This document shows positions 1-64,000 of a stretch of 64,000 bases of DNA, piece by piece. Position 1 is the first letter of the stretch, and each line of letters starts with the position of its first letter. Below the pieces are notes generated by a model that was not told where the DNA came from, did not search any database, and worked only from the letters and a program-made list of their open reading frames with translations. The position numbers and the translations under genes are program-made. Origin of the DNA: a virus. The stretch is taken from positions 1 through 64,000 of IMG/VR virus record IMGVR_UViG_3300020463_002275. The stretch is one strand, 5' to 3'.

Positions 1-909
1 AAAGATGCAAAGAACATAAATTGGAAATATCATCCAGAATTAAAAGAAAGTGTTGAAGAACGTTCGTTATCTAAAGGTGAAGAAAAGGAAAAAGAACGTA
101 TTGTAAAAGGTATGAAGAAAGCCAAAGGTGATTTTAAAGATCGCTATGGTAAAGATGCTGATGCAGTAATGTATGCAACTGCAACTAAACTTGCTAAAGA
201 AGGTAAACACATACCTAATCCTAAAAATGCATTCATTACTAAAGCAGATACTGCTTATGACTTTATTAAAATAGGTACCAATATGGCTAACTTGAAAAGT
301 ATGCCAACAGGGGTTAGTAATTATGACGAACCTGATATTATGATTGCACCTTATGCAGGTAAAAAAGAAATGAAATACCTACAAAAAGAATTAAAGAGAT
401 TAGGTTATAAGGTACAAGATGCTGACGGTTATCAAGATGCACACTATGATGAAAAGCCAACAGGTGGAGAAGAACCACCACAGGTAAAAAACGAAGGAAA
501 ACTAGGACGTTTAAAAATTAGTAAAATGCGTCCAGTACATAAAAAACGTAAATTTAGAAAACTATTTAATCAACTGAAACGTATGGGTGAAAATACTATG
601 TCACCTATTACAGTTGACAAACACGGACATATTGTAAACGGACATCATCGTTATGATGCACTACGTTTAATGGGCGAAGAGTATGCAACTGTAAGAATGA
701 TAGATGTACACGTCAGTGAAACATTAGATGAAAATTTTGCCGACGGTAAAAAAAAGGGCAAAAGTAGACCAGGTAGAGTAAAGAAATCTGGTGCTAGTTG
801 TAACGGATCAGTTACAAAGTTACGTAAAATGGCAAAAAAATACAGTGGTGAACGTGCTAAGATGTATCATTGGTGTGCCAATATGAAGTCAGGTAACAAA
901 AAGAAGTAG
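1..909 (+). CDS. ParB-like domain phage protein, 5' end outside window
   Basis: The reading frame is open from base 1, so the true start lies upstream; an internal ATG at 112 is not the start. The visible part has three blocks. The first is a basic segment (KGMKKAKGDF, then MYATATKLAKE) of a type recurrent in T4-like marine phage structural proteins. The second is a ParB/sulfiredoxin-like domain around nt 505-720 with the signature GHIVNGHHRYDALRLMG. The third is a Lys-rich tail ending in a Cys-containing MYHWCANMKSG motif. ParB-like folds bind or cleave DNA or use nucleotides; the actual role here is unknown. The end-blocks suggest a head- or DNA-associated protein. A NATAAATA-like TAGTAAATA lies just after the stop. 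Confidence 0.7.
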   Translation, partial: KDAKNINWKYHPELKESVEERSLSKGEEKEKERIVKGMKKAKGDFKDRYGKDADAVMYATATKLAKEGKHIPNPKNAFITKADTAYDFIKIGTNMANLKSMPTGVSNYDEPDIMIAPYAGKKEMKYLQKELKRLGYKVQDADGYQDAHYDEKPTGGEEPPQVKNEGKLGRLKISKMRPVHKKRKFRKLFNQLKRMGENTMSPITVDKHGHIVNGHHRYDALRLMGEEYATVRMIDVHVSETLDENFADGKKKGKSRPGRVKKSGASCNGSVTKLRKMAKKYSGERAKMYHWCANMKSGNKKK

Positions 910-931
910 TAAATACAGCATAGGAGTGCTT

Positions 932-1495
932 ATGGATTACTTTTTAATACCTGAATTATACATAGATAAACAATTATTCACAAAAAAAGTTAAAGAACAA
1001 TGCGAATCATGGGGCCATTTTGGTTCTGGACGCTTTAAGTTTTACTCTGGCATGCCTGATGATGAAACATTAGATTATTTAGATAATACTTTTAAAAATG
1101 CAGGAGATATTGTAACCAAAGTACTCTTTAATCGTGTAAAAGCAAACAATATTATAGGTCCACACACAGATTATGGAAGAGGTTGTACAATCAACATTCC
1201 AATTTGTGGCGACTTTGCAAACAGTAGCCTAGATGCATATGAATGGACACAGCCTGTAACTGTTGTTAGTCCAAACGAAGATATTGAAGAGACTGAAGAA
1301 AGTCGTTTTTTCCCACATAGTGAAATAGAAGAACAAATAAATTACACAACCTCAATATGTTTTGATACAAGAGTGCCACATGGTGTCACAAACCAAACAA
1401 AGGAAGATAGATTCATACTAGGAGTAACATTTAACGATAAGTTTAAAGTTGGACACATAAAAGAACTATACGAAAAGGGGGAATTGCTTATATGA
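932..1495 (+). CDS. 2OG-Fe(II) oxygenase-like protein
   Basis: 187 residues. The double-stranded beta-helix core is recognisable from PHTDYGRG (H-x-D) followed about 85 residues later by RVPHGVTN (distal His) and a downstream Arg (EDRFILGV), the usual Fe(II) and 2-oxoglutarate ligands. The start is ATG 932, chosen because AGGAG at 922-926 is correctly spaced; an upstream in-frame GTG at 926 overlaps that ribosome site. The stop overlaps the next start. Substrate unknown. Several distinct oxygenases of this superfamily are encoded further downstream, so this is one of a set. Confidence 0.75.
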   Translation: MDYFLIPELYIDKQLFTKKVKEQCESWGHFGSGRFKFYSGMPDDETLDYLDNTFKNAGDIVTKVLFNRVKANNIIGPHTDYGRGCTINIPICGDFANSSLDAYEWTQPVTVVSPNEDIEETEESRFFPHSEIEEQINYTTSICFDTRVPHGVTNQTKEDRFILGVTFNDKFKVGHIKELYEKGELLI

Positions 1496-1782
1496 TATTT
1501 TGGTTAGGATTTACAGTGATGGTATTAAACGAAGGATTCGTTATAATGCGACATGTACATCCTTGGTTTGCACGTAAACGTGAAGCACTTATGGCCAAGT
1601 ACGGTAGTAACTGGAAACGTTTTCATGCAACACTTGATTATGTATGGATAGGTGGCGTAGGTTTAGGAATAGTATTAGACTTCGCTAACTGGAAATTTTA
1701 TGCAACAGTGTTAGGCGTATTTTGGGGATTAGTTGGTATAGTTGTATACTTACCTATGCTAATAAAAAGGATTTTGCGATGA
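1492..1782 (+). CDS. small membrane protein
   Basis: 96 residues, starting in an ATGA overlap with the upstream oxygenase stop. Hydrophobic segments at about residues 1-18, 50-65 and 68-90 suggest two or three membrane spans, with a basic loop (WFARKREALMAKYG) between the first and second. I do not recognise the family. It is translationally coupled on both sides, so it belongs to the same transcript as the oxygenase and the next small gene. Confidence 0.65.
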   Translation: MIFWLGFTVMVLNEGFVIMRHVHPWFARKREALMAKYGSNWKRFHATLDYVWIGGVGLGIVLDFANWKFYATVLGVFWGLVGIVVYLPMLIKRILR

Positions 1783-1958
1783 TTATTAATGGTGTATACA
1801 TACAACCTAATCCTTATGAAGATGGATTATGGGTGACTCTTATGTGTCCGCATAAATACATTACAGAAACTAAACTAATTGTTGAAGATTTCGAAAGTAA
1901 TCAACAACGTAAACAAATAGGCATATTTACGCCTACGGAGGATGAGAATGAAGGCTAA
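1779..1958 (+). CDS. hypothetical protein
   Basis: 59 residues, beginning MIINGVYIQPNPYEDG. The start is ATG 1779, which overlaps the preceding TGA in an ATGA junction; the frame is open further upstream but lacks a better site. The protein is soluble and mildly acidic with no motif I recognise. Its 3' end overlaps the ribosome-binding site and start of the next gene, so it is translationally coupled. Confidence 0.55.
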   Translation: MIINGVYIQPNPYEDGLWVTLMCPHKYITETKLIVEDFESNQQRKQIGIFTPTEDENEG

Positions 1959-2214
1959 AGAGTTTATGTCAGAAACGACTTCTGCAGGTGCAGTAGCGGC
2001 TGTTGCAATGCCAATAGGTGCTGTTCAATCAAGAACAGGATCAAAAAAGAAGAAAAAAGATACTAAAACAAAAGAAAGCGGATTACAACGCTATACAGGT
2101 ATTAAAAAATACGGAAAAGACGGGTTTGAAGCACTACAAAAAGCAGGCAGAGATGGTGCAAGTGAAGAACAAAAAGGTGCTATTAAAGACAAGTACCTAA
2201 AAAAGAAAAAGTAG
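1948..2214 (+). CDS. Lys-rich conserved phage protein
   Basis: 88 residues. It begins MKAKEFMSETTSAGAVAAVAMP, an N-terminal pattern I associate with T4-like marine phage genes, followed by a run of five lysines and a basic tail ending in KKKK. GGAGG at 1937-1941 favours ATG 1948 over ATG 1942. High positive charge suggests nucleic-acid contact or packaging with DNA, but that is inference. The two Ala-Ala-type contexts here use GCG before GC, the codon pattern described in the findings. Confidence 0.6.
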   Translation: MKAKEFMSETTSAGAVAAVAMPIGAVQSRTGSKKKKKDTKTKESGLQRYTGIKKYGKDGFEALQKAGRDGASEEQKGAIKDKYLKKKK

Positions 2215-2222
2215 GATAAATA
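2215..2222 (+). promoter_or_regulatory. T4-late-like promoter box GATAAATA
   Basis: GATAAATA matches the core of the T4 late promoter (TATAAATA) except at the first base. It sits directly after a stop codon and 24 nt before the ATG of the Cys-rich protein gene. The same octamer class recurs before other structural-type genes in this window (28118, 61755 on the minus strand). No -35 element is visible, as expected for late promoters read with a sliding-clamp-activated polymerase. Confidence 0.5.
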
Positions 2223-2245
2223 CTATTGTAATTCGGAGTAACACA

Positions 2246-3052
2246 ATGAAGCAAAGTGAGTTATTAGAAAAATCCAAAGGCTTATATCACAACGTTAACA
2301 AACGTAAAAAAGCCGGGACCAGCAGAAAGAAAGGTGCAAAAGGTGCGCCAACTGATCAAGACTGGAAAGATGCGGCTAAGACTGCAAAAGAAACTACTAA
2401 TGAAGGCTTGGCTGAATTAGCAGGTGTTGCTGAAAGAGATCACGAAGTACAAATGGCTCGTGCTGATTTATACAAAATTGCCAAATATGCTATTAAGTTA
2501 CATGAAATGCTAAAAGGTGTTTCCGAAGCAGAAGGCATGCAAGGTTGGCAACAATCAAAGATTACTAAAGCGGCTGATTATATGGGATCAGTTTATCATG
2601 CAATGGATTACGAAAACAAATTTGAAGGTGTAGAAGTAACCGAATCACAAAGAGACACACATTGCTCAGACAAATGCTGTGGATCAGATGTTAAAGCAGA
2701 AGATTGTGGATGTCCTCCAGACTGCGATCATTGTAATTGTAACGATACTAGTATTCCTGAAGGCAAATCACCACATAAAAAAGGTACTAAAAAGTACAAA
2801 AAACATATGGCGGCAAAACATGCTAATATGGGCGAAGACTATAAAGAGTCAATAAGAAACAAACTTCAAGAAGCACTTCAAGAAGTAGAAGAAGTTGCTG
2901 GGTTATGTCCAGAATGTGGACTACCAAGTTATGCAACATTACCAGAAGCAAAACAAAAAGGTGTCGACGGCAAAGTATGCTGGAAAGGCTACAAAAGAAT
3001 GGGCACTAAGAAGAAAAATGGTAAAACTGTAGATAACTGCGTAAAAGCCTAA
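2246..3052 (+). CDS. Cys-rich conserved phage protein, probably structural
   Basis: 268 residues. The order is a basic N-terminus (KRKKAGTSRKKGAKG), a helical segment around residues 70-125 (ARADLYKIAKYAIKLHEML and AADYMGSVYHAMDYE), a dense Cys cluster around 138-165 (CSDKCCGSD, CGCPPDCDHCNC) that looks able to bind metal, and a C-terminal Cys pair (GLCPECG) plus a basic tail. The helical and C-terminal blocks are typical of T4-like marine phage proteins of unknown function. A late-type promoter box lies upstream. Confidence 0.6.
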   Translation: MKQSELLEKSKGLYHNVNKRKKAGTSRKKGAKGAPTDQDWKDAAKTAKETTNEGLAELAGVAERDHEVQMARADLYKIAKYAIKLHEMLKGVSEAEGMQGWQQSKITKAADYMGSVYHAMDYENKFEGVEVTESQRDTHCSDKCCGSDVKAEDCGCPPDCDHCNCNDTSIPEGKSPHKKGTKKYKKHMAAKHANMGEDYKESIRNKLQEALQEVEEVAGLCPECGLPSYATLPEAKQKGVDGKVCWKGYKRMGTKKKNGKTVDNCVKA

Positions 3053-3072
3053 CCAAAAATCCAATAAATTAC

Positions 3073-3101
3073 TTGACAAATACCTAAATACAAAGTATAA
3101 T
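3073..3101 (+). promoter_or_regulatory. sigma70-type promoter for dsbA-like gene
   Basis: TTGACA (3073-3078), a 17-nt spacer and TATAAT (3096-3101): a consensus bacterial promoter 30 nt upstream of the DsbA-like gene. The spacer contains CTAAATA at exactly 5 nt after the -35 and 5 nt before the -10, an arrangement repeated in the QueE promoter at 18850. Confidence 0.85.
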
Positions 3102-3131
3102 ATACTGAATACTTTTAATTAGGAGATAATC

Positions 3132-3392
3132 ATGAGTTCACGTACCTATGGTGCAGAAGAAAAAGCGAAACTTGAAAGACTAGTAAACGAAGGTGTTACT
3201 GTGCTTCAAGAAGTAGAAGACCTAAATTCTGGTCTAAAAGAAACAGTTAAGTCTGTTGCAGAAGAATTAGACATTAAGCCAAGCCTTATTAACAAAGCAA
3301 TTAAGATTGCTCAAAAAGGCGAATGGCATAAAGTTTCAGAAGAGTTTGATGATCTAGAAACACTTGTTGTTACAGTTGGCAAGGACAAGTAG
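3132..3392 (+). CDS. dsbA: DsbA-like double-stranded DNA-binding protein
   Basis: 86 residues, all helical in appearance: KLERLVNEGVTVLQEVEDLN, then VAEELDIKPSLINKAIKIA. Length and layout fit the T4 DsbA family, a small dsDNA-binding protein linked to late transcription and located close to replication genes. The assignment rests on the ELDIKPSLINKAI core and size, not on an alignment I could run. AGGAG (3121-3125) precedes ATG 3132, and a near-perfect host-type promoter drives it, implying expression before late genes. Confidence 0.6.
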   Translation: MSSRTYGAEEKAKLERLVNEGVTVLQEVEDLNSGLKETVKSVAEELDIKPSLINKAIKIAQKGEWHKVSEEFDDLETLVVTVGKDK

Positions 3393-3673
3393 TGCAGAAG
3401 ATAAAAGACTTTTGGATTAATAGTTATCAAAGCGACAAGATTGCATTTGCATTTGAACTTGTCAGTTTTATTTTCACAGTCGGCGCCAGTATGACGCTGG
3501 CAATAACAGCCAAAGAACCTAATATGTTATTAGTTTATCCTGCATTTTTTGTTGGTAGTACAACACAATGCTATGCATCTTATCGTAGAGGTGCCGCTTG
3601 GGTAATGTTAATAACAGGTTGGTTTGTATGTGTTAATATATTTGGATACGGAGTAGCCGCTTTATGGTGGTAA
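3392..3673 (+). CDS. three-span membrane protein
   Basis: 93 residues with a GTG start overlapping the last base of the dsbA-like stop. There are three hydrophobic segments (about residues 18-38, 45-62 and 68-92) and an aromatic-rich C-terminus. It is similar in style to the next membrane gene and both are cotranscribed. No recognisable catalytic motif; possibly an inner-membrane protein altering the host envelope, which is speculation. Confidence 0.6.
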   Translation: MQKIKDFWINSYQSDKIAFAFELVSFIFTVGASMTLAITAKEPNMLLVYPAFFVGSTTQCYASYRRGAAWVMLITGWFVCVNIFGYGVAALWW

Positions 3674-3882
3674 AACCTTACCAACCTTTGGCCTGGATCA
3701 GTACAGGTTGTTTACTGATAGCCGCAACATTAGCGGCATTTAACATTTACCCTTGGTATATATTTGCATTTATTGGAAGTAATACTTTATGGGTAATTAT
3801 AGGATTACTTTGGAAAGAACGTAGTCTTGTTGTTCTTAATGCAGGACTTACAGTCATATATATTGTAGGATTAATACTTTGA
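3664..3882 (+). CDS. small membrane protein
   Basis: 72 residues with three hydrophobic stretches and short polar loops (residues about 9-25, 31-48 and 54-72). It overlaps the end of the previous membrane gene by 10 nt and the following TTG-start gene by 4 nt. The function is not recognisable. Pairing with the upstream membrane protein suggests they may act together. Confidence 0.55.
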   Translation: MVVKPYQPLAWISTGCLLIAATLAAFNIYPWYIFAFIGSNTLWVIIGLLWKERSLVVLNAGLTVIYIVGLIL

Positions 3883-4457
3883 ATGTACTCATTGCAGGAG
3901 ATAGTTTTGCGGCTGAATGGCCTGGACACAATAGTTGGGTCAAACTTCTCGCAAGAGATTATGATGTAACAAATGTTGCACAAGCAGGTGTAAGTGAATA
4001 TAAAATACTACAACAAATACAAACTGCAAACTTAGATGAATATGATTTAATAATCGTTAGTCATACAAGTCTAAGTAGAGTACATACACCCAAACACCCT
4101 TTACACAAAGAAGGACTTCATAAAGACTGTGATTTAATTTTTAACGATATTAATCGCATAAGTTTTTTTAATGCAAGTCTAAAAGCCGCTAAAGATTATT
4201 TTAAATACCACTATGATGACAAGTACTACCAGACTGTATATAGTTTGCTAAGAAAAGAGATAAACACTATATTAGCAGAAAAAAAGTATCTTAGTATGTC
4301 ACATGTAGAGGTAGCAAAACTTTTTATACACGAAGATAATCATTTAGATTTCAGCGAATTTTGGCAATCACACAAAGGCACAGAAAACCACTATAACATT
4401 ACAGGCAACCAAAAAATATATGATATTGTTGTTGACAAAATCAATAAACTATGCTAG
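3879..4457 (+). CDS. SGNH/GDSL-like hydrolase domain protein
   Basis: 192 residues. The N-terminus MNVLIAGDSFAAEW has the GDS block of SGNH hydrolases with the nucleophilic Ser. NVAQAGVSEY would be the Gly-containing block II, and a late Asp/His region (HLDFSEFW, NHYNITG) could hold the catalytic Asp-His. The start is TTG 3879, overlapping the upstream stop. The usual substrates of this superfamily are esters of lipids, carbohydrates or peptides. A second phage SGNH-like gene lies at 18043. The gp43 promoter is embedded in its 3' end. Confidence 0.55.
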   Translation: MNVLIAGDSFAAEWPGHNSWVKLLARDYDVTNVAQAGVSEYKILQQIQTANLDEYDLIIVSHTSLSRVHTPKHPLHKEGLHKDCDLIFNDINRISFFNASLKAAKDYFKYHYDDKYYQTVYSLLRKEINTILAEKKYLSMSHVEVAKLFIHEDNHLDFSEFWQSHKGTENHYNITGNQKIYDIVVDKINKLC

Positions 4458-4460
4458 TAT
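4432..4460 (+). promoter_or_regulatory. sigma70-type extended -10 promoter of DNA polymerase gene
   Basis: TTGACA (4432-4437), a 17-nt spacer and TAGTAT (4455-4460) preceded by TGC, an extended -10 arrangement. A second candidate -10 (TATAAT, 4461-4466) abuts it but would give a 23-nt spacer. Transcripts would start near 4467, leaving a leader of about 55 nt before the TTG start of gp43. Confidence 0.7.
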
Positions 4461-4491
4461 TATAATACGCCCAAGAGGCATGCAGATGGTC

Positions 4492-4509
4492 CGTTGGCCA
4501 CAAGCAACG
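4492..4509 (+). promoter_or_regulatory. putative gp43 translational operator hairpin
   Basis: CGTTG (4492-4496) pairs with CAACG (4505-4509), enclosing the 8-nt loop GCCACAAG. The AGGAG ribosome-binding site (4510-4514) begins at the next base. In T4, DNA polymerase represses its own translation by binding a leader hairpin with a 5-bp stem and 8-nt loop next to the ribosome-binding site. Geometry and position match here; the loop sequence differs. Confidence 0.6.
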
Positions 4510-4520
4510 AGGAGATAGAG

Positions 4521-7211
4521 TTGAGTTACGTAGACGCACATTTTGATCGCGATTCTGATATTATCAGAACAGTTGAACGTAAAGATGGAAAAAGGCATTT
4601 CCACGAATATCAAGCAAAATATACATTCTATTATAAAGATCAACGAGGCAAGTATAAAAGTGTCTATGGTGATCCTCTCCAACGTATTGTATGTAAAAAC
4701 ACAAAAGACTTTCGTAAAGAAGTTGCTATTAACAAAAGCAAACAATTATTCGAAAGCGACATCAATCCTATATTCCAATGCCTAAGTGAAAATTATCTTA
4801 ACCAAGATGCTCCAAAACTAAACATTGCATTTTTTGATATTGAAACGGACTTTGATCCTGAACGTGGATTTGCTGATCCTAGCGACCCGTTTATGCCTAT
4901 TACATCTGTATCTGTATACTTGCAGTGGTTAGAAACAATGGTATGTTTAGCAGTTCCGCCTAAGACACTTACAATAGATCAAGCAAAGAAAGAACTTGAA
5001 GGTATTGAAAACGTAATGCTTTTCGAAAAAGAAGGTGAAATGATTGACACTTTCTTGACACTAATTGAAGATGCTGATGTATTATCAGGTTGGAACAGTG
5101 AAGGTTATGATATTCCTTACATTGTAAATAGAACAAGTCGTGTACTTTCAAAAGATGACACAAGACGTTTTTGTTTGTGGCAACAACTTCCTAAGAAAAG
5201 AGAATACGAAAAGTATGGTAAATCAGCGGAAACCTATGACCTAGTAGGTAGGGTACATTTAGATAGTTTGAATTTATATCGTAAATACACGTATGAAGAA
5301 AGACATAGTTACAGACTTGATGCTATTGGTGAAGTTGAAGTTGGTGAAAATAAAGTTCCTTATGAAGGCACTTTGGATCAATTGTACAACAATGACTTTA
5401 GAAAATTCATTGAATACAACATACAAGATACCGCTCTACTGGACAAATTGGACAAAAAACTAAGATTTATTGATCTTAGTAATGAACTGGCTCATGCAAA
5501 TACAGTTTTGCTACAGACCACAATGGGAGCAGTTGCAGTTACAGAACAAGCGATTGTAAACGAAGCACATCATCGAGGACTTCAAGTTCCAAATAGATCA
5601 AAATATGATGATGAAAGCACAGCCGCGGCAGGTGCTTATGTGGCATTTCCTAAAAAAGGATTACACAAATGGATAGGTAGTATGGACTTGAACAGTCTGT
5701 ATCCTAGTGTGATTCGTGCATTAAATATGGCACCCGAAACAATCATAGGACAAATACGTCCAACTATAAGCGAAGCCCGTGTACACGAAGATATGACGCT
5801 TAAAAAGAAAAGTTTTGCAGGATCTTGGGAGGGACGTTTTTCAACAGAAGAATATGAAGCAGTAATGGAACAACGTAGAGATGTATCACTTACTGTTGAT
5901 TGGGAACAAGGAAAGTCACCTGCAGGTTCACCGAGTGATGTACTTAGTGGTGCAGAGATTTACAAATTAATTTATGATAGTAATATGCCTTGGATGCTTT
6001 CATCTAACGGAACAATCTTTACAACTGAGTTTGAAGGTGTTATTCCAGGTATACTTGAACGTTGGTATTCAGAACGTAAAGAATTACAAGCACAACTTAA
6101 AAAAGCAAAAGATGCTGGCAATAAAATAGAAATTGAATATTGGGACAAAAGACAATTAGTTAAAAAGATTAACCTAAATAGTTTATATGGTGCTATTCTT
6201 AATCCAGGTTGTAGATTTTTTGATAAACGTATTGGTCAGTCAACAACACTTACAGGTCGTACTATTGTTAAACACATGTCAGCAGAAGTAAACAAAGTTA
6301 TAACAGGCAAATATGATCACGTAGGTGAAGCAATGATATATGGTGATACAGATAGTTGTTACTTTAGTGCTCATCCTGTTCTTAAAGAACAAATAGACAA
6401 AGGACAAGTGCCTTGGGGTAAAGATAACGTAATTAAACTTTATGATCAAGTATGTGAAGCGGCTAATGAAACATTTCCAAAGTTTATGCTAAATGCATTT
6501 CATTGTCCTAAGTCACGTTCAGATGTAATTGCGGCGGCAAGAGAAATTGTTGCAGAGTCAGGCTTGTATATTACAAAGAAACGTTATGCGGCATTAGTAT
6601 ATGATATTGAAGGCTTTAGAAGTGATGTAGATGGAAAGCCTGGTAAAGTAAAAGCAATGGGATTAGATTTACGTAGATCAGATACTCCTGTGTTTATGCA
6701 ACAGTTCTTAAGCGAACTATTATTAATGGTACTTACTGATAAACCACAAGCAGATGTACTAGAACGTATTACACAGTTCCGTAAAGAGTTTTCAGAACGT
6801 CCAGGTTGGGAGAAAGGATCTCCTAAACGTGCAAACAAGATTGGACACTATCAACGACTAGAAGAAAAGCAAGGCAAAGCAAACATGCCTGGACACGTAA
6901 GAGCAAGCATCAACTGGAATACACTTAAACGTATGAATGGCGACAAGTATTCGCAAGAGATTGTAGACGGTATGAAAGTTATTGTGTGTAAACTAAAACA
7001 GAATCCGTTAGGTTATACAAGTGTTGCGTATCCAACAGATGAACTACGTATACCAGATTGGTTTAAAGAACTGCCATTTGATGATGACGCAATGGCAGAA
7101 ACAATTATCGATAACAAACTAGACAACTTAATTGGTGTGCTTAACTATCCATTACAAGATACCAAGCAACACAATACATTTAACAGCCTATTTGATTTTG
7201 GAGAACAATGA
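4521..7211 (+). CDS. 43: T4-type family B DNA polymerase gp43
   Basis: 896 residues from TTG 4521, close to the 898 of T4 gp43. TTG is chosen because AGGAG (4510-4514) is ideally spaced; the frame opens earlier at TTG 4494 but that lies inside the operator hairpin. Proofreading exonuclease motifs: DIETDF near residue 106, SGWNSEGYDIPYI, and YNIQDT. Polymerase motifs: A, MDLNSLYPSVIR near 390; B, KKINLNSLYGAI near 548; C, YGDTDSCY near 610; and KKRYA. All catalytic acidic residues are present. It replicates the phage genome together with the clamp encoded at 9485. The stop overlaps the next ATG. Confidence 0.97.
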   Translation: MSYVDAHFDRDSDIIRTVERKDGKRHFHEYQAKYTFYYKDQRGKYKSVYGDPLQRIVCKNTKDFRKEVAINKSKQLFESDINPIFQCLSENYLNQDAPKLNIAFFDIETDFDPERGFADPSDPFMPITSVSVYLQWLETMVCLAVPPKTLTIDQAKKELEGIENVMLFEKEGEMIDTFLTLIEDADVLSGWNSEGYDIPYIVNRTSRVLSKDDTRRFCLWQQLPKKREYEKYGKSAETYDLVGRVHLDSLNLYRKYTYEERHSYRLDAIGEVEVGENKVPYEGTLDQLYNNDFRKFIEYNIQDTALLDKLDKKLRFIDLSNELAHANTVLLQTTMGAVAVTEQAIVNEAHHRGLQVPNRSKYDDESTAAAGAYVAFPKKGLHKWIGSMDLNSLYPSVIRALNMAPETIIGQIRPTISEARVHEDMTLKKKSFAGSWEGRFSTEEYEAVMEQRRDVSLTVDWEQGKSPAGSPSDVLSGAEIYKLIYDSNMPWMLSSNGTIFTTEFEGVIPGILERWYSERKELQAQLKKAKDAGNKIEIEYWDKRQLVKKINLNSLYGAILNPGCRFFDKRIGQSTTLTGRTIVKHMSAEVNKVITGKYDHVGEAMIYGDTDSCYFSAHPVLKEQIDKGQVPWGKDNVIKLYDQVCEAANETFPKFMLNAFHCPKSRSDVIAAAREIVAESGLYITKKRYAALVYDIEGFRSDVDGKPGKVKAMGLDLRRSDTPVFMQQFLSELLLMVLTDKPQADVLERITQFRKEFSERPGWEKGSPKRANKIGHYQRLEEKQGKANMPGHVRASINWNTLKRMNGDKYSQEIVDGMKVIVCKLKQNPLGYTSVAYPTDELRIPDWFKELPFDDDAMAETIIDNKLDNLIGVLNYPLQDTKQHNTFNSLFDFGEQ

Positions 7212-7462
7212 AATTGAGCGAAGAACAGAAACTGATTTTGATCACAGACTTTATAGAACAAAAGTTACGTAAAGAAAAAGAATTAGAATATTATTTGAAA
7301 GAGTTAGAAGAGTTGCAACGCAAAATAGGTTATTTGCGTAGCGAAGTAAGTCTTACTAATACAATTATTAATATGATTAAGACTGAACAAGTGTATGACA
7401 TAAAAGATAATATGTTAGACAATGAAAATAAAATTATAGAATTACCAAAGGAAAATAAATGA
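7208..7462 (+). CDS. small coiled-coil protein
   Basis: 84 residues, starting in an ATGA overlap with the gp43 stop. The segment from about 18 to 50 is heptad-like and rich in Leu, Glu and Lys (LEYYLKELEELQRKIGYLRSE), so a coiled coil is likely. No enzyme motif. Tight coupling to the polymerase gene suggests coexpression; a role in replication is only inferred from position. Confidence 0.55.
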   Translation: MKLSEEQKLILITDFIEQKLRKEKELEYYLKELEELQRKIGYLRSEVSLTNTIINMIKTEQVYDIKDNMLDNENKIIELPKENK

Positions 7463-7653
7463 AAAACTGGACTAAAAATTCTCCGTATAGAAACAAAGAC
7501 AAAGATGAAATTGCTGATATATTTTATGAACAATTTAAAAAGCATGGTGTGAGACTTCCAGAAACATATACAGAGCAAGAACTAATTGACTTAAATCCTG
7601 GAGTTCCTATATGGTTCACTAAACAACATATGAAATTGAAAGACAAAAAATGA
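7459..7653 (+). CDS. hypothetical protein
   Basis: 64 residues, coupled on both sides by 4-nt overlaps. Contains DKDEIADIFYEQFKKHGVRLP and PIWFTKQHMKLKD. Not recognised as a named family. The short size and charged helices suggest a small regulatory or adaptor protein, but nothing in the sequence fixes a function. Confidence 0.5.
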   Translation: MKNWTKNSPYRNKDKDEIADIFYEQFKKHGVRLPETYTEQELIDLNPGVPIWFTKQHMKLKDKK

Positions 7654-8054
7654 AAGTAGGATTTACTTGTAGTACATTTGATCTATTACATGCAGGACAT
7701 GTGATTATGTTGCGTGAAGCAAAAGAACAATGTGATTATCTTATTTGTGGATTACAAGTTGATCCAAGTATAGATAGAGCAGAAAAGAATGCACCTATAC
7801 AAACTGTAGTTGAACGCTACACTCAATTAAAAGGTGTAGAATATGTAGATGAAATTATTCCATACGGTACAGAAGAAGACCTAGAAGATATTCTTTCTAT
7901 GTACCCTATCAATGTGCGTATATTAGGAGAAGAATACCGCGACAAAGATTTTACAGGAAAAGATATTTGTCGTAAACGTGATATTGATATACATTTTAAT
8001 AAAAGAGATCACCGTTTTAGTTCAAGTGATCTACGGAGAAGAGTTTGTGAATAA
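7650..8054 (+). CDS. cytidylyltransferase-like nucleotidyltransferase
   Basis: 134 residues. The N-terminal TFDLLHAGHV (H-x-G-H at residues 14-17) and the C-terminal RFSSSDLRRR are the two signature motifs of the TagD/RfaE-N cytidylyltransferase family, which joins CTP or ATP to a sugar phosphate or alcohol phosphate, releasing pyrophosphate. The length equals that of glycerol-3-phosphate cytidylyltransferases. It heads a three-gene run with a phosphomannomutase-like protein and an epimerase, so nucleotide-sugar or activated-polyol synthesis is the likely job. The exact substrate is unknown. Confidence 0.85.
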   Translation: MKVGFTCSTFDLLHAGHVIMLREAKEQCDYLICGLQVDPSIDRAEKNAPIQTVVERYTQLKGVEYVDEIIPYGTEEDLEDILSMYPINVRILGEEYRDKDFTGKDICRKRDIDIHFNKRDHRFSSSDLRRRVCE

Positions 8055-8748
8055 ATTTATATTTGATGTTGATGGAACACTTACACCAAGTCGTGGTAAG
8101 ATTGATGATGATTTTAAAAAATTCTTTGTAGAATTTTGTAGTAACAATAATGTTTATCTTGTTACTGGAAGTGATAAACCTAAAACAGTCGAACAAATAG
8201 GTGAAGATCTTTATAGTATGGCCAAACGTGTATATAATTGTTCAGGTAGTGAAGTATGGGAAGGTGATAAAAGAATTAAAACTAATGATTGGAAAATTCC
8301 ATATCATGTTAAGACTTGGCTTTTAGAAAAGTTGGAAGAAAGTGACTTTCCTTTACGAACAGGTTTACATATCGAAGAACGAGTAGGTATGCTTAACTTT
8401 AGTGTTGTAGGACGTAATGCAACAATAAGTGAACGCAAACTTTACGTAAAATATGATAAAGAACATAACGAACGTAATTTTATAGCAGATTTATTTAATA
8501 AAGAGTTTGTTGATTTAGTTGCAAGGCCAGGAGGCGAAACAGGAATAGATATATCACCTAAAGGCAAAGACAAAAGTCAAATCATTTATGATTTTAATCA
8601 AGATGATACTCTACACTTTTTTGGTGATAGGATGGATTCACAAGGCAATGATTACCCTTTGAAAAAAGTTATTATTGATAACGACTTAGGTTTAGCAATA
8701 CAAGTTAACGGTTGGCAAGATACTTGGGAGAAATTAAGATGCGTATAA
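8047..8748 (+). CDS. eukaryotic-type phosphomannomutase-like HAD protein
   Basis: 233 residues from GTG 8047; GGAG at 8035-8038 supports this start, which overlaps the upstream stop. FDVDGTLTPSRGKID at residues 6-20 carries the HAD nucleophile Asp and acid Asp. VTGSDK is motif II, and HFFGDRMDSQGNDYPL holds the late Asp/Asn motif. The arrangement (TPSRGKI, then GGND-like end) is that of eukaryotic-type phosphomannomutases, which convert mannose-6-phosphate to mannose-1-phosphate, rather than of simple phosphatases. Classical members are about 245-260 residues. Between a cytidylyltransferase and an epimerase, a role in making a nucleotide sugar is plausible. Confidence 0.7.
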   Translation: MNKFIFDVDGTLTPSRGKIDDDFKKFFVEFCSNNNVYLVTGSDKPKTVEQIGEDLYSMAKRVYNCSGSEVWEGDKRIKTNDWKIPYHVKTWLLEKLEESDFPLRTGLHIEERVGMLNFSVVGRNATISERKLYVKYDKEHNERNFIADLFNKEFVDLVARPGGETGIDISPKGKDKSQIIYDFNQDDTLHFFGDRMDSQGNDYPLKKVIIDNDLGLAIQVNGWQDTWEKLRCV

Positions 8749-9488
8749 TGCTGACTGGACATAGAGGATACATAGGTTCTCATTTGTTAAAACGTCTTAC
8801 AAAAGAAAACAGTGTTGTTGGATTTGATTTAGTAGATGGTCAGGATTTAATAACATGCGAATTCAACGAAGAATTTGATTTGATTATTCATCTAGCAGGT
8901 CAAAGTGGTGTAAGAGATAGTATTAAAGATCCAGGACTATATTGGCGTAACAATGTAGAAGTAAGTAAAAGATTATTTGCACGTTACCCTAACACTAGAA
9001 TAATGTATGCAAGTTCTAGTTCAGCATATGAACCTGATCTTAATCCATATGCGGCAAGCAAATATTGTGTAGAAGAAGCCGCAGAAAGAAATAATAACAC
9101 ATTAGGAATGAGATTCCATACAGTGTATGATCATAATCCAAGACAAGGTATGTTTATACAAAAACTAATTGACGGCGAACTAGAATATGTTACTAATCAC
9201 TATAGAGATTTTATACACGTAGATGATTTATGTGACGCTATTGAATTGTTAATACGATCCACTTATACTGGTACTGTCGACATAGGCACAGGAGTGCCGT
9301 TTAGGATCCGTGATTTTGCAGAGGATTTGCCTATCCGCCTAAATACCCCAAATGAAAGGCAATGGACATGTGCAAACATGGACAAAATGAAAAGTCTAGG
9401 GTTTAAACCTAAACATAGTATCGAAAAACTCTTGACAAACCCGCCAAAAGATAATATAATAAAACTTGAAATAGGAGAAACTACATGA
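8739..9488 (+). CDS. NAD-dependent epimerase/dehydratase (SDR family)
   Basis: 249 residues from ATG 8739. The N-terminal LTGHRGYIGSH is the G-x-x-G-x-x-G dinucleotide-binding loop. YAASKY near residue 103 is the Y-x-x-x-K catalytic pair, and HLAGQSGV and FIHVDDLCDAI are typical of nucleotide-sugar epimerases. It is shorter than common members (about 310-340), so the C-terminal substrate domain is reduced. With the two upstream genes it forms a nucleotide-sugar cassette. Its 3' end contains the promoter for the clamp gene. Confidence 0.85.
   Translation: MRIMLTGHRGYIGSHLLKRLTKENSVVGFDLVDGQDLITCEFNEEFDLIIHLAGQSGVRDSIKDPGLYWRNNVEVSKRLFARYPNTRIMYASSSSAYEPDLNPYAASKYCVEEAAERNNNTLGMRFHTVYDHNPRQGMFIQKLIDGELEYVTNHYRDFIHVDDLCDAIELLIRSTYTGTVDIGTGVPFRIRDFAEDLPIRLNTPNERQWTCANMDKMKSLGFKPKHSIEKLLTNPPKDNIIKLEIGETT
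9432..9460 (+). promoter_or_regulatory. sigma70-type promoter of sliding clamp gene
   Basis: TTGACA (9432-9437), a 17-nt spacer and TATAAT (9455-9460), 24 nt before the ATG of the clamp gene and inside the end of the epimerase gene. TAGGAG at 9472-9477 is the ribosome-binding site. It gives the clamp an independent early or middle transcript. Confidence 0.85.
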
Positions 9489-10213
9489 AAGACATTCTAC
9501 AAGACGTTGTTGCCCATACACACGCATTAGGCTTTTTAGCACTAGTGAAAGTAAGCAATGACGAAGGCACAACTATCGATGCAATGGCTGAAGACCGTTC
9601 AGTAATTTTATCAGGTAGTACACATTCGCCAGTAGCAGAGTTTGAAGGAACCTTTGGAATGCCAAACTTAGATAAACTTAGTTTGCATTTAAAAAATCCT
9701 GAGTATCAAAAAGATGCAAAGATTGACGTTGTAAAAGCAGAACGCAACGGAGAAACAATCCCAACACATATACATTTTGAAAATGCGGCAGGCGATTTCC
9801 AAAATGATTATCGCTTTATGAACAAAGCAATCATTGAAGAAAAACTAAAAACAGTTAAGTTCAAGGGTGCGGCATGGAGTGTAACATTCCAACCAAGTAT
9901 GGCAAGTATTGCACGTATGAAACTTATGAGTGCGGCACACGCAGAAGAACCAACATTTAATGTAATGACTAAAGATGGAAATTTAGTTTTTAGTTTTGGT
10001 GATCAAAGTACACACGCAGGTGAATTTGTTTTCCAACACAATATTGAAGGTACATTAGCACACACTTGGAGTTGGCCAGTAGCACAAGTACAAGCAATTC
10101 TAAACTTAGATGGTGATGCTTCTATGAGCATTTCAGATCAAGGTGCAATGATGATTAGTGTAGACAGTGGTATGGTCAAATATGATTATATCTTGCCAGC
10201 ACAAAGTAAGTAG
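9485..10213 (+). CDS. 45: gp45-like DNA sliding clamp
   Basis: 242 residues, near the 228 of T4 gp45. It has an alternating beta/alpha pattern with long beta-rich stretches, no Cys clusters, and a two-domain look: the first repeat ends around GDFQNDYRFMNKAII, the second around MISVDSGMVKYDYILPAQ. The assignment rests on length, overall pattern and position in a T4-like replication region. The clamp tethers gp43 to DNA and, in T4, also activates late promoters. It has its own strong promoter. Confidence 0.7.
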   Translation: MKDILQDVVAHTHALGFLALVKVSNDEGTTIDAMAEDRSVILSGSTHSPVAEFEGTFGMPNLDKLSLHLKNPEYQKDAKIDVVKAERNGETIPTHIHFENAAGDFQNDYRFMNKAIIEEKLKTVKFKGAAWSVTFQPSMASIARMKLMSAAHAEEPTFNVMTKDGNLVFSFGDQSTHAGEFVFQHNIEGTLAHTWSWPVAQVQAILNLDGDASMSISDQGAMMISVDSGMVKYDYILPAQSK

Positions 10214-10220
10214 GAGTTTT

Positions 10221-10415
10221 ATGACAGATGATAGATCAGAAGATGCAACATACGAAAACGAAAGTAGTACGGTAACGATACCTTTGAGAGAATACGATAA
10301 GTTACGTGAGCGTCAATCATATATTACTGATAAAAGTTTAATTGGTATAATTGATAAGTTAGAAGAACTTGTTAGAGCATTGAGAAAACATATAGTAAGG
10401 ACGGACTTTGATTAA
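10221..10415 (+). CDS. small acidic/helical protein
   Basis: 64 residues, ATG 10221 with TAGGAG at 10211-10216. The N-terminal part is acidic, with a helical C-terminus (LIGIIDKLEELVRALRKHI). Located between the clamp and a TGT-like gene, and overlapping the TTG start of the latter. I do not recognise the family. The small acidic N-terminus plus amphipathic helix could suit a partner-binding peptide. Confidence 0.5.
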   Translation: MTDDRSEDATYENESSTVTIPLREYDKLRERQSYITDKSLIGIIDKLEELVRALRKHIVRTDFD

Positions 10416-11973
10416 TAAAGATTTAACAGCAACACAAAACGACTACGCACATTTTTTGCCAGCATTGAGCGGCTTCTATGCAACATATGTAGGTAAGCAA
10501 CGCTTTCCTGATCCTGTTAAAGGTCCTTACATTGAAGACACACGTATTCCTGCTAATTGGAATAACAATGTAGAAAGTCTTAACTATCTTAACAAACAAC
10601 AAGGAGCATTTACTTACAAGTGGTCATTGTATTCAGCAGGACATGCTGATTTAGATACAACTAAAGTTGTTCCAAAAGAAGATATGGTTCGTAATAGAGA
10701 CCGAGATAATACTTGGTTACTAGGCGACTCAGGCGGATTCCAAATTGGTAAAGGTGTTTGGGAAGGAGACTGGAAAGATCCTAACTGTCCTAAAGCACAA
10801 AAGAAACGTGATGGCGTTCTGAAATGGATGGACGCATATATGGACTATGGTATGATACTTGATATTCCAGCATGGGTATCACGTTCACCAGCAGGTGCAA
10901 AAGCAACAGGTATTAGCACATATCAAGAAGCAGTAAAGGCAACACGTATTAACAACGATTACTTTATGAAGCATAGAACTGGTGCTTGTAAATTTTTAAA
11001 TGTTTTACAAGGCGAAAATCATGCAGATGCAGATGATTGGTATGACCAAATGAAAGATTACTGTGATCCTGTTAAGTATCCTGACACTCATTTTAATGGT
11101 TGGTCTATGGGTGGACAGAACATGTGCGATGTACATTTGGTTCTTAAACGCCTAGTTGCATTGTATTATGACAATCTATTACAACAAGGTGTGCATGATG
11201 TAATGCATTTCTTAGGCACATCTAAATTAGAATGGGCTACGTTGTTAACTGATATACAAAGAGCAGTAAGAAAATATTATAACCCTAATTTTATGATTAC
11301 ATTCGATTGTGCAAGTCCTTTCTTAGCAACTGCTAACGGACAAGTTTACATACAAAATGAAACTCCTGATAGAGGAAAATGGACATATAGAATGGTTCCG
11401 AGTATAGATGATAAAAAATATGCTACGGATACACGTACATTTAAAGATGCTGTATTACAAGATGGTATCTTTAAAAACTTTGAAGACAGTCCTGTAACAG
11501 ATGGAATGCTTGTAAAAGATATCTGTGTTTATAAACCTGGGGACTTAAACAAAATAGGTAAAGAAGGAAAAACATCGTGGGATAGTTTTTCATATGCGAT
11601 CCAGATGGGTCATAACGTGTGGAGTCACATAAATGCAGTTCAAGAAGCAAACAGACAGTATGACGCTGGAGTTATTCCTAAAATGCTTGTACAAGAGCAA
11701 TTTGACAGGATTCTATTCAGAGATGTTGTGGAAGAAATATTCTCAAAGACTACAAAAGAAGAGTCATTAAAAGTAATTGATGAGTATTCAAAGTTTTGGA
11801 TGGCTATACCTGGTACTAGAGGTGCTGTTGGTAAAAAGACAGTAAACAGTAGTACCTTTTTTGATGCTTTGTTTGATGTAGATCAAACTCAAGAGCAAAC
11901 TGATGAAGAGGAACTAGATGAAACCAAATTGGAGGAACTAGAAGATGAGCAACTACACGGACAAACACGATAA
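10408..11973 (+). CDS. tRNA-guanine transglycosylase-like protein (DpdA-like)
   Basis: 521 residues from TTG 10408. LLGDSGGFQIG near residue 105 matches the TGT block DSGGFQ. VLQGEN and GWSMGGQN match the base-recognition blocks, and ITFDCASPFLATANGQVY near 299 matches the TGT nucleophile block (FDC-x-x-P). TGTs swap guanine for a 7-deazaguanine in tRNA; the DpdA paralogues do this in DNA and occur in many phages. The usual C-terminal zinc site CxC..C..H is not visible (a single Cys remains), favouring a divergent DpdA-like paralogue over a housekeeping TGT. The presence of QueE and other Que-like genes in the window supports a 7-deazaguanine pathway. Whether the target is DNA or tRNA is not shown. 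Confidence 0.75.
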   Translation: MINKDLTATQNDYAHFLPALSGFYATYVGKQRFPDPVKGPYIEDTRIPANWNNNVESLNYLNKQQGAFTYKWSLYSAGHADLDTTKVVPKEDMVRNRDRDNTWLLGDSGGFQIGKGVWEGDWKDPNCPKAQKKRDGVLKWMDAYMDYGMILDIPAWVSRSPAGAKATGISTYQEAVKATRINNDYFMKHRTGACKFLNVLQGENHADADDWYDQMKDYCDPVKYPDTHFNGWSMGGQNMCDVHLVLKRLVALYYDNLLQQGVHDVMHFLGTSKLEWATLLTDIQRAVRKYYNPNFMITFDCASPFLATANGQVYIQNETPDRGKWTYRMVPSIDDKKYATDTRTFKDAVLQDGIFKNFEDSPVTDGMLVKDICVYKPGDLNKIGKEGKTSWDSFSYAIQMGHNVWSHINAVQEANRQYDAGVIPKMLVQEQFDRILFRDVVEEIFSKTTKEESLKVIDEYSKFWMAIPGTRGAVGKKTVNSSTFFDALFDVDQTQEQTDEEELDETKLEELEDEQLHGQTR

Positions 11974-12148
11974 ACTTGCAACACACTTGCAAGAGTTATA
12001 CAAACGTCATAGGTCACTTGATCAAGAAATAAAAGTTTTGTATAATCAATTTGTAGAAAATCATGAACTTAATCTTTTGAAAACAAAGAAACTTTGGTTA
12101 AAAGATGAAATATACAGAATAGAAAATGAATTAAAGGCTTTAGGATGA
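11945..12148 (+). CDS. DUF465/YdcH-like small coiled-coil protein
   Basis: 67 residues. The pattern HLQELYKRHRSLDQEIKVL followed by LKTKKLWLKDEIYRIEN matches the DUF465 layout (H-x-x-LD-x-x-I, then LKKxKLxLKDEI), a two-helix coiled coil of unknown function. GGAGG at 11931-11935 precedes the start, and the gene overlaps the end of the TGT-like gene by 29 nt. Confidence 0.65.
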   Translation: MSNYTDKHDKLATHLQELYKRHRSLDQEIKVLYNQFVENHELNLLKTKKLWLKDEIYRIENELKALG

Positions 12149-12552
12149 GTAAATTAAATCAACGTCTGCATTGGACTACAACTATTACAGAGAAAGTAAT
12201 GCTTGGAGGTATTGGTGGACTAACAGTAGTTGCCGCACTATTAGAAGTGTATGGTATGTATCAAGCAAGGAGTATAGAACTTGCTGATTTATTCTTGTTA
12301 TTCATTTATACAGAGATCGTAGGCATGGTAGGTGCTTATTATATTAGTAATAGAATACCTGTCACACTTCCAATTATTATTGCAATGACGGCTTTGTGTA
12401 GATTAATTATCCTACATAGTAAAGATGCTGATCCTTGGGTACTAATAGCAGAAGCAGGTGCTATTGTTATACTAGCAGGAGCGGCATACATTATGAGTGC
12501 AAAAGAAAAACTAAGTTTAGAAAAGAAAAAAATAAAAGAAGATGCTGAGTGA
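12145..12552 (+). CDS. PsiE-like phosphate-starvation-inducible membrane protein
   Basis: 135 residues with four hydrophobic segments (about 18-38, 45-65, 70-90 and 95-115). The core LFIYTEIVGMVGAYYISNRIP followed by MTALCRLIILHSK resembles the PsiE family, whose bacterial members are induced by phosphate starvation. Marine phages commonly carry phosphate-stress genes, so an auxiliary role in the phosphate-limited host is plausible. The biochemical function of PsiE is unknown. Coupled on both sides. Confidence 0.7.
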   Translation: MSKLNQRLHWTTTITEKVMLGGIGGLTVVAALLEVYGMYQARSIELADLFLLFIYTEIVGMVGAYYISNRIPVTLPIIIAMTALCRLIILHSKDADPWVLIAEAGAIVILAGAAYIMSAKEKLSLEKKKIKEDAE

Positions 12553-13118
12553 AAAAGATGTACGTTGATACAATAAATCCTGTAGAATTTAAAATTATTG
12601 GTAAAGATTTAAAAGAATTTTTACAAGGTTTAATCACTAATAACATAAACAATATAGACAAAGAACCCGTAGAAACGTTCATACTTACGCCTCAGGGTAA
12701 GATAAAACATCAAGTTAAAATAACAGATAAAGGTGACGGCTTTAGTATATTATGTACTAACGACCAAAGCAGTTTGTTTGCTTTTTTGAACCTTTATGGA
12801 AAATTTAAAGGTATAGTTGTAGAAAAAGTAGATGTCAAAGAAGTATATGATAAGAAATACTTCTTAAGACTTTTAGAACAAGGTAAACTAGATACTAACT
12901 TTTTAACACAACCATCATTGTATCCTGCTGAGGTAGATGATAGTTTAGTTGATTACGATAAAGGTTGTTACTTGGGTCAGGAAGTAGTTTCAAGAATGAA
13001 ACACAGACAAAAGAACAAAAAACAAATAAAGATAGCAAATATACTCAATACAAAGCCTTCAGATGCAAAAGTATTACTAGAAATAGAGAACTATATTATT
13101 ATTAAGGTACCAGTATAA
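12549..13118 (+). CDS. YgfZ/GcvT-like Fe-S enzyme maintenance protein
   Basis: 189 residues from GTG 12549 (ATG 12558 also possible). DYDKGCYLGQEVVSRMKHR near residues 136-154 contains the YgfZ signature K-G-C-[FY]-x-G-Q-E with its conserved Cys. The N-terminus (FLQGLITNNI, then FILTPQGKIKH) fits the folate-binding GcvT-like domain. Bacterial YgfZ (about 326 residues) uses folate to keep Fe-S enzymes active, including the radical SAM enzyme MiaB. This version lacks the C-terminal barrel and is truncated to little over half length. Given nine radical SAM enzymes in the window, a support role for them is an attractive inference. Confidence 0.75.
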   Translation: MKKMYVDTINPVEFKIIGKDLKEFLQGLITNNINNIDKEPVETFILTPQGKIKHQVKITDKGDGFSILCTNDQSSLFAFLNLYGKFKGIVVEKVDVKEVYDKKYFLRLLEQGKLDTNFLTQPSLYPAEVDDSLVDYDKGCYLGQEVVSRMKHRQKNKKQIKIANILNTKPSDAKVLLEIENYIIIKVPV

Positions 13119-13273
13119 TGATGACTGAGAAAGAAGTAAGAGCAGAGTTTAAAGAACACAGAAAAGATCTAGTGTTTGCTGAGTGCTGGCCTAATACAGA
13201 TCGTGCTTTTTATGAATGGTGCTCGCAGTATCTAGATTACAAACATATTAAAAGAGATGATGATGACTACTAA
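13118..13273 (+). CDS. small acidic protein
   Basis: 51 residues. The start ATG 13118 overlaps the TAA of the YgfZ-like gene (TAATG). Contains EKEVRAEFKEHRKDLVFAEC and an acidic end RDDDDY. The gene fills the gap before the next start, which overlaps its last 17 nt. Function unknown; call based on coupled position and fit to the gene-packing pattern. Confidence 0.5.
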   Translation: MMTEKEVRAEFKEHRKDLVFAECWPNTDRAFYEWCSQYLDYKHIKRDDDDY

Positions 13274-13445
13274 AAACGAAATGCTAAACAAAAAAATTGA
13301 TGAATTGGATAAGAAGATGGTCAAATTACAGTTGACTTTAGATGATTTAAGTGTTAAACTCAGTAAGCATATAGGATTTATTGACGAAACATATGAAGGG
13401 TTGAAAAATCCAATTAAGGTGGCAAGGAGGTTTTTAGGTAAATGA
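13257..13445 (+). CDS. small coiled-coil protein
   Basis: 62 residues; three consecutive ATG codons (13257, 13260, 13263) make the exact start uncertain. Heptad-like helix at residues 8-40 (KIDELDKKMVKLQLTLDDLS). Ends in a coupled overlap with the next gene. No known family recognised. Confidence 0.5.
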   Translation: MMMTTKNEMLNKKIDELDKKMVKLQLTLDDLSVKLSKHIGFIDETYEGLKNPIKVARRFLGK

Positions 13446-13954
13446 AAAGAAAATACGAATCAGGTATAGCAGATAATGTTGTATTCTTTACAGGAATAGA
13501 AGTAGAAAAAACTCCTGCACACGGTATGGATACATTATTTGTTACAGGTTTACAATCTTGTGATGTTATACAAGAAAAACTAGAAGATAGACAGCATATA
13601 TTCTTTGGTGCTAATCATTCTTTCGAGCCATCAAATCAAGATTTATGGATACGATGGGAAAGAATGATAAAGGCATTCTTAACTGCTGGCAAATTGTGTT
13701 CACTTGATATTCCAATTAATTACGCAGAAGACTTTCTCAAAAGTGGTCTTACTGAATATGAAAACTTTATTCCACAACTACGTATTCCGTTGCCTTACGT
13801 AAAACAGTGGAACTACAACACTATGTTGAAGATTGACGATAAAGACTTTAAGGCAACTAATCCTGGCGTTTGGTGTCATAGTTTGCACGATCTATTAGAT
13901 AGAAATAAATTTACTGATTGGACAAAGTATGGCCTTGACAAAGTAGTAAAGTGA
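13442..13954 (+). CDS. conserved phage hypothetical protein
   Basis: 170 residues, ATGA-coupled. Has GIEVEKTPAHGMDTLFVTGLQ near the N-terminus, a middle segment FGANHSFEPSNQDLWIRWERMIKAFL and the end HSLHDLLDRNKFTDWTKY. The pattern resembles a conserved but uncharacterised protein that travels with queuosine/7-deazaguanine-type genes in T4-like marine phages; this recollection is weak. It sits directly before the QueD-like gene, so a shared pathway is possible. Confidence 0.5.
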   Translation: MKRKYESGIADNVVFFTGIEVEKTPAHGMDTLFVTGLQSCDVIQEKLEDRQHIFFGANHSFEPSNQDLWIRWERMIKAFLTAGKLCSLDIPINYAEDFLKSGLTEYENFIPQLRIPLPYVKQWNYNTMLKIDDKDFKATNPGVWCHSLHDLLDRNKFTDWTKYGLDKVVK

Positions 13955-13961
13955 GTGTACA

Positions 13962-14450
13962 ATGGATAGTATAACAGATGAAAGATATTACGATTATATG
14001 ATACGTAGATCTAGAGAGGAAGATACAATAATGGTCCAAGAAAATATAATAAATAAGGCGGCAAGAAGTATATGGGTAACCTTTAGAAAAGAAGGTGTTC
14101 ATATGTATCCAGGAGCAGATAGTGATCCAAAATTGGCAACAGGTGATTGGGACGATGTTTCGTTTCTCGGCGTGCCTCATCGTCATATTTTCCATTTCAG
14201 GGTGCGTATCGAGGTGTTCCACAACGACAGAGATATCGAGTTCATCCAATTCAAAAGGTGGATGGAGAGACTCTATAATGGAGCGAGTGAGACCGACAAT
14301 GAAGTGCTCGTTCTAAATCACAGGTCCTGCGAAATGATTGCAGATGAACTGTACGAAAAGATTTCAGCAAAATACCCAGGCCGATTTGTTGAAATTGATG
14401 TTGCTGAAGATGGCGAAAACGGCTGTTCAATATATTACCCCAAACCATAA
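13962..14450 (+). CDS. QueD-like (6-pyruvoyl-tetrahydropterin synthase fold) protein
   Basis: 162 residues from ATG 13962 (ATG 14031 also possible). The C-terminal two thirds resemble the T-fold of QueD: HRHIFHFRVRIEVFHND could be the H-x-H metal block with its beta strand, DIEFIQFKRWM parallels the IDFxxLK block, and EMIADELYEKI plus VEIDVAEDGENGCSIYY parallels the QueD ending (ExLA..., VxET...GCIY). QueD makes 6-carboxytetrahydropterin, the substrate of QueE, which is encoded 4.5 kb downstream. The catalytic Cys is not evident. The 3' two thirds are clearly more GC-rich than the 5' third. Confidence 0.5.
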   Translation: MDSITDERYYDYMIRRSREEDTIMVQENIINKAARSIWVTFRKEGVHMYPGADSDPKLATGDWDDVSFLGVPHRHIFHFRVRIEVFHNDRDIEFIQFKRWMERLYNGASETDNEVLVLNHRSCEMIADELYEKISAKYPGRFVEIDVAEDGENGCSIYYPKP

Positions 14451-14476
14451 ATGCTGTTAAAAAAGGAAATTATAAA

Positions 14477-14689
14477 ATGGCAATCAAATTCAATCGTGAA
14501 GCGTATACGAAGGTATTTAACGACTTGGATAAGTTCCGCGACTACTGTCGCTTTGAAGGCAAGATCTTTAACGAAAAAGACTTGTATAAATCCGATGCTC
14601 CTGTTTGGCAGGCGTATCAAAAACATGCAGGTTGGTTACGTGCCAAGGCTCGTAACTCCGGCAGAAAGTTTCATTCTCGGAGAAATTAA
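14477..14689 (+). CDS. small basic conserved phage protein
   Basis: 70 residues, AAGGAAA upstream of ATG 14477. Blocks: FNDLDKFRDYCRFEGKIFNEKDLYK and KHAGWLRAKARNSGRKFHSRRN, the latter strongly basic. A nucleic-acid-binding role is possible. I recall similar small proteins in T4-like marine phages without known function. Composition is somewhat richer in G+C than flanking genes, continuing the trend of the preceding gene. TAATG overlap with the next gene. Confidence 0.55.
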   Translation: MAIKFNREAYTKVFNDLDKFRDYCRFEGKIFNEKDLYKSDAPVWQAYQKHAGWLRAKARNSGRKFHSRRN

Positions 14690-15738
14690 TGACTATTCAT
14701 ATAGTAGACATTGAAGCAGTAGATACAAGATACACAAAACAATGGAAAGATTATCTTCCACCACAACTTCAACGTGCTACAAACGAAGATGTAAAAGTAA
14801 TTAGTGGAGGGGAAACACCTCAGGCTACAACACCTGGTGCTTTTCTAAACTTTGGTGGTACTAATGTTTACAAATCAAAACAACTTGAAAAAATAGGAGC
14901 AATGTTCTGTGATGGATCTGTTGAAGATGGTGATTATTTTCTCTATACCGATGCCTGGAATCCTACAGTTATTCAACTACGGTATATGGCAGAACTATTG
15001 GGTGTTGACATCACTATTGGTGGTCTCTGGCATGCAGGTAGTTATGATCCGCAAGATTTTTTAGGAAGACTTATAGGTGACAAACCTTGGGTTAGAAATG
15101 CAGAACAGTCTATGTATGACTGCTATGACGATAACTTTTTTGCAAGTAAGTTTCATATAGATTTGTTTAACAGAAATTTTCATACTTCAGATAACAAAAA
15201 TCATCGTGTAGGCTGGCCAATGGAATATTTGGCAACTAGTTTAGATAGTTATAAGCATATGGAGAAGAAAGATTTAATTCTTTTCCCACATAGAGTTGCA
15301 CCTGAAAAGCAAGTTGAAATATTTCGTGATTTAAAACAACAATTACCACAGTATGAATTTATTGTATGTCAAGAACAAACCTTGACAAAGAATGAATATC
15401 ATAACTTGTTAGGTGAAGCAAAACTAGTGTTTAGTGCTAACTTACAAGAAACACTTGGTATTAGTTGGTACGAAGGTGCTTTAGTAGATACTATTCCTAT
15501 GGTGCCTGATAGATTAAGTTACAGTGAAATGGCTTTACCAGAATTCAAATATGAAAGCAAATGGACTGAAGACTATGATAGTTATTTAGAGCATAGAGAT
15601 AAAGTTGTTGCACAAATTGTTGAGTATATAGAAAATTACGAAGACTTTTTACCTAGTATTAACAAACAAGTTACTAAACTTAACAAAGAATTCTTTAGTG
15701 GCAAAAAACTTTATAGGGTGATTGCAGATGGCGAATGA
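14689..15738 (+). CDS. GT-B type glycosyltransferase
   Basis: 349 residues. The C-terminal block FSANLQETLGISWYEGALVDTIPMVPDR (residues about 247-275) has the E-x-x-G-x-x-x-x-E-(x)-G-x-x-P pattern of GT-B retaining glycosyltransferases that bind the nucleotide sugar. The N-terminal half lacks a signal peptide, so it acts in the cytoplasm. The substrate could be DNA, a virion protein or cell-surface material. T4 glucosylates its DNA with GT-B enzymes, but similarity to those is not visible by eye. Preceding nucleotide-sugar genes at 7.6-9.5 kb may supply a donor. Confidence 0.65.
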   Translation: MTIHIVDIEAVDTRYTKQWKDYLPPQLQRATNEDVKVISGGETPQATTPGAFLNFGGTNVYKSKQLEKIGAMFCDGSVEDGDYFLYTDAWNPTVIQLRYMAELLGVDITIGGLWHAGSYDPQDFLGRLIGDKPWVRNAEQSMYDCYDDNFFASKFHIDLFNRNFHTSDNKNHRVGWPMEYLATSLDSYKHMEKKDLILFPHRVAPEKQVEIFRDLKQQLPQYEFIVCQEQTLTKNEYHNLLGEAKLVFSANLQETLGISWYEGALVDTIPMVPDRLSYSEMALPEFKYESKWTEDYDSYLEHRDKVVAQIVEYIENYEDFLPSINKQVTKLNKEFFSGKKLYRVIADGE

Positions 15739-16123
15739 AGATAAAGATTTTGTTGAAGGATGTGATACTATTACTATTAACGGCGAAACTGTTTTTAGTG
15801 TAAATCCAGAACCTGATTATAAAATTTCCTATTCAACTCCAACAATAGATGTAAGTTCAATATCCACCACATCCAGTAGTACAATAGATTCTTCTCACTT
15901 GACAGTAAATACTAGCACTATTGGTACACATACTTTTGATGACAATTATACATTTACAACAACATATGAAACGCCAACTGTGTTTGAAGATGTTATGCCT
16001 GATCTAGTAACTGTAAATGATATGATGGTAGAATACCCAACTTTAAAAATTGCATTTGAAAAATTCAAAAGGGTATATAAGATGGTTGAACAAGATTATA
16101 AAGGAAAAACTGAAAATGAATGA
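15728..16123 (+). CDS. Ser/Thr-rich hypothetical protein
   Basis: 131 residues from ATG 15728, overlapping the glycosyltransferase stop. The middle (residues about 35-85) is a low-complexity Ser/Thr run (DVSSISTTSSSTIDSS and similar), then a helical acidic end. It reads like a tail- or head-decoration protein or a glycosylation-prone linker. The position immediately after a glycosyltransferase is suggestive only. Confidence 0.5.
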   Translation: MANEDKDFVEGCDTITINGETVFSVNPEPDYKISYSTPTIDVSSISTTSSSTIDSSHLTVNTSTIGTHTFDDNYTFTTTYETPTVFEDVMPDLVTVNDMMVEYPTLKIAFEKFKRVYKMVEQDYKGKTENE

Positions 16124-16355
16124 ACCATATAATAATGAAGGCTTTGGTTGGGCATTTTTAAATATTGTGTTATTTGCACTAGTATTACCGGGAATAGTAA
16201 TTTTAAGTATCGATAACGGATTTTCTAAATTTGCACAAATGCGTGGAGTAACAGGAGACTGTTGGGAAAACAGTAGACATGAACGTGTATGTACTGTACC
16301 AACAGAAGGTGCAAAATTAGCAAACTGTAAACTTTGGAGGAACTTCTGTGATTAA
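16116..16355 (+). CDS. single-span membrane protein with Cys pairs
   Basis: 79 residues from ATG 16116, overlapping the previous stop. The hydrophobic segment GWAFLNIVLFALVLPGIVIL (about residues 11-30) is followed by a segment with four Cys residues (GDCWENSRHERVC, then NCKLWRNFC), which would be periplasmic and could form disulfides. Function unknown; possibly envelope-directed. Confidence 0.55.
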   Translation: MNEPYNNEGFGWAFLNIVLFALVLPGIVILSIDNGFSKFAQMRGVTGDCWENSRHERVCTVPTEGAKLANCKLWRNFCD

Positions 16356-16890
16356 AAAACATTATTATTCTTGGAATGATATAGAAGATATGTGCCTAAG
16401 TATTGTTAATCAGATGTACAAAGACCAATGGAGACCTGATTATATTGTAGGTATTACAAGAGGTGGTAATGTTCCTGCAACGATAATTAGTAATATGACT
16501 GGGATACGTTGTGAAGCAATTAAAGTAAGTTTACGTGATGATAGTAAACTAGAAAGTAATACTTGGATGGCGGAAGATGCTCTTGGATACAATGACGGTA
16601 CACAAATTACAGGTGGACCTTTATATAAAAAAATTCTTATCGTAGATGATATTAATGACACTGGTGCAACCTTTAATTGGATTGCAAAAGACTGGCAACA
16701 AAGTTGTCATCCAACTAATGCACGTTGGACTGACGTATGGGGAAACAATGTTCGTATTGCTACACTAACAGATAACATGGCCAGTGAAACAGTATTACCA
16801 ATTAGTTATACATGTCATGAAGTAAACAAAGCAGAAGAAGATATATGGCTTGTATATCCTTGGGAAAATGTAGGAGTATATGATGGATGA
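16348..16890 (+). CDS. type I phosphoribosyltransferase-like protein
   Basis: 180 residues from GTG 16348, with GGAGG at 16336-16340 seven bases upstream. ILIVDDINDTGATF near residues 95-108 is the PRPP-binding signature of type I phosphoribosyltransferases, and YIVGITRGGNVPATIIS is the accompanying N-terminal GGxxPA loop. Closest layout: hypoxanthine/guanine or xanthine phosphoribosyltransferases, which salvage purines from PRPP and base. In a phage this would feed nucleotide supply, or act on a modified or deaza base. The substrate is not determinable. Confidence 0.85.
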   Translation: MIKKHYYSWNDIEDMCLSIVNQMYKDQWRPDYIVGITRGGNVPATIISNMTGIRCEAIKVSLRDDSKLESNTWMAEDALGYNDGTQITGGPLYKKILIVDDINDTGATFNWIAKDWQQSCHPTNARWTDVWGNNVRIATLTDNMASETVLPISYTCHEVNKAEEDIWLVYPWENVGVYDG

Positions 16891-17494
16891 AATAAAAGTA
16901 GATAGATTAGATTTATTTCCTGTTCCAATTATTGGATCAGAATATGCACACGCAGAAAGTTTAGCACAAACGCTAATTCCTATTTTTAAAAAAATAGAAG
17001 AAGAAGATGAAAATCCAAGACCTTATAGTGCAAATGGTTACACAAACTATGACCCAGGAACACAAGTTATTGAACGTATTGAATGTAATCATTTGAGAGA
17101 ATGGATCGGTCAAGTTGGTATGGAAGGTAACAAAACTTTAGGCGTTGAAGCAGATTTAACATTTGTTGGTAGTTGGTTTAGTATTAATAGAAAACATACA
17201 TACCATGAAATGCATAATCATATTCCTGCAACATGGAGTGGAGTATATTATGTGCAAGCAAAAGAAGATGATGCACCTATAACATTTTACGATACTAACA
17301 AACAAACTAATTGGCCTTGGGCAGGCTATAAAGAACCAAATGCATATAACACTCCTTCATATAGTGTTACTCCTAAAACAGGACGTTTATTAATTTTTCC
17401 TGCACACTTAGTTCACGGTGTAAGCCAGCAGAAAAAAGATAGTGAAAGAATTACAATAAGTTTTAATTTACAAGCAACACAGGGTTTTAAATAA
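16883..17494 (+). CDS. 2OG-Fe(II) oxygenase, TIGR02466-like
   Basis: 203 residues from ATG 16883 (TAGGAG at 16871-16876). The C-terminal half has MHNHIPATWSGVYYVQA (H-x-H style metal site) and LLIFPAHLVHGVSQQ with the distal His, then SERITISFN with the 2-oxoglutarate Arg. This matches a family of putative 2OG oxygenases found in many T4-like cyanophages and marine bacteria (TIGR02466 type). The target is unknown. Coupled to the phosphoribosyltransferase and HIT genes. Confidence 0.75.
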   Translation: MDEIKVDRLDLFPVPIIGSEYAHAESLAQTLIPIFKKIEEEDENPRPYSANGYTNYDPGTQVIERIECNHLREWIGQVGMEGNKTLGVEADLTFVGSWFSINRKHTYHEMHNHIPATWSGVYYVQAKEDDAPITFYDTNKQTNWPWAGYKEPNAYNTPSYSVTPKTGRLLIFPAHLVHGVSQQKKDSERITISFNLQATQGFK

Positions 17495-17844
17495 TGGGAC
17501 CTTGGACTGACATAGTAGTTAAATCAAAAGAGTTTACAGTTTTTAGAGATGCTTATCCAGTTACGGAAGGACATATTCTTTTTGTTCCTTCTGAAGAAAA
17601 TTGGCAATCTCTTACTAAATGTTTCGAAGCCGCATATAAATGGGGCTACGATTGGGTTGAACGTGGATACTGTGATGCGTTCAATATAGGACAGAATGTA
17701 GGCGAAGCGGCAGGGCAGACAGTAATGTGGCCGCACGTACATCTCATACCCCGACGAGATGGGGATATGAAAGACCCAAGAGGAGGAGTGCGACATGTTA
17801 TTCCTAGTAAGGGCAAATATACAAGGAAGGAAAAGCAAGAATGA
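17494..17844 (+). CDS. HIT-family (histidine triad) nucleotide hydrolase/transferase
   Basis: 116 residues, start sharing one base with the previous stop. VTEGHILFVPSE is the first HIT strand. WPHVHLIPRRDGD near residues 78-90 is the histidine-triad motif (H-x-H-x-x-P variant). HIT proteins cleave nucleotide-phosphoramidate or dinucleoside polyphosphate bonds. The DNA around the HIT motif is locally GC-rich, presumably from the conserved motif. Common in T4-like marine phages. Confidence 0.8.
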   Translation: MGPWTDIVVKSKEFTVFRDAYPVTEGHILFVPSEENWQSLTKCFEAAYKWGYDWVERGYCDAFNIGQNVGEAAGQTVMWPHVHLIPRRDGDMKDPRGGVRHVIPSKGKYTRKEKQE

Positions 17845-18050
17845 AACCAGGTGAAGCAATTATCTTAGCCGCACGTAAACAAGCGGAAGGTCAAGTAGCA
17901 ATCCATCTAGCAAATATCAAAGTTTATACAACGATGCCTGCAGGTATAGGAGAACATCCAGACGTTACTGAACAGGTAATATCAGAGTTAAATAAACTTG
18001 GTAGTGCCAACGAAAGATTAGAAATGATTGAAAAATATTTTAATGACTAA
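17841..18050 (+). CDS. conserved small phage protein
   Basis: 69 residues, ATGA-coupled to the HIT gene. Starts MKPGEAIILAARKQAEGQVAIH, ends LEMIEKYFND. Mostly helical; an uncharacterised small protein I associate with T4-like marine phages. No functional motif. Confidence 0.55.
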   Translation: MKPGEAIILAARKQAEGQVAIHLANIKVYTTMPAGIGEHPDVTEQVISELNKLGSANERLEMIEKYFND

Positions 18051-18864
18051 GACGCTTTTTATAGGCGATAGTCATACATGCGGATACAAAACAGTTCCTG
18101 GTAAAGTAGGACCAGGTAGTTACTCTGTATGGAATGAAAATAGTTATGTAAATGAATATGTTAACTTACATAATAAAAAGGCTGTTGTTTATGCAATGCC
18201 AGGCGCAAACAATCGGACGTATGCAGACTGGTTAGGGAGTATGTTTAAAACTTACGATGACATTGATGAGGTAATTATTTTGATGTCATCGTTAAACCGT
18301 TTTATGTTAGGATTTAATGAAAAACTATCTCCTAAGGTAATTCCAATAGAACAATTTACACATTTTGAAGGCACAGATAACACAGGCATGATTGATAGAT
18401 ATATTGATGAGATTATTTCAGAAGAATATTTTCAATTATATCAGAAACCTACCAACGATGATTATGAAAAATTTCCTGGATTAAATTTTAGTTATGACAA
18501 AGGATTGATAGATCCAGATATACGTAAATCTTCTTACATGCAAATAAAAACATTTTTTGAACTTAATACACATTTAGAACAACGTGATTTCTTTAAAGAT
18601 ATCTATACATGGGATAATATGTGTGCAGATAGAGATATTCCTTTATACCTATTTAAGATGCGTGAAAGAACATTCTTTCCAGAAGCATGGGATTTTTACG
18701 GAAAACTTAAAGTAACTAAGATAGCAGATCAAAGTGTAGAAGAATTTTTTACACAAAGGAATATTGATTATAATAACTATTTTGAAGAAGACAAAGAACA
18801 TTTTAACCAATTATACCATAAACTTATTGCACAAAAGTTTTTAAAACACTTGACAAAGGTCTAA
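18043..18864 (+). CDS. SGNH/GDSL-like hydrolase domain protein
   Basis: 273 residues from ATG 18043. TLFIGDSHTCGY at the N-terminus is an SGNH block I (GDSH), VVYAMPGANNRTYADWL fits block II/III with the N-x-x-T oxyanion residues, and a C-terminal Asp/His region (EEDKEHFNQLYH) could supply the catalytic dyad. It is larger than the 3879 homologue and shares only the fold motifs. It probably acts on an ester or acyl group on a glycan or lipid. Its last bases hold the QueE promoter. Confidence 0.6.
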   Translation: MTKTLFIGDSHTCGYKTVPGKVGPGSYSVWNENSYVNEYVNLHNKKAVVYAMPGANNRTYADWLGSMFKTYDDIDEVIILMSSLNRFMLGFNEKLSPKVIPIEQFTHFEGTDNTGMIDRYIDEIISEEYFQLYQKPTNDDYEKFPGLNFSYDKGLIDPDIRKSSYMQIKTFFELNTHLEQRDFFKDIYTWDNMCADRDIPLYLFKMRERTFFPEAWDFYGKLKVTKIADQSVEEFFTQRNIDYNNYFEEDKEHFNQLYHKLIAQKFLKHLTKV

Positions 18865-18878
18865 ATATAGTATATAAT
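18850..18878 (+). promoter_or_regulatory. sigma70-type promoter of queE
   Basis: TTGACA (18850-18855), a 17-nt spacer and TATAAT (18873-18878), 24 nt upstream of the QueE ATG. The spacer carries CTAAATA at the same register as in the 3073 promoter. The ribosome site is ATGGAG at 18889-18894. Confidence 0.85.
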
Positions 18879-18902
18879 GTTTAGTATAATGGAGAATAAT
18901 AT

Positions 18903-19829
18903 ATGTCATTAGCACAACATGAATTTGGTAAAACTGTAGAAAAGAAGTTTTACTATTCAGAAATATTTCATAGTATTCAAGGTGAAGGACACTATACTGG
19001 TGTTCCGACTGCATGGATTAGATTTTTCTTGTGTAATTTACAATGCAACGGGTTTGGACAAATAGATCCTACTAATCCTGATACATATGAATTACCTTTT
19101 CAAGACTTTGATGTATCAAGTGTAAAACGTGTTGAGGACTTGCCTGTATGGGATAAAGGTTGTGATTCAAGTTACACATGGGCAAAGAAGTTTAAAGACT
19201 TAATGGGTCAAGAAACGCCAACTGTGATGGCAAATAAAATTATAGATATATTAAAGAACGAAAGTAATCCAGAAGGATTGTTTAAACATCCAGTAACAGG
19301 ACAAAGTCAACACTTATGTATCACAGGCGGAGAGCCTTTAATGGTAACTGGACAGACAGCAACTGTTGGAATATATGAAGAACTTGAAAGACAAGGTAAC
19401 TTGCCGGGCAGTATGACATTTGAAACTAATGGTACACAAAAACTTAGACAACCATTTATTGATTGGGTAAACAGAATAGACACAGAAATATTTTTTAGTT
19501 GTAGTCCTAAACTATGGTCAGTTTCAGGTGAGAAAAGAGAAAAAGCAATTAAGCCTGAAATAGTAGCAGAGTATAGAAAACTTTCAGACAAAGGACAACT
19601 AAAATTTGTAGTAGGTCCTGAAGGTAAAGAGTGGGATGAGATGGAAGAAGTAATTAAACTTTTTAAAGCAGAAGGTGTTGATTGGCCTATATGGGTTATG
19701 CCTACAGGTGCTAGAGAAGAAGAACAAATAGCAGGTGCAGGTAAAGTTGCTGAAAAGGCATTTAAACGTGGCTATAACGTAGCGGCAAGAGTACATGTAT
19801 ACTTGTTTGGTAATGCAATAGGAACTTAA
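18903..19829 (+). CDS. queE: 7-carboxy-7-deazaguanine synthase QueE (radical SAM)
   Basis: 308 residues. The N-terminal EIFHSIQGEGHYTGVPTAW is the QueE hallmark. RFFLCNLQCNGFG gives two cluster Cys (near 43 and 47), and the third lies about 40 residues later (KGCDSSYTW, near 86), so the usual CxxxCxxC is split by an insertion, a form I associate with marine phage QueE. ITGGEPL is the SAM-binding GGE motif. QueE converts 6-carboxytetrahydropterin to 7-carboxy-7-deazaguanine using SAM and a 4Fe-4S cluster. With the TGT-like and QueD-like proteins it indicates 7-deazaguanine chemistry. It has its own strong promoter. Confidence 0.9.
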   Translation: MSLAQHEFGKTVEKKFYYSEIFHSIQGEGHYTGVPTAWIRFFLCNLQCNGFGQIDPTNPDTYELPFQDFDVSSVKRVEDLPVWDKGCDSSYTWAKKFKDLMGQETPTVMANKIIDILKNESNPEGLFKHPVTGQSQHLCITGGEPLMVTGQTATVGIYEELERQGNLPGSMTFETNGTQKLRQPFIDWVNRIDTEIFFSCSPKLWSVSGEKREKAIKPEIVAEYRKLSDKGQLKFVVGPEGKEWDEMEEVIKLFKAEGVDWPIWVMPTGAREEEQIAGAGKVAEKAFKRGYNVAARVHVYLFGNAIGT

Positions 19830-19830
19830 T

Positions 19831-20010
19831 ATGTTACAAGTAATAAAAAATTTATTTAAAAGTAAGCCAGCAAACAAGCCATACCACCCGCCTTATCCAC
19901 AAGACGAACTTGAAAACATACGTGAATACAAAAATCAACAACATAAAAAAGCAATGAAGGCTAAGATTGATAAAGACCCTTCAGATGCAATTAGGAAGGC
20001 AGGATGGTAA
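19831..20010 (+). CDS. small Pro/Lys-rich protein
   Basis: 59 residues, ATG 19831 one base after the QueE stop region (TAATATG), with AGGAAC upstream. Features YHPPYPQDELENIREYKNQQ and an end KAKIDKDPSDAIRKAGW. It fills the gap between QueE and the next gene exactly, overlapping the latter by 7 nt. Function unknown. Confidence 0.5.
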   Translation: MLQVIKNLFKSKPANKPYHPPYPQDELENIREYKNQQHKKAMKAKIDKDPSDAIRKAGW

Positions 20011-20396
20011 TGGACTGGGATAAAGTAAAAAAAGCAATAGGTATTAAGCCTAAAATTACAGAGAAGCCGCCCACTTCGGAAGAAACAAGACGTGCGACAC
20101 TTGAGCAAGAAAAACAAGAAGCAACAAAAAAAGGCGAACCTTGGGTTGCAGTATTAGATACACAAGTTAATCCGGACAATATACGTAATGGATTTTTTGA
20201 ATTAGATTGGAATAATGAATTCATCGAACAATTAGTAGATGCAGGATATTCAGGCGAAACTAATGAAGAAATAGTTGATGCATGGTTTAGAACTATTGTT
20301 AGTCAAATGTTAGAAGAAGAAGGACATGACAAAACAAGAGATGCAGGATATATCAATGTAGTTCCAATAGATAAAGGCAAAAGTGAAATATCATAA
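20004..20396 (+). CDS. conserved phage hypothetical protein
   Basis: 130 residues; ATG 20004 is preferred because AGGAAGG (19993-19999) is near, though ATG 20010 is possible. A basic N-terminal tail is followed by WVAVLDTQVNPDNIRNGFFELDWNNEFIEQL and EIVDAWFRTIVSQMLEEEGHD, a block I recall as conserved in T4-like cyanophages. Cotranscribed with QueE and the glycosylase-like gene. No catalytic motif recognised. Confidence 0.55.
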   Translation: MVMDWDKVKKAIGIKPKITEKPPTSEETRRATLEQEKQEATKKGEPWVAVLDTQVNPDNIRNGFFELDWNNEFIEQLVDAGYSGETNEEIVDAWFRTIVSQMLEEEGHDKTRDAGYINVVPIDKGKSEIS

Positions 20397-20803
20397 TGCA
20401 AGACAACTTAATGGTCCAACAACAAGTAGAAAATGTTTGGCAACATATGGTAGGTGTCATATGTCTAAACCTAACCAATCGTAAACAAGTTAAAGCAGTA
20501 CTACCTAAATTCTTTGCTAAGTGGAGTACACACGATTCGTTGGTACATGCTACACGCAGAGAAATTGAAGAAGTTATCCAACCTTTAGGCATGAAACACG
20601 TTCGAGCAGAAAGACTGTATCGTATGAGTGAACAGTTTAAAGACTGGGACGGAGAAGATGCTACACAACTATACGGAATTGGCAAGTACGGTTCTGATAG
20701 TTATGAACTATTTTATAAGAAAAGAATTCCAAAAAACGTAGGCGATCACGAGTTAAAACGGTATATTGAAGAAGAATTTGTGGTTGACACAAGCCAGATT
20801 TAG
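20396..20803 (+). CDS. HhH-GPD DNA glycosylase, MBD4-like
   Basis: 135 residues, start coupled to the upstream stop. The block VICLNLTNRKQVKAVLPKFF, the helix-hairpin-helix LYGIGKYGSDSYELFY, and GDHELKRYIEE, which places an Asp where the MBD4 catalytic Asp lies, give a near-complete match to the glycosylase domain of vertebrate MBD4 and bacterial relatives that remove T or U from mismatches. It is the minimal domain only, without Fe-S cluster. It may repair deaminated bases or act on modified bases. The promoter for the exonuclease gene overlaps its end. Confidence 0.8.
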   Translation: MQDNLMVQQQVENVWQHMVGVICLNLTNRKQVKAVLPKFFAKWSTHDSLVHATRREIEEVIQPLGMKHVRAERLYRMSEQFKDWDGEDATQLYGIGKYGSDSYELFYKKRIPKNVGDHELKRYIEEEFVVDTSQI

Positions 20804-20812
20804 TGTTATAAT
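20784..20812 (+). promoter_or_regulatory. sigma70-type promoter of RNase H gene
   Basis: TTGACA (20784-20789), a 17-nt spacer and TATAAT (20807-20812), 29 nt before the exonuclease ATG and lying within the 3' end of the glycosylase gene. Confidence 0.85.
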
Positions 20813-20841
20813 AGTACTATAAATTATACAAAGGCACACTA

Positions 20842-21828
20842 ATGGCAACTTATATACTAGTAGATACTGCAAACACATTCTTTCGTGCAAGGCACGTTGT
20901 ACGTGGCGACATAGATACAAAGGTCGGCATGGCATTTCATATTACATTATCAGGTGTTAAGAAAGTATGGAAAGAGTTTAATGCAGATCATGTTGTGTTT
21001 TGTTTAGAAGGGCGTAGTTGGCGTAAAGACTTTTACGAGCCTTACAAACGTAACAGACAAGAAAGTCGTGATGCACTTACTCCTGCACAAGCAGAAGAAG
21101 ACAAAGTGTTTTGGGAAGTGTTTGATGAGTTCAAAGACTTTGTAGATACTAAGACTAACTGTACAGTTATGCAACATCCACAACTAGAAGCAGATGATCT
21201 TATTGCAGGTTGGGTACAAGCACATCCTAATGATACACACGTTATTATTTCAACTGACGGTGACTTTGCACAACTTATTGCACCTAATGTAAAGCAGTAC
21301 AATGGTATACAAGACGTAACAATTACACATGAAGGTTACTTTGATAAGAAAGGTAATCATGTGTTAGATAAGAAAACTAAAGAGCCTAAGCCTGCACCTA
21401 ATCCTGAATTTATGTTGTTTGAAAAGTGTATGCGAGGCGATACTAGTGATAATGTGTTTAGTGCTTATCCAGGTGTACGTACTAAAGGCACTAAAAACAA
21501 AGTCGGTCTTACTGAAGCATTTGCCGATAAAGAAACAAAAGGCTTCAATTGGAATAACATGATGTTGCAACGTTGGGTAGATCATAATGGTGAAGAACAC
21601 CGTGTGTTAGATGACTATCAACGAAATGTTATTTTGTGCGATTTATCTGCACAGCCAGGCAACATTAGAAGTATAATCAATGATGTAATTGAAGATCATA
21701 TGACTCCTAAAGAAGTACAACAAGTAGGTATGCGTCTTATGAAATTCTGTGCTAAATGGGATATGCAACGTATTGCAGACCAGGCACAACATTATGCAGA
21801 ACCATTACAAGCGAGGTACCCAGTATGA
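20842..21828 (+). CDS. rnh: T4 RNase H-like 5'-3' exonuclease (FEN family)
   Basis: 328 residues, close to the 305 of T4 RNase H. Acidic metal-binding motifs in order: ILVDTANTFFRARH (first Asp), CLEGRSWRKDFYEPYKRNR (basic helical arch), LEADDLIAG, ISTDGDFAQL and CMRGDTSDNV. In T4 the enzyme removes RNA primers and trims Okazaki fragments. The helix-turn region around KTKGTKNKVGLTEAF fits the DNA-binding H3TH. It has its own promoter, in keeping with replication timing. Confidence 0.88.
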   Translation: MATYILVDTANTFFRARHVVRGDIDTKVGMAFHITLSGVKKVWKEFNADHVVFCLEGRSWRKDFYEPYKRNRQESRDALTPAQAEEDKVFWEVFDEFKDFVDTKTNCTVMQHPQLEADDLIAGWVQAHPNDTHVIISTDGDFAQLIAPNVKQYNGIQDVTITHEGYFDKKGNHVLDKKTKEPKPAPNPEFMLFEKCMRGDTSDNVFSAYPGVRTKGTKNKVGLTEAFADKETKGFNWNNMMLQRWVDHNGEEHRVLDDYQRNVILCDLSAQPGNIRSIINDVIEDHMTPKEVQQVGMRLMKFCAKWDMQRIADQAQHYAEPLQARYPV

Positions 21829-22295
21829 TAAAAGCAAAAGAAGTCCTTAAAAATAAATTTTGGATTGTTGAAGAAAACGGCTCTAAGGTAGGAACTTTAA
21901 GTGCCGCCGAAGAGTGTTACACATACTCTTGCGGAGCAGGAACACAGGTGTTTGGAGATTTTAATCAACTTAAAAAACACTTAGGAAAAATTACTTGGAG
22001 TACTGCTGATGGCGAAACATCTACATCAGAGTTTGAAGTACACGGATATCCAACTAGTTGCGAACCATTCAATCCTATGTATGATGTAAAAAACAAATTG
22101 CCTTTGTTTAGCAAAAGTAATAAATCAAAAAGTTTATATTGTGCAGGATATTACTGTATTCAATTCGAAAAAGGTTGGGTCAAAAGTTTTTGTCCTAAAC
22201 AAATAACAATTGAAAGATATAACTATAGCGGTCCATTTAAGACTGATATAGAAATGAGAACGGAGTTATCACGTGTCAATGCAAGATCCAATTAA
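21825..22295 (+). CDS. conserved phage hypothetical protein
   Basis: 156 residues from ATG 21825 (ATGA overlap with the exonuclease stop). Begins MIKAKEVLKNKFWIVEENGSKVGTL; a Cys-containing block YTYSCGAGTQVFGDF and a C-terminal GYYCIQFEKGWVKSFCPKQ. Beta-rich appearance. Position directly after RNase H suggests a replication-linked accessory protein. I recall uncharacterised relatives in T4-like cyanophages. Confidence 0.6.
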   Translation: MIKAKEVLKNKFWIVEENGSKVGTLSAAEECYTYSCGAGTQVFGDFNQLKKHLGKITWSTADGETSTSEFEVHGYPTSCEPFNPMYDVKNKLPLFSKSNKSKSLYCAGYYCIQFEKGWVKSFCPKQITIERYNYSGPFKTDIEMRTELSRVNARSN

Positions 22296-22512
22296 TACTG
22301 CACCTATACAAAACTTTATTAATAATGTAAAAGGTGCTGATGCAAGTCAGGCTAAAGAAGTTAAATTAACAATTCAGCAAGCAAAAGGACTGGCATTTAC
22401 ATTAGGTATTGTTATGGCAAGACTACAAGGCGATATGGAAAAATTTGTAAAAGAAAATGCAAGTAAAGAAGAAACAGTTGAAGTCCAAATGGACGGAGGC
22501 AACAACTGGTAA
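22273..22512 (+). CDS. small helical hypothetical protein
   Basis: 79 residues from GTG 22273, with CGGAG at 22261-22265. Starts MSMQDPINTAPIQNFINNVK, helical middle LTIQQAKGLAFTLGIVMARLQ, acidic end. No recognised domain. Overlaps the preceding gene by 23 nt. Confidence 0.5.
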   Translation: MSMQDPINTAPIQNFINNVKGADASQAKEVKLTIQQAKGLAFTLGIVMARLQGDMEKFVKENASKEETVEVQMDGGNNW

Positions 22513-22519
22513 GGAGCCT

Positions 22520-22645
22520 ATGAGTAAAAGAAATCGATTAGAAAGAAAACTAGATGAGTACAATCATACAATGGAACTTGTAAGAACTGTTGTACCGATT
22601 GCTGTCTTAGTATTACAAGTAATCATCTTATTAAGGATATTATAA
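22520..22645 (+). CDS. tiny membrane-anchored protein
   Basis: 41 residues from ATG 22520 with AAGGAG at 22511-22516. A basic N-terminus (SKRNRLERKLDEYNH) is followed by one hydrophobic helix (VVPIAVLVLQVIILLRIL) at the C-terminus. This is the layout of a small single-span membrane peptide. Role unknown. Confidence 0.5.
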   Translation: MSKRNRLERKLDEYNHTMELVRTVVPIAVLVLQVIILLRIL

Positions 22646-22646
22646 A

Positions 22647-22772
22647 ATGGATGAACAAGATGCAATGTGGGAAGCATTCGACACACTAGTACCTAAAGAA
22701 AGTTGGGTACCAAGTGTTGAAGAGAAATGGTTAATTGATAAAATAGCAGAAGTTTTAAAAAAAATAGCATGA
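22647..22772 (+). CDS. tiny acidic protein
   Basis: 41 residues, ATG 22647 to TGA 22772, which overlaps the dexA start as ATGA. Sequence features: EAFDTLVPKESWVPSVEEKW. Called because it exactly fills the gap between the membrane peptide and dexA with coupled ends. Confidence 0.45.
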   Translation: MDEQDAMWEAFDTLVPKESWVPSVEEKWLIDKIAEVLKKIA

Positions 22773-23308
22773 CAACACACGCAATGATTGACCTAGAAAC
22801 ACTAGATGTTTTACCGACCGCGGTAGTGTTAACTATTGGTGGTGTAAAGTTTGATCCCAATTCTGTAAAAGAAACTACACAACATTTTTATTATAGATTT
22901 AATGTAGATGAACAATTATCCAAAGGACGCACAACTTCAAAAAGCACACTAGATTGGTGGGCTACACAAGAACAAAGTGTAGTTGATGAAGCATTGGGCG
23001 ATCATGATAGAACACCTGTGTTAAGTGTTTTAAAAAAATTAAACAAATGGTGTGTAGGTGTTGATACAATTTGGTGCCAAGGACCTGCATTTGATATTGT
23101 TATACTTGAAGATATGTTTAGACAATACGATCATCATTTGCCTTGGCCTTTTTGGAAAATAAAAGACAGTAGAACATTATTTGGTATTATGCCAACAGAC
23201 CCACGTAAGGAAATAAAGTTTGAAGCACACAACGCATTAGAAGATTGTAAAGTACAGGCTTTGTGTGTGCAACAGACTGTTAATAAGTTAGGTTTAAACC
23301 TAAGATAA
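22769..23308 (+). CDS. dexA: DexA-like 3'-5' exonuclease (DnaQ fold)
   Basis: 179 residues. MIDLETLDVLPTAVVLTIGGVKFD holds the DEDD first Asp/Glu pair; WCQGPAFDIVILEDMF the second Asp; AHNALEDCKVQALCVQQ the final H-x(4)-D motif of DEDDh exonucleases. T4 DexA (227 residues) degrades DNA from 3' ends. The length is slightly shorter but the motifs are intact. It sits next to RNase H and other replication genes. Confidence 0.88.
   Translation: MTTHAMIDLETLDVLPTAVVLTIGGVKFDPNSVKETTQHFYYRFNVDEQLSKGRTTSKSTLDWWATQEQSVVDEALGDHDRTPVLSVLKKLNKWCVGVDTIWCQGPAFDIVILEDMFRQYDHHLPWPFWKIKDSRTLFGIMPTDPRKEIKFEAHNALEDCKVQALCVQQTVNKLGLNLR
23288..23303. repeat. 16-bp perfect palindrome at the end of dexA
   Basis: TTAGGTTTAAACCTAA is self-complementary over 16 bp. 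It falls on the last codons of dexA and is followed within 25 nt by an A-run on the + strand. It has no loop-forming spacer and no following T-run, so it is not a classic terminator for + transcripts; it might instead be a protein-binding operator before the next transcription unit, or chance. Confidence 0.4.
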
Positions 23309-23332
23309 CTACTACTATAACTTAAAAAAAGA

Positions 23333-23340
23333 GATAAATA
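23333..23340 (+). promoter_or_regulatory. T4-late-like promoter box GATAAATA
   Basis: GATAAATA in the 61-bp gap after dexA, 29 nt before the next ATG. Same octamer as at 2215. A possible TATAAT-like word (23350-23355) lies just downstream but lacks a -35 partner. Confidence 0.45.
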
Positions 23341-23369
23341 TATGCGTATATAATTAAAAGGAAATACGC

Positions 23370-23660
23370 ATGAGTAGACCAAAACCGACGGTATTACTAG
23401 AATATGTAAATAAGAAAACATTTCGCAGTGAACAAGTATTAGAAGCAGAAGCCATTTGGGCTGTTTTTCATAAAGATAAACCTTTTAATTTAAAAAGTTC
23501 TAATATGTTGACTAATTACCCAGGACCTAAATATAAGAAAACTAGTTTTTCAAATCCAGGTCATGCACATAATCTAGCAAGTAAATTAAATGATATGTTC
23601 AATTGCAAAGACTTTTCTGTATATAAATTAAGTACAGGTGAAGTAGTTGAAGAAGAATGA
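23370..23660 (+). CDS. conserved small phage protein
   Basis: 96 residues. Starts MSRPKPTVLLEYVNKKTFRSEQVLEAEAIWAVFHKDKPFNLK, ends with LNDMFNCKDFSVYKLSTGEVV. AAGGAAA precedes ATG 23370. I recall this type of sequence among uncharacterised T4-like cyanophage genes. No catalytic motif. Confidence 0.6.
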   Translation: MSRPKPTVLLEYVNKKTFRSEQVLEAEAIWAVFHKDKPFNLKSSNMLTNYPGPKYKKTSFSNPGHAHNLASKLNDMFNCKDFSVYKLSTGEVVEEE

Positions 23661-24037
23661 ACAAAGAAACATATACTAAGGTATTTCTAAAACAAGCCGA
23701 AATTGCTATATCAGATGTTACTATGAAAGAGTATATGTCTAAATTATGGCAAAATATCAGAGTAAAAGATCAAGGCGGTTTACGCCTTACTGATGCAGGA
23801 ATAGAATTTCTAAAAGATAAACTAGAACTTGCAACCTATGAAATACCTTTTCCAAAAGATTTTGAACTTACAACCAATACTATAATTTGGTTAGACCAAT
23901 TTATTGATTGTCCTTATTGGTTATGTAAGTATTCTATAGAAGTTACGGACGAAAAGAAGGCACTCGAACTACATCTTTTTAGCGGAGATGTAAAGAAATA
24001 CGGACTTACCAAAGCATTAAACAGACAAAAAAAGTAA
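23657..24037 (+). CDS. hypothetical protein
   Basis: 126 residues, ATGA-coupled with the preceding gene. Contains KEYMSKLWQNIRVKDQGGLRLTDAGIEFL and FPKDFELTTNTIIWLDQFIDCPYWLCK. The DAGIEFLKDKL part looks like a winged-helix or helical segment. Last gene before the MoxR transcription unit. Function unknown. Confidence 0.55.
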   Translation: MNKETYTKVFLKQAEIAISDVTMKEYMSKLWQNIRVKDQGGLRLTDAGIEFLKDKLELATYEIPFPKDFELTTNTIIWLDQFIDCPYWLCKYSIEVTDEKKALELHLFSGDVKKYGLTKALNRQKK

Positions 24038-24047
24038 CCAAAATAGG

Positions 24048-24076
24048 TTGACTTTCCTCTTAACCTATGTTATTAT
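24048..24076 (+). promoter_or_regulatory. sigma70-type promoter of MoxR gene
   Basis: TTGACT (24048-24053), a 17-nt spacer and TATTAT (24071-24076) preceded by TGT. The 17-bp upstream word ACCAAAATAGGTTGACT (24037-24053) is nearly identical to the one preceding the partner gene at 25254-25270, and the regions after the -10 are also alike. Confidence 0.75.
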
Positions 24077-24132
24077 ATATACATACTAAGAAATTAAGTA
24101 TGGCACTGATACAAACAAACGAGGAATATAAC

Positions 24133-25215
24133 ATGGAATCTGTAGTACGAACTGTTACTCCAAATGGAGCAAAGAAAAGTATTATTAGGGCATTCAAAAA
24201 GAAACGTCCTATTTTTATGTGGGGCCCTCCAGGTATTGGAAAATCTGATATTATTGGGCAAATCACAAAACAACTAAAAAACTCACATCTAATTGATGTA
24301 CGTTTATCACTTTGGGAACCGACTGATATTAAAGGTATCCCGTATTATGCGGCAAACGATAATACAATGATGTGGGCACCACCACAAGAACTTCCAACAG
24401 AAGAATTTGCAAAGAAGTTCGATTATATTGTTCTTTTCCTAGATGAAATGAACTCTGCGGCTCCGGCAGTACAAGCGGCGGCTTATCAATTAATTTTAAA
24501 TAGACGTGTTGGACAATACAAATTGCCTGACAACGTTCTCATTGTTGCGGCTGGTAACCGTGAAGCAGATAAAGGTGTTACTTATAGAATGCCTGCTCCA
24601 CTTGCCAATCGTTTCGTTCACTTAGAACTAGCAGTTGATTTTGATGACTGGTTTGCATGGGCAGTAGATAACAACATTCACAATGATGTTGTTGGTTACT
24701 TAACATTTAGCAAGAAAGATTTATACGATTTCGATCCAAAGTCTCCTTCACGTTCTTTTGCAACGCCAAGAACTTGGTCGTTTGTTTCTGAACTACTTGA
24801 AGATGACGATGACGAAACTACCACTACTGATTTAATTAGTGGTGCAGTTGGAGAAGGTTTGGCTGTCAAATTTATGGCTCACCGTAAGGTTGCCGCTAGT
24901 ATGCCTAACCCAACTGAAATACTCGCAGGTAAAGTTAAAGAAATGGCCACTAAAGAAATCAGTGCCATGTATTCCTTGACCGTGAGCCTTTGCTATGAAC
25001 TTAAACAGGCGTCAGATAAAAATGACAAAAAGTTTGATGACATGGTTAATAACTTCCTGCGATTTGCAATGGATAACTTCGAAACAGAACTTGTTGTTAT
25101 GGGAATTAAAGTTGCTATTACACAATACCAACTTCCAATTGATCCAGACGAAGTTGCATGTTTTGATGAATTCCATGAACGTTTTGGCAAGTACATTAGT
25201 GCCGCCAGTAACTAA
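24133..25215 (+). CDS. MoxR-family AAA+ ATPase
   Basis: 360 residues from ATG 24133 (GAGG at 24121-24124; ATG 24100 also possible). FMWGPPGIGKSDII near residue 30 is Walker A; IVLFLDEMNSAAPAVQAAAYQ is Walker B with the MoxR DEMN variant; VAAGNREADKGVTYRMPAPLANRF includes sensor 1 and the arginine finger region. MoxR ATPases remodel or activate protein complexes, usually with a VWA-domain partner, here encoded immediately downstream. Such pairs occur in T4-like marine phages with unknown target. An intrinsic terminator follows. Confidence 0.9.
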   Translation: MESVVRTVTPNGAKKSIIRAFKKKRPIFMWGPPGIGKSDIIGQITKQLKNSHLIDVRLSLWEPTDIKGIPYYAANDNTMMWAPPQELPTEEFAKKFDYIVLFLDEMNSAAPAVQAAAYQLILNRRVGQYKLPDNVLIVAAGNREADKGVTYRMPAPLANRFVHLELAVDFDDWFAWAVDNNIHNDVVGYLTFSKKDLYDFDPKSPSRSFATPRTWSFVSELLEDDDDETTTTDLISGAVGEGLAVKFMAHRKVAASMPNPTEILAGKVKEMATKEISAMYSLTVSLCYELKQASDKNDKKFDDMVNNFLRFAMDNFETELVVMGIKVAITQYQLPIDPDEVACFDEFHERFGKYISAASN

Positions 25216-25221
25216 TAGTAT

Positions 25222-25250
25222 AAAGGGTAGGGGCTTCTCTACCCTTTATT
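25222..25250 (+). terminator. intrinsic terminator after MoxR gene
   Basis: AAAGGGTAG (25222-25230) pairs with CTACCCTTT (25239-25247) around an 8-nt loop, followed by a T-rich tail (ATTCTT). It lies 7 nt after the MoxR stop and 15 nt before the next promoter, separating two transcription units. Confidence 0.8.
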
Positions 25251-25264
25251 CTTACCAAAACAGG

Positions 25265-25292
25265 TTGACTAATAACGTAAATATGCTATTAT
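25265..25292 (+). promoter_or_regulatory. sigma70-type promoter of VWA partner gene
   Basis: TTGACT (25265-25270), a 16-nt spacer and TATTAT (25287-25292) with a TGC extension. It is a near-copy of the MoxR promoter, including the flanking ACCAAAACAGG and the TATTATATAT run after the -10. Confidence 0.7.
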
Positions 25293-25320
25293 ATATGTAT
25301 AGTAACAAAAAGGACATGGC

Positions 25321-26613
25321 ATGGGCTTAGATACTAAAGGATTCAAACCAGTAGAATTATCCAAAGAAGAACTAGAAATAATGCGTGAAGAAGTTCACGA
25401 TAGGGTAATTGTTGCAAGAGTAGGTCTTTTATTAAGACACCCATTCTTTGGTAATATGGCTACTAGAATGCGTGTACAAAACTGCGATGACTGGTGTCCT
25501 ACAGCCGCTACAGACGGTAGAAATTTATACTACAATACACAATTTTTTAATATGCTAACAAACAAACAGATTGAGTTTGTTATTGCTCATGAAATTCTTC
25601 ATTGCGTATTTGATCATATTATCCGAAGAGAAGACCGACAGCCTCGTATATTCAATATTGCGTGTGACTATAAAGTAAATAATCTTTTAGTACGCGACAA
25701 GATTGGCGAGCGTGTTGATCAAATTCAAATTTTTCAAGACTTCAAATATGATGATTGGACATCTGAAGAAGTATATGATGATATCTATAACAAATATGAT
25801 GACGAAGAATTAGAAGCACTTGGAGAACTTTTAGACGAACATATTGATTGGGAAAAAGACGGAGATCAACAAGGTGAAGGCGATGCACCTAGTAAAGGTG
25901 CAGGTAACGGAAAAGGCGATAAGAAGTCTAAACGTCCTTCATATTCAAAAGAAGAATTAAAAAAGATACGTGACGAAATAAAAGAAAGCATGATTACATC
26001 TGCTCAATCAGCAGGTGCTGGTAATACACCAGGCGAAATTGCACGTATGATAAAAGAACTTACTGAACCTAAAATGAACTGGCGTGAACTATTGCGTCAA
26101 CAAATTCAATCCACTATTAAAAGTGACTTTACTTTTAGTCGTCCTTCACGTAAAGGTTGGCACACTGGTGCAATATTACCTGGTATGAATTTTATGGATA
26201 CTATTGATATTTGCATTGGTATTGATATGAGTGGATCTATCGGAGATATACAAGCACAAGACTTCTTAGGTGAAGTAAAAGGTATAATGGACGAATACAA
26301 AGATTACAAAATTAAATTATGGTGTTTTGATACTAAGGTGTATAACGAAGAAGACTTTAGTGCAGACGGTGGACAAGACTTGACAGACTATGAAATTTTA
26401 GGTGGCGGTGGCACTGACTTTGATGCTAACTGGAGTTATATGAAAGAAAATGATATACAACCTAAAAAGTTTATTATGTTTACAGATGGATATCCATTTG
26501 GTAGTTGGGGTGACGAAGATTATTGTGATACAATTTTTGTTATTCATAGCCATCGTGATAAGAACTTACAAGCACCATTTGGGATGACTGCACACTATGA
26601 TGAAGCCGCTTAA
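25321..26613 (+). CDS. DUF2201-type metallopeptidase-like/VWA protein, MoxR partner
   Basis: 430 residues. The N-terminal half holds FVIAHEILHCVFDH (H-E-x-x-H, near residue 90), as in the putative metallopeptidase domain of the DUF2201 family. Then comes an acidic/Gly-Lys linker (about 175-205). The C-terminal domain has IGIDMSGSIGD near 302 and a later Thr/Asp (FTDGYPFG), forming the MIDAS metal site of a VWA-like domain. It presumably works with the upstream MoxR ATPase as a chaperone- or protease-like pair. Each gene has its own almost identical promoter, suggesting matched expression. Confidence 0.85.
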   Translation: MGLDTKGFKPVELSKEELEIMREEVHDRVIVARVGLLLRHPFFGNMATRMRVQNCDDWCPTAATDGRNLYYNTQFFNMLTNKQIEFVIAHEILHCVFDHIIRREDRQPRIFNIACDYKVNNLLVRDKIGERVDQIQIFQDFKYDDWTSEEVYDDIYNKYDDEELEALGELLDEHIDWEKDGDQQGEGDAPSKGAGNGKGDKKSKRPSYSKEELKKIRDEIKESMITSAQSAGAGNTPGEIARMIKELTEPKMNWRELLRQQIQSTIKSDFTFSRPSRKGWHTGAILPGMNFMDTIDICIGIDMSGSIGDIQAQDFLGEVKGIMDEYKDYKIKLWCFDTKVYNEEDFSADGGQDLTDYEILGGGGTDFDANWSYMKENDIQPKKFIMFTDGYPFGSWGDEDYCDTIFVIHSHRDKNLQAPFGMTAHYDEAA

Positions 26614-26872
26614 AGCACCAAATCCAAATAATATTTTTAAAATACGAAATCCTAAGGTACTTCCTCCGCATTTTGAGTATGCGGACATAGAAGTGCTTTA
26701 TAATCTAGAATCCGCAATCCAGGACTGGATATCTGAGCATCTTAAAGGAAGGTTCATTGTAACAAAAACGGCGAATCCTTCACGCAATAATACCGTAGTC
26801 AGAGTAGGTTTTGAAGATGGTAAAGAACTAAGTTATTTCATGTTAGCCTGTCCACTTTTGCGGTACAAATAA
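26600..26872 (+). CDS. conserved small phage protein
   Basis: 90 residues from ATG 26600 (ATG 26597 equally possible), overlapping the VWA gene end. Contains IFKIRNPKVLPPHFEYADIEVLYN and IQDWISEHLKGRFIVTKTANP. Alternating helix/strand pattern; no known motif. It ends 36 nt before the next gene. Confidence 0.55.
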   Translation: MKPLKAPNPNNIFKIRNPKVLPPHFEYADIEVLYNLESAIQDWISEHLKGRFIVTKTANPSRNNTVVRVGFEDGKELSYFMLACPLLRYK

Positions 26873-26875
26873 ATA
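26868..26875 (+). promoter_or_regulatory. possible T4-late-like box AATAAATA
   Basis: AATAAATA spans the stop of the preceding gene, 32 nt before the next ATG; TATATATAATATAGGAG follows, so a weak -10-like element is also present. Assignment is tentative because the region is simple AT-rich sequence. Confidence 0.35.
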
Positions 26876-26907
26876 AAGTACGCATATATATAATATAGGA
26901 GTAAATA

Positions 26908-27195
26908 ATGAGCGATACAAAAGATACTAAACAAGACGCACCGGCAGTGGATTCTCCGGCAACTGCACCAGCAGATGCACCGGCAACACCACAAGCAGGA
27001 GCAGACTTGTCAGTACAAGACCTCCAAGGACTAAAAACAATTATTGATGTTGCTAGTTCACGTGGAGCATTTAAACCCAATGAAATGATGAGTGTTGGTC
27101 AGGTTTATGGTAAACTTGAAGCATTCCTTTCTGCGGTACAACAAACCCAAGCACAACAGGCACCTACTGAAACAGGACCTGCAAAAGGAGCATAA
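26908..27195 (+). CDS. Ala/Pro-rich phage protein
   Basis: 95 residues, AGGAG upstream. The N-terminal 35 residues are low-complexity Ala/Pro/Asp (VDSPATAPADAPATPQAGA), followed by a helical segment LQGLKTIIDVASSRGAFKPNEMMSVGQVYGKLEAFL. The C-terminal helical block is typical of a small T4-like phage protein of unknown function. Followed after 1 nt by the next gene. Confidence 0.6.
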   Translation: MSDTKDTKQDAPAVDSPATAPADAPATPQAGADLSVQDLQGLKTIIDVASSRGAFKPNEMMSVGQVYGKLEAFLSAVQQTQAQQAPTETGPAKGA

Positions 27196-27196
27196 T

Positions 27197-27790
27197 ATGG
27201 CTGAAATAAAACACGTTGGTAGACTTACTACTAACAATAGAAAATTAGTCGTGGCATACAGAGTAGTCCCAGGTGAACCTGATAACTGTCTTGTAATTCA
27301 TACAGAGAGTTTAGAAGCGGCTGACCATGACACACTAATTAACATGGTAGAAAGTAATGCTGGACAAACTTCAGATGAACTTTCAACTGTAATGGCTAGA
27401 ACACAACTTACAGATGGTTCTAACATGTTAGCACGTTTTCACCAAACAGGTAAATTAGTAAAAGTTCCTACTAAACTTGTAGAACTTACACCTAATAGAA
27501 CAACTGCTATTAAATTAGATGAAATTAATCAAATGATTGCTGACCAAAAAGGTGTAACAATCGAAGAATTAGCAGTGCCAGATAATACACAACCGGCACC
27601 AGCACCTACTGCACCAGCAGTTGAGGATGCTACATCAACAGGCGAAGCACCGCTTGATGACGAAGCATTAGCCGCACAATACAGGTCACAAGCCGACTCT
27701 ATGTTTAAAGAAGCAAAGAGACTAAGGGAGCAAGCAGAAGAACTAGCACCTACTAAGAAAAAGGCAAAGATGACCGAAAGTGTCTCGTAA
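27197..27790 (+). CDS. conserved phage protein, possibly structural
   Basis: 197 residues from ATG 27197. The N-terminal domain (HVGRLTTNNRKLVVAYRVVPGEPDNCLVI, DELSTVMARTQLTDGSNMLARF) is followed by a Pro/Ala-rich linker near 135-155 and a C-terminal helix of Lys/Glu. I recall the N-terminal block from T4-like cyanophage genes near the tail/structural region. Function not established. Confidence 0.6.
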   Translation: MAEIKHVGRLTTNNRKLVVAYRVVPGEPDNCLVIHTESLEAADHDTLINMVESNAGQTSDELSTVMARTQLTDGSNMLARFHQTGKLVKVPTKLVELTPNRTTAIKLDEINQMIADQKGVTIEELAVPDNTQPAPAPTAPAVEDATSTGEAPLDDEALAAQYRSQADSMFKEAKRLREQAEELAPTKKKAKMTESVS

Positions 27791-28091
27791 AAACAACAAG
27801 TTATCTAAAGACGTCATTGCTCATTGGCCGGAAGTATTCAAGGACATAGAAGTACGTACTGTACCCCTTGAATACCTCCATTCTATTACTGTCAGATTTC
27901 GTGACGGTAAAGCATGGGTAATAGAACTAGACAAAAAAACACCCCCAAATCCTGACTTAGAGTATGGTTTAGAGTCCTTATTTCGCGAATATGATAAGGC
28001 TATTGACACCATAGATTTTAGGTTAAATACTCATAAAGTACGAAAAGACATAGAAGGACGTACGAAATCCTTTATGAAAAAACGTAAATAA
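27780..28091 (+). CDS. conserved phage protein
   Basis: 103 residues from GTG 27780, overlapping the previous gene by 11 nt. KVIAHWPEVFKDIEVRTVPLEYL-like N-terminus, then ITVRFRDGKAWVIELDKK and a basic end KSFMKKRK. A compact beta-strand protein; similar small genes occur near T4-like cyanophage structural genes. Stop overlaps an AATAAATAAAA run. Confidence 0.55.
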   Translation: MSRKNNKLSKDVIAHWPEVFKDIEVRTVPLEYLHSITVRFRDGKAWVIELDKKTPPNPDLEYGLESLFREYDKAIDTIDFRLNTHKVRKDIEGRTKSFMKKRK

Positions 28092-28117
28092 ATAAAATAC
28101 AGTTAGTTTGTCAAAGG

Positions 28118-28125
28118 CATAAATA
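28118..28125 (+). promoter_or_regulatory. T4-late-like promoter box CATAAATA
   Basis: CATAAATA, 39 nt before the tail fibre ATG in the 73-bp gap. The ribosome site AGGAG lies at 28152-28156. Fits late expression of a structural gene. Confidence 0.5.
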
Positions 28126-28164
28126 CTGTATAAGTTAGATTATGGAATATTCAGGAGCCATTAA

Positions 28165-30027
28165 ATGAGTTTAAGAATTAGAAGAGGAACCAATGCTGAA
28201 AGATCCGGAGTAACTTTCTTTGAAGGTGAATTAGTTTATACAACTGATACAAAGAAGTTATTTGTAGGTGACGGAGCAACAGTAGGTGGTATTGCTGTAG
28301 ACAGTACAGCAGGTAGTATTAACAGCCTTACAGATGTCAACATCGTAGGCATACAAACAGGTCAAATCCTACAATGGGACGGCGCACAATTTATTGCAGG
28401 TGATGACGTAGGTGACAAAGAAAGCGTCACTGGCGCAGATAGCACTATTTTAGTAGATGCAACTAACAGTTCAATTAACTTAAATGGCACAGTTAAAGGA
28501 CATATTATTCCAGATCAAAACGAAGTGTATGACTTAGGCTCCACTACAAAACGCTTCAACGATTTATTCCTTTCAGGTACTACTATTGATTTAGGTGGTA
28601 CAACTATTACATCATCAGGTGGTAAACTTTCATTCAGTCAACCTATTGTAGCAACAATGGAAACAAGCGGTGACATTGATGTAAAAGATAATAATATTAT
28701 TAACTCAGGTGCAACTGGTGATGTTATTATACGTCCTAGTAACACAGGCGAATTTGCTGTAGATAATTCAGTAGGTGCAAGATTATTTGAAGTTGATCTA
28801 GCAGGTAATTCATTTGGTTCTGTAGGTTCAACAGTATTACAACTTCCTGTATATTTAAGTGCAGACTATACTGCACATGCAAGTAAAGTCGAAACAGGTC
28901 AACTAGTATTTGATAACACAACAAAATCATTAAAACTTTACGATGGTAATGCTTGGGTAGCAGTACAAGGTTCAGGCGGCGGCGGAAGCGGCATTATGGA
29001 AGGTCAAACATATGATATCAATATCGTTGGTGATGTTATTGCTGGAGATAGTTCAATTATATTAGATGCTTCTGCATCTAGATATTTTGGAAGTGTAAAT
29101 GCAACAGATGGTGGTCCAGTAATTACTACTGGTGCTACAAATGTTTTATCTTCATTAGATTTTGGTACTGGTACAATACTTGCTTTAAAAGTTACTACGT
29201 TAAAAAACAATACTAGTGATGAAAATATTATTAACATGGGTAGTGACAAAGCAACGTCTAATATTTCTATTGGTACTGTCAATGCTGATGAAATTAATAG
29301 TGGAGCAATTTATGGTAACTTTGTAGGTTCACTATACAGTGATGCAAGTTCACAAATAATTGATGGAATAACTGGTGCAATAAACGCGGCTGGTGGTATA
29401 ACTACAGATGATTTAAACCTTCCAGGATCAACATTAAAAGTAGGAGTTGCTACAACTGGTCCAAGTATACAATTACAAGCAACTGGCACAAATGATATGT
29501 CAGCACAAACAAGTGATAGAGGTAAGATTGTTTTCCAAAGAAATGACACAAACGGCGAAGTAACAGAAGCAGTTATTGCTGGTGGACGTTCTTCAGTGAA
29601 CATGGTTATTAACGATGGTACAAATAACTTTCCTGAAACACATACATTTATTTTTAACAACAGTGCTAACTTTGGACTTGGTAAATATGTTCCGTCAACT
29701 AAACTACATGTTGCAGGAAGCATAACAGCAGATGGTGGATACATCGGTGGTGTACAAACTATCAGTGGTCCAGGTGCAATTAATTTAACAACACTACACA
29801 CAGAAATTACAACAACTGGTGCTGATGCATATACACTTGCAGATGGTACAGCAGGTCAACTTAAAATTATTAGTATGAAGGTCGATGGCGGTGATGGAAC
29901 ACTTACTCCAACTACACTTGCAAATGGTACAACTATCACATTCAACGATGTTAACGATAGTGTTACTATGATTTATAGTGGTTTAGGTTGGTTACCAATT
30001 GCTGTACAAGGCGCTGTTGTAGCGTAA
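28165..30027 (+). CDS. tail fibre-like structural protein
   Basis: 620 residues. The N-terminal LRIRRGTNAERSGVTFFEGELVYTTDTKKLFVGDG is the repeat type found at the start of many phage tail fibres and in the major tropism determinant N-terminus, which attaches the fibre. A long Gly/Ser/Thr/Asn-rich beta-repetitive body follows, with a Gly-rich hinge GSGGGGSG near residue 272 and a C-terminal LHVAGSITADGGYIGG region and receptor-type end. Probably a distal tail fibre or adhesin. The large metabolic island starts immediately downstream. Confidence 0.8.
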   Translation: MSLRIRRGTNAERSGVTFFEGELVYTTDTKKLFVGDGATVGGIAVDSTAGSINSLTDVNIVGIQTGQILQWDGAQFIAGDDVGDKESVTGADSTILVDATNSSINLNGTVKGHIIPDQNEVYDLGSTTKRFNDLFLSGTTIDLGGTTITSSGGKLSFSQPIVATMETSGDIDVKDNNIINSGATGDVIIRPSNTGEFAVDNSVGARLFEVDLAGNSFGSVGSTVLQLPVYLSADYTAHASKVETGQLVFDNTTKSLKLYDGNAWVAVQGSGGGGSGIMEGQTYDINIVGDVIAGDSSIILDASASRYFGSVNATDGGPVITTGATNVLSSLDFGTGTILALKVTTLKNNTSDENIINMGSDKATSNISIGTVNADEINSGAIYGNFVGSLYSDASSQIIDGITGAINAAGGITTDDLNLPGSTLKVGVATTGPSIQLQATGTNDMSAQTSDRGKIVFQRNDTNGEVTEAVIAGGRSSVNMVINDGTNNFPETHTFIFNNSANFGLGKYVPSTKLHVAGSITADGGYIGGVQTISGPGAINLTTLHTEITTTGADAYTLADGTAGQLKIISMKVDGGDGTLTPTTLANGTTITFNDVNDSVTMIYSGLGWLPIAVQGAVVA

Positions 30028-30071
30028 ACCAACTATAAACACACATTACTAAGATAAGGATAAGTATTAGT

Positions 30072-30647
30072 ATGGAAGTTCTATACCTAATATTATTCGC
30101 TTATGTTGCATACATGCTGATTGTCACAATTGGTATTACATACGGATATCATCGTTATTTTTCTCATAAAGAATTTAAAGCCACTACTTGGCAAGAAGTA
30201 ATAATGTTGTATTGTGGTTTGTTATGTGGTGGTAGATCTCCGCTTACATGGGTAGGTGTTCATCGTATGCATCATGCTCATAGCGATACAGAATTAGATC
30301 CACACAGCAAAAAATTTCAACCTTGGTATGTAATACTTTTTAGTTTATGGCATGTCGACAGTATTCCACGAAAATTTATAAAAGATATGCTGAAAAATCC
30401 AAGAGTTGTATTTTTTCACAAACATACAAATAAACTGTATATTGCAAATGCAATTTTACTTACACTCATCTTTGGTCCTAAAGCACTTCTTGTTTTAGGC
30501 ATAATTTATTTACTTGCTTACTTTGGTTTTGGTGCATTGAATTTATGGGGTCACGATGCAGAAGGTCCTATTAATAATATATGGATAAACTTGATTGCTC
30601 CTTGGGAAGGGAATCATAAAGACCATCATGAAGTAAGTATGAGATGA
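30072..30647 (+). CDS. fatty acid (acyl-CoA type) desaturase
   Basis: 191 residues with all three His boxes of delta-9-type membrane desaturases: HRYFSH (residues 27-32), HRMHH (about 65-69) and HKDHH (about 182-186), plus hydrophobic segments at 3-25, 45-62 and 125-155. The family inserts a cis double bond in acyl chains using a di-iron centre, O2 and an electron donor. It is shorter than bacterial members (about 300 or more) because loops are reduced, but metal ligands are intact. First gene of a fully coupled nine-gene + strand operon. Confidence 0.88.
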   Translation: MEVLYLILFAYVAYMLIVTIGITYGYHRYFSHKEFKATTWQEVIMLYCGLLCGGRSPLTWVGVHRMHHAHSDTELDPHSKKFQPWYVILFSLWHVDSIPRKFIKDMLKNPRVVFFHKHTNKLYIANAILLTLIFGPKALLVLGIIYLLAYFGFGALNLWGHDAEGPINNIWINLIAPWEGNHKDHHEVSMR

Positions 30648-31168
30648 TTTATTACAAATATTTAGATATAAATTATAAAAGTTTAGCAGAAGAAATAAAA
30701 AAATATCTTCTTGACAATCCTCATCTAATAGAACGTGGCGACGGTAACTGGCGGGTTGCTACATCTTGGCTTTTAGAAAATTTTCCGCATATAAAAGATT
30801 TGTTTGAATGGGAGATAGAATTTGCAGGCATTTTTGTATCACATACAAGTGAAGGTAGTGTGCATATTGATAACGATGAAAAACCTGTAAGAATTAATTT
30901 TCCTATAATGAATTGCCACGATACTGTAACAAAGTATTTTAGACGTACAGGAGATACTATAAAAGGAAAACAAACTAATGGCGTATCGTATCACGGAGTT
31001 GATACAGATAACTTAGAAGAAGTTGATCACTTTGTATTAGACAGACCGGTTGCTATGCGTGTTTTAGAACCTCACCAAGTTTGTGTTGATCACGAGAACT
31101 ATCCAAGAGTAAGTTGTACTATACAATTTAAACAAGATATAGAATATTTGTTAAAGGAAAAGATATGA
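30644..31168 (+). CDS. 2OG-Fe(II)/Asp-Asn-hydroxylase-like protein
   Basis: 174 residues, ATGA-coupled to the desaturase. SVHIDNDEKPVRINFPIMN carries an H-x-D pair followed by the strand typical of Asp/Asn beta-hydroxylase-like proteins; LEPHQVCVDHENYPRVSCTIQF holds the distal His and the 2-oxoglutarate Arg. The N-terminal 60 residues are helical. Substrate unknown. It is one of eight oxygenase-type proteins in the island. Confidence 0.65.
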   Translation: MIYYKYLDINYKSLAEEIKKYLLDNPHLIERGDGNWRVATSWLLENFPHIKDLFEWEIEFAGIFVSHTSEGSVHIDNDEKPVRINFPIMNCHDTVTKYFRRTGDTIKGKQTNGVSYHGVDTDNLEEVDHFVLDRPVAMRVLEPHQVCVDHENYPRVSCTIQFKQDIEYLLKEKI

Positions 31169-32142
31169 ATAATAATGTAACATTTACTACTAGCACCGAT
31201 AGAGATGAAATTGTAAAATTGTTAAAAGATGTTGGTATCATTGTAATGCGAGATCACGGAATGAGTCTATCACAATACAATGACTTTTTATTAGATGTTG
31301 GTTATCATCAACATCCTAAAGTTTGGTGTGCCCATAAAGAATTTCCTATTTTTTGGCGTGTAAACAATCAACCAGTAGACGACAAAGGTCATGAAGGATT
31401 GTTTGGTAAGCACGATATTGATTGGCATTCAAACATTTTATACACACAAGACAGTCATGAAGTTGTATGCATATATGGTCATAAAATTCCAACAGGTAGT
31501 GGTGATTGTAGTCCAACTACGTATTCAAATACAGTACCTTATTTTAAAACACTACCTAAAAATGTACAAGACCGTTATAAAAAATTATACACTAAATGGA
31601 CTTATGATGAAAACAAGACAATGGAAAATAGAGACATTAATTTGCACAGAGCAGGATTAGACGGAGAAGCACTAGCAGGCGAAGCAGAAGATACTTCAGA
31701 TGAAAATTTAAATCATCAAATAAATGAAAATGCAAAAACACAATCTATATTTAATGCTGTAAATTTTGATCCTTCAAACAAACATTTATTCAAAAAGGGA
31801 AGACATCAATACGAAGGATATAACAGATTAGTACCAAATCATCCAGTAGGTGCTGAAGGTTTATTTTTTAACTATCTAAATATCGAAGACATTGTTGATG
31901 AAAACTATGAACCTGTACCAGACGCACGAGAAATTTTTGAAACACTTAAACAAGATTTACTCATTGACGATACATATCATTATGTACACGAATGGCAAGA
32001 AACTGACATTGTTATAGCAGACCAATTGACTGGTGTTCACCGTAGAGACCATGGTGTTCCAGATAGCGTAGAAAGGGAATTGTTAAGAGCAACGTTTTGG
32101 TATAAAACACAAGACAGAATTCACTATGACTATTCATTATAA
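31165..32142 (+). CDS. TauD-like dioxygenase with H-x-N metal motif
   Basis: 325 residues, ATGA-coupled. Overall TauD/TfdA layout: IVMRDHGMSLSQYNDFL at the N-terminus, DIDWHSNILYT near residue 87 where family members have W-H-x-D, and TGVHRRDHGVPDS then LLRATFWYK near 291-315 with the distal His and the 2OG-binding Arg. The Asp ligand is Asn here. Loss of the carboxylate ligand is seen in 2OG halogenases (Ala or Gly), so activity could be altered rather than lost. The neighbouring homologue at 38049 keeps WHSD. Confidence 0.7.
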   Translation: MNNNVTFTTSTDRDEIVKLLKDVGIIVMRDHGMSLSQYNDFLLDVGYHQHPKVWCAHKEFPIFWRVNNQPVDDKGHEGLFGKHDIDWHSNILYTQDSHEVVCIYGHKIPTGSGDCSPTTYSNTVPYFKTLPKNVQDRYKKLYTKWTYDENKTMENRDINLHRAGLDGEALAGEAEDTSDENLNHQINENAKTQSIFNAVNFDPSNKHLFKKGRHQYEGYNRLVPNHPVGAEGLFFNYLNIEDIVDENYEPVPDAREIFETLKQDLLIDDTYHYVHEWQETDIVIADQLTGVHRRDHGVPDSVERELLRATFWYKTQDRIHYDYSL

Positions 32143-32917
32143 TAATATATTACATAACCAAAGCCTTGCAGTAAGAACAAATGTTTTACAGGAAGTTAAA
32201 AAAGTTATAGAAAAAGTTGAACCAGACTTTGATAGTGTAGAAAAATATAAAACAAATATTATTGAATGGTTAAAACCTATAGTAGATTTGAAAGATTTTT
32301 ATGTTTATCCGATGAATGGAATAACTGAAGGTTTGAATTGGTGGTATTATCAAGATAATCGTAGTGTCTATATGGACGAAGGAGACTATCAATGGATACA
32401 CTCTCGAGGAAACATGTATGATAACTGTATTAAATATGTAAGTGTACCAAGTGCAATAAATGGAAATTTTACAAACATTCCTGAAAACACACCTACAGCA
32501 GTTGACTTAGCATACGTTGGTAGTACTAAAGTAAAAAAAATAAACTTGCCAAAAAATGTTGAATATGTATTTTACAGTTTTTCTAAACCATTTGGTATTA
32601 GAAATATTAGAACTGGTTGGATATTTACAAAACAAAAAGATTCTAAATTAGATGCATTAATACATAGTGCAAAGTATTATAACTATTTTGCAAATAGTGT
32701 TAGCGAAGCAATAATCAAAAATTTTGATGTTGACTTTATATACAATTCGTTGTATAATAAACAAAAGACTATTTGTGAAGAATTAGATATTGTTCCTAGT
32801 GATAGTGTTTGGCTTGCTACAAGCACTAGAGAAGAGTATCAAAAATTTAGACGTAGCGGAGATATAGCAAGACTCTGCCTAGCAGGAATATATAATGAAC
32901 AAGAAACACTTACCTAG
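32126..32917 (+). CDS. short PLP-dependent aminotransferase-fold protein
   Basis: 263 residues. VFYSFSKPFGIRNIRTGWIF near residues 148-167 is the PLP-lysine motif S-x-S-K with the following R-x-G of class I/II aminotransferases. AVDLAYVG upstream provides the Asp that contacts the pyridine nitrogen. It is much shorter than standard aminotransferases (about 380), with trimmed N- and C-terminal parts. Two other proteins of the same short type lie at 39406 and 44521. It is followed directly by a 2OG oxygenase, as are the other two. Confidence 0.75.
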   Translation: MTIHYNNILHNQSLAVRTNVLQEVKKVIEKVEPDFDSVEKYKTNIIEWLKPIVDLKDFYVYPMNGITEGLNWWYYQDNRSVYMDEGDYQWIHSRGNMYDNCIKYVSVPSAINGNFTNIPENTPTAVDLAYVGSTKVKKINLPKNVEYVFYSFSKPFGIRNIRTGWIFTKQKDSKLDALIHSAKYYNYFANSVSEAIIKNFDVDFIYNSLYNKQKTICEELDIVPSDSVWLATSTREEYQKFRRSGDIARLCLAGIYNEQETLT

Positions 32918-33506
32918 TATACATAACTACAATTTAGATATTGACTTAAAACAATTACAAGATGCTTGTAATAAACTGGCAGAAAAGTTTGTTGATGTAA
33001 AAACAGCAAACCCAATGTTGTGTGATAATCATATGGAGTTAGTTGCTCATGTTTATGATAACTTTGAACAAATTAATTTAACTACACCTAGCGAAATATT
33101 ACCTTATACTACAAGTATTAAAGAAAGACTAAGACGAAAAGAAGAACATTTATATAACGTGCCTACAGAAGATTATACAGGCAGTTATTTTGAAAAAATA
33201 ATTACACAATTAAAAGCACCAGCAAGTAGAATTAGAATTACTAAACTTGCTCCAGGAAAAAATATTCCGTTTCATGTTGACTATGATGTGAGTTATGCTG
33301 TCAGATGTATTGTACCTATTTACGGAGACAAGCAAGTAATAAATTTATTTAAACGTGAAGGCAAACTAGAAGCATATAGTCTAGAGAACGGTAATGCTTA
33401 TTTCCTTAATATTGGATATCCACATGCCGTTGTTAACATGAGTAGCAAACCTCGTATTGCTCTTATGTTTAGTCTTAATGGTACAGAGGATATTCAACAT
33501 TTATGA
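32895..33506 (+). CDS. 2OG-Fe(II)/Asp-Asn-hydroxylase-like protein
   Basis: 203 residues from ATG 32895, overlapping the PLP gene by 23 nt. NIPFHVDYDVSYAVRCIVPIYG (H-x-D plus the following Arg-containing strand) and NIGYPHAVVNMSSKPRIALMFSL (distal His and 2OG Arg) define the fold. The helical N-terminal extension of about 100 residues may be a substrate domain. The pairing with a PLP enzyme recurs three times in the island. Confidence 0.7.
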   Translation: MNKKHLPSIHNYNLDIDLKQLQDACNKLAEKFVDVKTANPMLCDNHMELVAHVYDNFEQINLTTPSEILPYTTSIKERLRRKEEHLYNVPTEDYTGSYFEKIITQLKAPASRIRITKLAPGKNIPFHVDYDVSYAVRCIVPIYGDKQVINLFKREGKLEAYSLENGNAYFLNIGYPHAVVNMSSKPRIALMFSLNGTEDIQHL

Positions 33507-33964
33507 TTACATGGTACTTAGAACCAATACAATCTCATATAGATAAAATTAAAGAATTGTTTGCTAAAAACGTAGATCATAAATTAGCAAGTAATTATTT
33601 AGAAATGCCTCTTTTTGAACATACAAAATTTGCTAGAATGGGATACGATAATGATAAAATGATTTATTATAGTGCAGGTATGGAACGTCCTCAGTATAAT
33701 GGATCTGTTAGAATAATGAGTAGGCACACAAGAGATAGAGAATACGATTTTGGATCTAAGAGCGATGATTTAGCAAGAGGTTTAGAAACATTAGAACAAA
33801 GTGTAGCATATGCCCAGTCATTAGGTTACAAAGACATATGGCTTAGTAGAGAATTTAATCCAAAACTGTTTGAATACTTTGCAAAGCAAAGCAAATACGA
33901 TTGGACTGTAACACACGAATTAATGCATTATGGCGAATACCAATATATAATGAGACTACAATGA
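33503..33964 (+). CDS. hypothetical protein, possibly GNAT-like
   Basis: 153 residues, ATGA-coupled on both sides. Has SAGMERPQYNGSVRIMSRHTRDREYDFG then QSVAYAQSLGYKDIWLSREFNPKLFEYFAKQ, an order reminiscent of an acyltransferase fold (strand, Arg loop, long helix, strand), but no clear acetyl-CoA motif. Assignment is a guess from pattern only. Confidence 0.5.
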   Translation: MITWYLEPIQSHIDKIKELFAKNVDHKLASNYLEMPLFEHTKFARMGYDNDKMIYYSAGMERPQYNGSVRIMSRHTRDREYDFGSKSDDLARGLETLEQSVAYAQSLGYKDIWLSREFNPKLFEYFAKQSKYDWTVTHELMHYGEYQYIMRLQ

Positions 33965-34692
33965 CTGTAACAACTTGTAAAACTTCATTTTTTTCTATTG
34001 ATGATATTGGTGTTATAGTTAAAACAAATAATCAAAGCATTAAAAAACAACCTTGCGTTTGGCTGATACACGGCAGTGGCGGAATCAGTAGTAATGAAGA
34101 TTTATGGATTGAACGTGCATTTGAATTAGGTCATACAGTTATTATTGTTGACAGTTATAGCAATAGAGGCATATACAAACAAAATTGGGAAAGTATGGAA
34201 GAATTTAGAATTGACCCAAAACAACGTGCTAAGGATCAAATAAAAGCATACGAATACCTTTTAAATAAACAAAACATTATACCTTTTGCAGATATAACTA
34301 ATAGTAAAGTAGTAGGGTTTTCAGACGGTGGTACAGCAGGAATATGGCTACAACAAAATGATTATCCTGACTATTGGAAGGAAAGTTATTGCTTATATCC
34401 AGGATTGAAGCCAACAGTATTACCCCGAGAAATATATCAAATACGTAGTAATAAGGTGCATATATTTGTAGGAGAATTAGATAATTGGACCCCGGCTTTT
34501 TATGATTTAGATTATCAAAAAGCAACTAATTGTAAACTTACTATATGGCCAGAAACACATCATAGTTTTAGTAAACCGGGTATAGGAACATGGCATGAAA
34601 ATACACTTAATTACAAAAGAGAACGTGGAGTTTACTGTAAATACAGTGCAGAAGCAACACAACAGACAATGGAAATAGTTTTTAATGGATAA
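33961..34692 (+). CDS. alpha/beta hydrolase (dienelactone hydrolase-like)
   Basis: 243 residues from ATG 33961. WLIHGSGGISSNEDLW near residue 35 is the oxyanion-hole HGxGG strand; VVGFSDGGTAGIWL near 118 replaces the usual nucleophile elbow G-x-S-x-G with G-F-S-D-G, keeping Ser; FVGELDNWTPAF supplies the acid; and ETHHSFSKPG the catalytic His. Similar in order to dienelactone hydrolases acting on small esters, lactones or thioesters. Operon neighbours suggest a small-molecule pathway step such as product release. Confidence 0.75.
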   Translation: MTVTTCKTSFFSIDDIGVIVKTNNQSIKKQPCVWLIHGSGGISSNEDLWIERAFELGHTVIIVDSYSNRGIYKQNWESMEEFRIDPKQRAKDQIKAYEYLLNKQNIIPFADITNSKVVGFSDGGTAGIWLQQNDYPDYWKESYCLYPGLKPTVLPREIYQIRSNKVHIFVGELDNWTPAFYDLDYQKATNCKLTIWPETHHSFSKPGIGTWHENTLNYKRERGVYCKYSAEATQQTMEIVFNG

Positions 34693-35221
34693 TAAAGTTT
34701 GTTTTACATTTGAGTTTGAATATGATATGAAAGCATTAGCAGACATAGTGTATAATATTGACAAATGGGATAGTTATATTCCACCAAAGTGGGATGAAAC
34801 AAAATACACTATTAATAATTTTACTGGTGTAACATATAGGTATTATGAAGATTTACAAAACAAAGAACCTATAAAAACAATAAGAGAAAAATTAAATTTT
34901 CCATATTTGGATTATAAGACAACTCAACTACTAAAGTTTCCTCCGCATAATGGACCTACTATTCATAGAGATACGGAACGACATACTGCTATACTTTTTC
35001 CGATATATACTAATGAAGTATACGAACCTATAAAATTTTATCATGATGATACATCAGAATGGTTTGAAGTAGACTATCATGATAAGGTAATTGTATTTGA
35101 TGCAAAAGTGTTACATGCAGTTGCAAATAAAGAGTATAATAGATTTAGTTTACAGTTTGATTTTAAAGAAACGTATAAAGAAGTATATGAAAAATATTGT
35201 AACGGAGAATTTTTTGCTTAA
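34685..35221 (+). CDS. 2OG-Fe(II)/Asp-Asn-hydroxylase-like protein
   Basis: 178 residues. GPTIHRDTERHTAILFPIY holds H-x-D and the adjacent strand; VIVFDAKVLHAVANKEYNRFSLQFDF the distal His and Arg. Overall similar in length to the 30644 and 38840 proteins. It is coupled to the hydrolase upstream, and its end overlaps the start of the cobalamin-type radical SAM gene. Confidence 0.7.
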   Translation: MDNKVCFTFEFEYDMKALADIVYNIDKWDSYIPPKWDETKYTINNFTGVTYRYYEDLQNKEPIKTIREKLNFPYLDYKTTQLLKFPPHNGPTIHRDTERHTAILFPIYTNEVYEPIKFYHDDTSEWFEVDYHDKVIVFDAKVLHAVANKEYNRFSLQFDFKETYKEVYEKYCNGEFFA

Positions 35222-37397
35222 CGTTTTCGGAGTACAATTGAATGCACACTATACTGTGACACTTCCTGTTAGTTTAGGAACATTGTGGTCGTATCTTTAT
35301 ACAGTAAAAGATGTATACAAACATTTGAATCATACAGGCTGGGCAACTTATCATAAGCCTGAAACTAGTGTAATGGAACTGTTTCCAGAAGTTGATAAAA
35401 ACGGTGCACCTGATGTAGTGCTTGTTAGTTTATACATGTGGAATAGAAACAGATCCATAAAACTTACAAAAGCAATTAAAGAAAAATATCCTGATGTAAA
35501 AATTATTGTCGGAGGAAATGAAGTTCCTCAAGATCCTGAAAGATTTAAACAGTTTGTTGCTGATAATCCTCAGTTTGATTACTATGTTAACAGTGAAGGC
35601 GAAATGGCATTAGAAATGATGTTGCGAAAAATACTTGCTGAAAAAGGTATTTACAAGTCAAAATATTATGAAGATTGTTATCACCAAACAAAAAATGGCA
35701 AAATTATTAGTAAGCAAACAACTAGACGTTACTTAAATCATAAAGCAGAATTAGATTATCCTAGTGCATGTGCATTAGGACTATATGATGACTTAGTTGC
35801 AAAATTGCCTAAAGATATACAAATACAAGGTGTATTAGAAACTAATAGAGGATGTCCTTACACTTGTACATTCTGTGATTGGGGATTAGAAGAAAAACTA
35901 AGACGTTTTAGCATGAAGCGTATCAAGGACGAAATTGATTGGTATGTAGGCAACGTACACGAAATAATGTTTTCTGATGCTAACTTTGGCATTTTGCATA
36001 GAGATCTAGATATTGCAAAATATTTAATCAAGGCAAAATTACAACATCCTAATCCTAAATTACATACAACAGCAATTACGTATGCAAAAAATAACAAAGA
36101 AAGAGTTTTACGTATTGCAGAGATATTAGAGAAATTTGACTTTAGTAGAAGTGGTGCAACTTTTAGTTTGCAAAGTTTACATACTCCTACACTTGAAGCA
36201 ATCAAAAGAGATAACTTGAGTATTACAAAAGATTTTGAATGGATTGCACAAAACTTTATTAAAAAAGGCTTACCTTACTATCATGAAATGATTATGGGAA
36301 TGCCGTTAGAAACAAAAGAAAGTTTTCTAAACGGTATGAGTAAGTTGTTAAAATATAATCCATTAGAAATAAATGTATACAAATTAGCATGGTTGGAAAA
36401 CAGTGAAATAAGTTTAGAAAAACATGAAGATATTTACAAGTTAGAATGGGACGAGTTTGAACAAGGACCTAGTCCGTTTGAAGATGAAAAAGAATATGCA
36501 TATATCATTGGAAGTACGAGTACGATTACACGAAAAGATATGAGATATATTAGAGACATACGTGATTTGATACAAGTGTTATGGTTAGGAAGAACAATAT
36601 TCTATGTAGGAAGATATCTACAAAACGAATATGACATTGAAGCATGTGATATGATTGAAAAAATTGTTGACTGGTTTCAAACAAAAGGCGATAAAGAATT
36701 TTTTGATACATTGTTAGCAAGTAAAGAAGATGCAGTGCGTGATAAAAAAAGAGATGTACCTCTTTGGTTTCCTTACCAAAAAGATAAATTAAAATTCCAT
36801 AGGTATTCTAATGCTTGGTTATTTTTACACGGCACAAAAGAAAGAAAAAATCATTTCTATGAACAAATTACACAGTTTTTCTTAGACACTTACAAGCAAG
36901 TAGACAAAGACTTATTATTAGATCTTATACACTTCAATAAAAATATACTTATTGATGGAGAACAAACTGAATTCAATACAAACTTTACAACAAAGTATAG
37001 TTGGATTGATTATTTTACGAAAGGCCAACTTATGAAATCTAAGACAACATATGATGCTAAAATAGAAGTTGCTGGAAATACAAAAGTTTCTAAAGATGCT
37101 GTTGATCGAAATGTTTTCTTATATTATATTTCAGGCGGACATGAATTCATGTTTAACAAACAAAATGCATTTTATTATCCAGATGGAACATACACAAACG
37201 AACAAGGCATACATCATTACATAAGTAGAATAGGAATGTTTTATCCTAAAGATACTTACTTTGAAAGTGCTGAAGATATTATTGATAGTATATTAAACGA
37301 AGAAGATATTGATATTAAAGAATATATTACTAGTGCAAGACTTAAAATATCAAAAAATATTAACGAAGAATTAAATCCTTTTAAAGTTTCTGCTTAA
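35214..37397 (+). CDS. B12-binding-domain radical SAM enzyme
   Basis: About 727 residues from TTG 35214 (GGAG at 35204-35207); ATG 35187 is an alternative with a weaker ribosome site. The N-terminal domain (DVVLVSLYMWNRN, IIVGGNEVPQ, YYVNSEGEMALEMML) matches the Rossmann-like B12-binding domain of class B radical SAM enzymes. NRGCPYTCTFCDWG near residue 213 is the CxxxCxxC cluster. Long C-terminal extension unknown. The family includes methylases and other C-C bond enzymes. Last gene of the + strand operon; its end overlaps the opposing operon by 17 nt. Confidence 0.85.
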   Translation: MLNVFGVQLNAHYTVTLPVSLGTLWSYLYTVKDVYKHLNHTGWATYHKPETSVMELFPEVDKNGAPDVVLVSLYMWNRNRSIKLTKAIKEKYPDVKIIVGGNEVPQDPERFKQFVADNPQFDYYVNSEGEMALEMMLRKILAEKGIYKSKYYEDCYHQTKNGKIISKQTTRRYLNHKAELDYPSACALGLYDDLVAKLPKDIQIQGVLETNRGCPYTCTFCDWGLEEKLRRFSMKRIKDEIDWYVGNVHEIMFSDANFGILHRDLDIAKYLIKAKLQHPNPKLHTTAITYAKNNKERVLRIAEILEKFDFSRSGATFSLQSLHTPTLEAIKRDNLSITKDFEWIAQNFIKKGLPYYHEMIMGMPLETKESFLNGMSKLLKYNPLEINVYKLAWLENSEISLEKHEDIYKLEWDEFEQGPSPFEDEKEYAYIIGSTSTITRKDMRYIRDIRDLIQVLWLGRTIFYVGRYLQNEYDIEACDMIEKIVDWFQTKGDKEFFDTLLASKEDAVRDKKRDVPLWFPYQKDKLKFHRYSNAWLFLHGTKERKNHFYEQITQFFLDTYKQVDKDLLLDLIHFNKNILIDGEQTEFNTNFTTKYSWIDYFTKGQLMKSKTTYDAKIEVAGNTKVSKDAVDRNVFLYYISGGHEFMFNKQNAFYYPDGTYTNEQGIHHYISRIGMFYPKDTYFESAEDIIDSILNEEDIDIKEYITSARLKISKNINEELNPFKVSA

Positions 37398-38061
37398 ACT
37401 CAGTTACACCTAAACCTATTTTATTTTCATTGTCAAATCTTGGATCATTCCATTCTTTTTTAATTTCTTTTGGAAACGGTAAACTAGTATATTCTAAACT
37501 TTCAATATTTTTATAATATTCTTTGTTAGGTTTCCAAGGAGACCCTATACAAACAGTTAATTTTATATCATTACCTGTATTAGTCATACCATGTGGGTGT
37601 GAGCCGTTTATAACATATGCATCAGTTTGTGGTTCGTAATAATGCTTATTGCTATTTCCATCAAAGAAATACAGTGTGCTTTCTTTTTTGCCTTTGACCA
37701 CCCATCTAAATTTATGTTGCATTCCGCCAACTTCTTCTGGCGCACTATCAACATGATCATTTAACATTTCGCCAGGCTTAGTTTTGATAACTGTGACATT
37801 TCCTACTCCACCAATATAAGGAAAAACGTAATCACGCAAAGCAACAACTGATGCTGATTCTTTTGGTAAATTAGGATTAAAACTGTATTGTTCAAACCAG
37901 CCAACGTCCGGCCTAGCATTATATAAACTACACATCCATGCACCATGAAATTTAATCCAGTACCAATCATTTTCTGGTAAAGATAATATTTCTTGTGCAA
38001 CTTGTTCTTTGTTAGGAATATCAAGATTTACAAGATCCATGTATGTAATTATTCTGTCCAT
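37381..38061 (-). CDS. 2OG-Fe(II)/Asp-Asn-hydroxylase-like protein
   Basis: 226 residues, AAGGAG just upstream of the ATG. LNDHVDSAPEEVGG (H-x-D) and YVINGSHPHGMTNTGNDIKL (distal His, then following strand) give the metal ligands, with the layout of Asp/Asn beta-hydroxylase-like proteins. The N-terminal WYWIKFHGAWMCSLYN is aromatic-rich. Last gene of the 42.0-37.4 kb operon, convergent with the + strand radical SAM gene. Confidence 0.7.
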   Translation of the reverse strand: MDRIITYMDLVNLDIPNKEQVAQEILSLPENDWYWIKFHGAWMCSLYNARPDVGWFEQYSFNPNLPKESASVVALRDYVFPYIGGVGNVTVIKTKPGEMLNDHVDSAPEEVGGMQHKFRWVVKGKKESTLYFFDGNSNKHYYEPQTDAYVINGSHPHGMTNTGNDIKLTVCIGSPWKPNKEYYKNIESLEYTSLPFPKEIKKEWNDPRFDNENKIGLGVTEFKQKL

Positions 38062-38843
38062 GCATACTCCTTACCACAATTAACTCTATACAATAACCTA
38101 TTAGGATTATCTGTAGGCGGGCGTCTGTGTTGTGTAAACAAACTTTCTGTTATAAACAAATCACCAATGTCCCATTTGTGTTCGTAAATTTTTGCTTCCT
38201 GAAATTTTGTTTGTAGTAACTCGAAATAGTAATTATTATCAGATGTTCCTCTAAGTTCTGTACAAAATAAATGTGGAAAAAATAAACCTTCATTTCCATA
38301 AGGATCTTTAATAACAATTTTTTTCCAATTAGTATGAGGTTTTATTAAGTCTTCTAAATCATTTTGAAATACATCATGATTGAAATAAAAATTTCCTTCT
38401 GCTTGTCTTAGTTCATCTTTAGCAGTTTTGCTTAGGTTATTGAAAATCATATTATTACTTAGATACTGTTGTGTGCCATTATCTAAATTTTCTATACCTT
38501 GAAACATGATAAACGGAGCAAGAGTTTTTGTAACACAATTATCACTATGCCAACCTATTTCAGCAGATTTACCCATACGTCCTTTAGGTGAACCATCTTC
38601 ATATTTTTGTCCTGTAATTTGTCCTACATACTTACACTCTGGATGGTCAACTGGACTTGCATCTGTAACATTGCCAAGTTTGTGTGCTATCTCATTTATT
38701 ACAGACCAATGTGTATCTAATTTTTTCAAAACAACAAATCCGTTTTGCCACACTAATTGTTCTAAATCAATCCAAGGATTATCTACATTATAGTTTTCTA
38801 TTTGTAGGCCAAAAGGTTTTAGTTGTGTTAATGTGCCAGTCAT
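38049..38843 (-). CDS. TauD/TfdA-type dioxygenase
   Basis: 264 residues, ATGA-coupled. EIGWHSDNCVTKTLAPFIMFQ contains the H-x-D metal pair; FITESLFTQHRRPPTDNPNRLLYRVN contains the distal His and the 2OG-binding Arg. SPVDHPECKYVGQITG is a typical TauD N-terminal block. The family hydroxylates small molecules at unactivated carbons. It keeps the Asp that the + strand paralogue at 31165 lacks. Confidence 0.85.
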   Translation of the reverse strand: MTGTLTQLKPFGLQIENYNVDNPWIDLEQLVWQNGFVVLKKLDTHWSVINEIAHKLGNVTDASPVDHPECKYVGQITGQKYEDGSPKGRMGKSAEIGWHSDNCVTKTLAPFIMFQGIENLDNGTQQYLSNNMIFNNLSKTAKDELRQAEGNFYFNHDVFQNDLEDLIKPHTNWKKIVIKDPYGNEGLFFPHLFCTELRGTSDNNYYFELLQTKFQEAKIYEHKWDIGDLFITESLFTQHRRPPTDNPNRLLYRVNCGKEYAWTE

Positions 38844-39403
38844 TGTTTATTCTCTACAGTTGTTACAAGGTGTATTCGTTTTTCAAAACTACCGTTGAAC
38901 GCAGTATGTGGCTGTGTTGTGTCTACCCAATACAAAGTTCCTTGTGGCATATGAACAGTTTTATTATCCCATACCATCATACAACGGTCATTTGTAATAA
39001 TTGGTATATGTAATCTATATGTGCTATCTTGGTGCCATGTTAAACAGGTTTTAGGCTCCATAAGTAATAACCTTGTCCTACCTATGTTAAATTTATTTTG
39101 CAAGTCTTGAAGCAACTCATAAAGATAAGTTCCTTTTAGATCAGGAACAATATTAACAAAGTCCTTTTCTTTAACTTTATCTTTACGCGGTGGAGGATTT
39201 CCCTCTCCATCCCAATTTTCGTAATCCCAATCTAAACTACCTACAGCATCTAAGTATTTGTTTTTTGATTTTTCATTTGCATATGTCAAACCTAATTGTG
39301 TTTTAAATGTATCAGAAAATAAATCCTTATTTTCAAAAAGTAAAACCGTTTCAGTTTTAAGACGTTCTATGTCTATGTTGTAATTTATAATTTGTTTATA
39401 CAT
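38840..39403 (-). CDS. 2OG-Fe(II)/Asp-Asn-hydroxylase-like protein of cassette A
   Basis: 187 residues. CLTWHQDSTYRLHIPIITN has H-x-D and the Arg-containing strand; LYWVDTTQPHTAFNGSFEKRIHLV has the distal His and 2OG Arg. Directly follows the PLP gene (2 nt gap). It is the fourth member of the radical SAM / PP-loop / PLP / oxygenase series of this operon. Confidence 0.75.
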   Translation of the reverse strand: MYKQIINYNIDIERLKTETVLLFENKDLFSDTFKTQLGLTYANEKSKNKYLDAVGSLDWDYENWDGEGNPPPRKDKVKEKDFVNIVPDLKGTYLYELLQDLQNKFNIGRTRLLLMEPKTCLTWHQDSTYRLHIPIITNDRCMMVWDNKTVHMPQGTLYWVDTTQPHTAFNGSFEKRIHLVTTVENKQ

Positions 39404-39405
39404 TT

Positions 39406-40269
39406 TTACTCCGATAATATTTTAGAAATACATATCCTATTACATAATCCATCACGACTAAATTCTTTCCAATTATCATTTTTACTTAAACCAAATAATA
39501 AAGTATTACTTGTATCAATTCCAAAGAAAGTACATACTTCTTTTGATTGTTGTATATACTTATTATAAATGAAAGACAAGTTAAATTTATTCATTAATTT
39601 GATATGCAAATTCATACTAAAGTGATTTAAATAATACCAATCGTTTAATTGTTTGACTGGTGTTTGTATTTCTTCTTTATCAAATTTCATACCTATTTTA
39701 TTCATACCTGTAGCAAAAACTTTACTAAGACTTGTTGCTACACTTTTGATACAAGGTTCGTTAATATTTACATCACCGATATTGCTAATATTAAGATATG
39801 CACAATCTAATAATACATCTACTTTGTTATTATTACAATGTTCTATAATGCTGTAATAATCTTCATGTATATTGCCTGTAGCACTAAATGGTGTACTTAA
39901 TATCAAAGTTTGCCCTTTTTTTATGTCCGAAAAGTGTTCTAATACAGTACAACCATTACGTGCATGGAATGGATATTCTCCTTTTAACACTACTAAATTT
40001 GCTATTGTATAGTATGCATACCAGTCCATAAAAGCACCTGTTACACCGTCTATAACGCCCGTACAAGCGAATTTATCCAGTCCTAGTACATTTGAGTGCT
40101 TATACTCATTTAATTGGTTTTTATATAAATTTTTAAATAAATCTATGTCAGCAAACGTCATAATTGTAGTTGGTTCGTTCCAGCAATCAGCCGAGACTTC
40201 ACGAACATAATCATAAACTTCTTTATCAAATATAGGTCTTGCACCAGTCTGTAAATGTGTTTTATCCAC
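39406..40269 (-). CDS. short PLP-dependent aminotransferase-fold protein of cassette A
   Basis: 287 residues if started at GTG 40269, which overlaps the PP-loop stop as expected for this genome; an in-frame ATG at 40365 would overlap that gene by 104 nt and is less likely. VATSLSKVFATGMNKIGMKF near residue 183 is the PLP-Lys motif; LLDCAYLN is the preceding Asp strand. Same size and motif spacing as the 44521 protein (Lys near 184), so they are paralogues. Confidence 0.7.
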   Translation of the reverse strand: MDKTHLQTGARPIFDKEVYDYVREVSADCWNEPTTIMTFADIDLFKNLYKNQLNEYKHSNVLGLDKFACTGVIDGVTGAFMDWYAYYTIANLVVLKGEYPFHARNGCTVLEHFSDIKKGQTLILSTPFSATGNIHEDYYSIIEHCNNNKVDVLLDCAYLNISNIGDVNINEPCIKSVATSLSKVFATGMNKIGMKFDKEEIQTPVKQLNDWYYLNHFSMNLHIKLMNKFNLSFIYNKYIQQSKEVCTFFGIDTSNTLLFGLSKNDNWKEFSRDGLCNRICISKILSE

Positions 40270-40903
40270 TCTGATCAAACCCCCATTTGCGTTCTTCACA
40301 CCACCAACACTTACCACAATGTTCCATGCCCGGATCTGGAGTGTCAAATTCTTTAATCCATTCACAACTTCTTGTTAAGGGAAATAAGTTTTCTAAAAGA
40401 TTATATTTCTTATATATTTTACATAGATATTTTTTATCAATATTAGTCCACGGAGTAAACCCAATTCCGTCTTTTGTATTTCTTACTATATTAGGATCTC
40501 GTTCATGAGTTTCTGTTGTTGCTTGACTAAAAGTATCAGTTACAGACTTAGGTGGGTCTTTGGTTATACCTGTGTATACATGAGTGATAGTTTTATTGTT
40601 ATAATACTGTTTTGGTGTATTAAATAACTTTTCGTCTGTTTGTGTAGTTGCATATGAAATGTGGTGTAAAAAGTTGTAGTTGTTTGTAAGTTCTGCACAC
40701 TTACTTACTACGTTTACTGATGCTAATGCATTACATATATTCTTACTTTGATTTGCTAACGTAAAAATGTGAAGTTTATGGTTCGAATATTTTAATAAAA
40801 AATATAATAGTAATGCACTATCTGCTCCACCACTTACTGTAATACCCAAAGTTGAATCTGGTATTTCTAACTCTAAGTTATCAATAACATTTATAGTAGC
40901 CAT
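40262..40903 (-). CDS. QueC-like PP-loop ATPase of cassette A
   Basis: 213 residues. TVSGGADSALLLYFL near residue 22 is the PP-loop (SGGxDS) that adenylates substrates. The C-terminus TRSCEWIKEF, then HCGKCWWCEERKWGF, copies the QueC ending (SC...CGxCxxCxxR), which binds zinc. QueC turns 7-carboxy-7-deazaguanine into preQ0. Either this is a divergent QueC or, given its PLP/oxygenase neighbours and a second copy at 45441, an enzyme activating another carboxylate. One base separates it from the upstream radical SAM gene. Confidence 0.75.
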   Translation of the reverse strand: MATINVIDNLELEIPDSTLGITVSGGADSALLLYFLLKYSNHKLHIFTLANQSKNICNALASVNVVSKCAELTNNYNFLHHISYATTQTDEKLFNTPKQYYNNKTITHVYTGITKDPPKSVTDTFSQATTETHERDPNIVRNTKDGIGFTPWTNIDKKYLCKIYKKYNLLENLFPLTRSCEWIKEFDTPDPGMEHCGKCWWCEERKWGFDQSG

Positions 40904-40904
40904 A

Positions 40905-42014
40905 CTATTTCCTTTTAGGTATCTTTGAATCTGCTGAACTTACACAACTTTTAGTAATACACGTTTTAGGTGTCTTAAACAGTTCGAAACCTGTTTCTAT
41001 GTTGCCTAGTGGTGCATCATGGCACGAATAACTCCTTTTTACGCTACCGTCTGGCTCGCGTATTATAAGTCCGCTAAAACCGGCGTTACACCGCCATCCT
41101 TCGAAATTATTGAAATTAAAGGCATTAAAACGTTCTGCTTGGTCCATATACCACTTTTTACCATTAGAATCTTTTAGTTCTACTTGCATATGCCAAGGAA
41201 CACTGGCATCATTTTTTCCTTCTACTCCATGAGGTATTTGGAATGAGGCTTTCGGTCTTTCTGCCCAGACTCTCTTACTTTCTGTGTATCCTCTTTGTGG
41301 CATTCCGTTCCAGAGTCTTTTAAGATCTTCCTCCTTGTATCCTTCAACCACTCTTGAGGCTGTTGGATCGGACTGAGGTTTAAGAGTGACATTGATACCA
41401 CGTTCGTGGAAGAAGAGAGCGTTTTCCCAATCCCTTTCAAAGTGTTCAGGCACCATGACCTGATTAATTGTAACTTGTACATCATGTTCTTGACACAAGA
41501 TCAATTTGTCTGCAAAGTCTTGCATCTTCTCCTTACTGTTTACGTGTTCTACATGCAGACTTGCGGTTATGCTTGCTCTATGAAATGGTTTAGCATATTC
41601 AACATAAGTGTTAAACCATTTCATAGGTCGGCTACAATTACTAGTCATATGAATACTAGTATAATTTGTATTAGATACATCGTCGGCTAGATACTTTAAT
41701 ATATCCAAGTATCCAGGATGGAATGTAGGTTCTCCCCCTGACAGGGAGAAGTGAAAACTGTTGAAACCGTTGTCTCTGGCTTGACGTTTAATCTCATCCA
41801 CTGTTCGCAAGCATAACTCGGTAGGACGGTGGTCTTTACGATCGCTTCTTGCGTAAGGCCAACAGTAGGAACATCTATAGTTACAGAACCTTCCGAGTAG
41901 CCAGGATACAGTAAATAAATCACGATAAAGCAAAGTGCGTTGACCCACAGAGACAATATCGCCAAACGGGATCTTTGTAAAATCATAATTGCTCCATTTT
42001 AAATCTTCTGTCAT
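40905..42014 (-). CDS. radical SAM enzyme with auxiliary Cys, cassette A
   Basis: 369 residues. LLGRFCNYRCSYCWPY gives C44, C48, C51; SLSGGEPTFHP is the SAM-binding GGE. The C-terminal WRCNAGFSGLIIREPDGSVKR, CHDAPLGN and KTCITKSC block resembles a SPASM/twitch-type auxiliary Fe-S region and closely parallels the end of the 46133 enzyme. Likely to act on a peptide or bound carrier as SPASM proteins do, but not certain. The ATG follows the promoter's -10 by six bases, implying leaderless mRNA. The gene is more GC-rich than its neighbours. Confidence 0.85.
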   Translation of the reverse strand: MTEDLKWSNYDFTKIPFGDIVSVGQRTLLYRDLFTVSWLLGRFCNYRCSYCWPYARSDRKDHRPTELCLRTVDEIKRQARDNGFNSFHFSLSGGEPTFHPGYLDILKYLADDVSNTNYTSIHMTSNCSRPMKWFNTYVEYAKPFHRASITASLHVEHVNSKEKMQDFADKLILCQEHDVQVTINQVMVPEHFERDWENALFFHERGINVTLKPQSDPTASRVVEGYKEEDLKRLWNGMPQRGYTESKRVWAERPKASFQIPHGVEGKNDASVPWHMQVELKDSNGKKWYMDQAERFNAFNFNNFEGWRCNAGFSGLIIREPDGSVKRSYSCHDAPLGNIETGFELFKTPKTCITKSCVSSADSKIPKRK

Positions 42015-42020
42015 GATATT

Positions 42021-42049
42021 ATTATACGATAAATATGATTATATGTCAA
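42021..42049 (-). promoter_or_regulatory. sigma70-type promoter of the 42.0-37.4 kb operon
   Basis: Read on the minus strand: TTGACA (42049-42044), a 17-nt spacer and TATAAT (42026-42021). The start codon begins at 42014, so the transcript start is expected at or within a base or two of the ATG. No ribosome-binding site fits between. Confidence 0.85.
42028..42035 (+). promoter_or_regulatory. T4-late-like box GATAAATA for nitroreductase gene
   Basis: GATAAATA on the + strand, 54 nt before the nitroreductase ATG. It lies entirely within the spacer of the divergent minus-strand promoter, so the two promoters occupy the same DNA. Confidence 0.45.
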
Positions 42050-42089
42050 GCACAACATACATATACTTATTAATACGGAGAATTTTAAT

Positions 42090-42680
42090 ATGAAGGATAT
42101 GATTAGACTGGCTAGAACTGTAGAACGCTGTCAAAGGAATTTTGATCATACGAAAAGAATACCTAATAAACATGTAAAATACATTTTGAACTGTGCTACT
42201 AGTATGCCTACAAAACAGCAACAAAATTTTTATAACATTACAGTTATAGAAGAAGAGCCTCTTGCAAGAGAGTTTTATACTACTTGTTCTATTGCAGACG
42301 GTGAAGAATGGAGGAATAGCCAAACTTATGCTCCATTAGTTTTATTATATTCGACTTACCCGAAATATAACAGATATGAGCCATATAATGATATAGCGAT
42401 GTCTATAGGGCTCAGTTCAGGAGCCGCCGCACTTGCCGCCGCCAATTTGGGATATAAAACAGGTTTTTGTAAATGCATCGACGAACATCTAACAAATGCA
42501 TTTGTTTGGGATCATTTTCGTAAAAAAGTATGGGATCCAACACTGGCAGTAGGAATAGGACATTCTTTAGAAGGATTCGACAGAACTGAAGGTGTATTAG
42601 ATGGTGAAGTAAAATATCAAGCAGAATCCAATGGAGACAAAGAAATTAAAATTTTTAGACGTCCGCGGCCATCTCCTTAA
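42090..42680 (+). CDS. nitroreductase-fold FMN oxidoreductase
   Basis: 196 residues, CGGAG at 42077-42081. PNKHVKYILNCATSMPTKQQQNFY fits the N-terminal FMN-contact block (R/K, then S-M-P-T) and NDIAMSIGLSSGAAALAAANLGYKTGFCKCID the second FMN block of the nitroreductase superfamily. Members reduce nitro groups, quinones, enones or flavins, or oxidise heterocycles in natural-product pathways. The only + strand gene between the two minus operons; its end overlaps the opposing radical SAM gene by 26 nt. Confidence 0.8.
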   Translation: MKDMIRLARTVERCQRNFDHTKRIPNKHVKYILNCATSMPTKQQQNFYNITVIEEEPLAREFYTTCSIADGEEWRNSQTYAPLVLLYSTYPKYNRYEPYNDIAMSIGLSSGAAALAAANLGYKTGFCKCIDEHLTNAFVWDHFRKKVWDPTLAVGIGHSLEGFDRTEGVLDGEVKYQAESNGDKEIKIFRRPRPSP

Positions 42681-43839
42681 TTGTTGTCCAAATAGTTTTA
42701 CCATTCAAACTTCCAATATCTTTTTTGAAAACAGGTTCTAAGTGTTTTGTTCTTTGTGTAAATATTTCTTTTGCATCTTGTTCATGTAATGCTTTAGGAC
42801 TACAAAGACCACAACCACAATGAAACTTAGGACATCTAATTACAGGCATCTTTCCACTGCGTAACGATTTTCTTAGTTTATCTATTATTGGTTTAAAATT
42901 ACTTGCTTTTCCAATTGGTCCTATTTCACCATCCATATTAACTTGACATGTTTGATGATGCCACACGCCGTCAAGTTCGCTGTTAATAAAAAGAAAGTCC
43001 CAGTTTACCATACAATGCCAACCATGAAAATTAGTTGTAGGTACTCTAAAATCTCTAGACCATTTATCGGCTACTTTAATATTTAGACACTTACCATTAC
43101 AGCACGGTCTACCAATAGTTTCAAGAGAGGTTTTTTTCTGTGCCATATGCATGGTATTTTTTACAGGTTTCGGTTTTAGTTTCTTAGTCCACTGATTTTT
43201 AAAATACTCTAATTGCTTATCTGTATATGCATGTGCAGTACCGTCTAATAAATCAGATTTATTATTACTATCACCTATGGGTCTGCTAGTATATGTTATA
43301 CCTAACTCGTCAAACCATTCCGCTAATTCAATACACTCTTCAAAATAATCTTTGTGAAACATATGATTAATTCTAAAATTATATCCGCTTTCATGCATTA
43401 ATTTTATATTTTCTATTACTAATTTTTTCTGCTCCGGAGTGCCTTCAGCATGATAACTTAATGTAGTGCTATTAATACATTCCATAATCTGCTTGCAACG
43501 CTTTGCTGTATAACATCCGTTTGTTGTAATATTAGACCTTATAAATGGATATGTTTCTTTAGCATATTGCACAAATTTAAAAAACGCAGGATGTATTGTT
43601 GGTTCACCGCCTGTGTATGCAATATCTAATTTAAGAGGATCTTTTCTATATAAGTCTAATAATTGTGCATACTCTACAATTCCGTCTAATGTATGTTTGA
43701 GTACGTTTATATCGACTAGTGGACTTGTTTTGTTACTGTGATGTGGTCCGCAATAACTACATGCGTAAGTGCATCTTCTGCCTAAATCCCATACTACGCT
43801 AAAATCTTCTTTCCGCGTATGGTTAATAGCGTTTAGCAC
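42655..43839 (-). CDS. radical SAM enzyme with C-terminal Cys cluster
   Basis: 394 residues. LGRRCTYACSYCGPHH gives C23, C27, C30; IAYTGGEPTIHP is the GGE motif. Further Cys residues: RPCCNGKC, WHCMVNWDF, HHQTCQVNMDG and RCPKFHCGCGLCSP, enough for one or two auxiliary clusters. The last residues overlap the convergent nitroreductase gene. Last gene of the long minus operon. Substrate unknown; the auxiliary Cys pattern suggests a peptide or carrier-linked substrate. Confidence 0.85.
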   Translation of the reverse strand: MLNAINHTRKEDFSVVWDLGRRCTYACSYCGPHHSNKTSPLVDINVLKHTLDGIVEYAQLLDLYRKDPLKLDIAYTGGEPTIHPAFFKFVQYAKETYPFIRSNITTNGCYTAKRCKQIMECINSTTLSYHAEGTPEQKKLVIENIKLMHESGYNFRINHMFHKDYFEECIELAEWFDELGITYTSRPIGDSNNKSDLLDGTAHAYTDKQLEYFKNQWTKKLKPKPVKNTMHMAQKKTSLETIGRPCCNGKCLNIKVADKWSRDFRVPTTNFHGWHCMVNWDFLFINSELDGVWHHQTCQVNMDGEIGPIGKASNFKPIIDKLRKSLRSGKMPVIRCPKFHCGCGLCSPKALHEQDAKEIFTQRTKHLEPVFKKDIGSLNGKTIWTTIKEMAADV

Positions 43840-44521
43840 TTAAATCTCCTTTAGGAATATCGGTAGAACCAAATCCTATGATTGCTCGTTTGTATTCTGT
43901 ACTTGTTTCTAAAAGTTCTTTGCTAGATAGATACCAACTGCTACTATGCCATCTTGCAGTATCAAACACCATTGCTGTGCCTAATTTCCATTCATAAACA
44001 CTTTCAACTTTTAAATCAAAATATAACCTGTGATACCATGTGCCTCTTGGATTATACTTTGCAACTTCTTCATCTAAATTTTCTGTATGTCTGTAATTAA
44101 TAATTTCACCATTGTCAGTATACTTCATATTACCATCTTTGTATATTGCTTTTCTAGGTTTATGTTCTACTCTATCGTAATTTACTGTGTAGGGTTGTTT
44201 ACAGTTCCATTCTAAAGGTATTATTACTCCTACATCAACTCTACAATCAGTTGTATCGTCCCAAGGTACAGTAGTAAAATCAGTATGTAATCCAGCAGGC
44301 TCTCCACTATGAAAATATTGAAACTTCCAATCAAATTTACCAAGTCCTAAAGAATCAGAAAAATAATTTCCAATGTGTTCGTTTATGTTTTTAGGTGTAT
44401 CAACAAAGTAATTTAAATTAAACTTACCTGTGTATTTAATTTTATCAGAAAGAAATGCTTCCTGGGCCAATTCTTTGTAATAATTTATATCTAAATTTAT
44501 ATCGTAACTTCCATATTGCAT
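43823..44521 (-). CDS. 2OG-Fe(II) oxygenase-like protein of cassette B
   Basis: 232 residues, start sharing a base with the PLP stop. HSGEPAGLHTDFTTVPWDD has the H-x-D; GTAMVFDTARWHSSSWYLSS the distal His, followed by an Arg strand (EYKRAIIGFG). It fills the fourth place in the radical SAM / PP-loop / PLP / oxygenase order, parallel to the 38840 gene, though the sequences are not closely similar. Confidence 0.75.
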   Translation of the reverse strand: MQYGSYDINLDINYYKELAQEAFLSDKIKYTGKFNLNYFVDTPKNINEHIGNYFSDSLGLGKFDWKFQYFHSGEPAGLHTDFTTVPWDDTTDCRVDVGVIIPLEWNCKQPYTVNYDRVEHKPRKAIYKDGNMKYTDNGEIINYRHTENLDEEVAKYNPRGTWYHRLYFDLKVESVYEWKLGTAMVFDTARWHSSSWYLSSKELLETSTEYKRAIIGFGSTDIPKGDLSAKRY

Positions 44522-45444
44522 TATATACGCTCTTCTCTTTCAACTTTATTTAATCCTTTGTCTGTACCACGTTCATCAAATACACCTTCAATTAAAAACC
44601 GTAAAGGTGTACGCACACCAAATTGATGCTTACCGTCCGCATCACTTATCCATCCTACATGAATACTATCTGATTCTTGTAAATTAAAATCTGCACACAC
44701 TTTTGTATATAAATTTTCATAATTACTCCACCAAAAATCTGTACCAAAATGTTGCATTGCTTCTGCTCCTAGCCACATATCACTTACATTTGCATAAGCA
44801 AAATCGTTCATAATAGCAATAGGTCCATTTACACGTTCTCTAGTATAGCGTATGCCAATACGTTGACTGCCCATACCAAGTGCTTTTGATAAACTTACAC
44901 TAACACTTTTAACAGCAGGATGTGTAACATCAAATTCAAAATTTCTACATTGTCCAAACCATGCTCCATCAATGTGTACTGGAATGTCATGTCTGTCGCA
45001 ATGATCTAACAACTTGTCAAAATCCTTATGATAATTTGTAGTGATACAACTAGGATAACTTACTATGAAAACATCACCTTTTTTAAGATCACTATAATGA
45101 GTAATTTGATTTACAGTAAAGTCTGTTAAGCGTCTATGATACTTGTATTCACCTTTGTATACTGTTATATTACGTCCATACAGTTGATGTAATTCATCTA
45201 ATTGGTGTGTAGTTCCTAAAATTGCATCTCTACGTACAAAAGTGTTTAATCCTTTGTACTGCACACGTTTATGTGCGTTAATCCATTCGTCGATAATTTG
45301 TAAAAATATTTTTGTATACTCATGAGGATCTTTTGGATATCTTTGCATATCTAAATTTTCTCTAAATTTGGTAAACTTGCTAAGGTACATAGGCCTTTGC
45401 CGTCTGGTACCTAGCATTTCAAATGTTATATCTTCATACTTCAT
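44521..45444 (-). CDS. short PLP-dependent aminotransferase-fold protein of cassette B
   Basis: 307 residues from ATG 45444, which forms an ATGA overlap with the PP-loop stop. PVHIDGAWFGQC contains the PLP-N1 Asp; SVSVSLSKALGMGSQRIGIRY near residue 184 the Lys motif and following R-x-G. KGEYKYHRRLTD and SYPSCITTNYH are shared in style with the 39406 paralogue. Like it, the protein is shorter than ordinary aminotransferases, lacking much of the C-terminal domain. Confidence 0.75.
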   Translation of the reverse strand: MKYEDITFEMLGTRRQRPMYLSKFTKFRENLDMQRYPKDPHEYTKIFLQIIDEWINAHKRVQYKGLNTFVRRDAILGTTHQLDELHQLYGRNITVYKGEYKYHRRLTDFTVNQITHYSDLKKGDVFIVSYPSCITTNYHKDFDKLLDHCDRHDIPVHIDGAWFGQCRNFEFDVTHPAVKSVSVSLSKALGMGSQRIGIRYTRERVNGPIAIMNDFAYANVSDMWLGAEAMQHFGTDFWWSNYENLYTKVCADFNLQESDSIHVGWISDADGKHQFGVRTPLRFLIEGVFDERGTDKGLNKVEREERI

Positions 45445-46136
45445 ACTATGCGTCCAAAACCCCAATATCTTTCTAAACAAAAAAAGCATTCTCCACAATG
45501 CAAATGATTGCCTTTATCATCTAATAATTCATAAGGCGCATTTTCACAACTAAAAGTATAAGGATATAATTTTTCCATCATATCTAATTCTTCATACGCA
45601 CTTGCAGTACCTTTTTTGTCAGTAGCACCAAAAACTCTATATGGATTTGTGTTAGGATGTGAAATATTATCCCTATCAGTATCTCTAATATCAAGATGCT
45701 TTTGTATTCTTGAGAAATCTAGTCCGTGCGTACTTGCATTTTCTTTAAAATAATTTTTCATTTCTAGTGGAGGTGGATTTTTTGTTAGTCCACTAAAAAA
45801 TCCTATATCGCCATATTTTTCTTTTACTTCTGCAACTAATTGTTCTTGGCCATTAGTATAATTTTTGTCACTATGTGGCACTGTTATAGTAAAATGTTCA
45901 GTAGGTTCTATTCCTGTAAGATCTTTTACAATACCTATAACACGTTTTGCGCCTGCAATATATAAATTTTTAAAATCTGTATCTAAAGTTACTACAATTA
46001 TTTTAGTATCTAAATTATTATCTTTGATATGTTTGCATAAAGCATAGTATAGGATAGAACTATCTGCTCCTCCGCTTAATTTCATTCCTATGTATTCGCC
46101 AATGTTTAAATTTTTAATCTTATCTAATATACTCAT
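45441..46136 (-). CDS. QueC-like PP-loop ATPase of cassette B
   Basis: 231 residues from ATG 46136, preferred over ATG 46142 because it gives an ATGA overlap and GGAG sits eight bases upstream. GMKLSGGADSSILYYAL is the PP-loop; TFSCENAPYELL, then HCGECFFCLERYWGF, is the QueC-like zinc ending. Shares the SGGADS and xKNPP motifs (GLTKNPPP here, GITKDPPK in the 40262 protein) with its paralogue. Presumed to activate a carboxylate with ATP. Confidence 0.75.
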   Translation of the reverse strand: MSILDKIKNLNIGEYIGMKLSGGADSSILYYALCKHIKDNNLDTKIIVVTLDTDFKNLYIAGAKRVIGIVKDLTGIEPTEHFTITVPHSDKNYTNGQEQLVAEVKEKYGDIGFFSGLTKNPPPLEMKNYFKENASTHGLDFSRIQKHLDIRDTDRDNISHPNTNPYRVFGATDKKGTASAYEELDMMEKLYPYTFSCENAPYELLDDKGNHLHCGECFFCLERYWGFGRIV

Positions 46137-47029
46137 ATCCATTTCTCCACTATTGCGTCCAATTTACAAGGACATGCTTTATAATTACACACTATAGGAT
46201 CCTCTGGTAGTGTGTATGCACCCGTTTTAAGATTACCCAAACTTCCACCAACACGTTTTGTACAACGTAGCATATTGCCATCTGGTTCTACCATTAATCT
46301 TTTTATACCTGCTGTACAAGTATATCCGTTGAATATATGCTTTTGTTGATCTAATACTTTCATAAACTTTAACGGATCACCATCAAAATGTAAGTTTCGA
46401 GGTATGGTCCAATCTATACCAAATGGCTTCATTTTATGCCATGCATTATTTTGTATCCATTCTCTTTGTTCGTCAGTGTATTTAAAATAGTTTGTACCAC
46501 CTATACTAGTCCTTGTAAATTTTGGAGTTATTTCTACTTTCAGATCAGTCAACCTATAATACAAAGACTTAGCACGTTCAAAATTATCTGGTGTAATCAT
46601 AAGTGGTATACTTACACTTGCTTTATGTTGCATAATTTTTGCAACTTCATAAAAATGATCATCGTCAGCAAATTCGTTATGCCAACTTAAAAAACAAAAT
46701 GCCCTGTGTGTTCTAAACTTTTCCCAATATCTTAAAGTCCTACTTGCGTTTGTACTAAATTCTACAAAAACTGTGTCTGAACTTATAGTATCTACAAAGT
46801 CCTGGAACTTAGGCCATAGTGTAGGTTCTCCGCCTAAAACTTCTACATAAAGATACTTGTTCTTTTTTTGCATTTTTTCAATAAGATCGATGTAGGGCTC
46901 CCATTCAGTTGGCCAACGTTCACTGCCATCTCTATGATAATCGTCACAGTAACTACAATTATAATTGCATACATTATGTATAAACAACGTGATAATAGCA
47001 CAGTCTAGATTTTCATTAGTTATGTGCAT
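46133..47029 (-). CDS. radical SAM enzyme with SPASM-like end, cassette B
   Basis: 298 residues. FIHNVCNYNCSYCDDY gives C21, C25, C28; VEVLGGEPTLWP is GGE. The C-terminal YTCTAGIKRLMVEPDGNMLRCTKRVGGSLGN and CNYKACPCK block parallels the 40905 enzyme (WRCNAGFSGLIIREPDG... and LGN...), marking the two as paralogues that head equivalent cassettes. The aux-cluster ending is usual for peptide-modifying enzymes. Confidence 0.85.
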   Translation of the reverse strand: MHITNENLDCAIITLFIHNVCNYNCSYCDDYHRDGSERWPTEWEPYIDLIEKMQKKNKYLYVEVLGGEPTLWPKFQDFVDTISSDTVFVEFSTNASRTLRYWEKFRTHRAFCFLSWHNEFADDDHFYEVAKIMQHKASVSIPLMITPDNFERAKSLYYRLTDLKVEITPKFTRTSIGGTNYFKYTDEQREWIQNNAWHKMKPFGIDWTIPRNLHFDGDPLKFMKVLDQQKHIFNGYTCTAGIKRLMVEPDGNMLRCTKRVGGSLGNLKTGAYTLPEDPIVCNYKACPCKLDAIVEKWI

Positions 47030-48372
47030 TAAAATAAATCCTTATATTGCGGTACAATATCTAAAATATTTTGATCACGTACTTTGTCAAGTTTTTTAGT
47101 TTGATCTACAAAATGTTCTAACCATTCCTCTGAATAGTCTTCGCTCATCATAAATTTTTCTACGCCATTTAAAACTTTTGCATAATTTCCTTTTACATGG
47201 TCACTAAAGTCTGTTGTTGCAATCCAATCCTTATGTTCTTGATAATAATCTTTTACTTGTTGTTTTAATTCAGGAGGCAAAACTTTTACATTAAAATATT
47301 TAGGACTATGACACATATGATGTGTAAGTATAGGTCTCATACCATCAATAGGATTAAATTTATCTAATCCACTTTCAGTAAGTTTCCATTTCATAAAATC
47401 TGCCATATGGAATACATTATAAGGTGTAACAGTAAACGCAAACCATGCTTTGAGATTAATTTTTTCATTTTGCTGTAGCGTCATCATATGTTTGTATACT
47501 GCATCAAACTTTGCAGGAGTGCGTTGATAGTTAAACACATCACCTATGCCATCTATACTAACACCAATTCTAATTTGTTTAAATTGTTCCCACAGATAAA
47601 CTAATCTATCAGGAACCATTGTAAGATTACTATTATATTCTAATTGTATCTGTTTACTTTTACCAGACGCTACTAAACGTTCTAAACTTTCTTGATGTTC
47701 TTTAATAATTAAAGGTTCGCCGCCAACTATATAAAGTTTTTTTGCTTTAGGCCCGTACTTTTCAAAATTACTCCAGTATCTATTATTATTTTGAAACCAA
47801 TCATATTGATCAGTATGCCACTTGCCTTTGGCATTTTTAGTAAGTTTAATTTTTTCATGTGTATCTTTGTATTCTGTTTTTCCTGTTATTGCAACAAAAT
47901 CATCATACCATTTATGACTGTCTGTAGGTCCACACATTCTACATTTTAAATTACAAAAATTACCGTATCGTACATCCATAAATTCGATTGGCAAACTTTC
48001 AGCATCAATAGTTCCATCTTCTTCAGTATGTGGTAACATTTTTTCTAAACTTATATCGCCAAACCATTTACCCCAATCGTCATTTTCATACTCACGTCTG
48101 CTACGAATACCGTTTACTTCTTCTTGTCGGCAACGTTCGCACTCAGGATGCCATTCGCCTTTCATCATTGACTTTCTTACTTCTTTTAGTATTTCTGCAT
48201 TACGTGCTTCGTTCCAATCATCTTTGCCTGCATTATACGGAGTACCATCTTCTTTAGACATGATACCACGCTTAGGACTGTAACTGTTTGTGTTACAACA
48301 AATACGCAAATCACCATTGTTACGCATGTTAATACTATTCCACGGTAATGGGCAAAAAGTACAATCACTCAT
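47029..48372 (-). CDS. twitch/SPASM radical SAM protein with N-terminal Cys domain
   Basis: 447 residues. The N-terminal region has CTFCPLPWNSINMRNNGDLRICC and HPECERCRQEE (C4, C7, C25, C26, C78, C81), an auxiliary Fe-S-type domain placed before the core. GNFCNLKCRMCGP gives C140, C144, C147; IVGGEPLIIKEH is GGE. This N-terminal-twitch architecture is shared with the next gene. Such proteins are common in marine T4-like phages with unknown substrate. Coupled to both neighbours. Confidence 0.85.
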   Translation of the reverse strand: MSDCTFCPLPWNSINMRNNGDLRICCNTNSYSPKRGIMSKEDGTPYNAGKDDWNEARNAEILKEVRKSMMKGEWHPECERCRQEEVNGIRSRREYENDDWGKWFGDISLEKMLPHTEEDGTIDAESLPIEFMDVRYGNFCNLKCRMCGPTDSHKWYDDFVAITGKTEYKDTHEKIKLTKNAKGKWHTDQYDWFQNNNRYWSNFEKYGPKAKKLYIVGGEPLIIKEHQESLERLVASGKSKQIQLEYNSNLTMVPDRLVYLWEQFKQIRIGVSIDGIGDVFNYQRTPAKFDAVYKHMMTLQQNEKINLKAWFAFTVTPYNVFHMADFMKWKLTESGLDKFNPIDGMRPILTHHMCHSPKYFNVKVLPPELKQQVKDYYQEHKDWIATTDFSDHVKGNYAKVLNGVEKFMMSEDYSEEWLEHFVDQTKKLDKVRDQNILDIVPQYKDLF

Positions 48373-49781
48373 TTGATATCCTCAAAAATATCTTTCATTT
48401 CAGGAAAAGTTTCTGCGAAAGAAATACCACGTTGCTTGTCACATAAATCTAAAAATTCTTTCATTTCAGGCAAGCGTTGTGTCCAATCTTCGCTTTCCAT
48501 AAACTGTAACATACCGTTAAGTCTGCTTATTCCATAACTAGCATTACGCCATGTATCATAATCAACTTTTCCTTTGTGCCAACTAGGAACACCTTTTTCC
48601 CAGTTTTCTTCCCACCACGGGTACCATGCTTCATATTTTTCACGACATTTTTCTTTAAACCACTTTGGTAAAATTTTAACATTAAGATGTGGTGGATGAT
48701 AAACAAAGTGATAATTAATAGCACCTGCACCAAATGGCCACATGTTAATTTTTTTAAAATTTTGTTCTAGTTTCCATTGTATAAAGTCAGGTAAGTAGTA
48801 AATGTTTAAAGCCTGTACTGCACAAGCAACTGTAACTTCTGTATTATTAGGTGTTTCGTTATCTAAAATATGAAACACTTCTTCTTGACGTTTCCAATTA
48901 CTAGGATAACGTATATAATCGTTCATTTCCTTAATACTATCTATTGAATAATGAAAACGTACTAATTTAAATTCTTTCCACAAGTCAAATAAATCTTCAC
49001 GCCATTCAACTCCATTTGAATTATAGCGTAGTTCTAAATCTTTTGCATATCCCATTTTAATTGCATGTTCAAGTATTTCGTAGTGTTCTTCAATAATAAG
49101 GCTTTCGCCTCCTGCAAAATAAATTTGTTGCATACTTGGCATTTGTTCATAAAACTGATTCCAAAATACAGGATTTTGTTTATGCCAATTATAACTACTT
49201 CCATTAAAACTACCTTTGTCTTTCCATTGCATAGTTTCTTTAAGACTTTCATCTTGTACTGCTGGAAAAATCTTTTTATAATCTTTAATCCATCCTGATG
49301 AATCATGAGGTGAACACATAACACAAGCAAGTTGGCACTTAGTTCCAAAACGTAAATCAATATATGCTAACTGTGGAGGTACACTTCCATCTTCTTTTGT
49401 ATCTGCAACTATTTTATCAACATCAACACGCTGACTCCAATAGTGTGTTTCCCACATACGTTTTGAATTATGTCCTGCGGCTTCTTCTTTGTAACACTTG
49501 ATACAACTTGGAGGCATTTCTCCGTTAAGCATTTGTTTACGCACATTCTTCATATATGTACTATTCCATGCTGTTTCAAAATCACTAACATTTAAGTTAT
49601 TAGGTCTTCCATGCTCATCTTTGAGAATACCAACTTGTCCTCCGTGTTCTTTATCGTTTGTAGGACCAACTGAACTTGCATTTGCAGTACAGCATACTCG
49701 CATGCTACCGTCAGGTCTAGTACTTAAATGTACCCAAGGTAGTAAGCAGAATGTTTCTGATGGTGATTTAAAGTCTTTCAT
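48369..49781 (-). CDS. twitch/SPASM radical SAM protein with N-terminal Cys domain
   Basis: 470 residues, paralogue of the 47029 protein. N-terminal FCLLPWVHLSTRPDGSMRVCC and PPSCIKCYKEEAAG (C12, C30, C31, C93, C96). Core GTKCQLACVMCSPHD gives C149, C153, C156; FAGGESLIIEEH replaces GGEP with GGES. The two proteins share the order N-terminal Cys domain, linker with DxRxG, core, and a long aromatic C-terminus. The gene pair probably arose by duplication. Confidence 0.85.
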   Translation of the reverse strand: MKDFKSPSETFCLLPWVHLSTRPDGSMRVCCTANASSVGPTNDKEHGGQVGILKDEHGRPNNLNVSDFETAWNSTYMKNVRKQMLNGEMPPSCIKCYKEEAAGHNSKRMWETHYWSQRVDVDKIVADTKEDGSVPPQLAYIDLRFGTKCQLACVMCSPHDSSGWIKDYKKIFPAVQDESLKETMQWKDKGSFNGSSYNWHKQNPVFWNQFYEQMPSMQQIYFAGGESLIIEEHYEILEHAIKMGYAKDLELRYNSNGVEWREDLFDLWKEFKLVRFHYSIDSIKEMNDYIRYPSNWKRQEEVFHILDNETPNNTEVTVACAVQALNIYYLPDFIQWKLEQNFKKINMWPFGAGAINYHFVYHPPHLNVKILPKWFKEKCREKYEAWYPWWEENWEKGVPSWHKGKVDYDTWRNASYGISRLNGMLQFMESEDWTQRLPEMKEFLDLCDKQRGISFAETFPEMKDIFEDIK

Positions 49782-50824
49782 TATAAGTGTACATCTCTAA
49801 CTAATTGTTTGCATTTTCTTACACAAACAAAATATGTTTGTAAGTGATCGTCTATAAGTTTCCAATAACCACCTATTATATCTACTAAATTTGTGTGGTG
49901 TAGATTATGTAAATTTTTATCAACTTTGTGTGTTTCCCAAAGTTGTTCAATCTCGTTTGGATTACCCATCCAACAACAAGGCGTTACATATCCTCTTGCA
50001 TCAACATATATATTGCCAAACTTCTTGTGAAATTCAGTATCGCCACTATTTGTTTTTGCAGGACATTTTACACAACTTATTTCAGTATTTGATTTGTGTG
50101 TTTCTTTCTTATCCTTATCACCAAATTTAATATCTGATATTTCTACATCGTCAATCTTGTTTGCATCGCTAGTATCATACCAATCTGGTACTTCAAATTT
50201 TGTATCTCTTTCGTTGTCAATTTCATCTACTACTTCTCTATCACTATGAATCAACATTAGTTTTGAAAATCCTTCTCGATCTAACCTTTCCTTTACATCA
50301 TCTAATTGATGTTTATTGTGCGAGAATACAATAAATTGCCAAACAGCATCTCCTCCTGCGGCAATGTATGCTCTAAAATTACGCTGTAGTATTTCCCATT
50401 TTACATTTCGTCTATAAAGATGATTAGTATCTTCTAAACCGTCTATACCAAAAACTACAGTTAACTTACCCTTTTTTTTACTAATACGACCTAACTTGTG
50501 CCAAAACGCAACATCTCTTGTACCACCATTGGTGCTAATTGATATTTTTTTTGTTTGTATACTTAATGTATGTGCCCATTGTACTAGATCTATTAATTCT
50601 GGATTAATAGATGGTTCATCAACACTTCCACAAAAATGAATATCTGTCAATTGATCCCAATTGTACTTACTAAACCATTTCTTGTAATTTTCTAACGTAT
50701 GTGCGGCATTATTAAGATCGCTTAAATGCATATCGGCTCTGTCGCATTGCGGACATGCCGCATTGCAATAATTTGTACATTCTAGTTGCAATCTACCAAC
50801 TTGTGTTGTATTAAACCATTCCAT
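49781..50824 (-). CDS. radical SAM/SPASM-type protein
   Basis: 347 residues. ECTNYCNAACPQCDRA gives C20, C24, C27 (C16 extra); FCGSVDEPSINPE replaces the GGEP motif. C-terminal auxiliary Cys: EISCVKCPAK, YVTPCCWMGN, FVCVRKCKQL. VFGIDGLEDTNHLYRRNVKWE is shared nearly word for word with the 50836 protein. An inserted acidic region (about 205-245) is unique. Overlaps the downstream gene by 1 nt. Confidence 0.85.
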   Translation of the reverse strand: MEWFNTTQVGRLQLECTNYCNAACPQCDRADMHLSDLNNAAHTLENYKKWFSKYNWDQLTDIHFCGSVDEPSINPELIDLVQWAHTLSIQTKKISISTNGGTRDVAFWHKLGRISKKKGKLTVVFGIDGLEDTNHLYRRNVKWEILQRNFRAYIAAGGDAVWQFIVFSHNKHQLDDVKERLDREGFSKLMLIHSDREVVDEIDNERDTKFEVPDWYDTSDANKIDDVEISDIKFGDKDKKETHKSNTEISCVKCPAKTNSGDTEFHKKFGNIYVDARGYVTPCCWMGNPNEIEQLWETHKVDKNLHNLHHTNLVDIIGGYWKLIDDHLQTYFVCVRKCKQLVRDVHL

Positions 50825-50835
50825 GATATACGTAC

Positions 50836-51924
50836 TTATCTGAACTGTTCACCGTAAGGATCGAACTCGGTGCCACACTTTTGAGAACAAACTCCAAGTT
50901 TACCATCTGCAACACTAGACTTATTCCAACTATTTGTTATGCTTCCGATTAGTTGTCCATTAACTACATCTTCTATATCATTTTCTATAATACTAATTCC
51001 TTGTTTTCCGCCAGCACTATCTATATGATCCCATATTTGTTCAACTTTAGGATCTGCATGCCACCACTTGTACATTCTTCCTGCTGTCCAACAACACGGC
51101 ATTAACAATCCCTCTGCTGTAACAAATATACTACCTTGCTTCGCAACTTTACATTTTATAGAACATTTGTCTAAATATTCTTTCATACTTCCATATGACT
51201 TTACTATTTCTGCTTGTTTTAACAATGCTAAATTTTTATTTTTTTCTTCTTTTGGTTGTTGCAGTTTTTGTGTTTCAGCACCTTTTCTGTTTACCGCTTG
51301 GTGATGATATTTAGGTTTTATATCAGTAGTTACAAATCTACCACTTTTCTTTTTAATAAATTTTTCACACCCCCATTGATTAGCAAGTGCTTCTGCTTCA
51401 TCTACTTGATGTTCGTTATGCTGAAATATTAAGAAATCCCAACGTGCTCTGCCTCCAGCATCAATAAATGCTTGCATGTTTCTTTCTACATTATCCCATA
51501 CAACATTTTGTCTGTATAGATGATTTGTATCACGCAATCCATCAACACTAAAAATAACAGCACCCTTTCTTCCTATTACTTCTGCTAATTTTGCCCACCA
51601 ATAGATATCTTTGGCGCCAGCATTAGTATTCATACTAAGCCACATATTAGAATTATGTTCTCTAAAATATTGAAATATTTCTAATGTATCTTTTGCAACT
51701 ATAGGATCTCCTAAGTTACCGCACATATACATAACATTCAATTGCTTGATAAATGAAGGACTAAACATACGCTTGGTATCTTCAATACTTAATTCAGCAT
51801 TTGTTATGTGAGGATTGTCAGCACCGCCATTCATATTACGATCACACATAGGACAAGCCGCCTGGCAACGTTGAGTCACCTCTAAATGAACTTCCTTAAT
51901 ATCTGCGAATCTATACATTCTCAT
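50836..51924 (-). CDS. radical SAM/SPASM-type protein
   Basis: 362 residues, paralogue of the 49781 protein. EVTQRCQAACPMCDRN gives C20, C24, C27; MYMCGNLGDPIVAKD stands at the GGEP position; IFSVDGLRDTNHLYRQNVVWD is the shared block. Auxiliary Cys: KCSIKCKVA, LMPCCWTAGR, GVCSQKCG. The CCW in both suggests a common SPASM-like cluster geometry. The start overlaps the kinase-like gene by 14 nt. Confidence 0.85.
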   Translation of the reverse strand: MRMYRFADIKEVHLEVTQRCQAACPMCDRNMNGGADNPHITNAELSIEDTKRMFSPSFIKQLNVMYMCGNLGDPIVAKDTLEIFQYFREHNSNMWLSMNTNAGAKDIYWWAKLAEVIGRKGAVIFSVDGLRDTNHLYRQNVVWDNVERNMQAFIDAGGRARWDFLIFQHNEHQVDEAEALANQWGCEKFIKKKSGRFVTTDIKPKYHHQAVNRKGAETQKLQQPKEEKNKNLALLKQAEIVKSYGSMKEYLDKCSIKCKVAKQGSIFVTAEGLLMPCCWTAGRMYKWWHADPKVEQIWDHIDSAGGKQGISIIENDIEDVVNGQLIGSITNSWNKSSVADGKLGVCSQKCGTEFDPYGEQFR

Positions 51925-52480
51925 TTTGTTTTAACAATTCACTTAACAAATGTGCTTTAAGTAGCACCGCTTGGCTATAACTTTTGTGTGAGATATTTAA
52001 AAAATTATTGTCTACTTTAAACGAATCAGCATCTATAAGTTTTATTTGACCGTCTGATGTAAAAACGATATTTGATAAGTTAATGTCGTCATGGAAAAAA
52101 TATTGACCTTTAGGAAGATGTTTTTCACTAAACTCAAGACAATCAAAATATACACGGTTGTAAAATTTTACAATCTTAAGAGCATTTTCTAATGTAGACA
52201 TTTTGTGCAATCTGTCGTACTCATCTGCTTCATCTAGTACATCGTATCCATCACAAACAATATCAAGACGTTCCATTTTATAAATATCTCTTGTTTTCCA
52301 TTCAATCGGCTTTACAACATAACTGTGATCTTTTGAAAATAGTACATATAAGTTGTAATATTCCTCTTCCCATCCCCTTTGACCAACTTTTATTATTTTT
52401 GTAGCATTTTTCTCTTGAAGTTTTATCGTAGCATTGTTTCTTTTAATTATTTTTGCGTTATAAAAATTTTTATCCATCAT
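51911..52480 (-). CDS. protein kinase-like/aminoglycoside phosphotransferase-fold protein
   Basis: 189 residues. The catalytic loop HDDINLSNIVF near residue 127 and KLIDADSF near 146 match the H-x-D-x(4)-N and D-x-D elements of kinase-fold small-molecule or LPS kinases. The N-terminal lobe is short (TKIIKVGQRGW gives the likely ATP Lys, then an E). ATP-dependent phosphorylation of a sugar, peptide or lipid is plausible. Coupled with the small 52470 gene and the radical SAM gene. Confidence 0.75.
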   Translation of the reverse strand: MMDKNFYNAKIIKRNNATIKLQEKNATKIIKVGQRGWEEEYYNLYVLFSKDHSYVVKPIEWKTRDIYKMERLDIVCDGYDVLDEADEYDRLHKMSTLENALKIVKFYNRVYFDCLEFSEKHLPKGQYFFHDDINLSNIVFTSDGQIKLIDADSFKVDNNFLNISHKSYSQAVLLKAHLLSELLKQNENV

Positions 52481-52694
52481 ATACCAACTTTACTTCTTTA
52501 CCAGGACCTACACGACTTGGTAAATCTCCATACTGTTCAATATACCATTCAATAACAGCCACATACCAATTTTGACTGTTGTGATGTGCTTGCTTGTTGA
52601 ACTTATAAATGTTATTATTAGTTGCTTCCATACAACTCAAGGCTCTAGCACTTTCAGTTTGTAATTGTCTAAGTGTTAATTTATTTGCGTCCAA
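52470..52694 (-). CDS. small hypothetical protein
   Basis: 74 residues, overlapping the end of the large fusion gene by 14 nt and the start of the kinase-like gene by 11 nt. LTLRQLQTESARALSCMEATN and WYVAVIEWYIEQYGDLPSRVG; a helical protein with two Trp. No family recognised. Cotranscribed within the long minus operon. Confidence 0.5.
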   Translation of the reverse strand: MDANKLTLRQLQTESARALSCMEATNNNIYKFNKQAHHNSQNWYVAVIEWYIEQYGDLPSRVGPGKEVKLVYDG

Positions 52695-55600
52695 TTTTCA
52701 TATACCTTGTGTATTGCCCTAAGTCAAGTTCTCCTTCATATAAAACTGTTTGCATAGGCGCACTTGCACTAAACTCTTGTAAACTGCTAGAGCAATTAAC
52801 ATGTTCTTCAATGCTAAAATAGTTATTACTTTGTAATATGATTAATCTTCCTTCGGGCAATAAATCATACCATTTAGAAAAATTATCAATATGCTCACAA
52901 CTTGTATTAATAATAGTGTGTGGCATTTCCGTCAACGGAGCAGTTGTTCCGTCAAGTCTTTCAGTTGTATAACTATGTTCAACGTAATCTATATCCATTA
53001 TATCTTGTGTTGTTGCTTTAAATTTCCATGTATCACTTACCAAGTCTGCATTGAATATTTCTGCTATTTTCCATGCTTTAGAATCTAAATCAAAACTTCT
53101 AATTTTCTCAAAATCTATTTTGTGTTCCTGTAACATCGGAACAACACTACTATACCAACCAGCACATAAAAATACTGTTCCTAAATCAGGACAAACTTTT
53201 TTTACTTCTTCCACTAACCACTTTTTACTTTTTAACTGACCTCTGCTCATTACGTCTTTATCATATTTAATATTTTGCTTATCAAGTACTTCTAATGGTT
53301 TAACATATAAACTACCTGTATATTTTTCTAATACACGCCATAATGCATGCCTATTATTATCCATAGTAAGATTGACTTCGTCAGTAACACTAGGTTCTAA
53401 TCTTTTAATACTCCAAATATTTTTAAATAGTCCTGCTTTCTTTATATCTTCTACTAATGTATCTTTGCCTTCGATTAATCTAAACAAACTCATTTCATTT
53501 GATTCGACTAATGCTTTTCTTAAATCTTCTGTGGTATCACTATTGTCTATAAGTCTAAACAAACTATGAACATTTTTTTCTGTAACTGCTTTACGTAAAT
53601 CTTCGTATTCATCTCCTAGTAATCTAAAAAGGCTATGTATGTTTTTTTCTGTAACTGCTTTACGTAAATCTTCATGATTGTCTCCAAGCAATCTAAATAG
53701 ACTATGAAGATTTTCTTCAACTACAGTCTTTCGTAGATCTTCATGTTCATCGCCAACTAGCCTAAACAAACTGTGTACATTATCTTCAGTAATTGCTTTA
53801 CGTAACTCTTCATGATCTTTACCTAATAATCTAAACAAACTATGCACATTTTTTTCAATATACATTTTTCTTATATCTTCAATACCTTCAATACCTTTAT
53901 CTTCTAGATATCTAAATAAACTATGGTAATTTCTTTCTTCTACAAATTTACGTAAATCTTCATTTCCGGTTATACGAAGAATGTCTAACATATGTCCATC
54001 ATTATAAAATCTTCTTAGATTAGTTACTTTATCACCGTACAGTATTTCAAATCTATCTAGCAAATCTACAATAAAATTATCTCTAGGCGGTAATGGGTCG
54101 TCTTCTTTAAAAGGTATTGTTTGTTTCCATTCAGTATCTGCTTGTATTTCTGTAAGTTCTATTTTAACAGGTTGTGTGTTAGATGTAGTTTCTTTATCAT
54201 TATACATCTGTTGCCATTCTTCTGTTGTATCTGTAGTTTCAGTAAACTGTTCATACAACCAATTGAAGTCATTTATTAACCTAAGATCAGACCCACTAGA
54301 AAGGCCAAACTCCATACCAGCGGTAGCACCTGCCAAAGCAAACTCCCCAAATGGTCTATCGCGTCCCACGGTTGTCCAAGTTTTAAGTCTTTCATTTGTT
54401 TCGTCCTCCTTTTGTCTATCAATTACTTTACTGCTTAGTTTTGCACATTCTCTAAATGCACTACGCCAAGTACTAAACTCGCTTGAATTAAATGCAGTTA
54501 TGCAAGATATTTTTTCCATTTTTTTAAATCTATCACTAATACTTGTAGTCATATCAGGACGACTAGTATCCATATCACGAGTCATTTGTGTTGGAAATAA
54601 TTTTACACCGCCATATCCGTATACTAAATCATTTATAGGATTTTGACTACGCCATACGTGTACTGCTCTGTTATCTTCAGCAATATAATCAAAGTTAAAA
54701 TCATCTGCAATTACAGCATCACCATCTACAATCCAAAACATTTCAGTCGAACAAACGTTTGCCGCGGCAATATGTGCTTGATGTATTCCTTTTACTCCAT
54801 GTATACGTTGGGCTCTTGGAAAACGTGTTTTTAACTTATTAAAGTTTTCGTCGGCGTTTGCTTCGTCATAAGATATCATTACAATATCATATTCAGTTTT
54901 TTTAGTAGGAACAAAGTTAGACGAAAAAGTGTTAAATTGCGTTGTATTTGTACGTATATAAGGATGTTCAGGTCTTGGTGGGTTGCGGTATGTATTTTTA
55001 AAAAACTTGCTCTGTTGAGCATCTAAGGGCGTTACAGCAATAGGTAATTCTATATCTGCAAGTATACGTTCACCGTAATCTTCAATTGCTTCTAGTAAGT
55101 CACTTTCGTCTTGCACTTTATTTTTCCAAAGATCATTTAAGTATTCAAAGTCGCGTACATTAATATACTCCCAATCAGTACACATTGTTTTGTGCAATCC
55201 TTCTCTGGCTCCATAAATTGCCCATAATCCGTTAGTTACATCTGCGCCTGCCATACACCAGACATATAGTCTTTCCAAATTTTTCCAATGATTTCCTATG
55301 AGTTCTTTTTTTGCAGGTTTGATACCTTCAATTAAACACATTTTTACACCTTCTCGGAAACCGGCACGCCATGCTTGGTGTGGTGTAGCATTATTATGAA
55401 CAGTACTCATTAAACTATTAATTTGTATGTACTCAAGGTCCCAACAAAAATCAATACCTGCCGCTATATTATCAGGATCTGCATTTTCGTGTGTTTTCAT
55501 TTTTAGGACAGTTTCTCTATCCCAACACTTTATACCACCATTTCCGTAACGCAGTCCGTTAATAATATTATCAGCAGTCCAACTAACAACGTGTCTAGTA

Positions 55601-55857
55601 AGATCAACACCTTCTTGAAAGTTAATCACTTCGTTCAAGAATTGTTCATCTATTTGATTATCACCATCGATGGTAATAAATCTTTTTGTTTTGGCTATTT
55701 CTGCACAGGCTTTGTGAGCGGCATCTGATCCTTCTACACCGTGTATACGTTTAGCCCACGGAACTTTAGTTAATAAGTTCGTGTAATTTTCTTCTGCATT
55801 TGGCTCGTCATATGACAAATATATGATATCATAATCTAAAACTTTAAATTGCTTCAT
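52681..55857 (-). CDS. fusion: two GT-A glycosyltransferase-like domains, 23-residue repeats, methyltransferase-like domain
   Basis: 1058 residues. Domain 1 (about 1-270) starts YDIIYLSYDEPNAEENY and has TIDGDNQID, a GT-A D-x-D. Domain 2 (about 320-575) repeats it: YDIVMISYDEANADENF, then IVDGDAVIADDF. Residues about 622-800 form eight or so tandem repeats of 22-27 residues with consensus HSLFRLLGDxHEDLRKAVTExN. The C-terminal part (about 860-1055) has VFLCAGWYSSVV, FDLDSKAWKIAEIFNAD and INTSCEHI, like a class I SAM methyltransferase. Both GT domains retain acidic motifs. Probably a large cytoplasmic glycan- or protein-modifying enzyme, or a virion protein; the target is unknown. Confidence 0.75.
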   Translation of the reverse strand: MKQFKVLDYDIIYLSYDEPNAEENYTNLLTKVPWAKRIHGVEGSDAAHKACAEIAKTKRFITIDGDNQIDEQFLNEVINFQEGVDLTRHVVSWTADNIINGLRYGNGGIKCWDRETVLKMKTHENADPDNIAAGIDFCWDLEYIQINSLMSTVHNNATPHQAWRAGFREGVKMCLIEGIKPAKKELIGNHWKNLERLYVWCMAGADVTNGLWAIYGAREGLHKTMCTDWEYINVRDFEYLNDLWKNKVQDESDLLEAIEDYGERILADIELPIAVTPLDAQQSKFFKNTYRNPPRPEHPYIRTNTTQFNTFSSNFVPTKKTEYDIVMISYDEANADENFNKLKTRFPRAQRIHGVKGIHQAHIAAANVCSTEMFWIVDGDAVIADDFNFDYIAEDNRAVHVWRSQNPINDLVYGYGGVKLFPTQMTRDMDTSRPDMTTSISDRFKKMEKISCITAFNSSEFSTWRSAFRECAKLSSKVIDRQKEDETNERLKTWTTVGRDRPFGEFALAGATAGMEFGLSSGSDLRLINDFNWLYEQFTETTDTTEEWQQMYNDKETTSNTQPVKIELTEIQADTEWKQTIPFKEDDPLPPRDNFIVDLLDRFEILYGDKVTNLRRFYNDGHMLDILRITGNEDLRKFVEERNYHSLFRYLEDKGIEGIEDIRKMYIEKNVHSLFRLLGKDHEELRKAITEDNVHSLFRLVGDEHEDLRKTVVEENLHSLFRLLGDNHEDLRKAVTEKNIHSLFRLLGDEYEDLRKAVTEKNVHSLFRLIDNSDTTEDLRKALVESNEMSLFRLIEGKDTLVEDIKKAGLFKNIWSIKRLEPSVTDEVNLTMDNNRHALWRVLEKYTGSLYVKPLEVLDKQNIKYDKDVMSRGQLKSKKWLVEEVKKVCPDLGTVFLCAGWYSSVVPMLQEHKIDFEKIRSFDLDSKAWKIAEIFNADLVSDTWKFKATTQDIMDIDYVEHSYTTERLDGTTAPLTEMPHTIINTSCEHIDNFSKWYDLLPEGRLIILQSNNYFSIEEHVNCSSSLQEFSASAPMQTVLYEGELDLGQYTRYMKIGRK
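53460..53995 (-). repeat. tandem ~69-bp coding repeats
   Basis: Within the fusion gene, units encoding 22-27 residues, four of exactly 23, share HSLFRLLG...EDLRKAVTE. DNA identity between adjacent units is high in places (CTGTAACTGCTTTACGTAAA twice), suggesting recent expansion or ongoing length variation. Confidence 0.8.
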
Positions 55858-56371
55858 CTACATATCCATAAGTGTTAAATATCTTTGGTGTGTATATACT
55901 TACATCACCTTCTTCGTCATCATATTCGAACTGAACTGTATGTCCGTTTGCTATTTGTTCTACTGTAGCGTCAAATGTTCTAATTAATAAATGCGGATCA
56001 TTTGCTTTTGTAATACTAAACTTGCACACTTGATTAGGATTTAACAAAAGGTTTTCTTTTACGTTTACAAACAATTTCCAATTACGCCATTTTATATTTC
56101 TTGTGATTATACAATCTGCATTGTCTTGTTTAGGAATATGATAAATTACATCTTTTATATCATAACTAAATTTTGGCTGTTCGTATTCTAATAATGTATA
56201 TTCTTTTTTTGCCAAATCAAACTTTACAACATAATTTTGTTTTTTGTCTGGGTTTTCCATAAAGTCAACATATAAGTCTTCGTCTACTTCTAAAGCATAT
56301 TCATGATCAGGAGTATAGTTTTGTAAACCTGTTACTTTACTTGTATCTTTATCAAATATTAACCAGTACAT
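55844..56371 (-). CDS. hypothetical protein, possibly structural
   Basis: 175 residues, overlapping the fusion gene start and the GT gene end. MYWLIFDKDTSKVTGLQNYTPDHEYALEVDEDLYVDF and FSITKANDPHLLIRTFDATVEQ: beta-rich with no catalytic motif. The first block resembles a tail-chaperone or appendage-type beta domain. The location between two glycosyltransferase genes suggests it is either a substrate or an assembly partner. Confidence 0.5.
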   Translation of the reverse strand: MYWLIFDKDTSKVTGLQNYTPDHEYALEVDEDLYVDFMENPDKKQNYVVKFDLAKKEYTLLEYEQPKFSYDIKDVIYHIPKQDNADCIITRNIKWRNWKLFVNVKENLLLNPNQVCKFSITKANDPHLLIRTFDATVEQIANGHTVQFEYDDEEGDVSIYTPKIFNTYGYVDEAI

Positions 56372-57165
56372 TGTTCATACCTTGCTAAAATTTTATTACA
56401 AAAATCTTTTTCTGTATAATGAAATACTCCGTGTTGTCGGTGGTTGCCAATTTTCAAACCATCATTAAAATACCAATCAACTTTTTGTTGCCAATGCTCA
56501 CTGGTATCTACCCAATTTTGAGCATGTAATTTCATATGTACAAAATCTATTATGTCTACGTCTTGAAAATTATCATATTCCATAAGTTCTAATACTATGG
56601 CCGCACAAACATCAATACTACAATGTTTAGGTTTATGATTTTTACAGAATATTTCATAAAAATCTTCCCAATTTTCTATTACAGTTTCTAGTAGTGCAAA
56701 AAAGTTTGCAACACGTTTTGTTTTTTTAAAGTAATACAATCCTGTATACACATTTATTAGGTAATTTTGTGAAAAGACTTTTCTGTAATAGGTATCATTA
56801 ATAGGTTCTTGTCTATATGTAATAGGATTTTGTGTAAAATATAGTTCTTGATCTTTAAACTTAGACCAATTAATTTTTTCTAAAAACAAAACATCGCTGT
56901 CAACAACTATTGTTTCGTCATATGGCGAAAGGTTAAAGGCTTTCCATCTGTTTTCTATTTTCCATTCACTACTTTTTGCTTGATCATGTTTTAACACAAT
57001 AACTTTGTCGAATACAAAAGCAGTTTTTTGGTCAACTTCTTTGTCTGTTACTAAAGTAAAATGCATATTATTATTTTTCATACCGCTCATTGCACATAGG
57101 TATGCTTGTTTTACATAATCATCTGTAGAATTATTTTGTGCAAATATCAAAACACCTTGTTTCAT
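56359..57165 (-). CDS. GT-A fold glycosyltransferase-like protein
   Basis: 268 residues. NHFTLVTDKEV-like strand, then ETIVVDSDVLFLEKINW near residue 89 with the D-x-D metal/nucleotide-sugar motif. The order GVLIFAQNNSTDDYVKQAYLCAMSG at the N-terminus is shared with the 57162 paralogue. No signal peptide. Transfers a sugar to an unknown acceptor; the phage's own tail fibres or a small molecule are candidates. Confidence 0.75.
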   Translation of the reverse strand: MKQGVLIFAQNNSTDDYVKQAYLCAMSGMKNNNMHFTLVTDKEVDQKTAFVFDKVIVLKHDQAKSSEWKIENRWKAFNLSPYDETIVVDSDVLFLEKINWSKFKDQELYFTQNPITYRQEPINDTYYRKVFSQNYLINVYTGLYYFKKTKRVANFFALLETVIENWEDFYEIFCKNHKPKHCSIDVCAAIVLELMEYDNFQDVDIIDFVHMKLHAQNWVDTSEHWQQKVDWYFNDGLKIGNHRQHGVFHYTEKDFCNKILARYEQCTG

Positions 57166-57950
57166 AGTATTTCCTCTAGACTGTACTTGTTCATAGCATG
57201 TACTGTAAGTCCTTTTGTAGCAATCGGATTATCATCAATAAAAAACATAAGTTTATCTTCATTTATTTCGTGTGTAATATCTTTATCAATAGTATAAAAA
57301 AGTTTTCCTGGCATAGGATTAACAAAATTACCTTTAGAATGATTGTTCATTATATGAGCACCAATACTAAAAGCAAAATCGTTTCTATATGTTTGCTGTA
57401 CTATTTGATATAACATTCTATAGTGGCGCCATTGCTCTTCAATATGCTGTAATAAATCAAAAAATATTTTGTTTTGTTTACATTTTACAAAATACACACA
57501 AGTTGCCCAATAAAAGTCTACACTTGAATCGCTTATTTTATCAAATTGACGATAATCTAAATTTTGTCCCAGATGATATGCATCTTTATACATTAGTAAA
57601 GGATGTGTTTGCTTAAAGCAATTTTTATAAACGTCATCACATATGATTATGTCACTATCTATCATAAGTGTCTGATCATATGGAGACAATTCATAACTTA
57701 AAACCCTTGCATTATTTTTAAATGTTAAATGTTTGCCACTATTACCATTGTTATATAATTTGCTTGTATATCTTTGTGGTGTTTTGAAATCAATTACTTT
57801 ATCAAAAACATTATCTGGAACTTTACAGTCAGTAATTACACTTGTTGGTAAATTAAGATACTTCTTTGCACGTTCTGCAACCATACATGCTTGCTTGACG
57901 TAATCTATTTCTTCATTATTAAATGCATGTACTAGTATACCTTTAGACAT
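57162..57950 (-). CDS. GT-A fold glycosyltransferase-like protein
   Basis: 262 residues from ATG 57950, which overlaps the end of the upstream small gene. KGILVHAFNNEEIDYVKQACMVAERA at the N-terminus and QTLMIDSDIIICDDVYKN near residue 98 (D-x-D) match the 56359 protein in order and spacing. The two genes are a tandem paralogue pair, ATGA-coupled. Confidence 0.75.
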   Translation of the reverse strand: MSKGILVHAFNNEEIDYVKQACMVAERAKKYLNLPTSVITDCKVPDNVFDKVIDFKTPQRYTSKLYNNGNSGKHLTFKNNARVLSYELSPYDQTLMIDSDIIICDDVYKNCFKQTHPLLMYKDAYHLGQNLDYRQFDKISDSSVDFYWATCVYFVKCKQNKIFFDLLQHIEEQWRHYRMLYQIVQQTYRNDFAFSIGAHIMNNHSKGNFVNPMPGKLFYTIDKDITHEINEDKLMFFIDDNPIATKGLTVHAMNKYSLEEIL

Positions 57951-58278
57951 TAAGGATTCCTTGTACAGTTCTTTCACTATCAACTATTTTTTGATATTCA
58001 GAATGATAACTTTCTGAGGCTTTTGTAAATGCTGTGACTAATTCGTTATAAAATGCTTCTTTATTTTTAATTTTAATAGGAGTGTTATTATTGTCTACAA
58101 AAATATCACTTTTTAGTGCTAGTATACTTGCAATAAATTCTCTAGTGGCAGTAAATTGCCCGCCTTCATAATAGACAGTGCATTCTTTTGTATACTTTTC
58201 TTGTAATATGCGTTTTTGGTTTTTAAATGTTGTAACGTAATCTGCATGTTCTAATGCTTTTTTAAGACGTTGATCCAT
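57943..58278 (-). CDS. helical phage protein, first gene of the long minus operon
   Basis: 111 residues, TGGAG seven bases before the ATG. MDQRLKKALEHADYVTTFKNQKRILQEKYTKECTVYYEGGQF, then EFIASILALKSDIFVDNN. Its position right after tail genes and the look of the sequence suggest a tail assembly or baseplate-associated protein; I recall similar small genes near T4-like cyanophage tail fibres. A strong promoter lies just upstream. Confidence 0.55.
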   Translation of the reverse strand: MDQRLKKALEHADYVTTFKNQKRILQEKYTKECTVYYEGGQFTATREFIASILALKSDIFVDNNNTPIKIKNKEAFYNELVTAFTKASESYHSEYQKIVDSERTVQGILNV

Positions 58279-58297
58279 AATTTCTCCATATAGCAGT

Positions 58298-58326
58298 ATT
58301 ATATGACAGATCGACTAAAAAGTCAA
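58298..58326 (-). promoter_or_regulatory. sigma70-type promoter of the 58.3-42.7 kb operon
   Basis: On the minus strand: TTGACT (58326-58321), a 17-nt spacer and TATAAT (58303-58298), 20 nt before the first ATG of 16 consecutive minus genes. No other promoter or terminator is evident within the run. Confidence 0.8.
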
Positions 58327-58329
58327 GTA

Positions 58330-59277
58330 TTAACTACCACTAAAATTGGATTGTCTATTGAGTTGAGGTAATGGTGTATTAACATATACACCACTGGCTC
58401 TTTTGAATCCCATTGTAGTAGTAAGATTGCCTACTACATACTCGTCGATTGGAACAACACCTTTTGCTCCAGAAGTATTACCAGTGTCTGCTTCTTCCAT
58501 ACGTATACGGAATTCTATTGTAGAACTGTTTACTTCTTTGCCTCTAATATAATAGTTGTTATCTGCGTAAACTCCACTACCTGTTTTTCTAAAAAGTTGC
58601 TGTTCTGATGAAGTTAATTGAAAGTTTCCTATAGCACTACCTGTACCACTGTTACTTGTGGAAGTATAATTGTAACCAAATGATACTGTGCCTGCATTAG
58701 AAAGCATTGTTGCCCAGTCATTTGTTTTTGCAACGTTAGCGCCTGATGCTGTGCTAGATAAACTGCTGACAAATGTTATTGTTCCGCCAGCATTAAAAAA
58801 ATGCCTACGAGCATCTGCACTTGAAAACACTACTCTAAAATAACCATTAAGTTCTTGATTCCATTGTGTAGGTCCAAAGGTTAATGTATCAGGATCAGTT
58901 CCTGATGTACTTTGTAATGCTGATAATCTAAATCTATTTGGATTATTTTCCAATACAGACATAGTATTTTCATAATCAGCAAAACCTTTTAAAACTCCGT
59001 CTGGGTTATCACTTGTTTCATCTGCAATTAAATCACCTATTAATGCTTGTGCTATTGTTCCTGCAGAACTTTGATTTGTTTGATGTCTGCTTATTCTGTC
59101 AATATCAGTATAAAGTTGATTTAGATGTGTGGCTGTTACTAGATTACCTACAGCAACTTGTGAACTTGCTGTATTTTCTCCATATCCTTCGTTACCAGAT
59201 CCAATAGCAAGGATATTTTCTACCCTTGTTTGCAAATTATTATATCTAGTTGCGGTAATTAAATCACCAACGGCCAT
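58330..59277 (-). CDS. tail-associated structural protein, paralogue pair
   Basis: 315 residues. The N-terminal MAVGDLITATRYNNLQTRVENILAIGSGNEGYGE is almost the same as in the next gene. The middle DARRHFFNAGGTITFVSSLSSTASGANVAKTNDWATML is also shared, as is the end with ASGVYVNTP.LP. The block recurs as an internal duplication of the first 30 residues (VGNLVTATHLNQLYTDI). Similar proteins occur among T4-like cyanophage tail fibre clusters. Beta-rich, structural. Confidence 0.7.
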   Translation of the reverse strand: MAVGDLITATRYNNLQTRVENILAIGSGNEGYGENTASSQVAVGNLVTATHLNQLYTDIDRISRHQTNQSSAGTIAQALIGDLIADETSDNPDGVLKGFADYENTMSVLENNPNRFRLSALQSTSGTDPDTLTFGPTQWNQELNGYFRVVFSSADARRHFFNAGGTITFVSSLSSTASGANVAKTNDWATMLSNAGTVSFGYNYTSTSNSGTGSAIGNFQLTSSEQQLFRKTGSGVYADNNYYIRGKEVNSSTIEFRIRMEEADTGNTSGAKGVVPIDEYVVGNLTTTMGFKRASGVYVNTPLPQLNRQSNFSGS

Positions 59278-59329
59278 TTACTCTTCTCCAATTATATAGT
59301 AAAAATGATACTATACTTTATTAATTATG

Positions 59330-60238
59330 TCAAAGACTATTTGTAGCCGAAAATGCTGGCGCTGGTGTATCAACAAAAGACCCACTTGCTCTCACAAATC
59401 CTATTTTGGCTTCTAATAATCCTTGAACTGGTTCATCAATTTTATAACCACCCGGGTTATCATCATAAAAATTGTATTTCACACTAATCGTAGAACTAGT
59501 AGGCGCCTTAGCATAAAGAATGTAATTATTATTTCCATACACTCCTGTTGCTGATTTTCTATATATTTCTTGATACGAAGTTGTTAAGTCAAAATTGCCA
59601 ATACTTTGTACAACACCTGTTCCTGATGTTGTTGTTTCTTGATAATTCATGCTTACTGTTCCTGCATTTCCAAGTATAGATGCCCAGTCTTGACTTTTTG
59701 CAACACTATCTCCTGAAGTAGGAGTTCCGCTTAATGAACTTATAAAAGTAAGCGATCCTCCAGCATTAAAAAAATGTCTACGTGCATCACTATCTGCAAA
59801 CGATACTTGAAATTCACATTCAATTGGTGCTGTCCATTGATTTCTACGTTGAATTACTTCAGCGTTATTCAGTGTACTACTTTGTGCTGATGCTAATCTA
59901 AATCTATTTCCTACTGTTTCTATTATACTAATAAAATCTTCGTAGTCTTTGAAACCTTCTTTTGTATCTGCTCCACTAGTATCTTCAGCAACCGAATCTC
60001 CTACCTCAACTTCTGCGATAGAATTTGGAGCACCACCTGTTTGGTGAACAAAAATTTTGTTTAAATCTGTAAACATAGCATTAACGTGGCTTACATTTAT
60101 TACAACATTGCTTGATACTTGCCCACTGGTTACAGTTTGACCATAACCTTCGTTACCTGATCCATTGCCAAGGATTGCACTTACTCTTCCTTGTGCATTG
60201 TTGTATCTTGCGGCTGTTATTAAATCGCCAACTGCCAT
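59330..60238 (-). CDS. tail-associated structural protein, paralogue pair
   Basis: 302 residues, paralogue of the 58330 protein across the whole length: MAVGDLITAARYNNAQGRVSAIL, DARRHFFNAGGSLTFISSLS, then ASGSFVDTPAP at the end. Divergence is highest in the central domain and in the loops, as expected for surface-exposed receptor-contact regions. Ten bases after the larger tail gene. Confidence 0.7.
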   Translation of the reverse strand: MAVGDLITAARYNNAQGRVSAILGNGSGNEGYGQTVTSGQVSSNVVINVSHVNAMFTDLNKIFVHQTGGAPNSIAEVEVGDSVAEDTSGADTKEGFKDYEDFISIIETVGNRFRLASAQSSTLNNAEVIQRRNQWTAPIECEFQVSFADSDARRHFFNAGGSLTFISSLSGTPTSGDSVAKSQDWASILGNAGTVSMNYQETTTSGTGVVQSIGNFDLTTSYQEIYRKSATGVYGNNNYILYAKAPTSSTISVKYNFYDDNPGGYKIDEPVQGLLEAKIGFVRASGSFVDTPAPAFSATNSL

Positions 60239-60248
60239 GCCTGCTTCC

Positions 60249-61730
60249 TTATACTTTTAAAACACACTCTATTAACTGCTCCGTATCAGAAGTGCTTGAT
60301 TCTAATGCAACACCTACTAATCCGTTACTAGCAATAGTTGAAGCAACACCGTCCTGCCATGCATAAACTGCTTGTCCTTTTGATACTGGACCTTTTACTC
60401 TTACTGGCACACGACCTTTTAAGCCGACTGCTTGTCCTTCGGACATACTATTCATTAAATATGCTGGTGATTCTGAAATGACACCTATAGCAAAATCACT
60501 TACTTTTGCTGGACGAACTTCTTTTTCTCCGCCTACTGCTACTACTGTTCCTATTGGTAAATGTTCGTTTGTTTCATAATTCTCTGCAAGGTCTGCGTAT
60601 TGTGCTTGTGTTGCTGTTCCTCTAAAGAAATTAGCATGTAAATCACCCGAACTATCTCTTAATGCTGTTGTGCTTGCAATAGCACTTGTGTCTCCTGCAT
60701 AATCTGCACTATTAAATCTAATAGCATTTGCACTAGAAGCATTTCCTTGAAAATTATCTGCCCAAACATTTGACCATTTTGCAATACTTGATCCTAATGT
60801 ATATGTACTTGTTGCACCTGGATTTATTCCTGTTGATTGAATAACTACACTATTTGTTTGTACACTATTTGCATTACTTGTTTTAAATCTAATAATATTA
60901 TTTGTACCAACTTCATTTGCAATTACGCCTTGGTTACCATTTTCAATATAAATGTGTAAATCGTTTTGATCACCTATTGTAACACCTGCATCTGGAAATC
61001 TTACAATATCTTCAAACTCAGTTGCAGTTCCTGGTGTACTTTGTACAAAACTGCTTGCTTCTAAACCATTAAGTTTCAAAGCATTACTTGCCGTTCCCCA
61101 ATAATAATGTCCTACAGGTGTTGTAACTCCATTAGTTGCATCGGTTGTATTAACAAGTGTTAAACCTTTCTTGACTACATCAAATCCTGTAATAGCATTT
61201 AACGGATCAGTACCGTCAATAGTAAATTCTTGTCCGCTTATAATATAGATAATTTCATCTTCGATTGTTGCGGCAATTACACTATGGTTTATGCTTGCAA
61301 CATCACGAATTGTTTTACTCTGCATCTGTGTAAGACCTGAACCAGCACCTTGCGGTCCAACTAATACAAATGATGTTCCGTTATATGTATATAATTGACT
61401 GTTTCCTGAATCCCACCAAAAGTCACCTGCTGTTAAACCTGCAGGCTGTGAGGTTGAAACTTCTGCACCGCCTGTTGTTTTAAACTTTGAACCATCGTAG
61501 AATTTAATTTTTCCGTTTGTTGAGTCATGCCATATCTGTCCGCTAACTGGTTTAGGCGGTTGTGATGTTCCGCTAAAGTTTTCTAACAAAAACAAAAAGT
61601 TTTCGTTTTGTATTTCGCCGTATCCGGCATAGTTCTTACCAACAAATGTTAAATCTGTTGTAAGATCAACGGTGCCATCTTGCACTACTACTAGTGTTGC
61701 TCCGTTGTATTTGTTAATTGTATAAGCCAT
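60249..61730 (-). CDS. tail fibre-like protein with C-terminal peptidase G2-like domain
   Basis: 493 residues. The N-terminal repeat MAYTINKYNGATLVVVQDGTVDLTTDLTFVGKNYAGYGE then GQIWHDSTNGKIKFYDG is shared with the 61763 protein. Body beta-rich. The C-terminal YADLAENYE, IGTVVAVGGEKEVRP and LKGRVPVRVKGPVSKGQAVYAW resembles the peptidase G2-type autoproteolytic end of phage tail fibres. Probably a tail fibre or tail-fibre hinge component. Confidence 0.75.
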   Translation of the reverse strand: MAYTINKYNGATLVVVQDGTVDLTTDLTFVGKNYAGYGEIQNENFLFLLENFSGTSQPPKPVSGQIWHDSTNGKIKFYDGSKFKTTGGAEVSTSQPAGLTAGDFWWDSGNSQLYTYNGTSFVLVGPQGAGSGLTQMQSKTIRDVASINHSVIAATIEDEIIYIISGQEFTIDGTDPLNAITGFDVVKKGLTLVNTTDATNGVTTPVGHYYWGTASNALKLNGLEASSFVQSTPGTATEFEDIVRFPDAGVTIGDQNDLHIYIENGNQGVIANEVGTNNIIRFKTSNANSVQTNSVVIQSTGINPGATSTYTLGSSIAKWSNVWADNFQGNASSANAIRFNSADYAGDTSAIASTTALRDSSGDLHANFFRGTATQAQYADLAENYETNEHLPIGTVVAVGGEKEVRPAKVSDFAIGVISESPAYLMNSMSEGQAVGLKGRVPVRVKGPVSKGQAVYAWQDGVASTIASNGLVGVALESSTSDTEQLIECVLKV

Positions 61731-61754
61731 GTTTCAACCCTTTAATTATAACTA

Positions 61755-61762
61755 TATTTATC
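61755..61762 (-). promoter_or_regulatory. T4-late-like promoter box GATAAATA
   Basis: GATAAATA on the minus strand, lying wholly in the 32-bp gap between two tail genes and 25 nt before the ATG of the downstream one. Confidence 0.5.
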
Positions 61763-63583
61763 TTACACACTAGATGTAAGGTTTTGGCTAAATGTCCAAT
61801 TCCCACCTGATGTGACGTATTCCTTTAATGATCTTGTTACACTAACTGTAACTGATCCAGTTGCGTTTGTAAAACCAATATCTTGTAATACTGATTCATT
61901 TTGTACTCCTGCGGCGTCTACTGCTATAAACGATTTAGTTGTGACTGCTGTTATATCAATACCTGTAACACTTGCACCGCCAAGTGTTGTACAGTGAATT
62001 TTTGCAGTTGTACCGTTTGCAACAGTACTTGCATTAACTAAGTCGTTTAGCACTAAGCCAATTTGTGTATCATTTAATCCTGTAATATCCATACTAAATG
62101 AAATAGCCGCCGCTGAAATTGATTCATCAACATATTGTTTTGATGCTCCATCTGTTGCTTGTGTTGGTAATGCTAAAGCAGTAATTTTTTGATTTGCTAG
62201 ATTTACGTCACCGTTTCCGTTAATCGTAAGTCCACTAGCACCTGTAATTGTACTACCATTAATATTGATATTATCAACATCTAAATTAACTAGTGTACCT
62301 ACGGTTGTAAGGCTAGATGCTGTAACACCGCCTCCTAATGTTGTAGCACTTAGTACTGATGATCCTGCAATTTTGTATTCGTTACCTGTTGTAACATTAA
62401 TATTTTCTGTTGCTGTCCAACTATTAGTTGCTTGTATCCAAGTCCATTTTTTGTCTGCTCCTGTAACTCTTATAACCATACCAGCATCGTCTACGCCTGC
62501 ATCTGTTAACAAAGTACTGTCGCTAGTAATAGCAAGTTCAATTTGTTTATCTTCTACTCTTAAAGTGCTTACATCTATACTTGCACTAGATCCTTCTACT
62601 AATAAATTTCCTGTTACACGAATATCTCCTGTAACATCTAATGTATACTCTGGTGTGTTATCAAAAATACCTACACGTTTGTTTGCCGCGTCTATGAATA
62701 CAGCATCAATTTGTTGTGCCCCTGCGGCTGTACTTGTAACTCTTATTGCATAGTTTTCATCTAATTGTGCATTCGCTGTAACAAATGAATTACCTATAAT
62801 ACTTAAAGTTTGGTTAGCATTAGGTCCTATAGTAACCCCTGATGAATTACTAACTGTTAGAGAACCAGTAATAGTGTTATTTGTTGTTGAACTTACAAAG
62901 TTATCAGCACCAACTTTCGTACCGTCTGCTTTTATTAATGCCTTTGCCGCATCTGCTGTTCCTTCAAATATAAAATTATCTTTGTCAATTACGTTTATAC
63001 CTTTTTTGATATTACCTGTAATACCATCTATTGTGTATCCTACTGCTGGGGTAAATTCAACATTACTAATAACAGCGGCTCTTGCTGTTGAACCATCAGT
63101 ACCATTACCTAAATATAAACTTGCAAGTGTACGACTTCTGTCTTGAGTGTCAAGCACACTTTCAATTCTAAATCCTGTCTCACCTTGTTTTGATTTGTAT
63201 ACCGGTCCTGCTAATGTAGGATTACCTGATCCATCAAAAAAGTATAACTGATCATTTACATTGTCAATCCATAGATCACCAGCAACCATAGCAGGTTGTT
63301 GTTTTTGTACAAAAGGTCCACCAACATATTTAAAATATGTACCTTCATAAACTTTTACACGGGCTTCACCTGTATCAAACCAAAGTTGTCCTTTTATAGG
63401 ATTAGTTGGACTATTAGAATTACTAAAATTTTCTAGTAGTTTTATAAAATTTTCATTAAATGCTTCGCCGTATCCTGTATAATTTCTACCTACTAATGTA
63501 AGCGAAGTACTGTTAACATCAATAGTTCCATCAATTAAATCTACTAGTAACGTGCCGTCTGTTTTGTTTAGTTTATACGCCAT
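61763..63583 (-). CDS. tail fibre-like structural protein
   Basis: 606 residues. Shares the N-terminal repeat (VGRNYTGYGEAFNENFIKLLENFS, GQLWFDTGEARVKVYEG, QPAMVAGDLWIDN) with the 60249 protein, giving evidence of duplication. The later part has LDVTGDIRVTGNLLVEG and ALPTQATDGASKQYVDESI, typical tail-fibre repeat words. The end is Ser/Thr/Val-rich beta structure. The start overlaps the next gene by one base. Confidence 0.75.
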   Translation of the reverse strand: MAYKLNKTDGTLLVDLIDGTIDVNSTSLTLVGRNYTGYGEAFNENFIKLLENFSNSNSPTNPIKGQLWFDTGEARVKVYEGTYFKYVGGPFVQKQQPAMVAGDLWIDNVNDQLYFFDGSGNPTLAGPVYKSKQGETGFRIESVLDTQDRSRTLASLYLGNGTDGSTARAAVISNVEFTPAVGYTIDGITGNIKKGINVIDKDNFIFEGTADAAKALIKADGTKVGADNFVSSTTNNTITGSLTVSNSSGVTIGPNANQTLSIIGNSFVTANAQLDENYAIRVTSTAAGAQQIDAVFIDAANKRVGIFDNTPEYTLDVTGDIRVTGNLLVEGSSASIDVSTLRVEDKQIELAITSDSTLLTDAGVDDAGMVIRVTGADKKWTWIQATNSWTATENINVTTGNEYKIAGSSVLSATTLGGGVTASSLTTVGTLVNLDVDNININGSTITGASGLTINGNGDVNLANQKITALALPTQATDGASKQYVDESISAAAISFSMDITGLNDTQIGLVLNDLVNASTVANGTTAKIHCTTLGGASVTGIDITAVTTKSFIAVDAAGVQNESVLQDIGFTNATGSVTVSVTRSLKEYVTSGGNWTFSQNLTSSV

Positions 63584-64000
63584 TAAACTTTCCCTGTGTA
63601 AATTATGTAATTTAAGGACATAAACGGATTTAGTGTTTCCATTGCTTGCCCTGTTGTTCCAGAAACTCCTCCACTTGTTGTTACAGCCTGCCCTGCATTT
63701 TGCCCTGTTGGAGCATCAAAAATAATTGATGATGTTGGACTATTAACACCTTTTTGTGCATCAAGTATTGCGTAAAACTGTGTACCTTCAACAACTAAGT
63801 CGTGTTCGTGATCTGGTAAATTAACTTGCCCAATAGTAGTTGTTTCTTGACCGCCAGTATTACCAAGTTCACTACCTTGTAATCCTGAAATTCTGCCAGC
63901 ACCTGTTCCGCCCATATCGTCAAGTCCCATAACAGTTCTACCACGCATGTCTGGTAAAGCAAATCTTGCAACACCTGCATCGCTAAGTAGTCCTTGTTGT
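63583..64000 (-). CDS. tail-collar/short tail fibre-type protein, 5' end outside window
   Basis: The frame is open to the right edge (QQGLLSDAGVARFALPDMRGRTVMG), so the start lies beyond 64000. The visible C-terminal part of at least 138 residues has the collar-type FALPDMRGRTVMGLD block, LPDHEHDL (His pair that may bind metal), and the end NPFMSLNYIIYTGKV, typical of phage tail collar domains. Probably the tip or collar of a short tail fibre. Confidence 0.75.
   Translation of the reverse strand, partial: QQGLLSDAGVARFALPDMRGRTVMGLDDMGGTGAGRISGLQGSELGNTGGQETTTIGQVNLPDHEHDLVVEGTQFYAILDAQKGVNSPTSSIIFDAPTGQNAGQAVTTSGGVSGTTGQAMETLNPFMSLNYIIYTGKV

Follow-up and report, generated by a model that had tools for sequence, protein, structure and literature searches.

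A conserved, predicted biosynthetic island in marine phages that combines radical SAM enzymes with ligase-like PP-loop proteins

The locus

Why would a phage carry two sets of what look like the same four enzymes? The window analysed here, positions 1 to 64,000 (64,000 nucleotides) of IMG/VR record IMGVR_UViG_3300020463_002275, encodes two cassettes, A and B, each with a radical SAM (rSAM) enzyme, a PP-loop protein, a PLP enzyme and a 2OG oxygenase. The initial annotation regarded these as a duplicated cassette specifying a multi-step pathway with two parallel substrates. All eight genes were recovered as open frames at the coordinates it gave, all on the minus strand, together with every motif it had named (SGGADS, KxPP, HCGxCxxCxER and EPDG). 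The PLP active-site lysines, placed there at residues 183 and 184, fall at 215 (A) and 205 (B) in the longest frames, as the numbering shifts with the start codon. The cassettes and their surroundings contain the following features:

31165-32142: TauD, ahead of the third PLP/hydroxylase pair
32126-32917 and 32895-33506, plus: third PLP/Asp-Arg-hydroxylase pair (profile match)
35091-37397, plus: radical SAM protein of B12-binding type, similar to KedN5-family methyltransferases (under the family cut-off; start uncertain)
37381-38061, minus: additional Asp/Arg-hydroxylase-type oxygenase (profile match)
38049-38843, minus: TauD-type 2OG oxygenase (PF02668)
38840-39403, minus: A 2OG oxygenase, Asp/Arg beta-hydroxylase type (PF05118, 6e-13)
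39406-40269, minus: A PLP enzyme (possible start GTG 40269; longest ORF to 40365)
40262-40903, minus: A PP-loop, putative QueC/Cap9-like ATP-dependent ligase, A clade (alignment and tree)
40905-42014, minus: A_rSAM, radical SAM enzyme, 369 aa (PF04055)
42090-42680, plus: nitroreductase-family protein (PF00881, 1e-5)
42655-43839, minus: C_rSAM, between cassettes A and B (PF04055)
43823-44521, minus: probable B 2OG/Fe oxygenase (B_2OG), HxD...H family without a Pfam model (conserved residues)
44521-45444, minus: B PLP enzyme, fold type I aminotransferase-like (likely ATG 45444; longest ORF to 45498)
45441-46142, minus: B PP-loop, putative QueC/Cap9-like ATP-dependent ligase, B clade (alignment and tree)
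46133-47029, minus: B_rSAM, radical SAM enzyme, C-terminal Cys block, 298 aa (PF04055)
47029-48372, minus: rS447, N-terminal-twitch radical SAM protein (NF033640, 352 bits)
48369-49781, minus: rS470, N-terminal-twitch radical SAM protein (NF033640, 420 bits)
49781-50824, minus: rS347, radical SAM protein (PF04055)
50836-51924, minus: rS362, first rSAM of the conserved core (PF04055, weak per protein, above cut-off in the genome search; gene order)
52470-52694, minus: 74-aa protein at the island head, candidate substrate or carrier (IMG/VR relatives)
52681-55857, minus: 1058-aa protein, glycosyltransferase (GT)-like by inference only (weak DUF6492 match)

The third PLP pair (32126-33506), the B12-binding rSAM (35091-37397) and the four rSAM genes at 47029-51924 did not figure in the initial annotation. 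The stop/start overlaps that it saw at nearly all junctions are present throughout B (10, 4 and 1 nt, taking ATG 45444) and in A at the PP-loop/PLP junction only, the other A junctions being gaps of 1-2 nt. The overlap of PP-loop and PLP in A shows no RNA structure (z -0.23). Compared with a 95-99% identical relative, the genes are under purifying selection, with dN/dS mostly 0.04-0.24; the outliers, the B PP-loop (0.42) and rS447 (0.51), both derive from very few changes.

Old paralogues rather than a duplicated cassette

Pairwise alignment of the A and B proteins shows that three of the four pairs are homologous, far above chance: rSAM (24% identity, E 4e-22), PP-loop (27%, E 2e-19) and PLP (30%, E 3e-33). 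The oxygenases have no detectable relatedness (E 1.3). Homologues of the A oxygenase carry HxD...H. B_2OG has no Pfam match and its profile no PDB match; it is probably a 2OG enzyme, since all 25 homologues keep H79-x-D81 and H192 unchanged.

In the tree, the A and B PP-loops form separate clades, both of which are present together in other phages (L005, L042, L043 and L046). Close relatives of A_PLP occur only in one near-identical phage. The notion of a duplicated four-gene cassette does not survive these results: a recent duplication is ruled out by the separate clades and the unrelated oxygenases, and A_PLP is private to this phage and its close relative. On the evidence of the tree, the two PP-loops are old paralogues and not recent duplicates. 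Two parallel substrates for A and B are possible.

An unbroken rSAM-PP-loop-PLP-2OG block was found only in the studied phage. The relative L003/L004 keeps the A block whole but has an extra rSAM gene between PLP and 2OG in B; in other phages, the PP-loop is relocated or additional genes are inserted. The individual proteins are shared more widely, with A_rSAM 61-85% identical across nine phages, B_rSAM orthologues in L042 and L070 at 75-78%, and B PLP orthologues at 62-85%.

A conserved island

Judged by gene order, both cassettes appear to belong to a single large biosynthetic island that marine phages conserve, with the order GT-like, 74-aa, rS362, rS470, rS447, B_rSAM, PLP, 2OG, (C_rSAM) ... 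A_rSAM, PP-loop, 2OG. Among 16 non-redundant PLP lineages (<90% identity, collected by single-protein scans), 12 have the order rS447-B_rSAM-PLP-B_2OG, and the core order persists at 62-85% PLP identity. In seven contigs (L051-L057), rSAM and PLP are fused into a single protein of 813-826 aa. The four enzyme types recur in other phages, all of them being present within the fetched stretch in 10 of 62 non-redundant PP-loop loci. The multi-step pathway proposed at the outset is well supported by this recurrence, the order in 12 of the 16 lineages and the fusion, and it is very likely that the island enzymes form one pathway. Since many distantly related phages, most of them uncultured, share the core order, the island very probably makes or decorates one molecule.

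The 74-aa protein at the head of the island is constant and has 213 IMG/VR relatives. The GT-like gene lies upstream of it in 77 of 80 loci, and in 69 of 80 an rSAM gene is among the next two genes downstream. The protein is conserved end to end, with no variable core and with many invariant W, Y, H and N positions. Homologues of the 1058-aa protein mostly lack Pfam matches, apart from three weak GT2 matches in a mixed set, and the protein is here called glycosyltransferase-like by inference only, not a proven glycosyltransferase.

Of the radical SAM proteins, rS447 and rS470 are NF033640 twitch-domain proteins, scoring 352 and 420 bits against a cut-off of 170, which the A, B and C rSAMs do not pass. 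An A-type Fe-S carrier is absent from the studied phage and present in 6 of 19 relatives. The profile matches of the A and B PLP enzymes are weak. The PLP model is poor (pLDDT 62), which makes the reaction class of the PLP enzyme only putative.

The PP-loop family

Both PP-loop proteins match QueC/ATP_bind_3 below the Pfam cut-off. The fold model (pLDDT 90) has Cap9 as its top PDB match, by sequence as well as by fold; Cap9 uses ATP to ligate a carboxy-deazaguanine onto the N-terminus of a protein. Like Cap9 (from type IV CBASS) and QueC/QatC, the family has a PP-loop fold, an SGGxDS phosphate loop (G25, G26 and S29 invariant, S24 and D28 >90% conserved), a candidate C-terminal Cys zinc motif with CE, and PF(x)4K; the Cap9 core motifs PF(x)4K and CE...CxxCxxC are both present. 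Unlike these proteins, it lacks the QueC substrate motifs YPDC and VPxRN (PMC13329287), with NPP at the YPDC site, and the Cap9 base-recognition motif H(x)4YxDC is also missing. Cysteines 180, 196, 199 and 202 are present at a spacing (C-x15-CxxCxxC in A) longer than the C(x)8CxxCxxC of QueC. No CD-NTase was among the families named in the neighbour scans, no Qat or queD partner was among the annotated neighbours, and no PTPS match (queD) was found in the 182-kb record, which is possibly incomplete. A QueC-type 7-deazaguanine pathway was rejected on the missing substrate motifs and the lack of a queD match in that record. Carboxylate-activating ligase chemistry is, on balance, the likely activity of these enzymes.

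At least 525 of 600 scanned IMG/VR stretches contain the family, compared with one contig among 84,980 cellular genomes. This sole match (L041) comes from an Acidimicrobiaceae MAG and probably represents a phage contig, since all 15 N_Twi matches of the assembly lie on contig C81. By these matches the family appears nearly phage-restricted. In 21 of 62 loci, against 7.5 expected when genes are shuffled within each locus, the PP-loop gene has an Asp/Arg-type oxygenase as its neighbour, and the two often overlap by 4 nt.

Relation to known phages

The initial annotation knew of no such phage system, which holds for the composition; multi-rSAM T4-like marine phages had themselves been published, among them TARA_ERS488813_N000010 (183 kb, 12 rSAM), as had pelagimyophage radical SAM cassettes. 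The studied phage resembles these in phage type, genome size and rSAM richness. Such rSAM-rich phages have been noted since 2017, and the accounts found give no enzyme roles, core order, PP-loop/PLP partners or pathway; to that extent the pathway is new. Among GenBank phages, the A, B and L028 PP-loops, A_PLP and the 74-aa protein all lacked a protein match and the cassettes a DNA match; only distant rSAM matches were found.

A proposed tailoring pathway

From gene content, homology, synteny, the rSAM-PLP fusion, selection and conserved catalytic residues, we infer the individual reactions, their shared pathway and the substrate as follows. The radical SAM enzymes (rS362, rS470, rS447, B_rSAM, C_rSAM and A_rSAM) would carry out chemistry at unactivated carbons, an amine would be supplied or rearranged by the PLP enzyme, and hydroxylation would fall to the 2OG oxygenases. 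The QueC/Cap9-like PP-loop enzymes are predicted to activate a carboxylate by adenylation and couple it to an amine, giving an amide, and the two old paralogues might serve two carboxylates or two amines. The target, altered during infection, may be a sugar acid (uronic or ulosonic) or a glycan carried by the virion or the surface of the host. The probability of this explanation as a whole is about 0.45. The glycan as such is a tentative choice, slightly favoured, with a peptide or protein close behind.

A glycan is suggested by the L029 PP-loop gene, which sits between DAHP/KDO8P-synthase-family and CTP_transf_3 genes with UDP-glucose-dehydrogenase and epimerase genes beside it. UDP-sugar dehydrogenases are the commonest annotated neighbours and stand at the island head in about 12 of 80 loci, and the studied genome has HldE-like, epimerase, PMM, HAD and carbamoyltransferase genes. 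The UDP-sugar dehydrogenase, KdsA/KdsB-family and carbamoyltransferase genes occur in a minority of loci only. Up to 8 kb from the PLP gene, the 31 B-block loci showed no sugar-nucleotide gene, so the glycan link is to the wider islands.

Several observations go against this proposal. Cap9 modifies a protein, the closest plasmid homologue of B_rSAM lies in a RiPP-like cluster, and the large gene in front is only a putative glycosyltransferase. In loci this dense in rSAM genes, finding one beside the PP-loop barely exceeds chance (p 0.043). The poor PLP model also weighs against it.

If a new chemical group is indeed made or installed in infection, this would bear on superinfection exclusion, ocean host surface chemistry and radical SAM enzymology. 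The conserved order, the fusion, the nearly phage-restricted ligase and the constant 74-aa protein make the question open to heterologous expression.

Alternative explanations

The best-surviving alternative, in itself unlikely, takes a phage protein or peptide, possibly the 74-aa protein, as what the rSAM array, PP-loop ligase, oxygenases and GT-like protein modify. The outcome would be a RiPP-like product, a cofactor derived from a peptide or a virion protein in modified form. The 74-aa protein accompanies the island in hundreds of contigs with its invariant aromatic, His and Asn positions, twitch/SPASM-type rSAMs are present, and Cap9, the best PP-loop match, acts on a protein N-terminus. 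The plasmid-borne protein closest to B_rSAM (28% identity over full length) is encoded beside a Gly-rich peptide of 95 aa and an ABC exporter of the C39-peptidase type. Such RiPP-like clusters, on Photobacterium and Vibrio plasmids, share the B_rSAM subfamily by full-length alignment, but have their own Gly-rich precursor and exporter and no annotated PP-loop or PLP partner. However, the 74-aa protein lacks a variable core, no exporter or leader peptidase is among the annotated island families (part of the genes being annotated), PLP enzymes and UDP-sugar dehydrogenases are atypical of RiPPs, and a Nocardia homologue of B_rSAM lies in a non-peptide cluster. That at least six ordered rSAMs, PLP enzyme, oxygenases and phage-restricted ligase all act on the 74-residue protein to give a peptide-derived cofactor or heavily modified protein is rather improbable; such a product is not known from any isolated phage.

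A diffusible small molecule derived from an amino acid or aminocyclitol, made in infection as, for example, an antimicrobial or metal-binding compound, is more doubtful still. It would fit the variable tailoring genes inserted within the constant core (methyltransferases, nitroreductases, a Trp halogenase, AMP-ligases, a StrB/SxtG-like amidinotransferase and ATP-grasp). However, no carrier-protein or export genes were identified among the annotated island families, and the benefit to a lytic phage is not evident.

It is very unlikely that there is no single pathway, only unrelated auxiliary genes collected in a hypervariable region through frequent exchange. Exchange does occur: C_rSAM is 66% identical to its counterpart in the close relative amid neighbours at 95-99%, a contrast that marks it as recombined, a gene was gained between PLP and 2OG in the relative, and lone PP-loops occur. 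The core order kept across diverged PLP lineages and the rSAM-PLP fusion argue the other way.

Least probable is a nucleic-acid base modification (7-deazaguanine or DNA hypermodification), which the QueC-like PP-loop and, by eye, a QueE-like protein at 18903-19829 might suggest, but which is at odds with the absence of QueD from the 182-kb record, a PP-loop without base-binding motifs, and annotated oxygenases of the Asp/Arg-hydroxylase and TauD types.

Genome setting and the radical SAM island

The record, of which the window makes up the first 64 kb, is 181,934 bases long, and its layout looks T4-like when genes for tail, fibre and replication are picked out by eye. Eight PF04055 radical SAM (rSAM) genes fall within 35.8-51.9 kb of the window. 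Each cassette comprises rSAM, PP-loop, PLP and 2OG oxygenase genes, and open frames for all eight were found on the minus strand where the initial annotation had placed them.

42014-38840, minus strand: cassette A
47029-43823, minus strand: cassette B
31.2-33.5 kb, strand opposite to the cassettes: third PLP paralogue, Asp/Arg hydroxylase and TauD
52470-52694: 74-aa frame found as a conserved small ORF, between a 1058-aa glycosyltransferase (GT)-like gene and the rSAM gene rS362

Both rSAM proteins match the Pfam family Radical_SAM, and the A oxygenase matches Asp_Arg_Hydrox; PP-loop and PLP can be assigned only weakly protein by protein, but firmly at the level of the family. Stop/start overlaps, said to join nearly all the genes, occur at every B junction, but in A at PP-loop/PLP alone.

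Against a relative with 95-99% identical cassette proteins (L003), dN/dS is 0.04-0.24 for most genes; the values for the B PP-loop gene (0.42) and the upstream rSAM gene rS447 (0.51) both come from very few substitutions. The rSAM gene between the cassettes (window 42655-43839) is only 66% identical to L003:13412-14590 amid neighbours at 95-99%, which suggests that this gene was replaced. L003 also has an additional rSAM gene inserted between PLP and 2OG.

Old paralogues in cassettes A and B

By BLASTP, the A and B members are homologous for rSAM (E 4e-22), PP-loop (2e-19) and PLP (3e-33), while the oxygenases give no match. H79-x-D81 and H192 are kept in 25/25 homologues of the B oxygenase, which is therefore probably an Fe/2OG enzyme, though of a different family from that of A. 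In a tree of 83 PP-loop proteins, with moderate support at several branches, the A protein clusters with L042, L043 and L005 and the B protein with L070, L042, L043, L046, L048 and L005; L005, L042, L043 and L046 each have one PP-loop of either clade. Judged by sequence, the two are old paralogues. The proposed duplication of a four-gene cassette is thus not a simple one: the PP-loops belong to separate old clades, the oxygenases do not match, and the A PLP protein was recovered elsewhere only in a near-identical relative.

The PP-loop family

SGG.DS, T..P, R, K and C..C..C are invariant or nearly so among 23 aligned members. Profile search and Foldseek (with an AlphaFold2 model of pLDDT 90) alike give Cap9 (9nto) as the top PDB match, a protein that attaches a carboxy-deazaguanine to its CD-NTase at the N-terminus (PMC13329287, PMC11996544). 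The family lacks YPDC and VPxRN, the motifs with which QueC binds the base, so that ligase-type chemistry with another carboxylate would be the natural expectation.

Scans with short peptide patterns, which can miss relatives, found at least 525 relatives in viral contigs, none in GenBank phages and one among 84,980 cellular genomes, on what is probably a phage contig. In L096, L104 and L108, the PP-loop gene lies amid virion and terminase-like genes, with no rSAM genes close by.

Conservation of the island

The four enzyme types also occur together in other viruses: in 10/62 non-redundant PP-loop loci, and in 11 of the 16 lineages formed by 29 further contigs with B PLP orthologues (62-85% identical). 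rSAM genes are present in 40/62 loci, with three or more in 35, and many contigs have 10-22. The PP-loop gene adjoins an Asp/Arg-type oxygenase in 21/62 loci, against 7.5 expected from within-locus shuffles (0/1,000 reach 21), whereas the density of rSAM genes in these loci leaves its adjacency to rSAM only marginally above expectation (p 0.043). The order rS447, B rSAM, PLP, B 2OG is kept on a single strand in 12/16 lineages, which differ in where PP-loop, rSAM or methyltransferase genes have been inserted, and in L051-L057 the PLP domain is fused to an N-terminal-twitch rSAM.

The 74-aa protein has 213 relatives in the viral scan; it is conserved over nearly the full length and has no match in the PDB or in GenBank phages. 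Among the best 80, the GT-like family lies upstream in 77 and an rSAM gene within two genes downstream in 69; most of the remaining loci that were read have a UDP-sugar-dehydrogenase-like gene inserted or reach the contig end.

The island is real and more widely conserved than could be seen from the window's sequence alone. Nishimura et al. 2017 (PMC5332604) described a T4-like environmental genome of 183 kb that carries 12 rSAM genes, and in pelagimyophages the region for host recognition has been found to hold radical SAM cassettes (Zaragoza-Solas et al. 2020, PMC7029224). The gene order, the PP-loop/PLP partners and the 74-aa protein are undescribed in the literature found, most subscription journals lying outside the search. 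We take this to be a biosynthetic island of a kind new for phages.

Other neighbours include StrB/SxtG-like amidinotransferases (L046, L049, L127, L223), a Rieske-type oxygenase recognized by eye immediately ahead of PLP and PP-loop genes (L126:6913-7995) and, once among 109 island neighbours, a tryptophan halogenase (PF04820, 2e-101).

Possible substrates

Surface-glycan or peptide tailoring, both known kinds of process, are the likeliest outcomes. Our tentative preference is for a glycan (probability about 0.4). In L029, the PP-loop gene is flanked by DAHP/KDO8P-synthase-family and CTP_transf_3 genes, with UDP-glucose-dehydrogenase and epimerase genes alongside; UDP-sugar dehydrogenases are the most frequent in the neighbour tally; and the record carries sugar genes, including one for a CTP-transferase, away from the island.

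155502-158598 and 144356-146158 of the record, and window 7650-9488: HldE-like kinase/cytidylyltransferase, epimerases, HAD phosphatase, cupin, PMM and carbamoyltransferase

However, in the B-block loci these sugar-gene seeds find no match at distances of up to 8 kb from the PLP gene, and Pfam support for the GT-like proteins is mostly missing. Action on a peptide or protein, which we rank only a little lower, would fit the protein target of Cap9 and make the 74-aa protein a candidate substrate. The nearest plasmid homologue of the B rSAM (28% identity, full length) lies in a gene cluster that also encodes a 95-aa Gly-rich peptide and an ABC exporter of the C39 type, but a Nocardia homologue sits in an unrelated cluster.

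Other loci of the record

A QueE-like protein was recognized by eye at window 18903-19829 (Fer4_12 match weak), and queD was not found in the 181,934-base record. The record also encodes a TonB-dependent receptor (112126-113862, or L036:10126-11862; PF00593, 2e-26), whose top PDB matches are all the vitamin B12 receptor BtuB, and a B12-binding rSAM. One of 23 related records (G016, stretch L115) has such a receptor and likewise a large B12-binding rSAM. A Glutamine riboswitch (RF01739, 48.4 bits; L036:9568-9615, or 111568-111615 of the record) precedes the receptor gene by about 500 bases.

Follow-up and report, generated by a model that had tools for sequence, protein, structure and literature searches.

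We report that an uncultured marine bacteriophage encodes, in a single chain, two tandem domains of GT-A glycosyltransferase (GT) fold, an array of 23-residue repeats and a C-terminal domain of class I methyltransferase (MTase) fold, and we suggest, at a probability of about 0.6, that this fused protein is a trifunctional enzyme of glycan assembly, which would add two sugars and methylate what results, its repeats forming a solenoid that belongs to the MTase. The gene lies in a window of 64,000 nucleotides (positions 1 to 64,000 of IMG/VR record IMGVR_UViG_3300020463_002275), where its open reading frame spans 52681–55857 (−) and specifies 1058 aa in the order GT-A1, GT-A2, 23-residue repeats, MTase. 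The folds, the intact DxD motifs, the gene order, the history of fusion and the conservation of the surrounding cassette are established by the results below, and it is from the parts, their order, their repeated fusion and the glycan contexts in which they occur that we propose this function.

The reading frame is not an artefact. It contains no internal stops, in independent viral contigs full-length relatives, 61–99% identical, have an equally long open frame, and dN/dS is 0.05–0.12 across all folded parts, indicating purifying selection on every domain; the retention of the frame in relatives and the low dN/dS mark the 1058-residue ORF as a real, selected protein. The highest dN/dS, 0.17–0.25, falls in the variable linker between the second GT domain and the repeats (54046–54222 (−), residues 546–604), most of which is modelled at low confidence (pLDDT 32–55 over residues 551–590). 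Structures were predicted with AF2 as two models, one of the GT-A1/GT-A2 part (590 aa) and one of the repeat-MTase part (459 aa), each from an alignment of 85–86 relatives taken from related loci. The overall layout, a 1058-residue fusion of tandem GT-A domains, 23-residue repeats and a methyltransferase-like domain, had been proposed in a sequence-only reading of this DNA and was confirmed by the ORF, BLASTP, TRF and AF2. One related fused ORF (L015:4178-6949) stops after the repeats at 923 aa, and a translated match runs on from there to the contig end; this short form is either a natural truncation or a sequencing error.

GT-A domain 1 (54982–55857 (−), residues 1–292) was delimited by AF2, Foldseek and invariance, and GT-A domain 2 (54223–54897 (−), residues 321–545) by BLASTP, VIA and invariance. 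The two had been described as internal duplicates from a motif quoted for each; both motifs are present, and residues 1–290 align with residues 319–600 at 33% identity over 236 residues (BLASTP, E 6e-34). The GT-A1/GT-A2 part is modelled at pLDDT 87, and a Rossmann-like GT-A core was found with AF2, Foldseek and VIA. In Foldseek the best solved match (E 7e-7) is K4CP, a chondroitin polymerase with tandem GT-A domains, as would be expected of the nucleotide-sugar fold that had been predicted for these domains, and it is followed by LH3, WrtF and GalNAc-transferases, the top matches all being GTs or GT-containing; in VIA the GT part matches B4GALNT1 along 143 residues, with Z 11.6. The DGD motif is invariant in domain 1 (D64/D66; 53 of 53 rows) and in domain 2 (D378/D380; 59 of 59), and both domains keep an F-R-E-x-x-K stretch and a G-x-G-G-x-K stretch, the third G of the latter being A in 3 of the 59 domain-2 rows. 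Curated GT families in Pfam and NCBIfam gave sub-threshold matches only (DUF6492 at E 0.004, Glycos_transf_2 at E 0.23), and the GT-A1 family had no match among 50,697 records of isolated phages, even at E 0.1. In a chromosomally encoded protein of the Bdellovibrionota (L317:5895-9557) the same GT-A family is joined to a pair of canonical GT2 domains (Pfam, E 1e-34). This 1220-aa protein carries the GT-A domain at its N-terminus and, by eye, a radical SAM-like CxxxCxxC motif in a part with no Pfam match.

The C-terminal domain (52684–53292 (−), residues 856–1058), delimited by AF2, Foldseek, VIA and conservation, folds as a class I MTase, with VIA Z scores of 16.7 to AbBioC and 16.5 to NodS over ~160 residues and a Foldseek match to solved structures at E 6e-6; the repeat-MTase model has a pLDDT of 94.7. 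The sequence-only reading, which had expected a SAM-binding fold here, is thus borne out at the level of the fold. An NTSCEH segment (residues 984–989) and the acidic residues D923/D925 are nearly invariant. The canonical motif I, GxGxG, is absent from the domain, and a conserved A-G-W-Y (A899–Y902; LCAGWY) takes its place. As motif I is variable across the class I SAM-MTase superfamily, this substitution weakens the case for SAM binding without excluding it, and the predicted binding is based on the fold together with the acidic and NTSCEH residues. A NeuB match on the N-terminus of the MTase (E 0.006) came from a single member only and was rejected. At some related loci (L062, L065, L081, L087, L117 and L142) two MTase genes lie side by side, one copy being very divergent and on long branches.

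The repeat array (53308–54045 (−), residues 605–850) was identified by TRF, a repeat HMM and AF2. TRF detects a 69/138-bp periodicity at 53549–53881, and the repeat HMM picks out four canonical units of 23 residues at 670–761, which start at residues 670, 693, 716 and 739. The canonical 23-mers lie at residues 670–785 (53503–53850 (−)), with degenerate units on either side extending the array to about residues 605 and 850. AF2 models the array as short helix pairs (pLDDT 75–97), and on this model the repeats, which lie between the GTs and the MTase, would form a helical solenoid rather than a coiled coil, so that the term scaffold, applied to them in the sequence-only reading, is plausible. 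The same reading had not recognised the repeats as a known family, and neither Pfam nor NCBIfam has a model for them. Among curated repeat families HEAT matched at E 0.003, under the cutoff, and ARM matches were weak, while the only phmmer matches of the array were to designed Armadillo proteins, at an E of 6e-6 that is prone to low-complexity bias. Pfam matches of the repeats to BBS2_CtH, DUF4197 and Wtap were short and of low complexity and were rejected.

Neighbouring repeats had been called near-identical and taken to imply rapid length change. The likeness holds in protein, where neighbouring units are 65–87% identical, but not in DNA, where they are 67–83% identical and dS ranges from 0.86 to saturated, at or above the divergence between the window and its relative L003 in the other domains (dS 0.4–0.8). 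Because synonymous sites are near-saturated, the similarity of the repeats is maintained mostly by selection, and an origin of the array in recent slippage was rejected on the same ground; most unit duplications are older than the split between the window phage and L003. Rapid length change is therefore an overstatement, as units next to each other did not arise by fresh duplication (dS about 0.9 to saturated). Relatives do differ in array length, that of L003 equalling the window's plus three units' worth (69 residues) at 91–93% identity elsewhere, and on this evidence the rate of length change is moderate.

In related viral contigs GT1, GT2 and the repeat-MTase are usually separate genes in a fixed order, and most neighbouring genes overlap briefly (the gta2–mt pairs mostly at −59 to −1 nt). 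A tree of 136 MTase domains requires two gains of the fused state, with support on the starred branches, one in a 20-row clade that includes the window and the other in L169/L185, where the linker lacks repeats. The fused gene thus derives from separate genes and arose at least twice; neither this nor the conserved radical-SAM cassette nearby features in the sequence-only reading. Repeat counts, which were made by motif matching and are approximate, are 0–5 per MTase in unfused genes and up to about 10 in fused ones, expansion having occurred mainly in the fused clade. The split systems carry their repeats at the N-terminus of the MTase, not between enzymes, and no repeats were seen away from an MTase-bearing gene in any locus read; as the linker of the second fusion is free of repeats, we assign them to the MTase N-terminus.

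Directly downstream of the fused gene (51911–52480 (−)) is a kinase-like gene of 189 aa with a weak Pfam Pkinase match (E 0.07) and, by eye, HDDINLSN and IDADS motifs, which is present in only 12 related loci. Upstream are two putative GT-A-like genes (56359–57165 and 57162–57983, together 56359–57983 (−)), with a DSD by eye and weak Pfam matches, which are kept in about 140 related loci. A radical SAM cassette identified with Pfam and NCBIfam (40905–51924 (−); genes 40905, 42655, 46133, 47029, 48369, 49781 and 50836) includes two N_Twi_rSAM genes, 47029 and 48369, scoring 420 and 352 bits, and this downstream region also holds PP-loop, PLP-like, TauD and Asp/Asn-hydroxylase genes. Similar pairs of PP-loop and PLP-like genes at 39406–40903 and 44521–46142 are apparently copies of a duplicated two-gene module. 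In the collection of papers searched, none dealt with twitch-domain radical SAM proteins in phages. Farther upstream (58330–63583 (−)) are a paralogous pair (58330, 59330) and two tail-fibre- or virion-structural-like genes (60249, 61763; PHROGs), and just past the window an ORF of at least 4586 aa (L319:2240-16000; record 66240–80000) runs in the same direction as the tail-fibre-like genes. The phage record also contains two NDP-sugar epimerase/dehydratase-like genes; no ABC transporter (PF00005) was found in its 181,934 bases, which may be a fragment, in a search that detected the positive controls. A comparable setting is known in the host recognition clusters of pelagimyophages, where a hypervariable island by the tail fibres carries GT and radical SAM genes (PMC7029224), the combination seen around the phage fusion, and the corresponding region of Pelagibacter phage Mosig has a distant (27%) MTase copy. 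The window phage differs, however, in a DNA polymerase nearest to those of jumbo phages (Sinorhizobium phage Phosso, 45%) and in the lack of a VrlC match, and although that absence alone is weak, its identity as a pelagimyophage was rejected.

Judged by architecture, the nearest proven analogue appears to be A064R of the chlorovirus PBCV-1, a single viral chain of 638 aa in the order GT-GT-MT, whose GTs and MTase have been assayed and which builds and methylates the end of the capsid glycan (PMC9614988). Both proteins are virus-encoded and share the order GT, GT, C-terminal MTase, but A064R has no repeat array and comes from a virus of eukaryotic algae; no relation in sequence was detected, profiles of the phage domains matching no solved chain at E≤1, and A064R domain 1 is absent among the fold matches listed. 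By this analogy the glycan-capping role offered in the sequence-only reading is reasonable, and its glycan context is supported; the processivity offered there as one option is conjectural. The nearest parts list that includes a spacer is that of ORF6-O7 and E. coli WbdD/WbdA. Klebsiella pneumoniae ORF6-O7 unites an MT, a coiled coil and two GT2 domains in one chain (PMC11231755), WbdD is a kinase-MTase (PMC3482155), and coiled coils set chain length in WbdD, WbbB and ORF6-O7 (PMC11231755, PMC3482155). In ORF6-O7, as one chain, and in WbdD/WbdA, as partners, the MTase and the tandem GTs are parted by a long helical spacer, and in the phage fusion, too, the domain order and the helical array place an extended spacer between the GTs and the putative terminator. 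ORF6-O7, WbdD and WbbB have an N-terminal MTase and a coiled-coil ruler and lie in ABC-transporter O-antigen loci, whereas the phage protein has a C-terminal MTase and a repeat solenoid, with no ABC transporter in the record. K4CP (PDB 2z86, 2z87) likewise has tandem GT-A domains in one chain, but it is ~10% identical and lacks both MTase and repeats, and the match does not imply that the phage fusion polymerises.

We propose that each GT-A domain would transfer one sugar from a nucleotide-sugar and that the C-terminal MTase would methylate the end of the glycan so made, or a substituent of it. In the fused clade a rigid helical solenoid would span the gap between them, and may keep GTs and MTase a fixed distance apart, or bind the acceptor. 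The enzyme would act within a phage-encoded pathway that comprises the radical-SAM enzymes and further GTs, beside the tail-fibre genes, and the glycan that it targets most likely sits on proteins of the phage's own tail or virion, or else on the surface of the host cell. As the parts occur as separate, adjacent genes beside radical-SAM enzymes in related phages and certain predatory bacteria, the fusion looks like one finishing step in making a sugar coat. What we infer in this scheme is the donor sugars, the acceptor and the product, where the methyl group goes, in which order the domains act and what the repeats do.

The role of the repeats is where the main alternatives arise. They might instead have no part in spacing and serve as an arm that binds proteins, docking the MTase on a partner or on its acceptor (a radical-SAM enzyme or a tail protein, for example). 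Helical solenoids often bind peptides, the link to designed Armadillo proteins (prone to low-complexity bias as it is) points the same way, and the N-terminal placement of repeats on stand-alone MTases is what such an arm would predict; yet it is chiefly in the fused clade, where a spacer would be of more consequence, that the array expanded. We therefore hold a pure docking role to be possible but doubtful. The opposite emphasis would make the protein a polymerase, ruler and terminator in one, the GTs polymerising a two-sugar repeat, the MTase capping it with the help of the kinase-like neighbour, and array length setting chain length. ORF6-O7 offers the same parts with a spacer in the same position between GTs and MT (PMC11231755), the kinase-like gene recalls the kinase-MTase WbdD (PMC3482155), and the spacer is modelled as ordered helices and ranges widely in length among relatives. 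We nevertheless think this unlikely, given that most relatives are split genes with 0–5 repeats, that the independent fusion in L169/L185 has none, that the kinase-like gene is so patchy, that the phage record shows no ABC transporter, and that the solenoid is not a coiled coil. Quite unlikely, in our estimate, is a variant in which the array is a tunable ruler of a kind other than a coiled coil, gain and loss of repeats resetting how long a glycan of the surface or virion becomes in a radical-SAM-assisted pathway. If the repeats do set spacing, they would be a helical-repeat counterpart to the coiled-coil rulers of O-antigen synthesis.

A further alternative concerns the first two domains, one or both of which, within the same Rossmann-like class, could resemble nucleotidyltransferases or be binding modules without catalytic activity. 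VIA ranks IspD- and MobA-type nucleotidyltransferases at Z 10–11, tied just below B4GALNT1 and so level with GTs. Against this, the top Foldseek matches are without exception GTs or GT-containing, DGD is invariant in both domains, and L317 fuses the family to canonical GT2 domains, and we consider this alternative very improbable. The reading as a trifunctional glycan-assembly enzyme remains the one we favour.

None of the three domain families is fitted by a Pfam or NCBIfam model, and sequence profiles of the domains matched no solved chain at the E-value given above. Each enzyme family nevertheless occurs in more than 590 uncultivated viral contigs, and the gene order, the two fusions and the conserved radical-SAM cassette now link these two families and the repeat family to one another, providing a concrete way into a glycan pathway common to uncultured phages and bacteria. 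MTase homologues also occur in bacterial genomes. In Rhizobiales (Sinorhizobium, Brucella; L281, L290) chromosomal homologues adjoin GT28-like and GT4 genes, the Sinorhizobium one lying also near an ABC transporter. In Bdellovibrionota (L252, L271, L280, L318) the GT-A gene, usually with the MTase, adjoins radical-SAM homologues whose identity to the phage proteins is mostly 57–62% for N_Twi_rSAM 48369, 63–65% for 40905 and about 30–46% for 50836. These cassettes sit on long contigs with ordinary chromosomal neighbours, and the GT-A family was found in 9 of 144 sampled Bdellovibrionota genomes; the GT/MT/radical-SAM cassette is thus common to phages and Bdellovibrionota chromosomes. The collection of papers searched contained none on radical SAM, GT and MT genes together in Bdellovibrio. 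Three other bacterial loci (L231, L232 and L258) may be viral contigs in bins.
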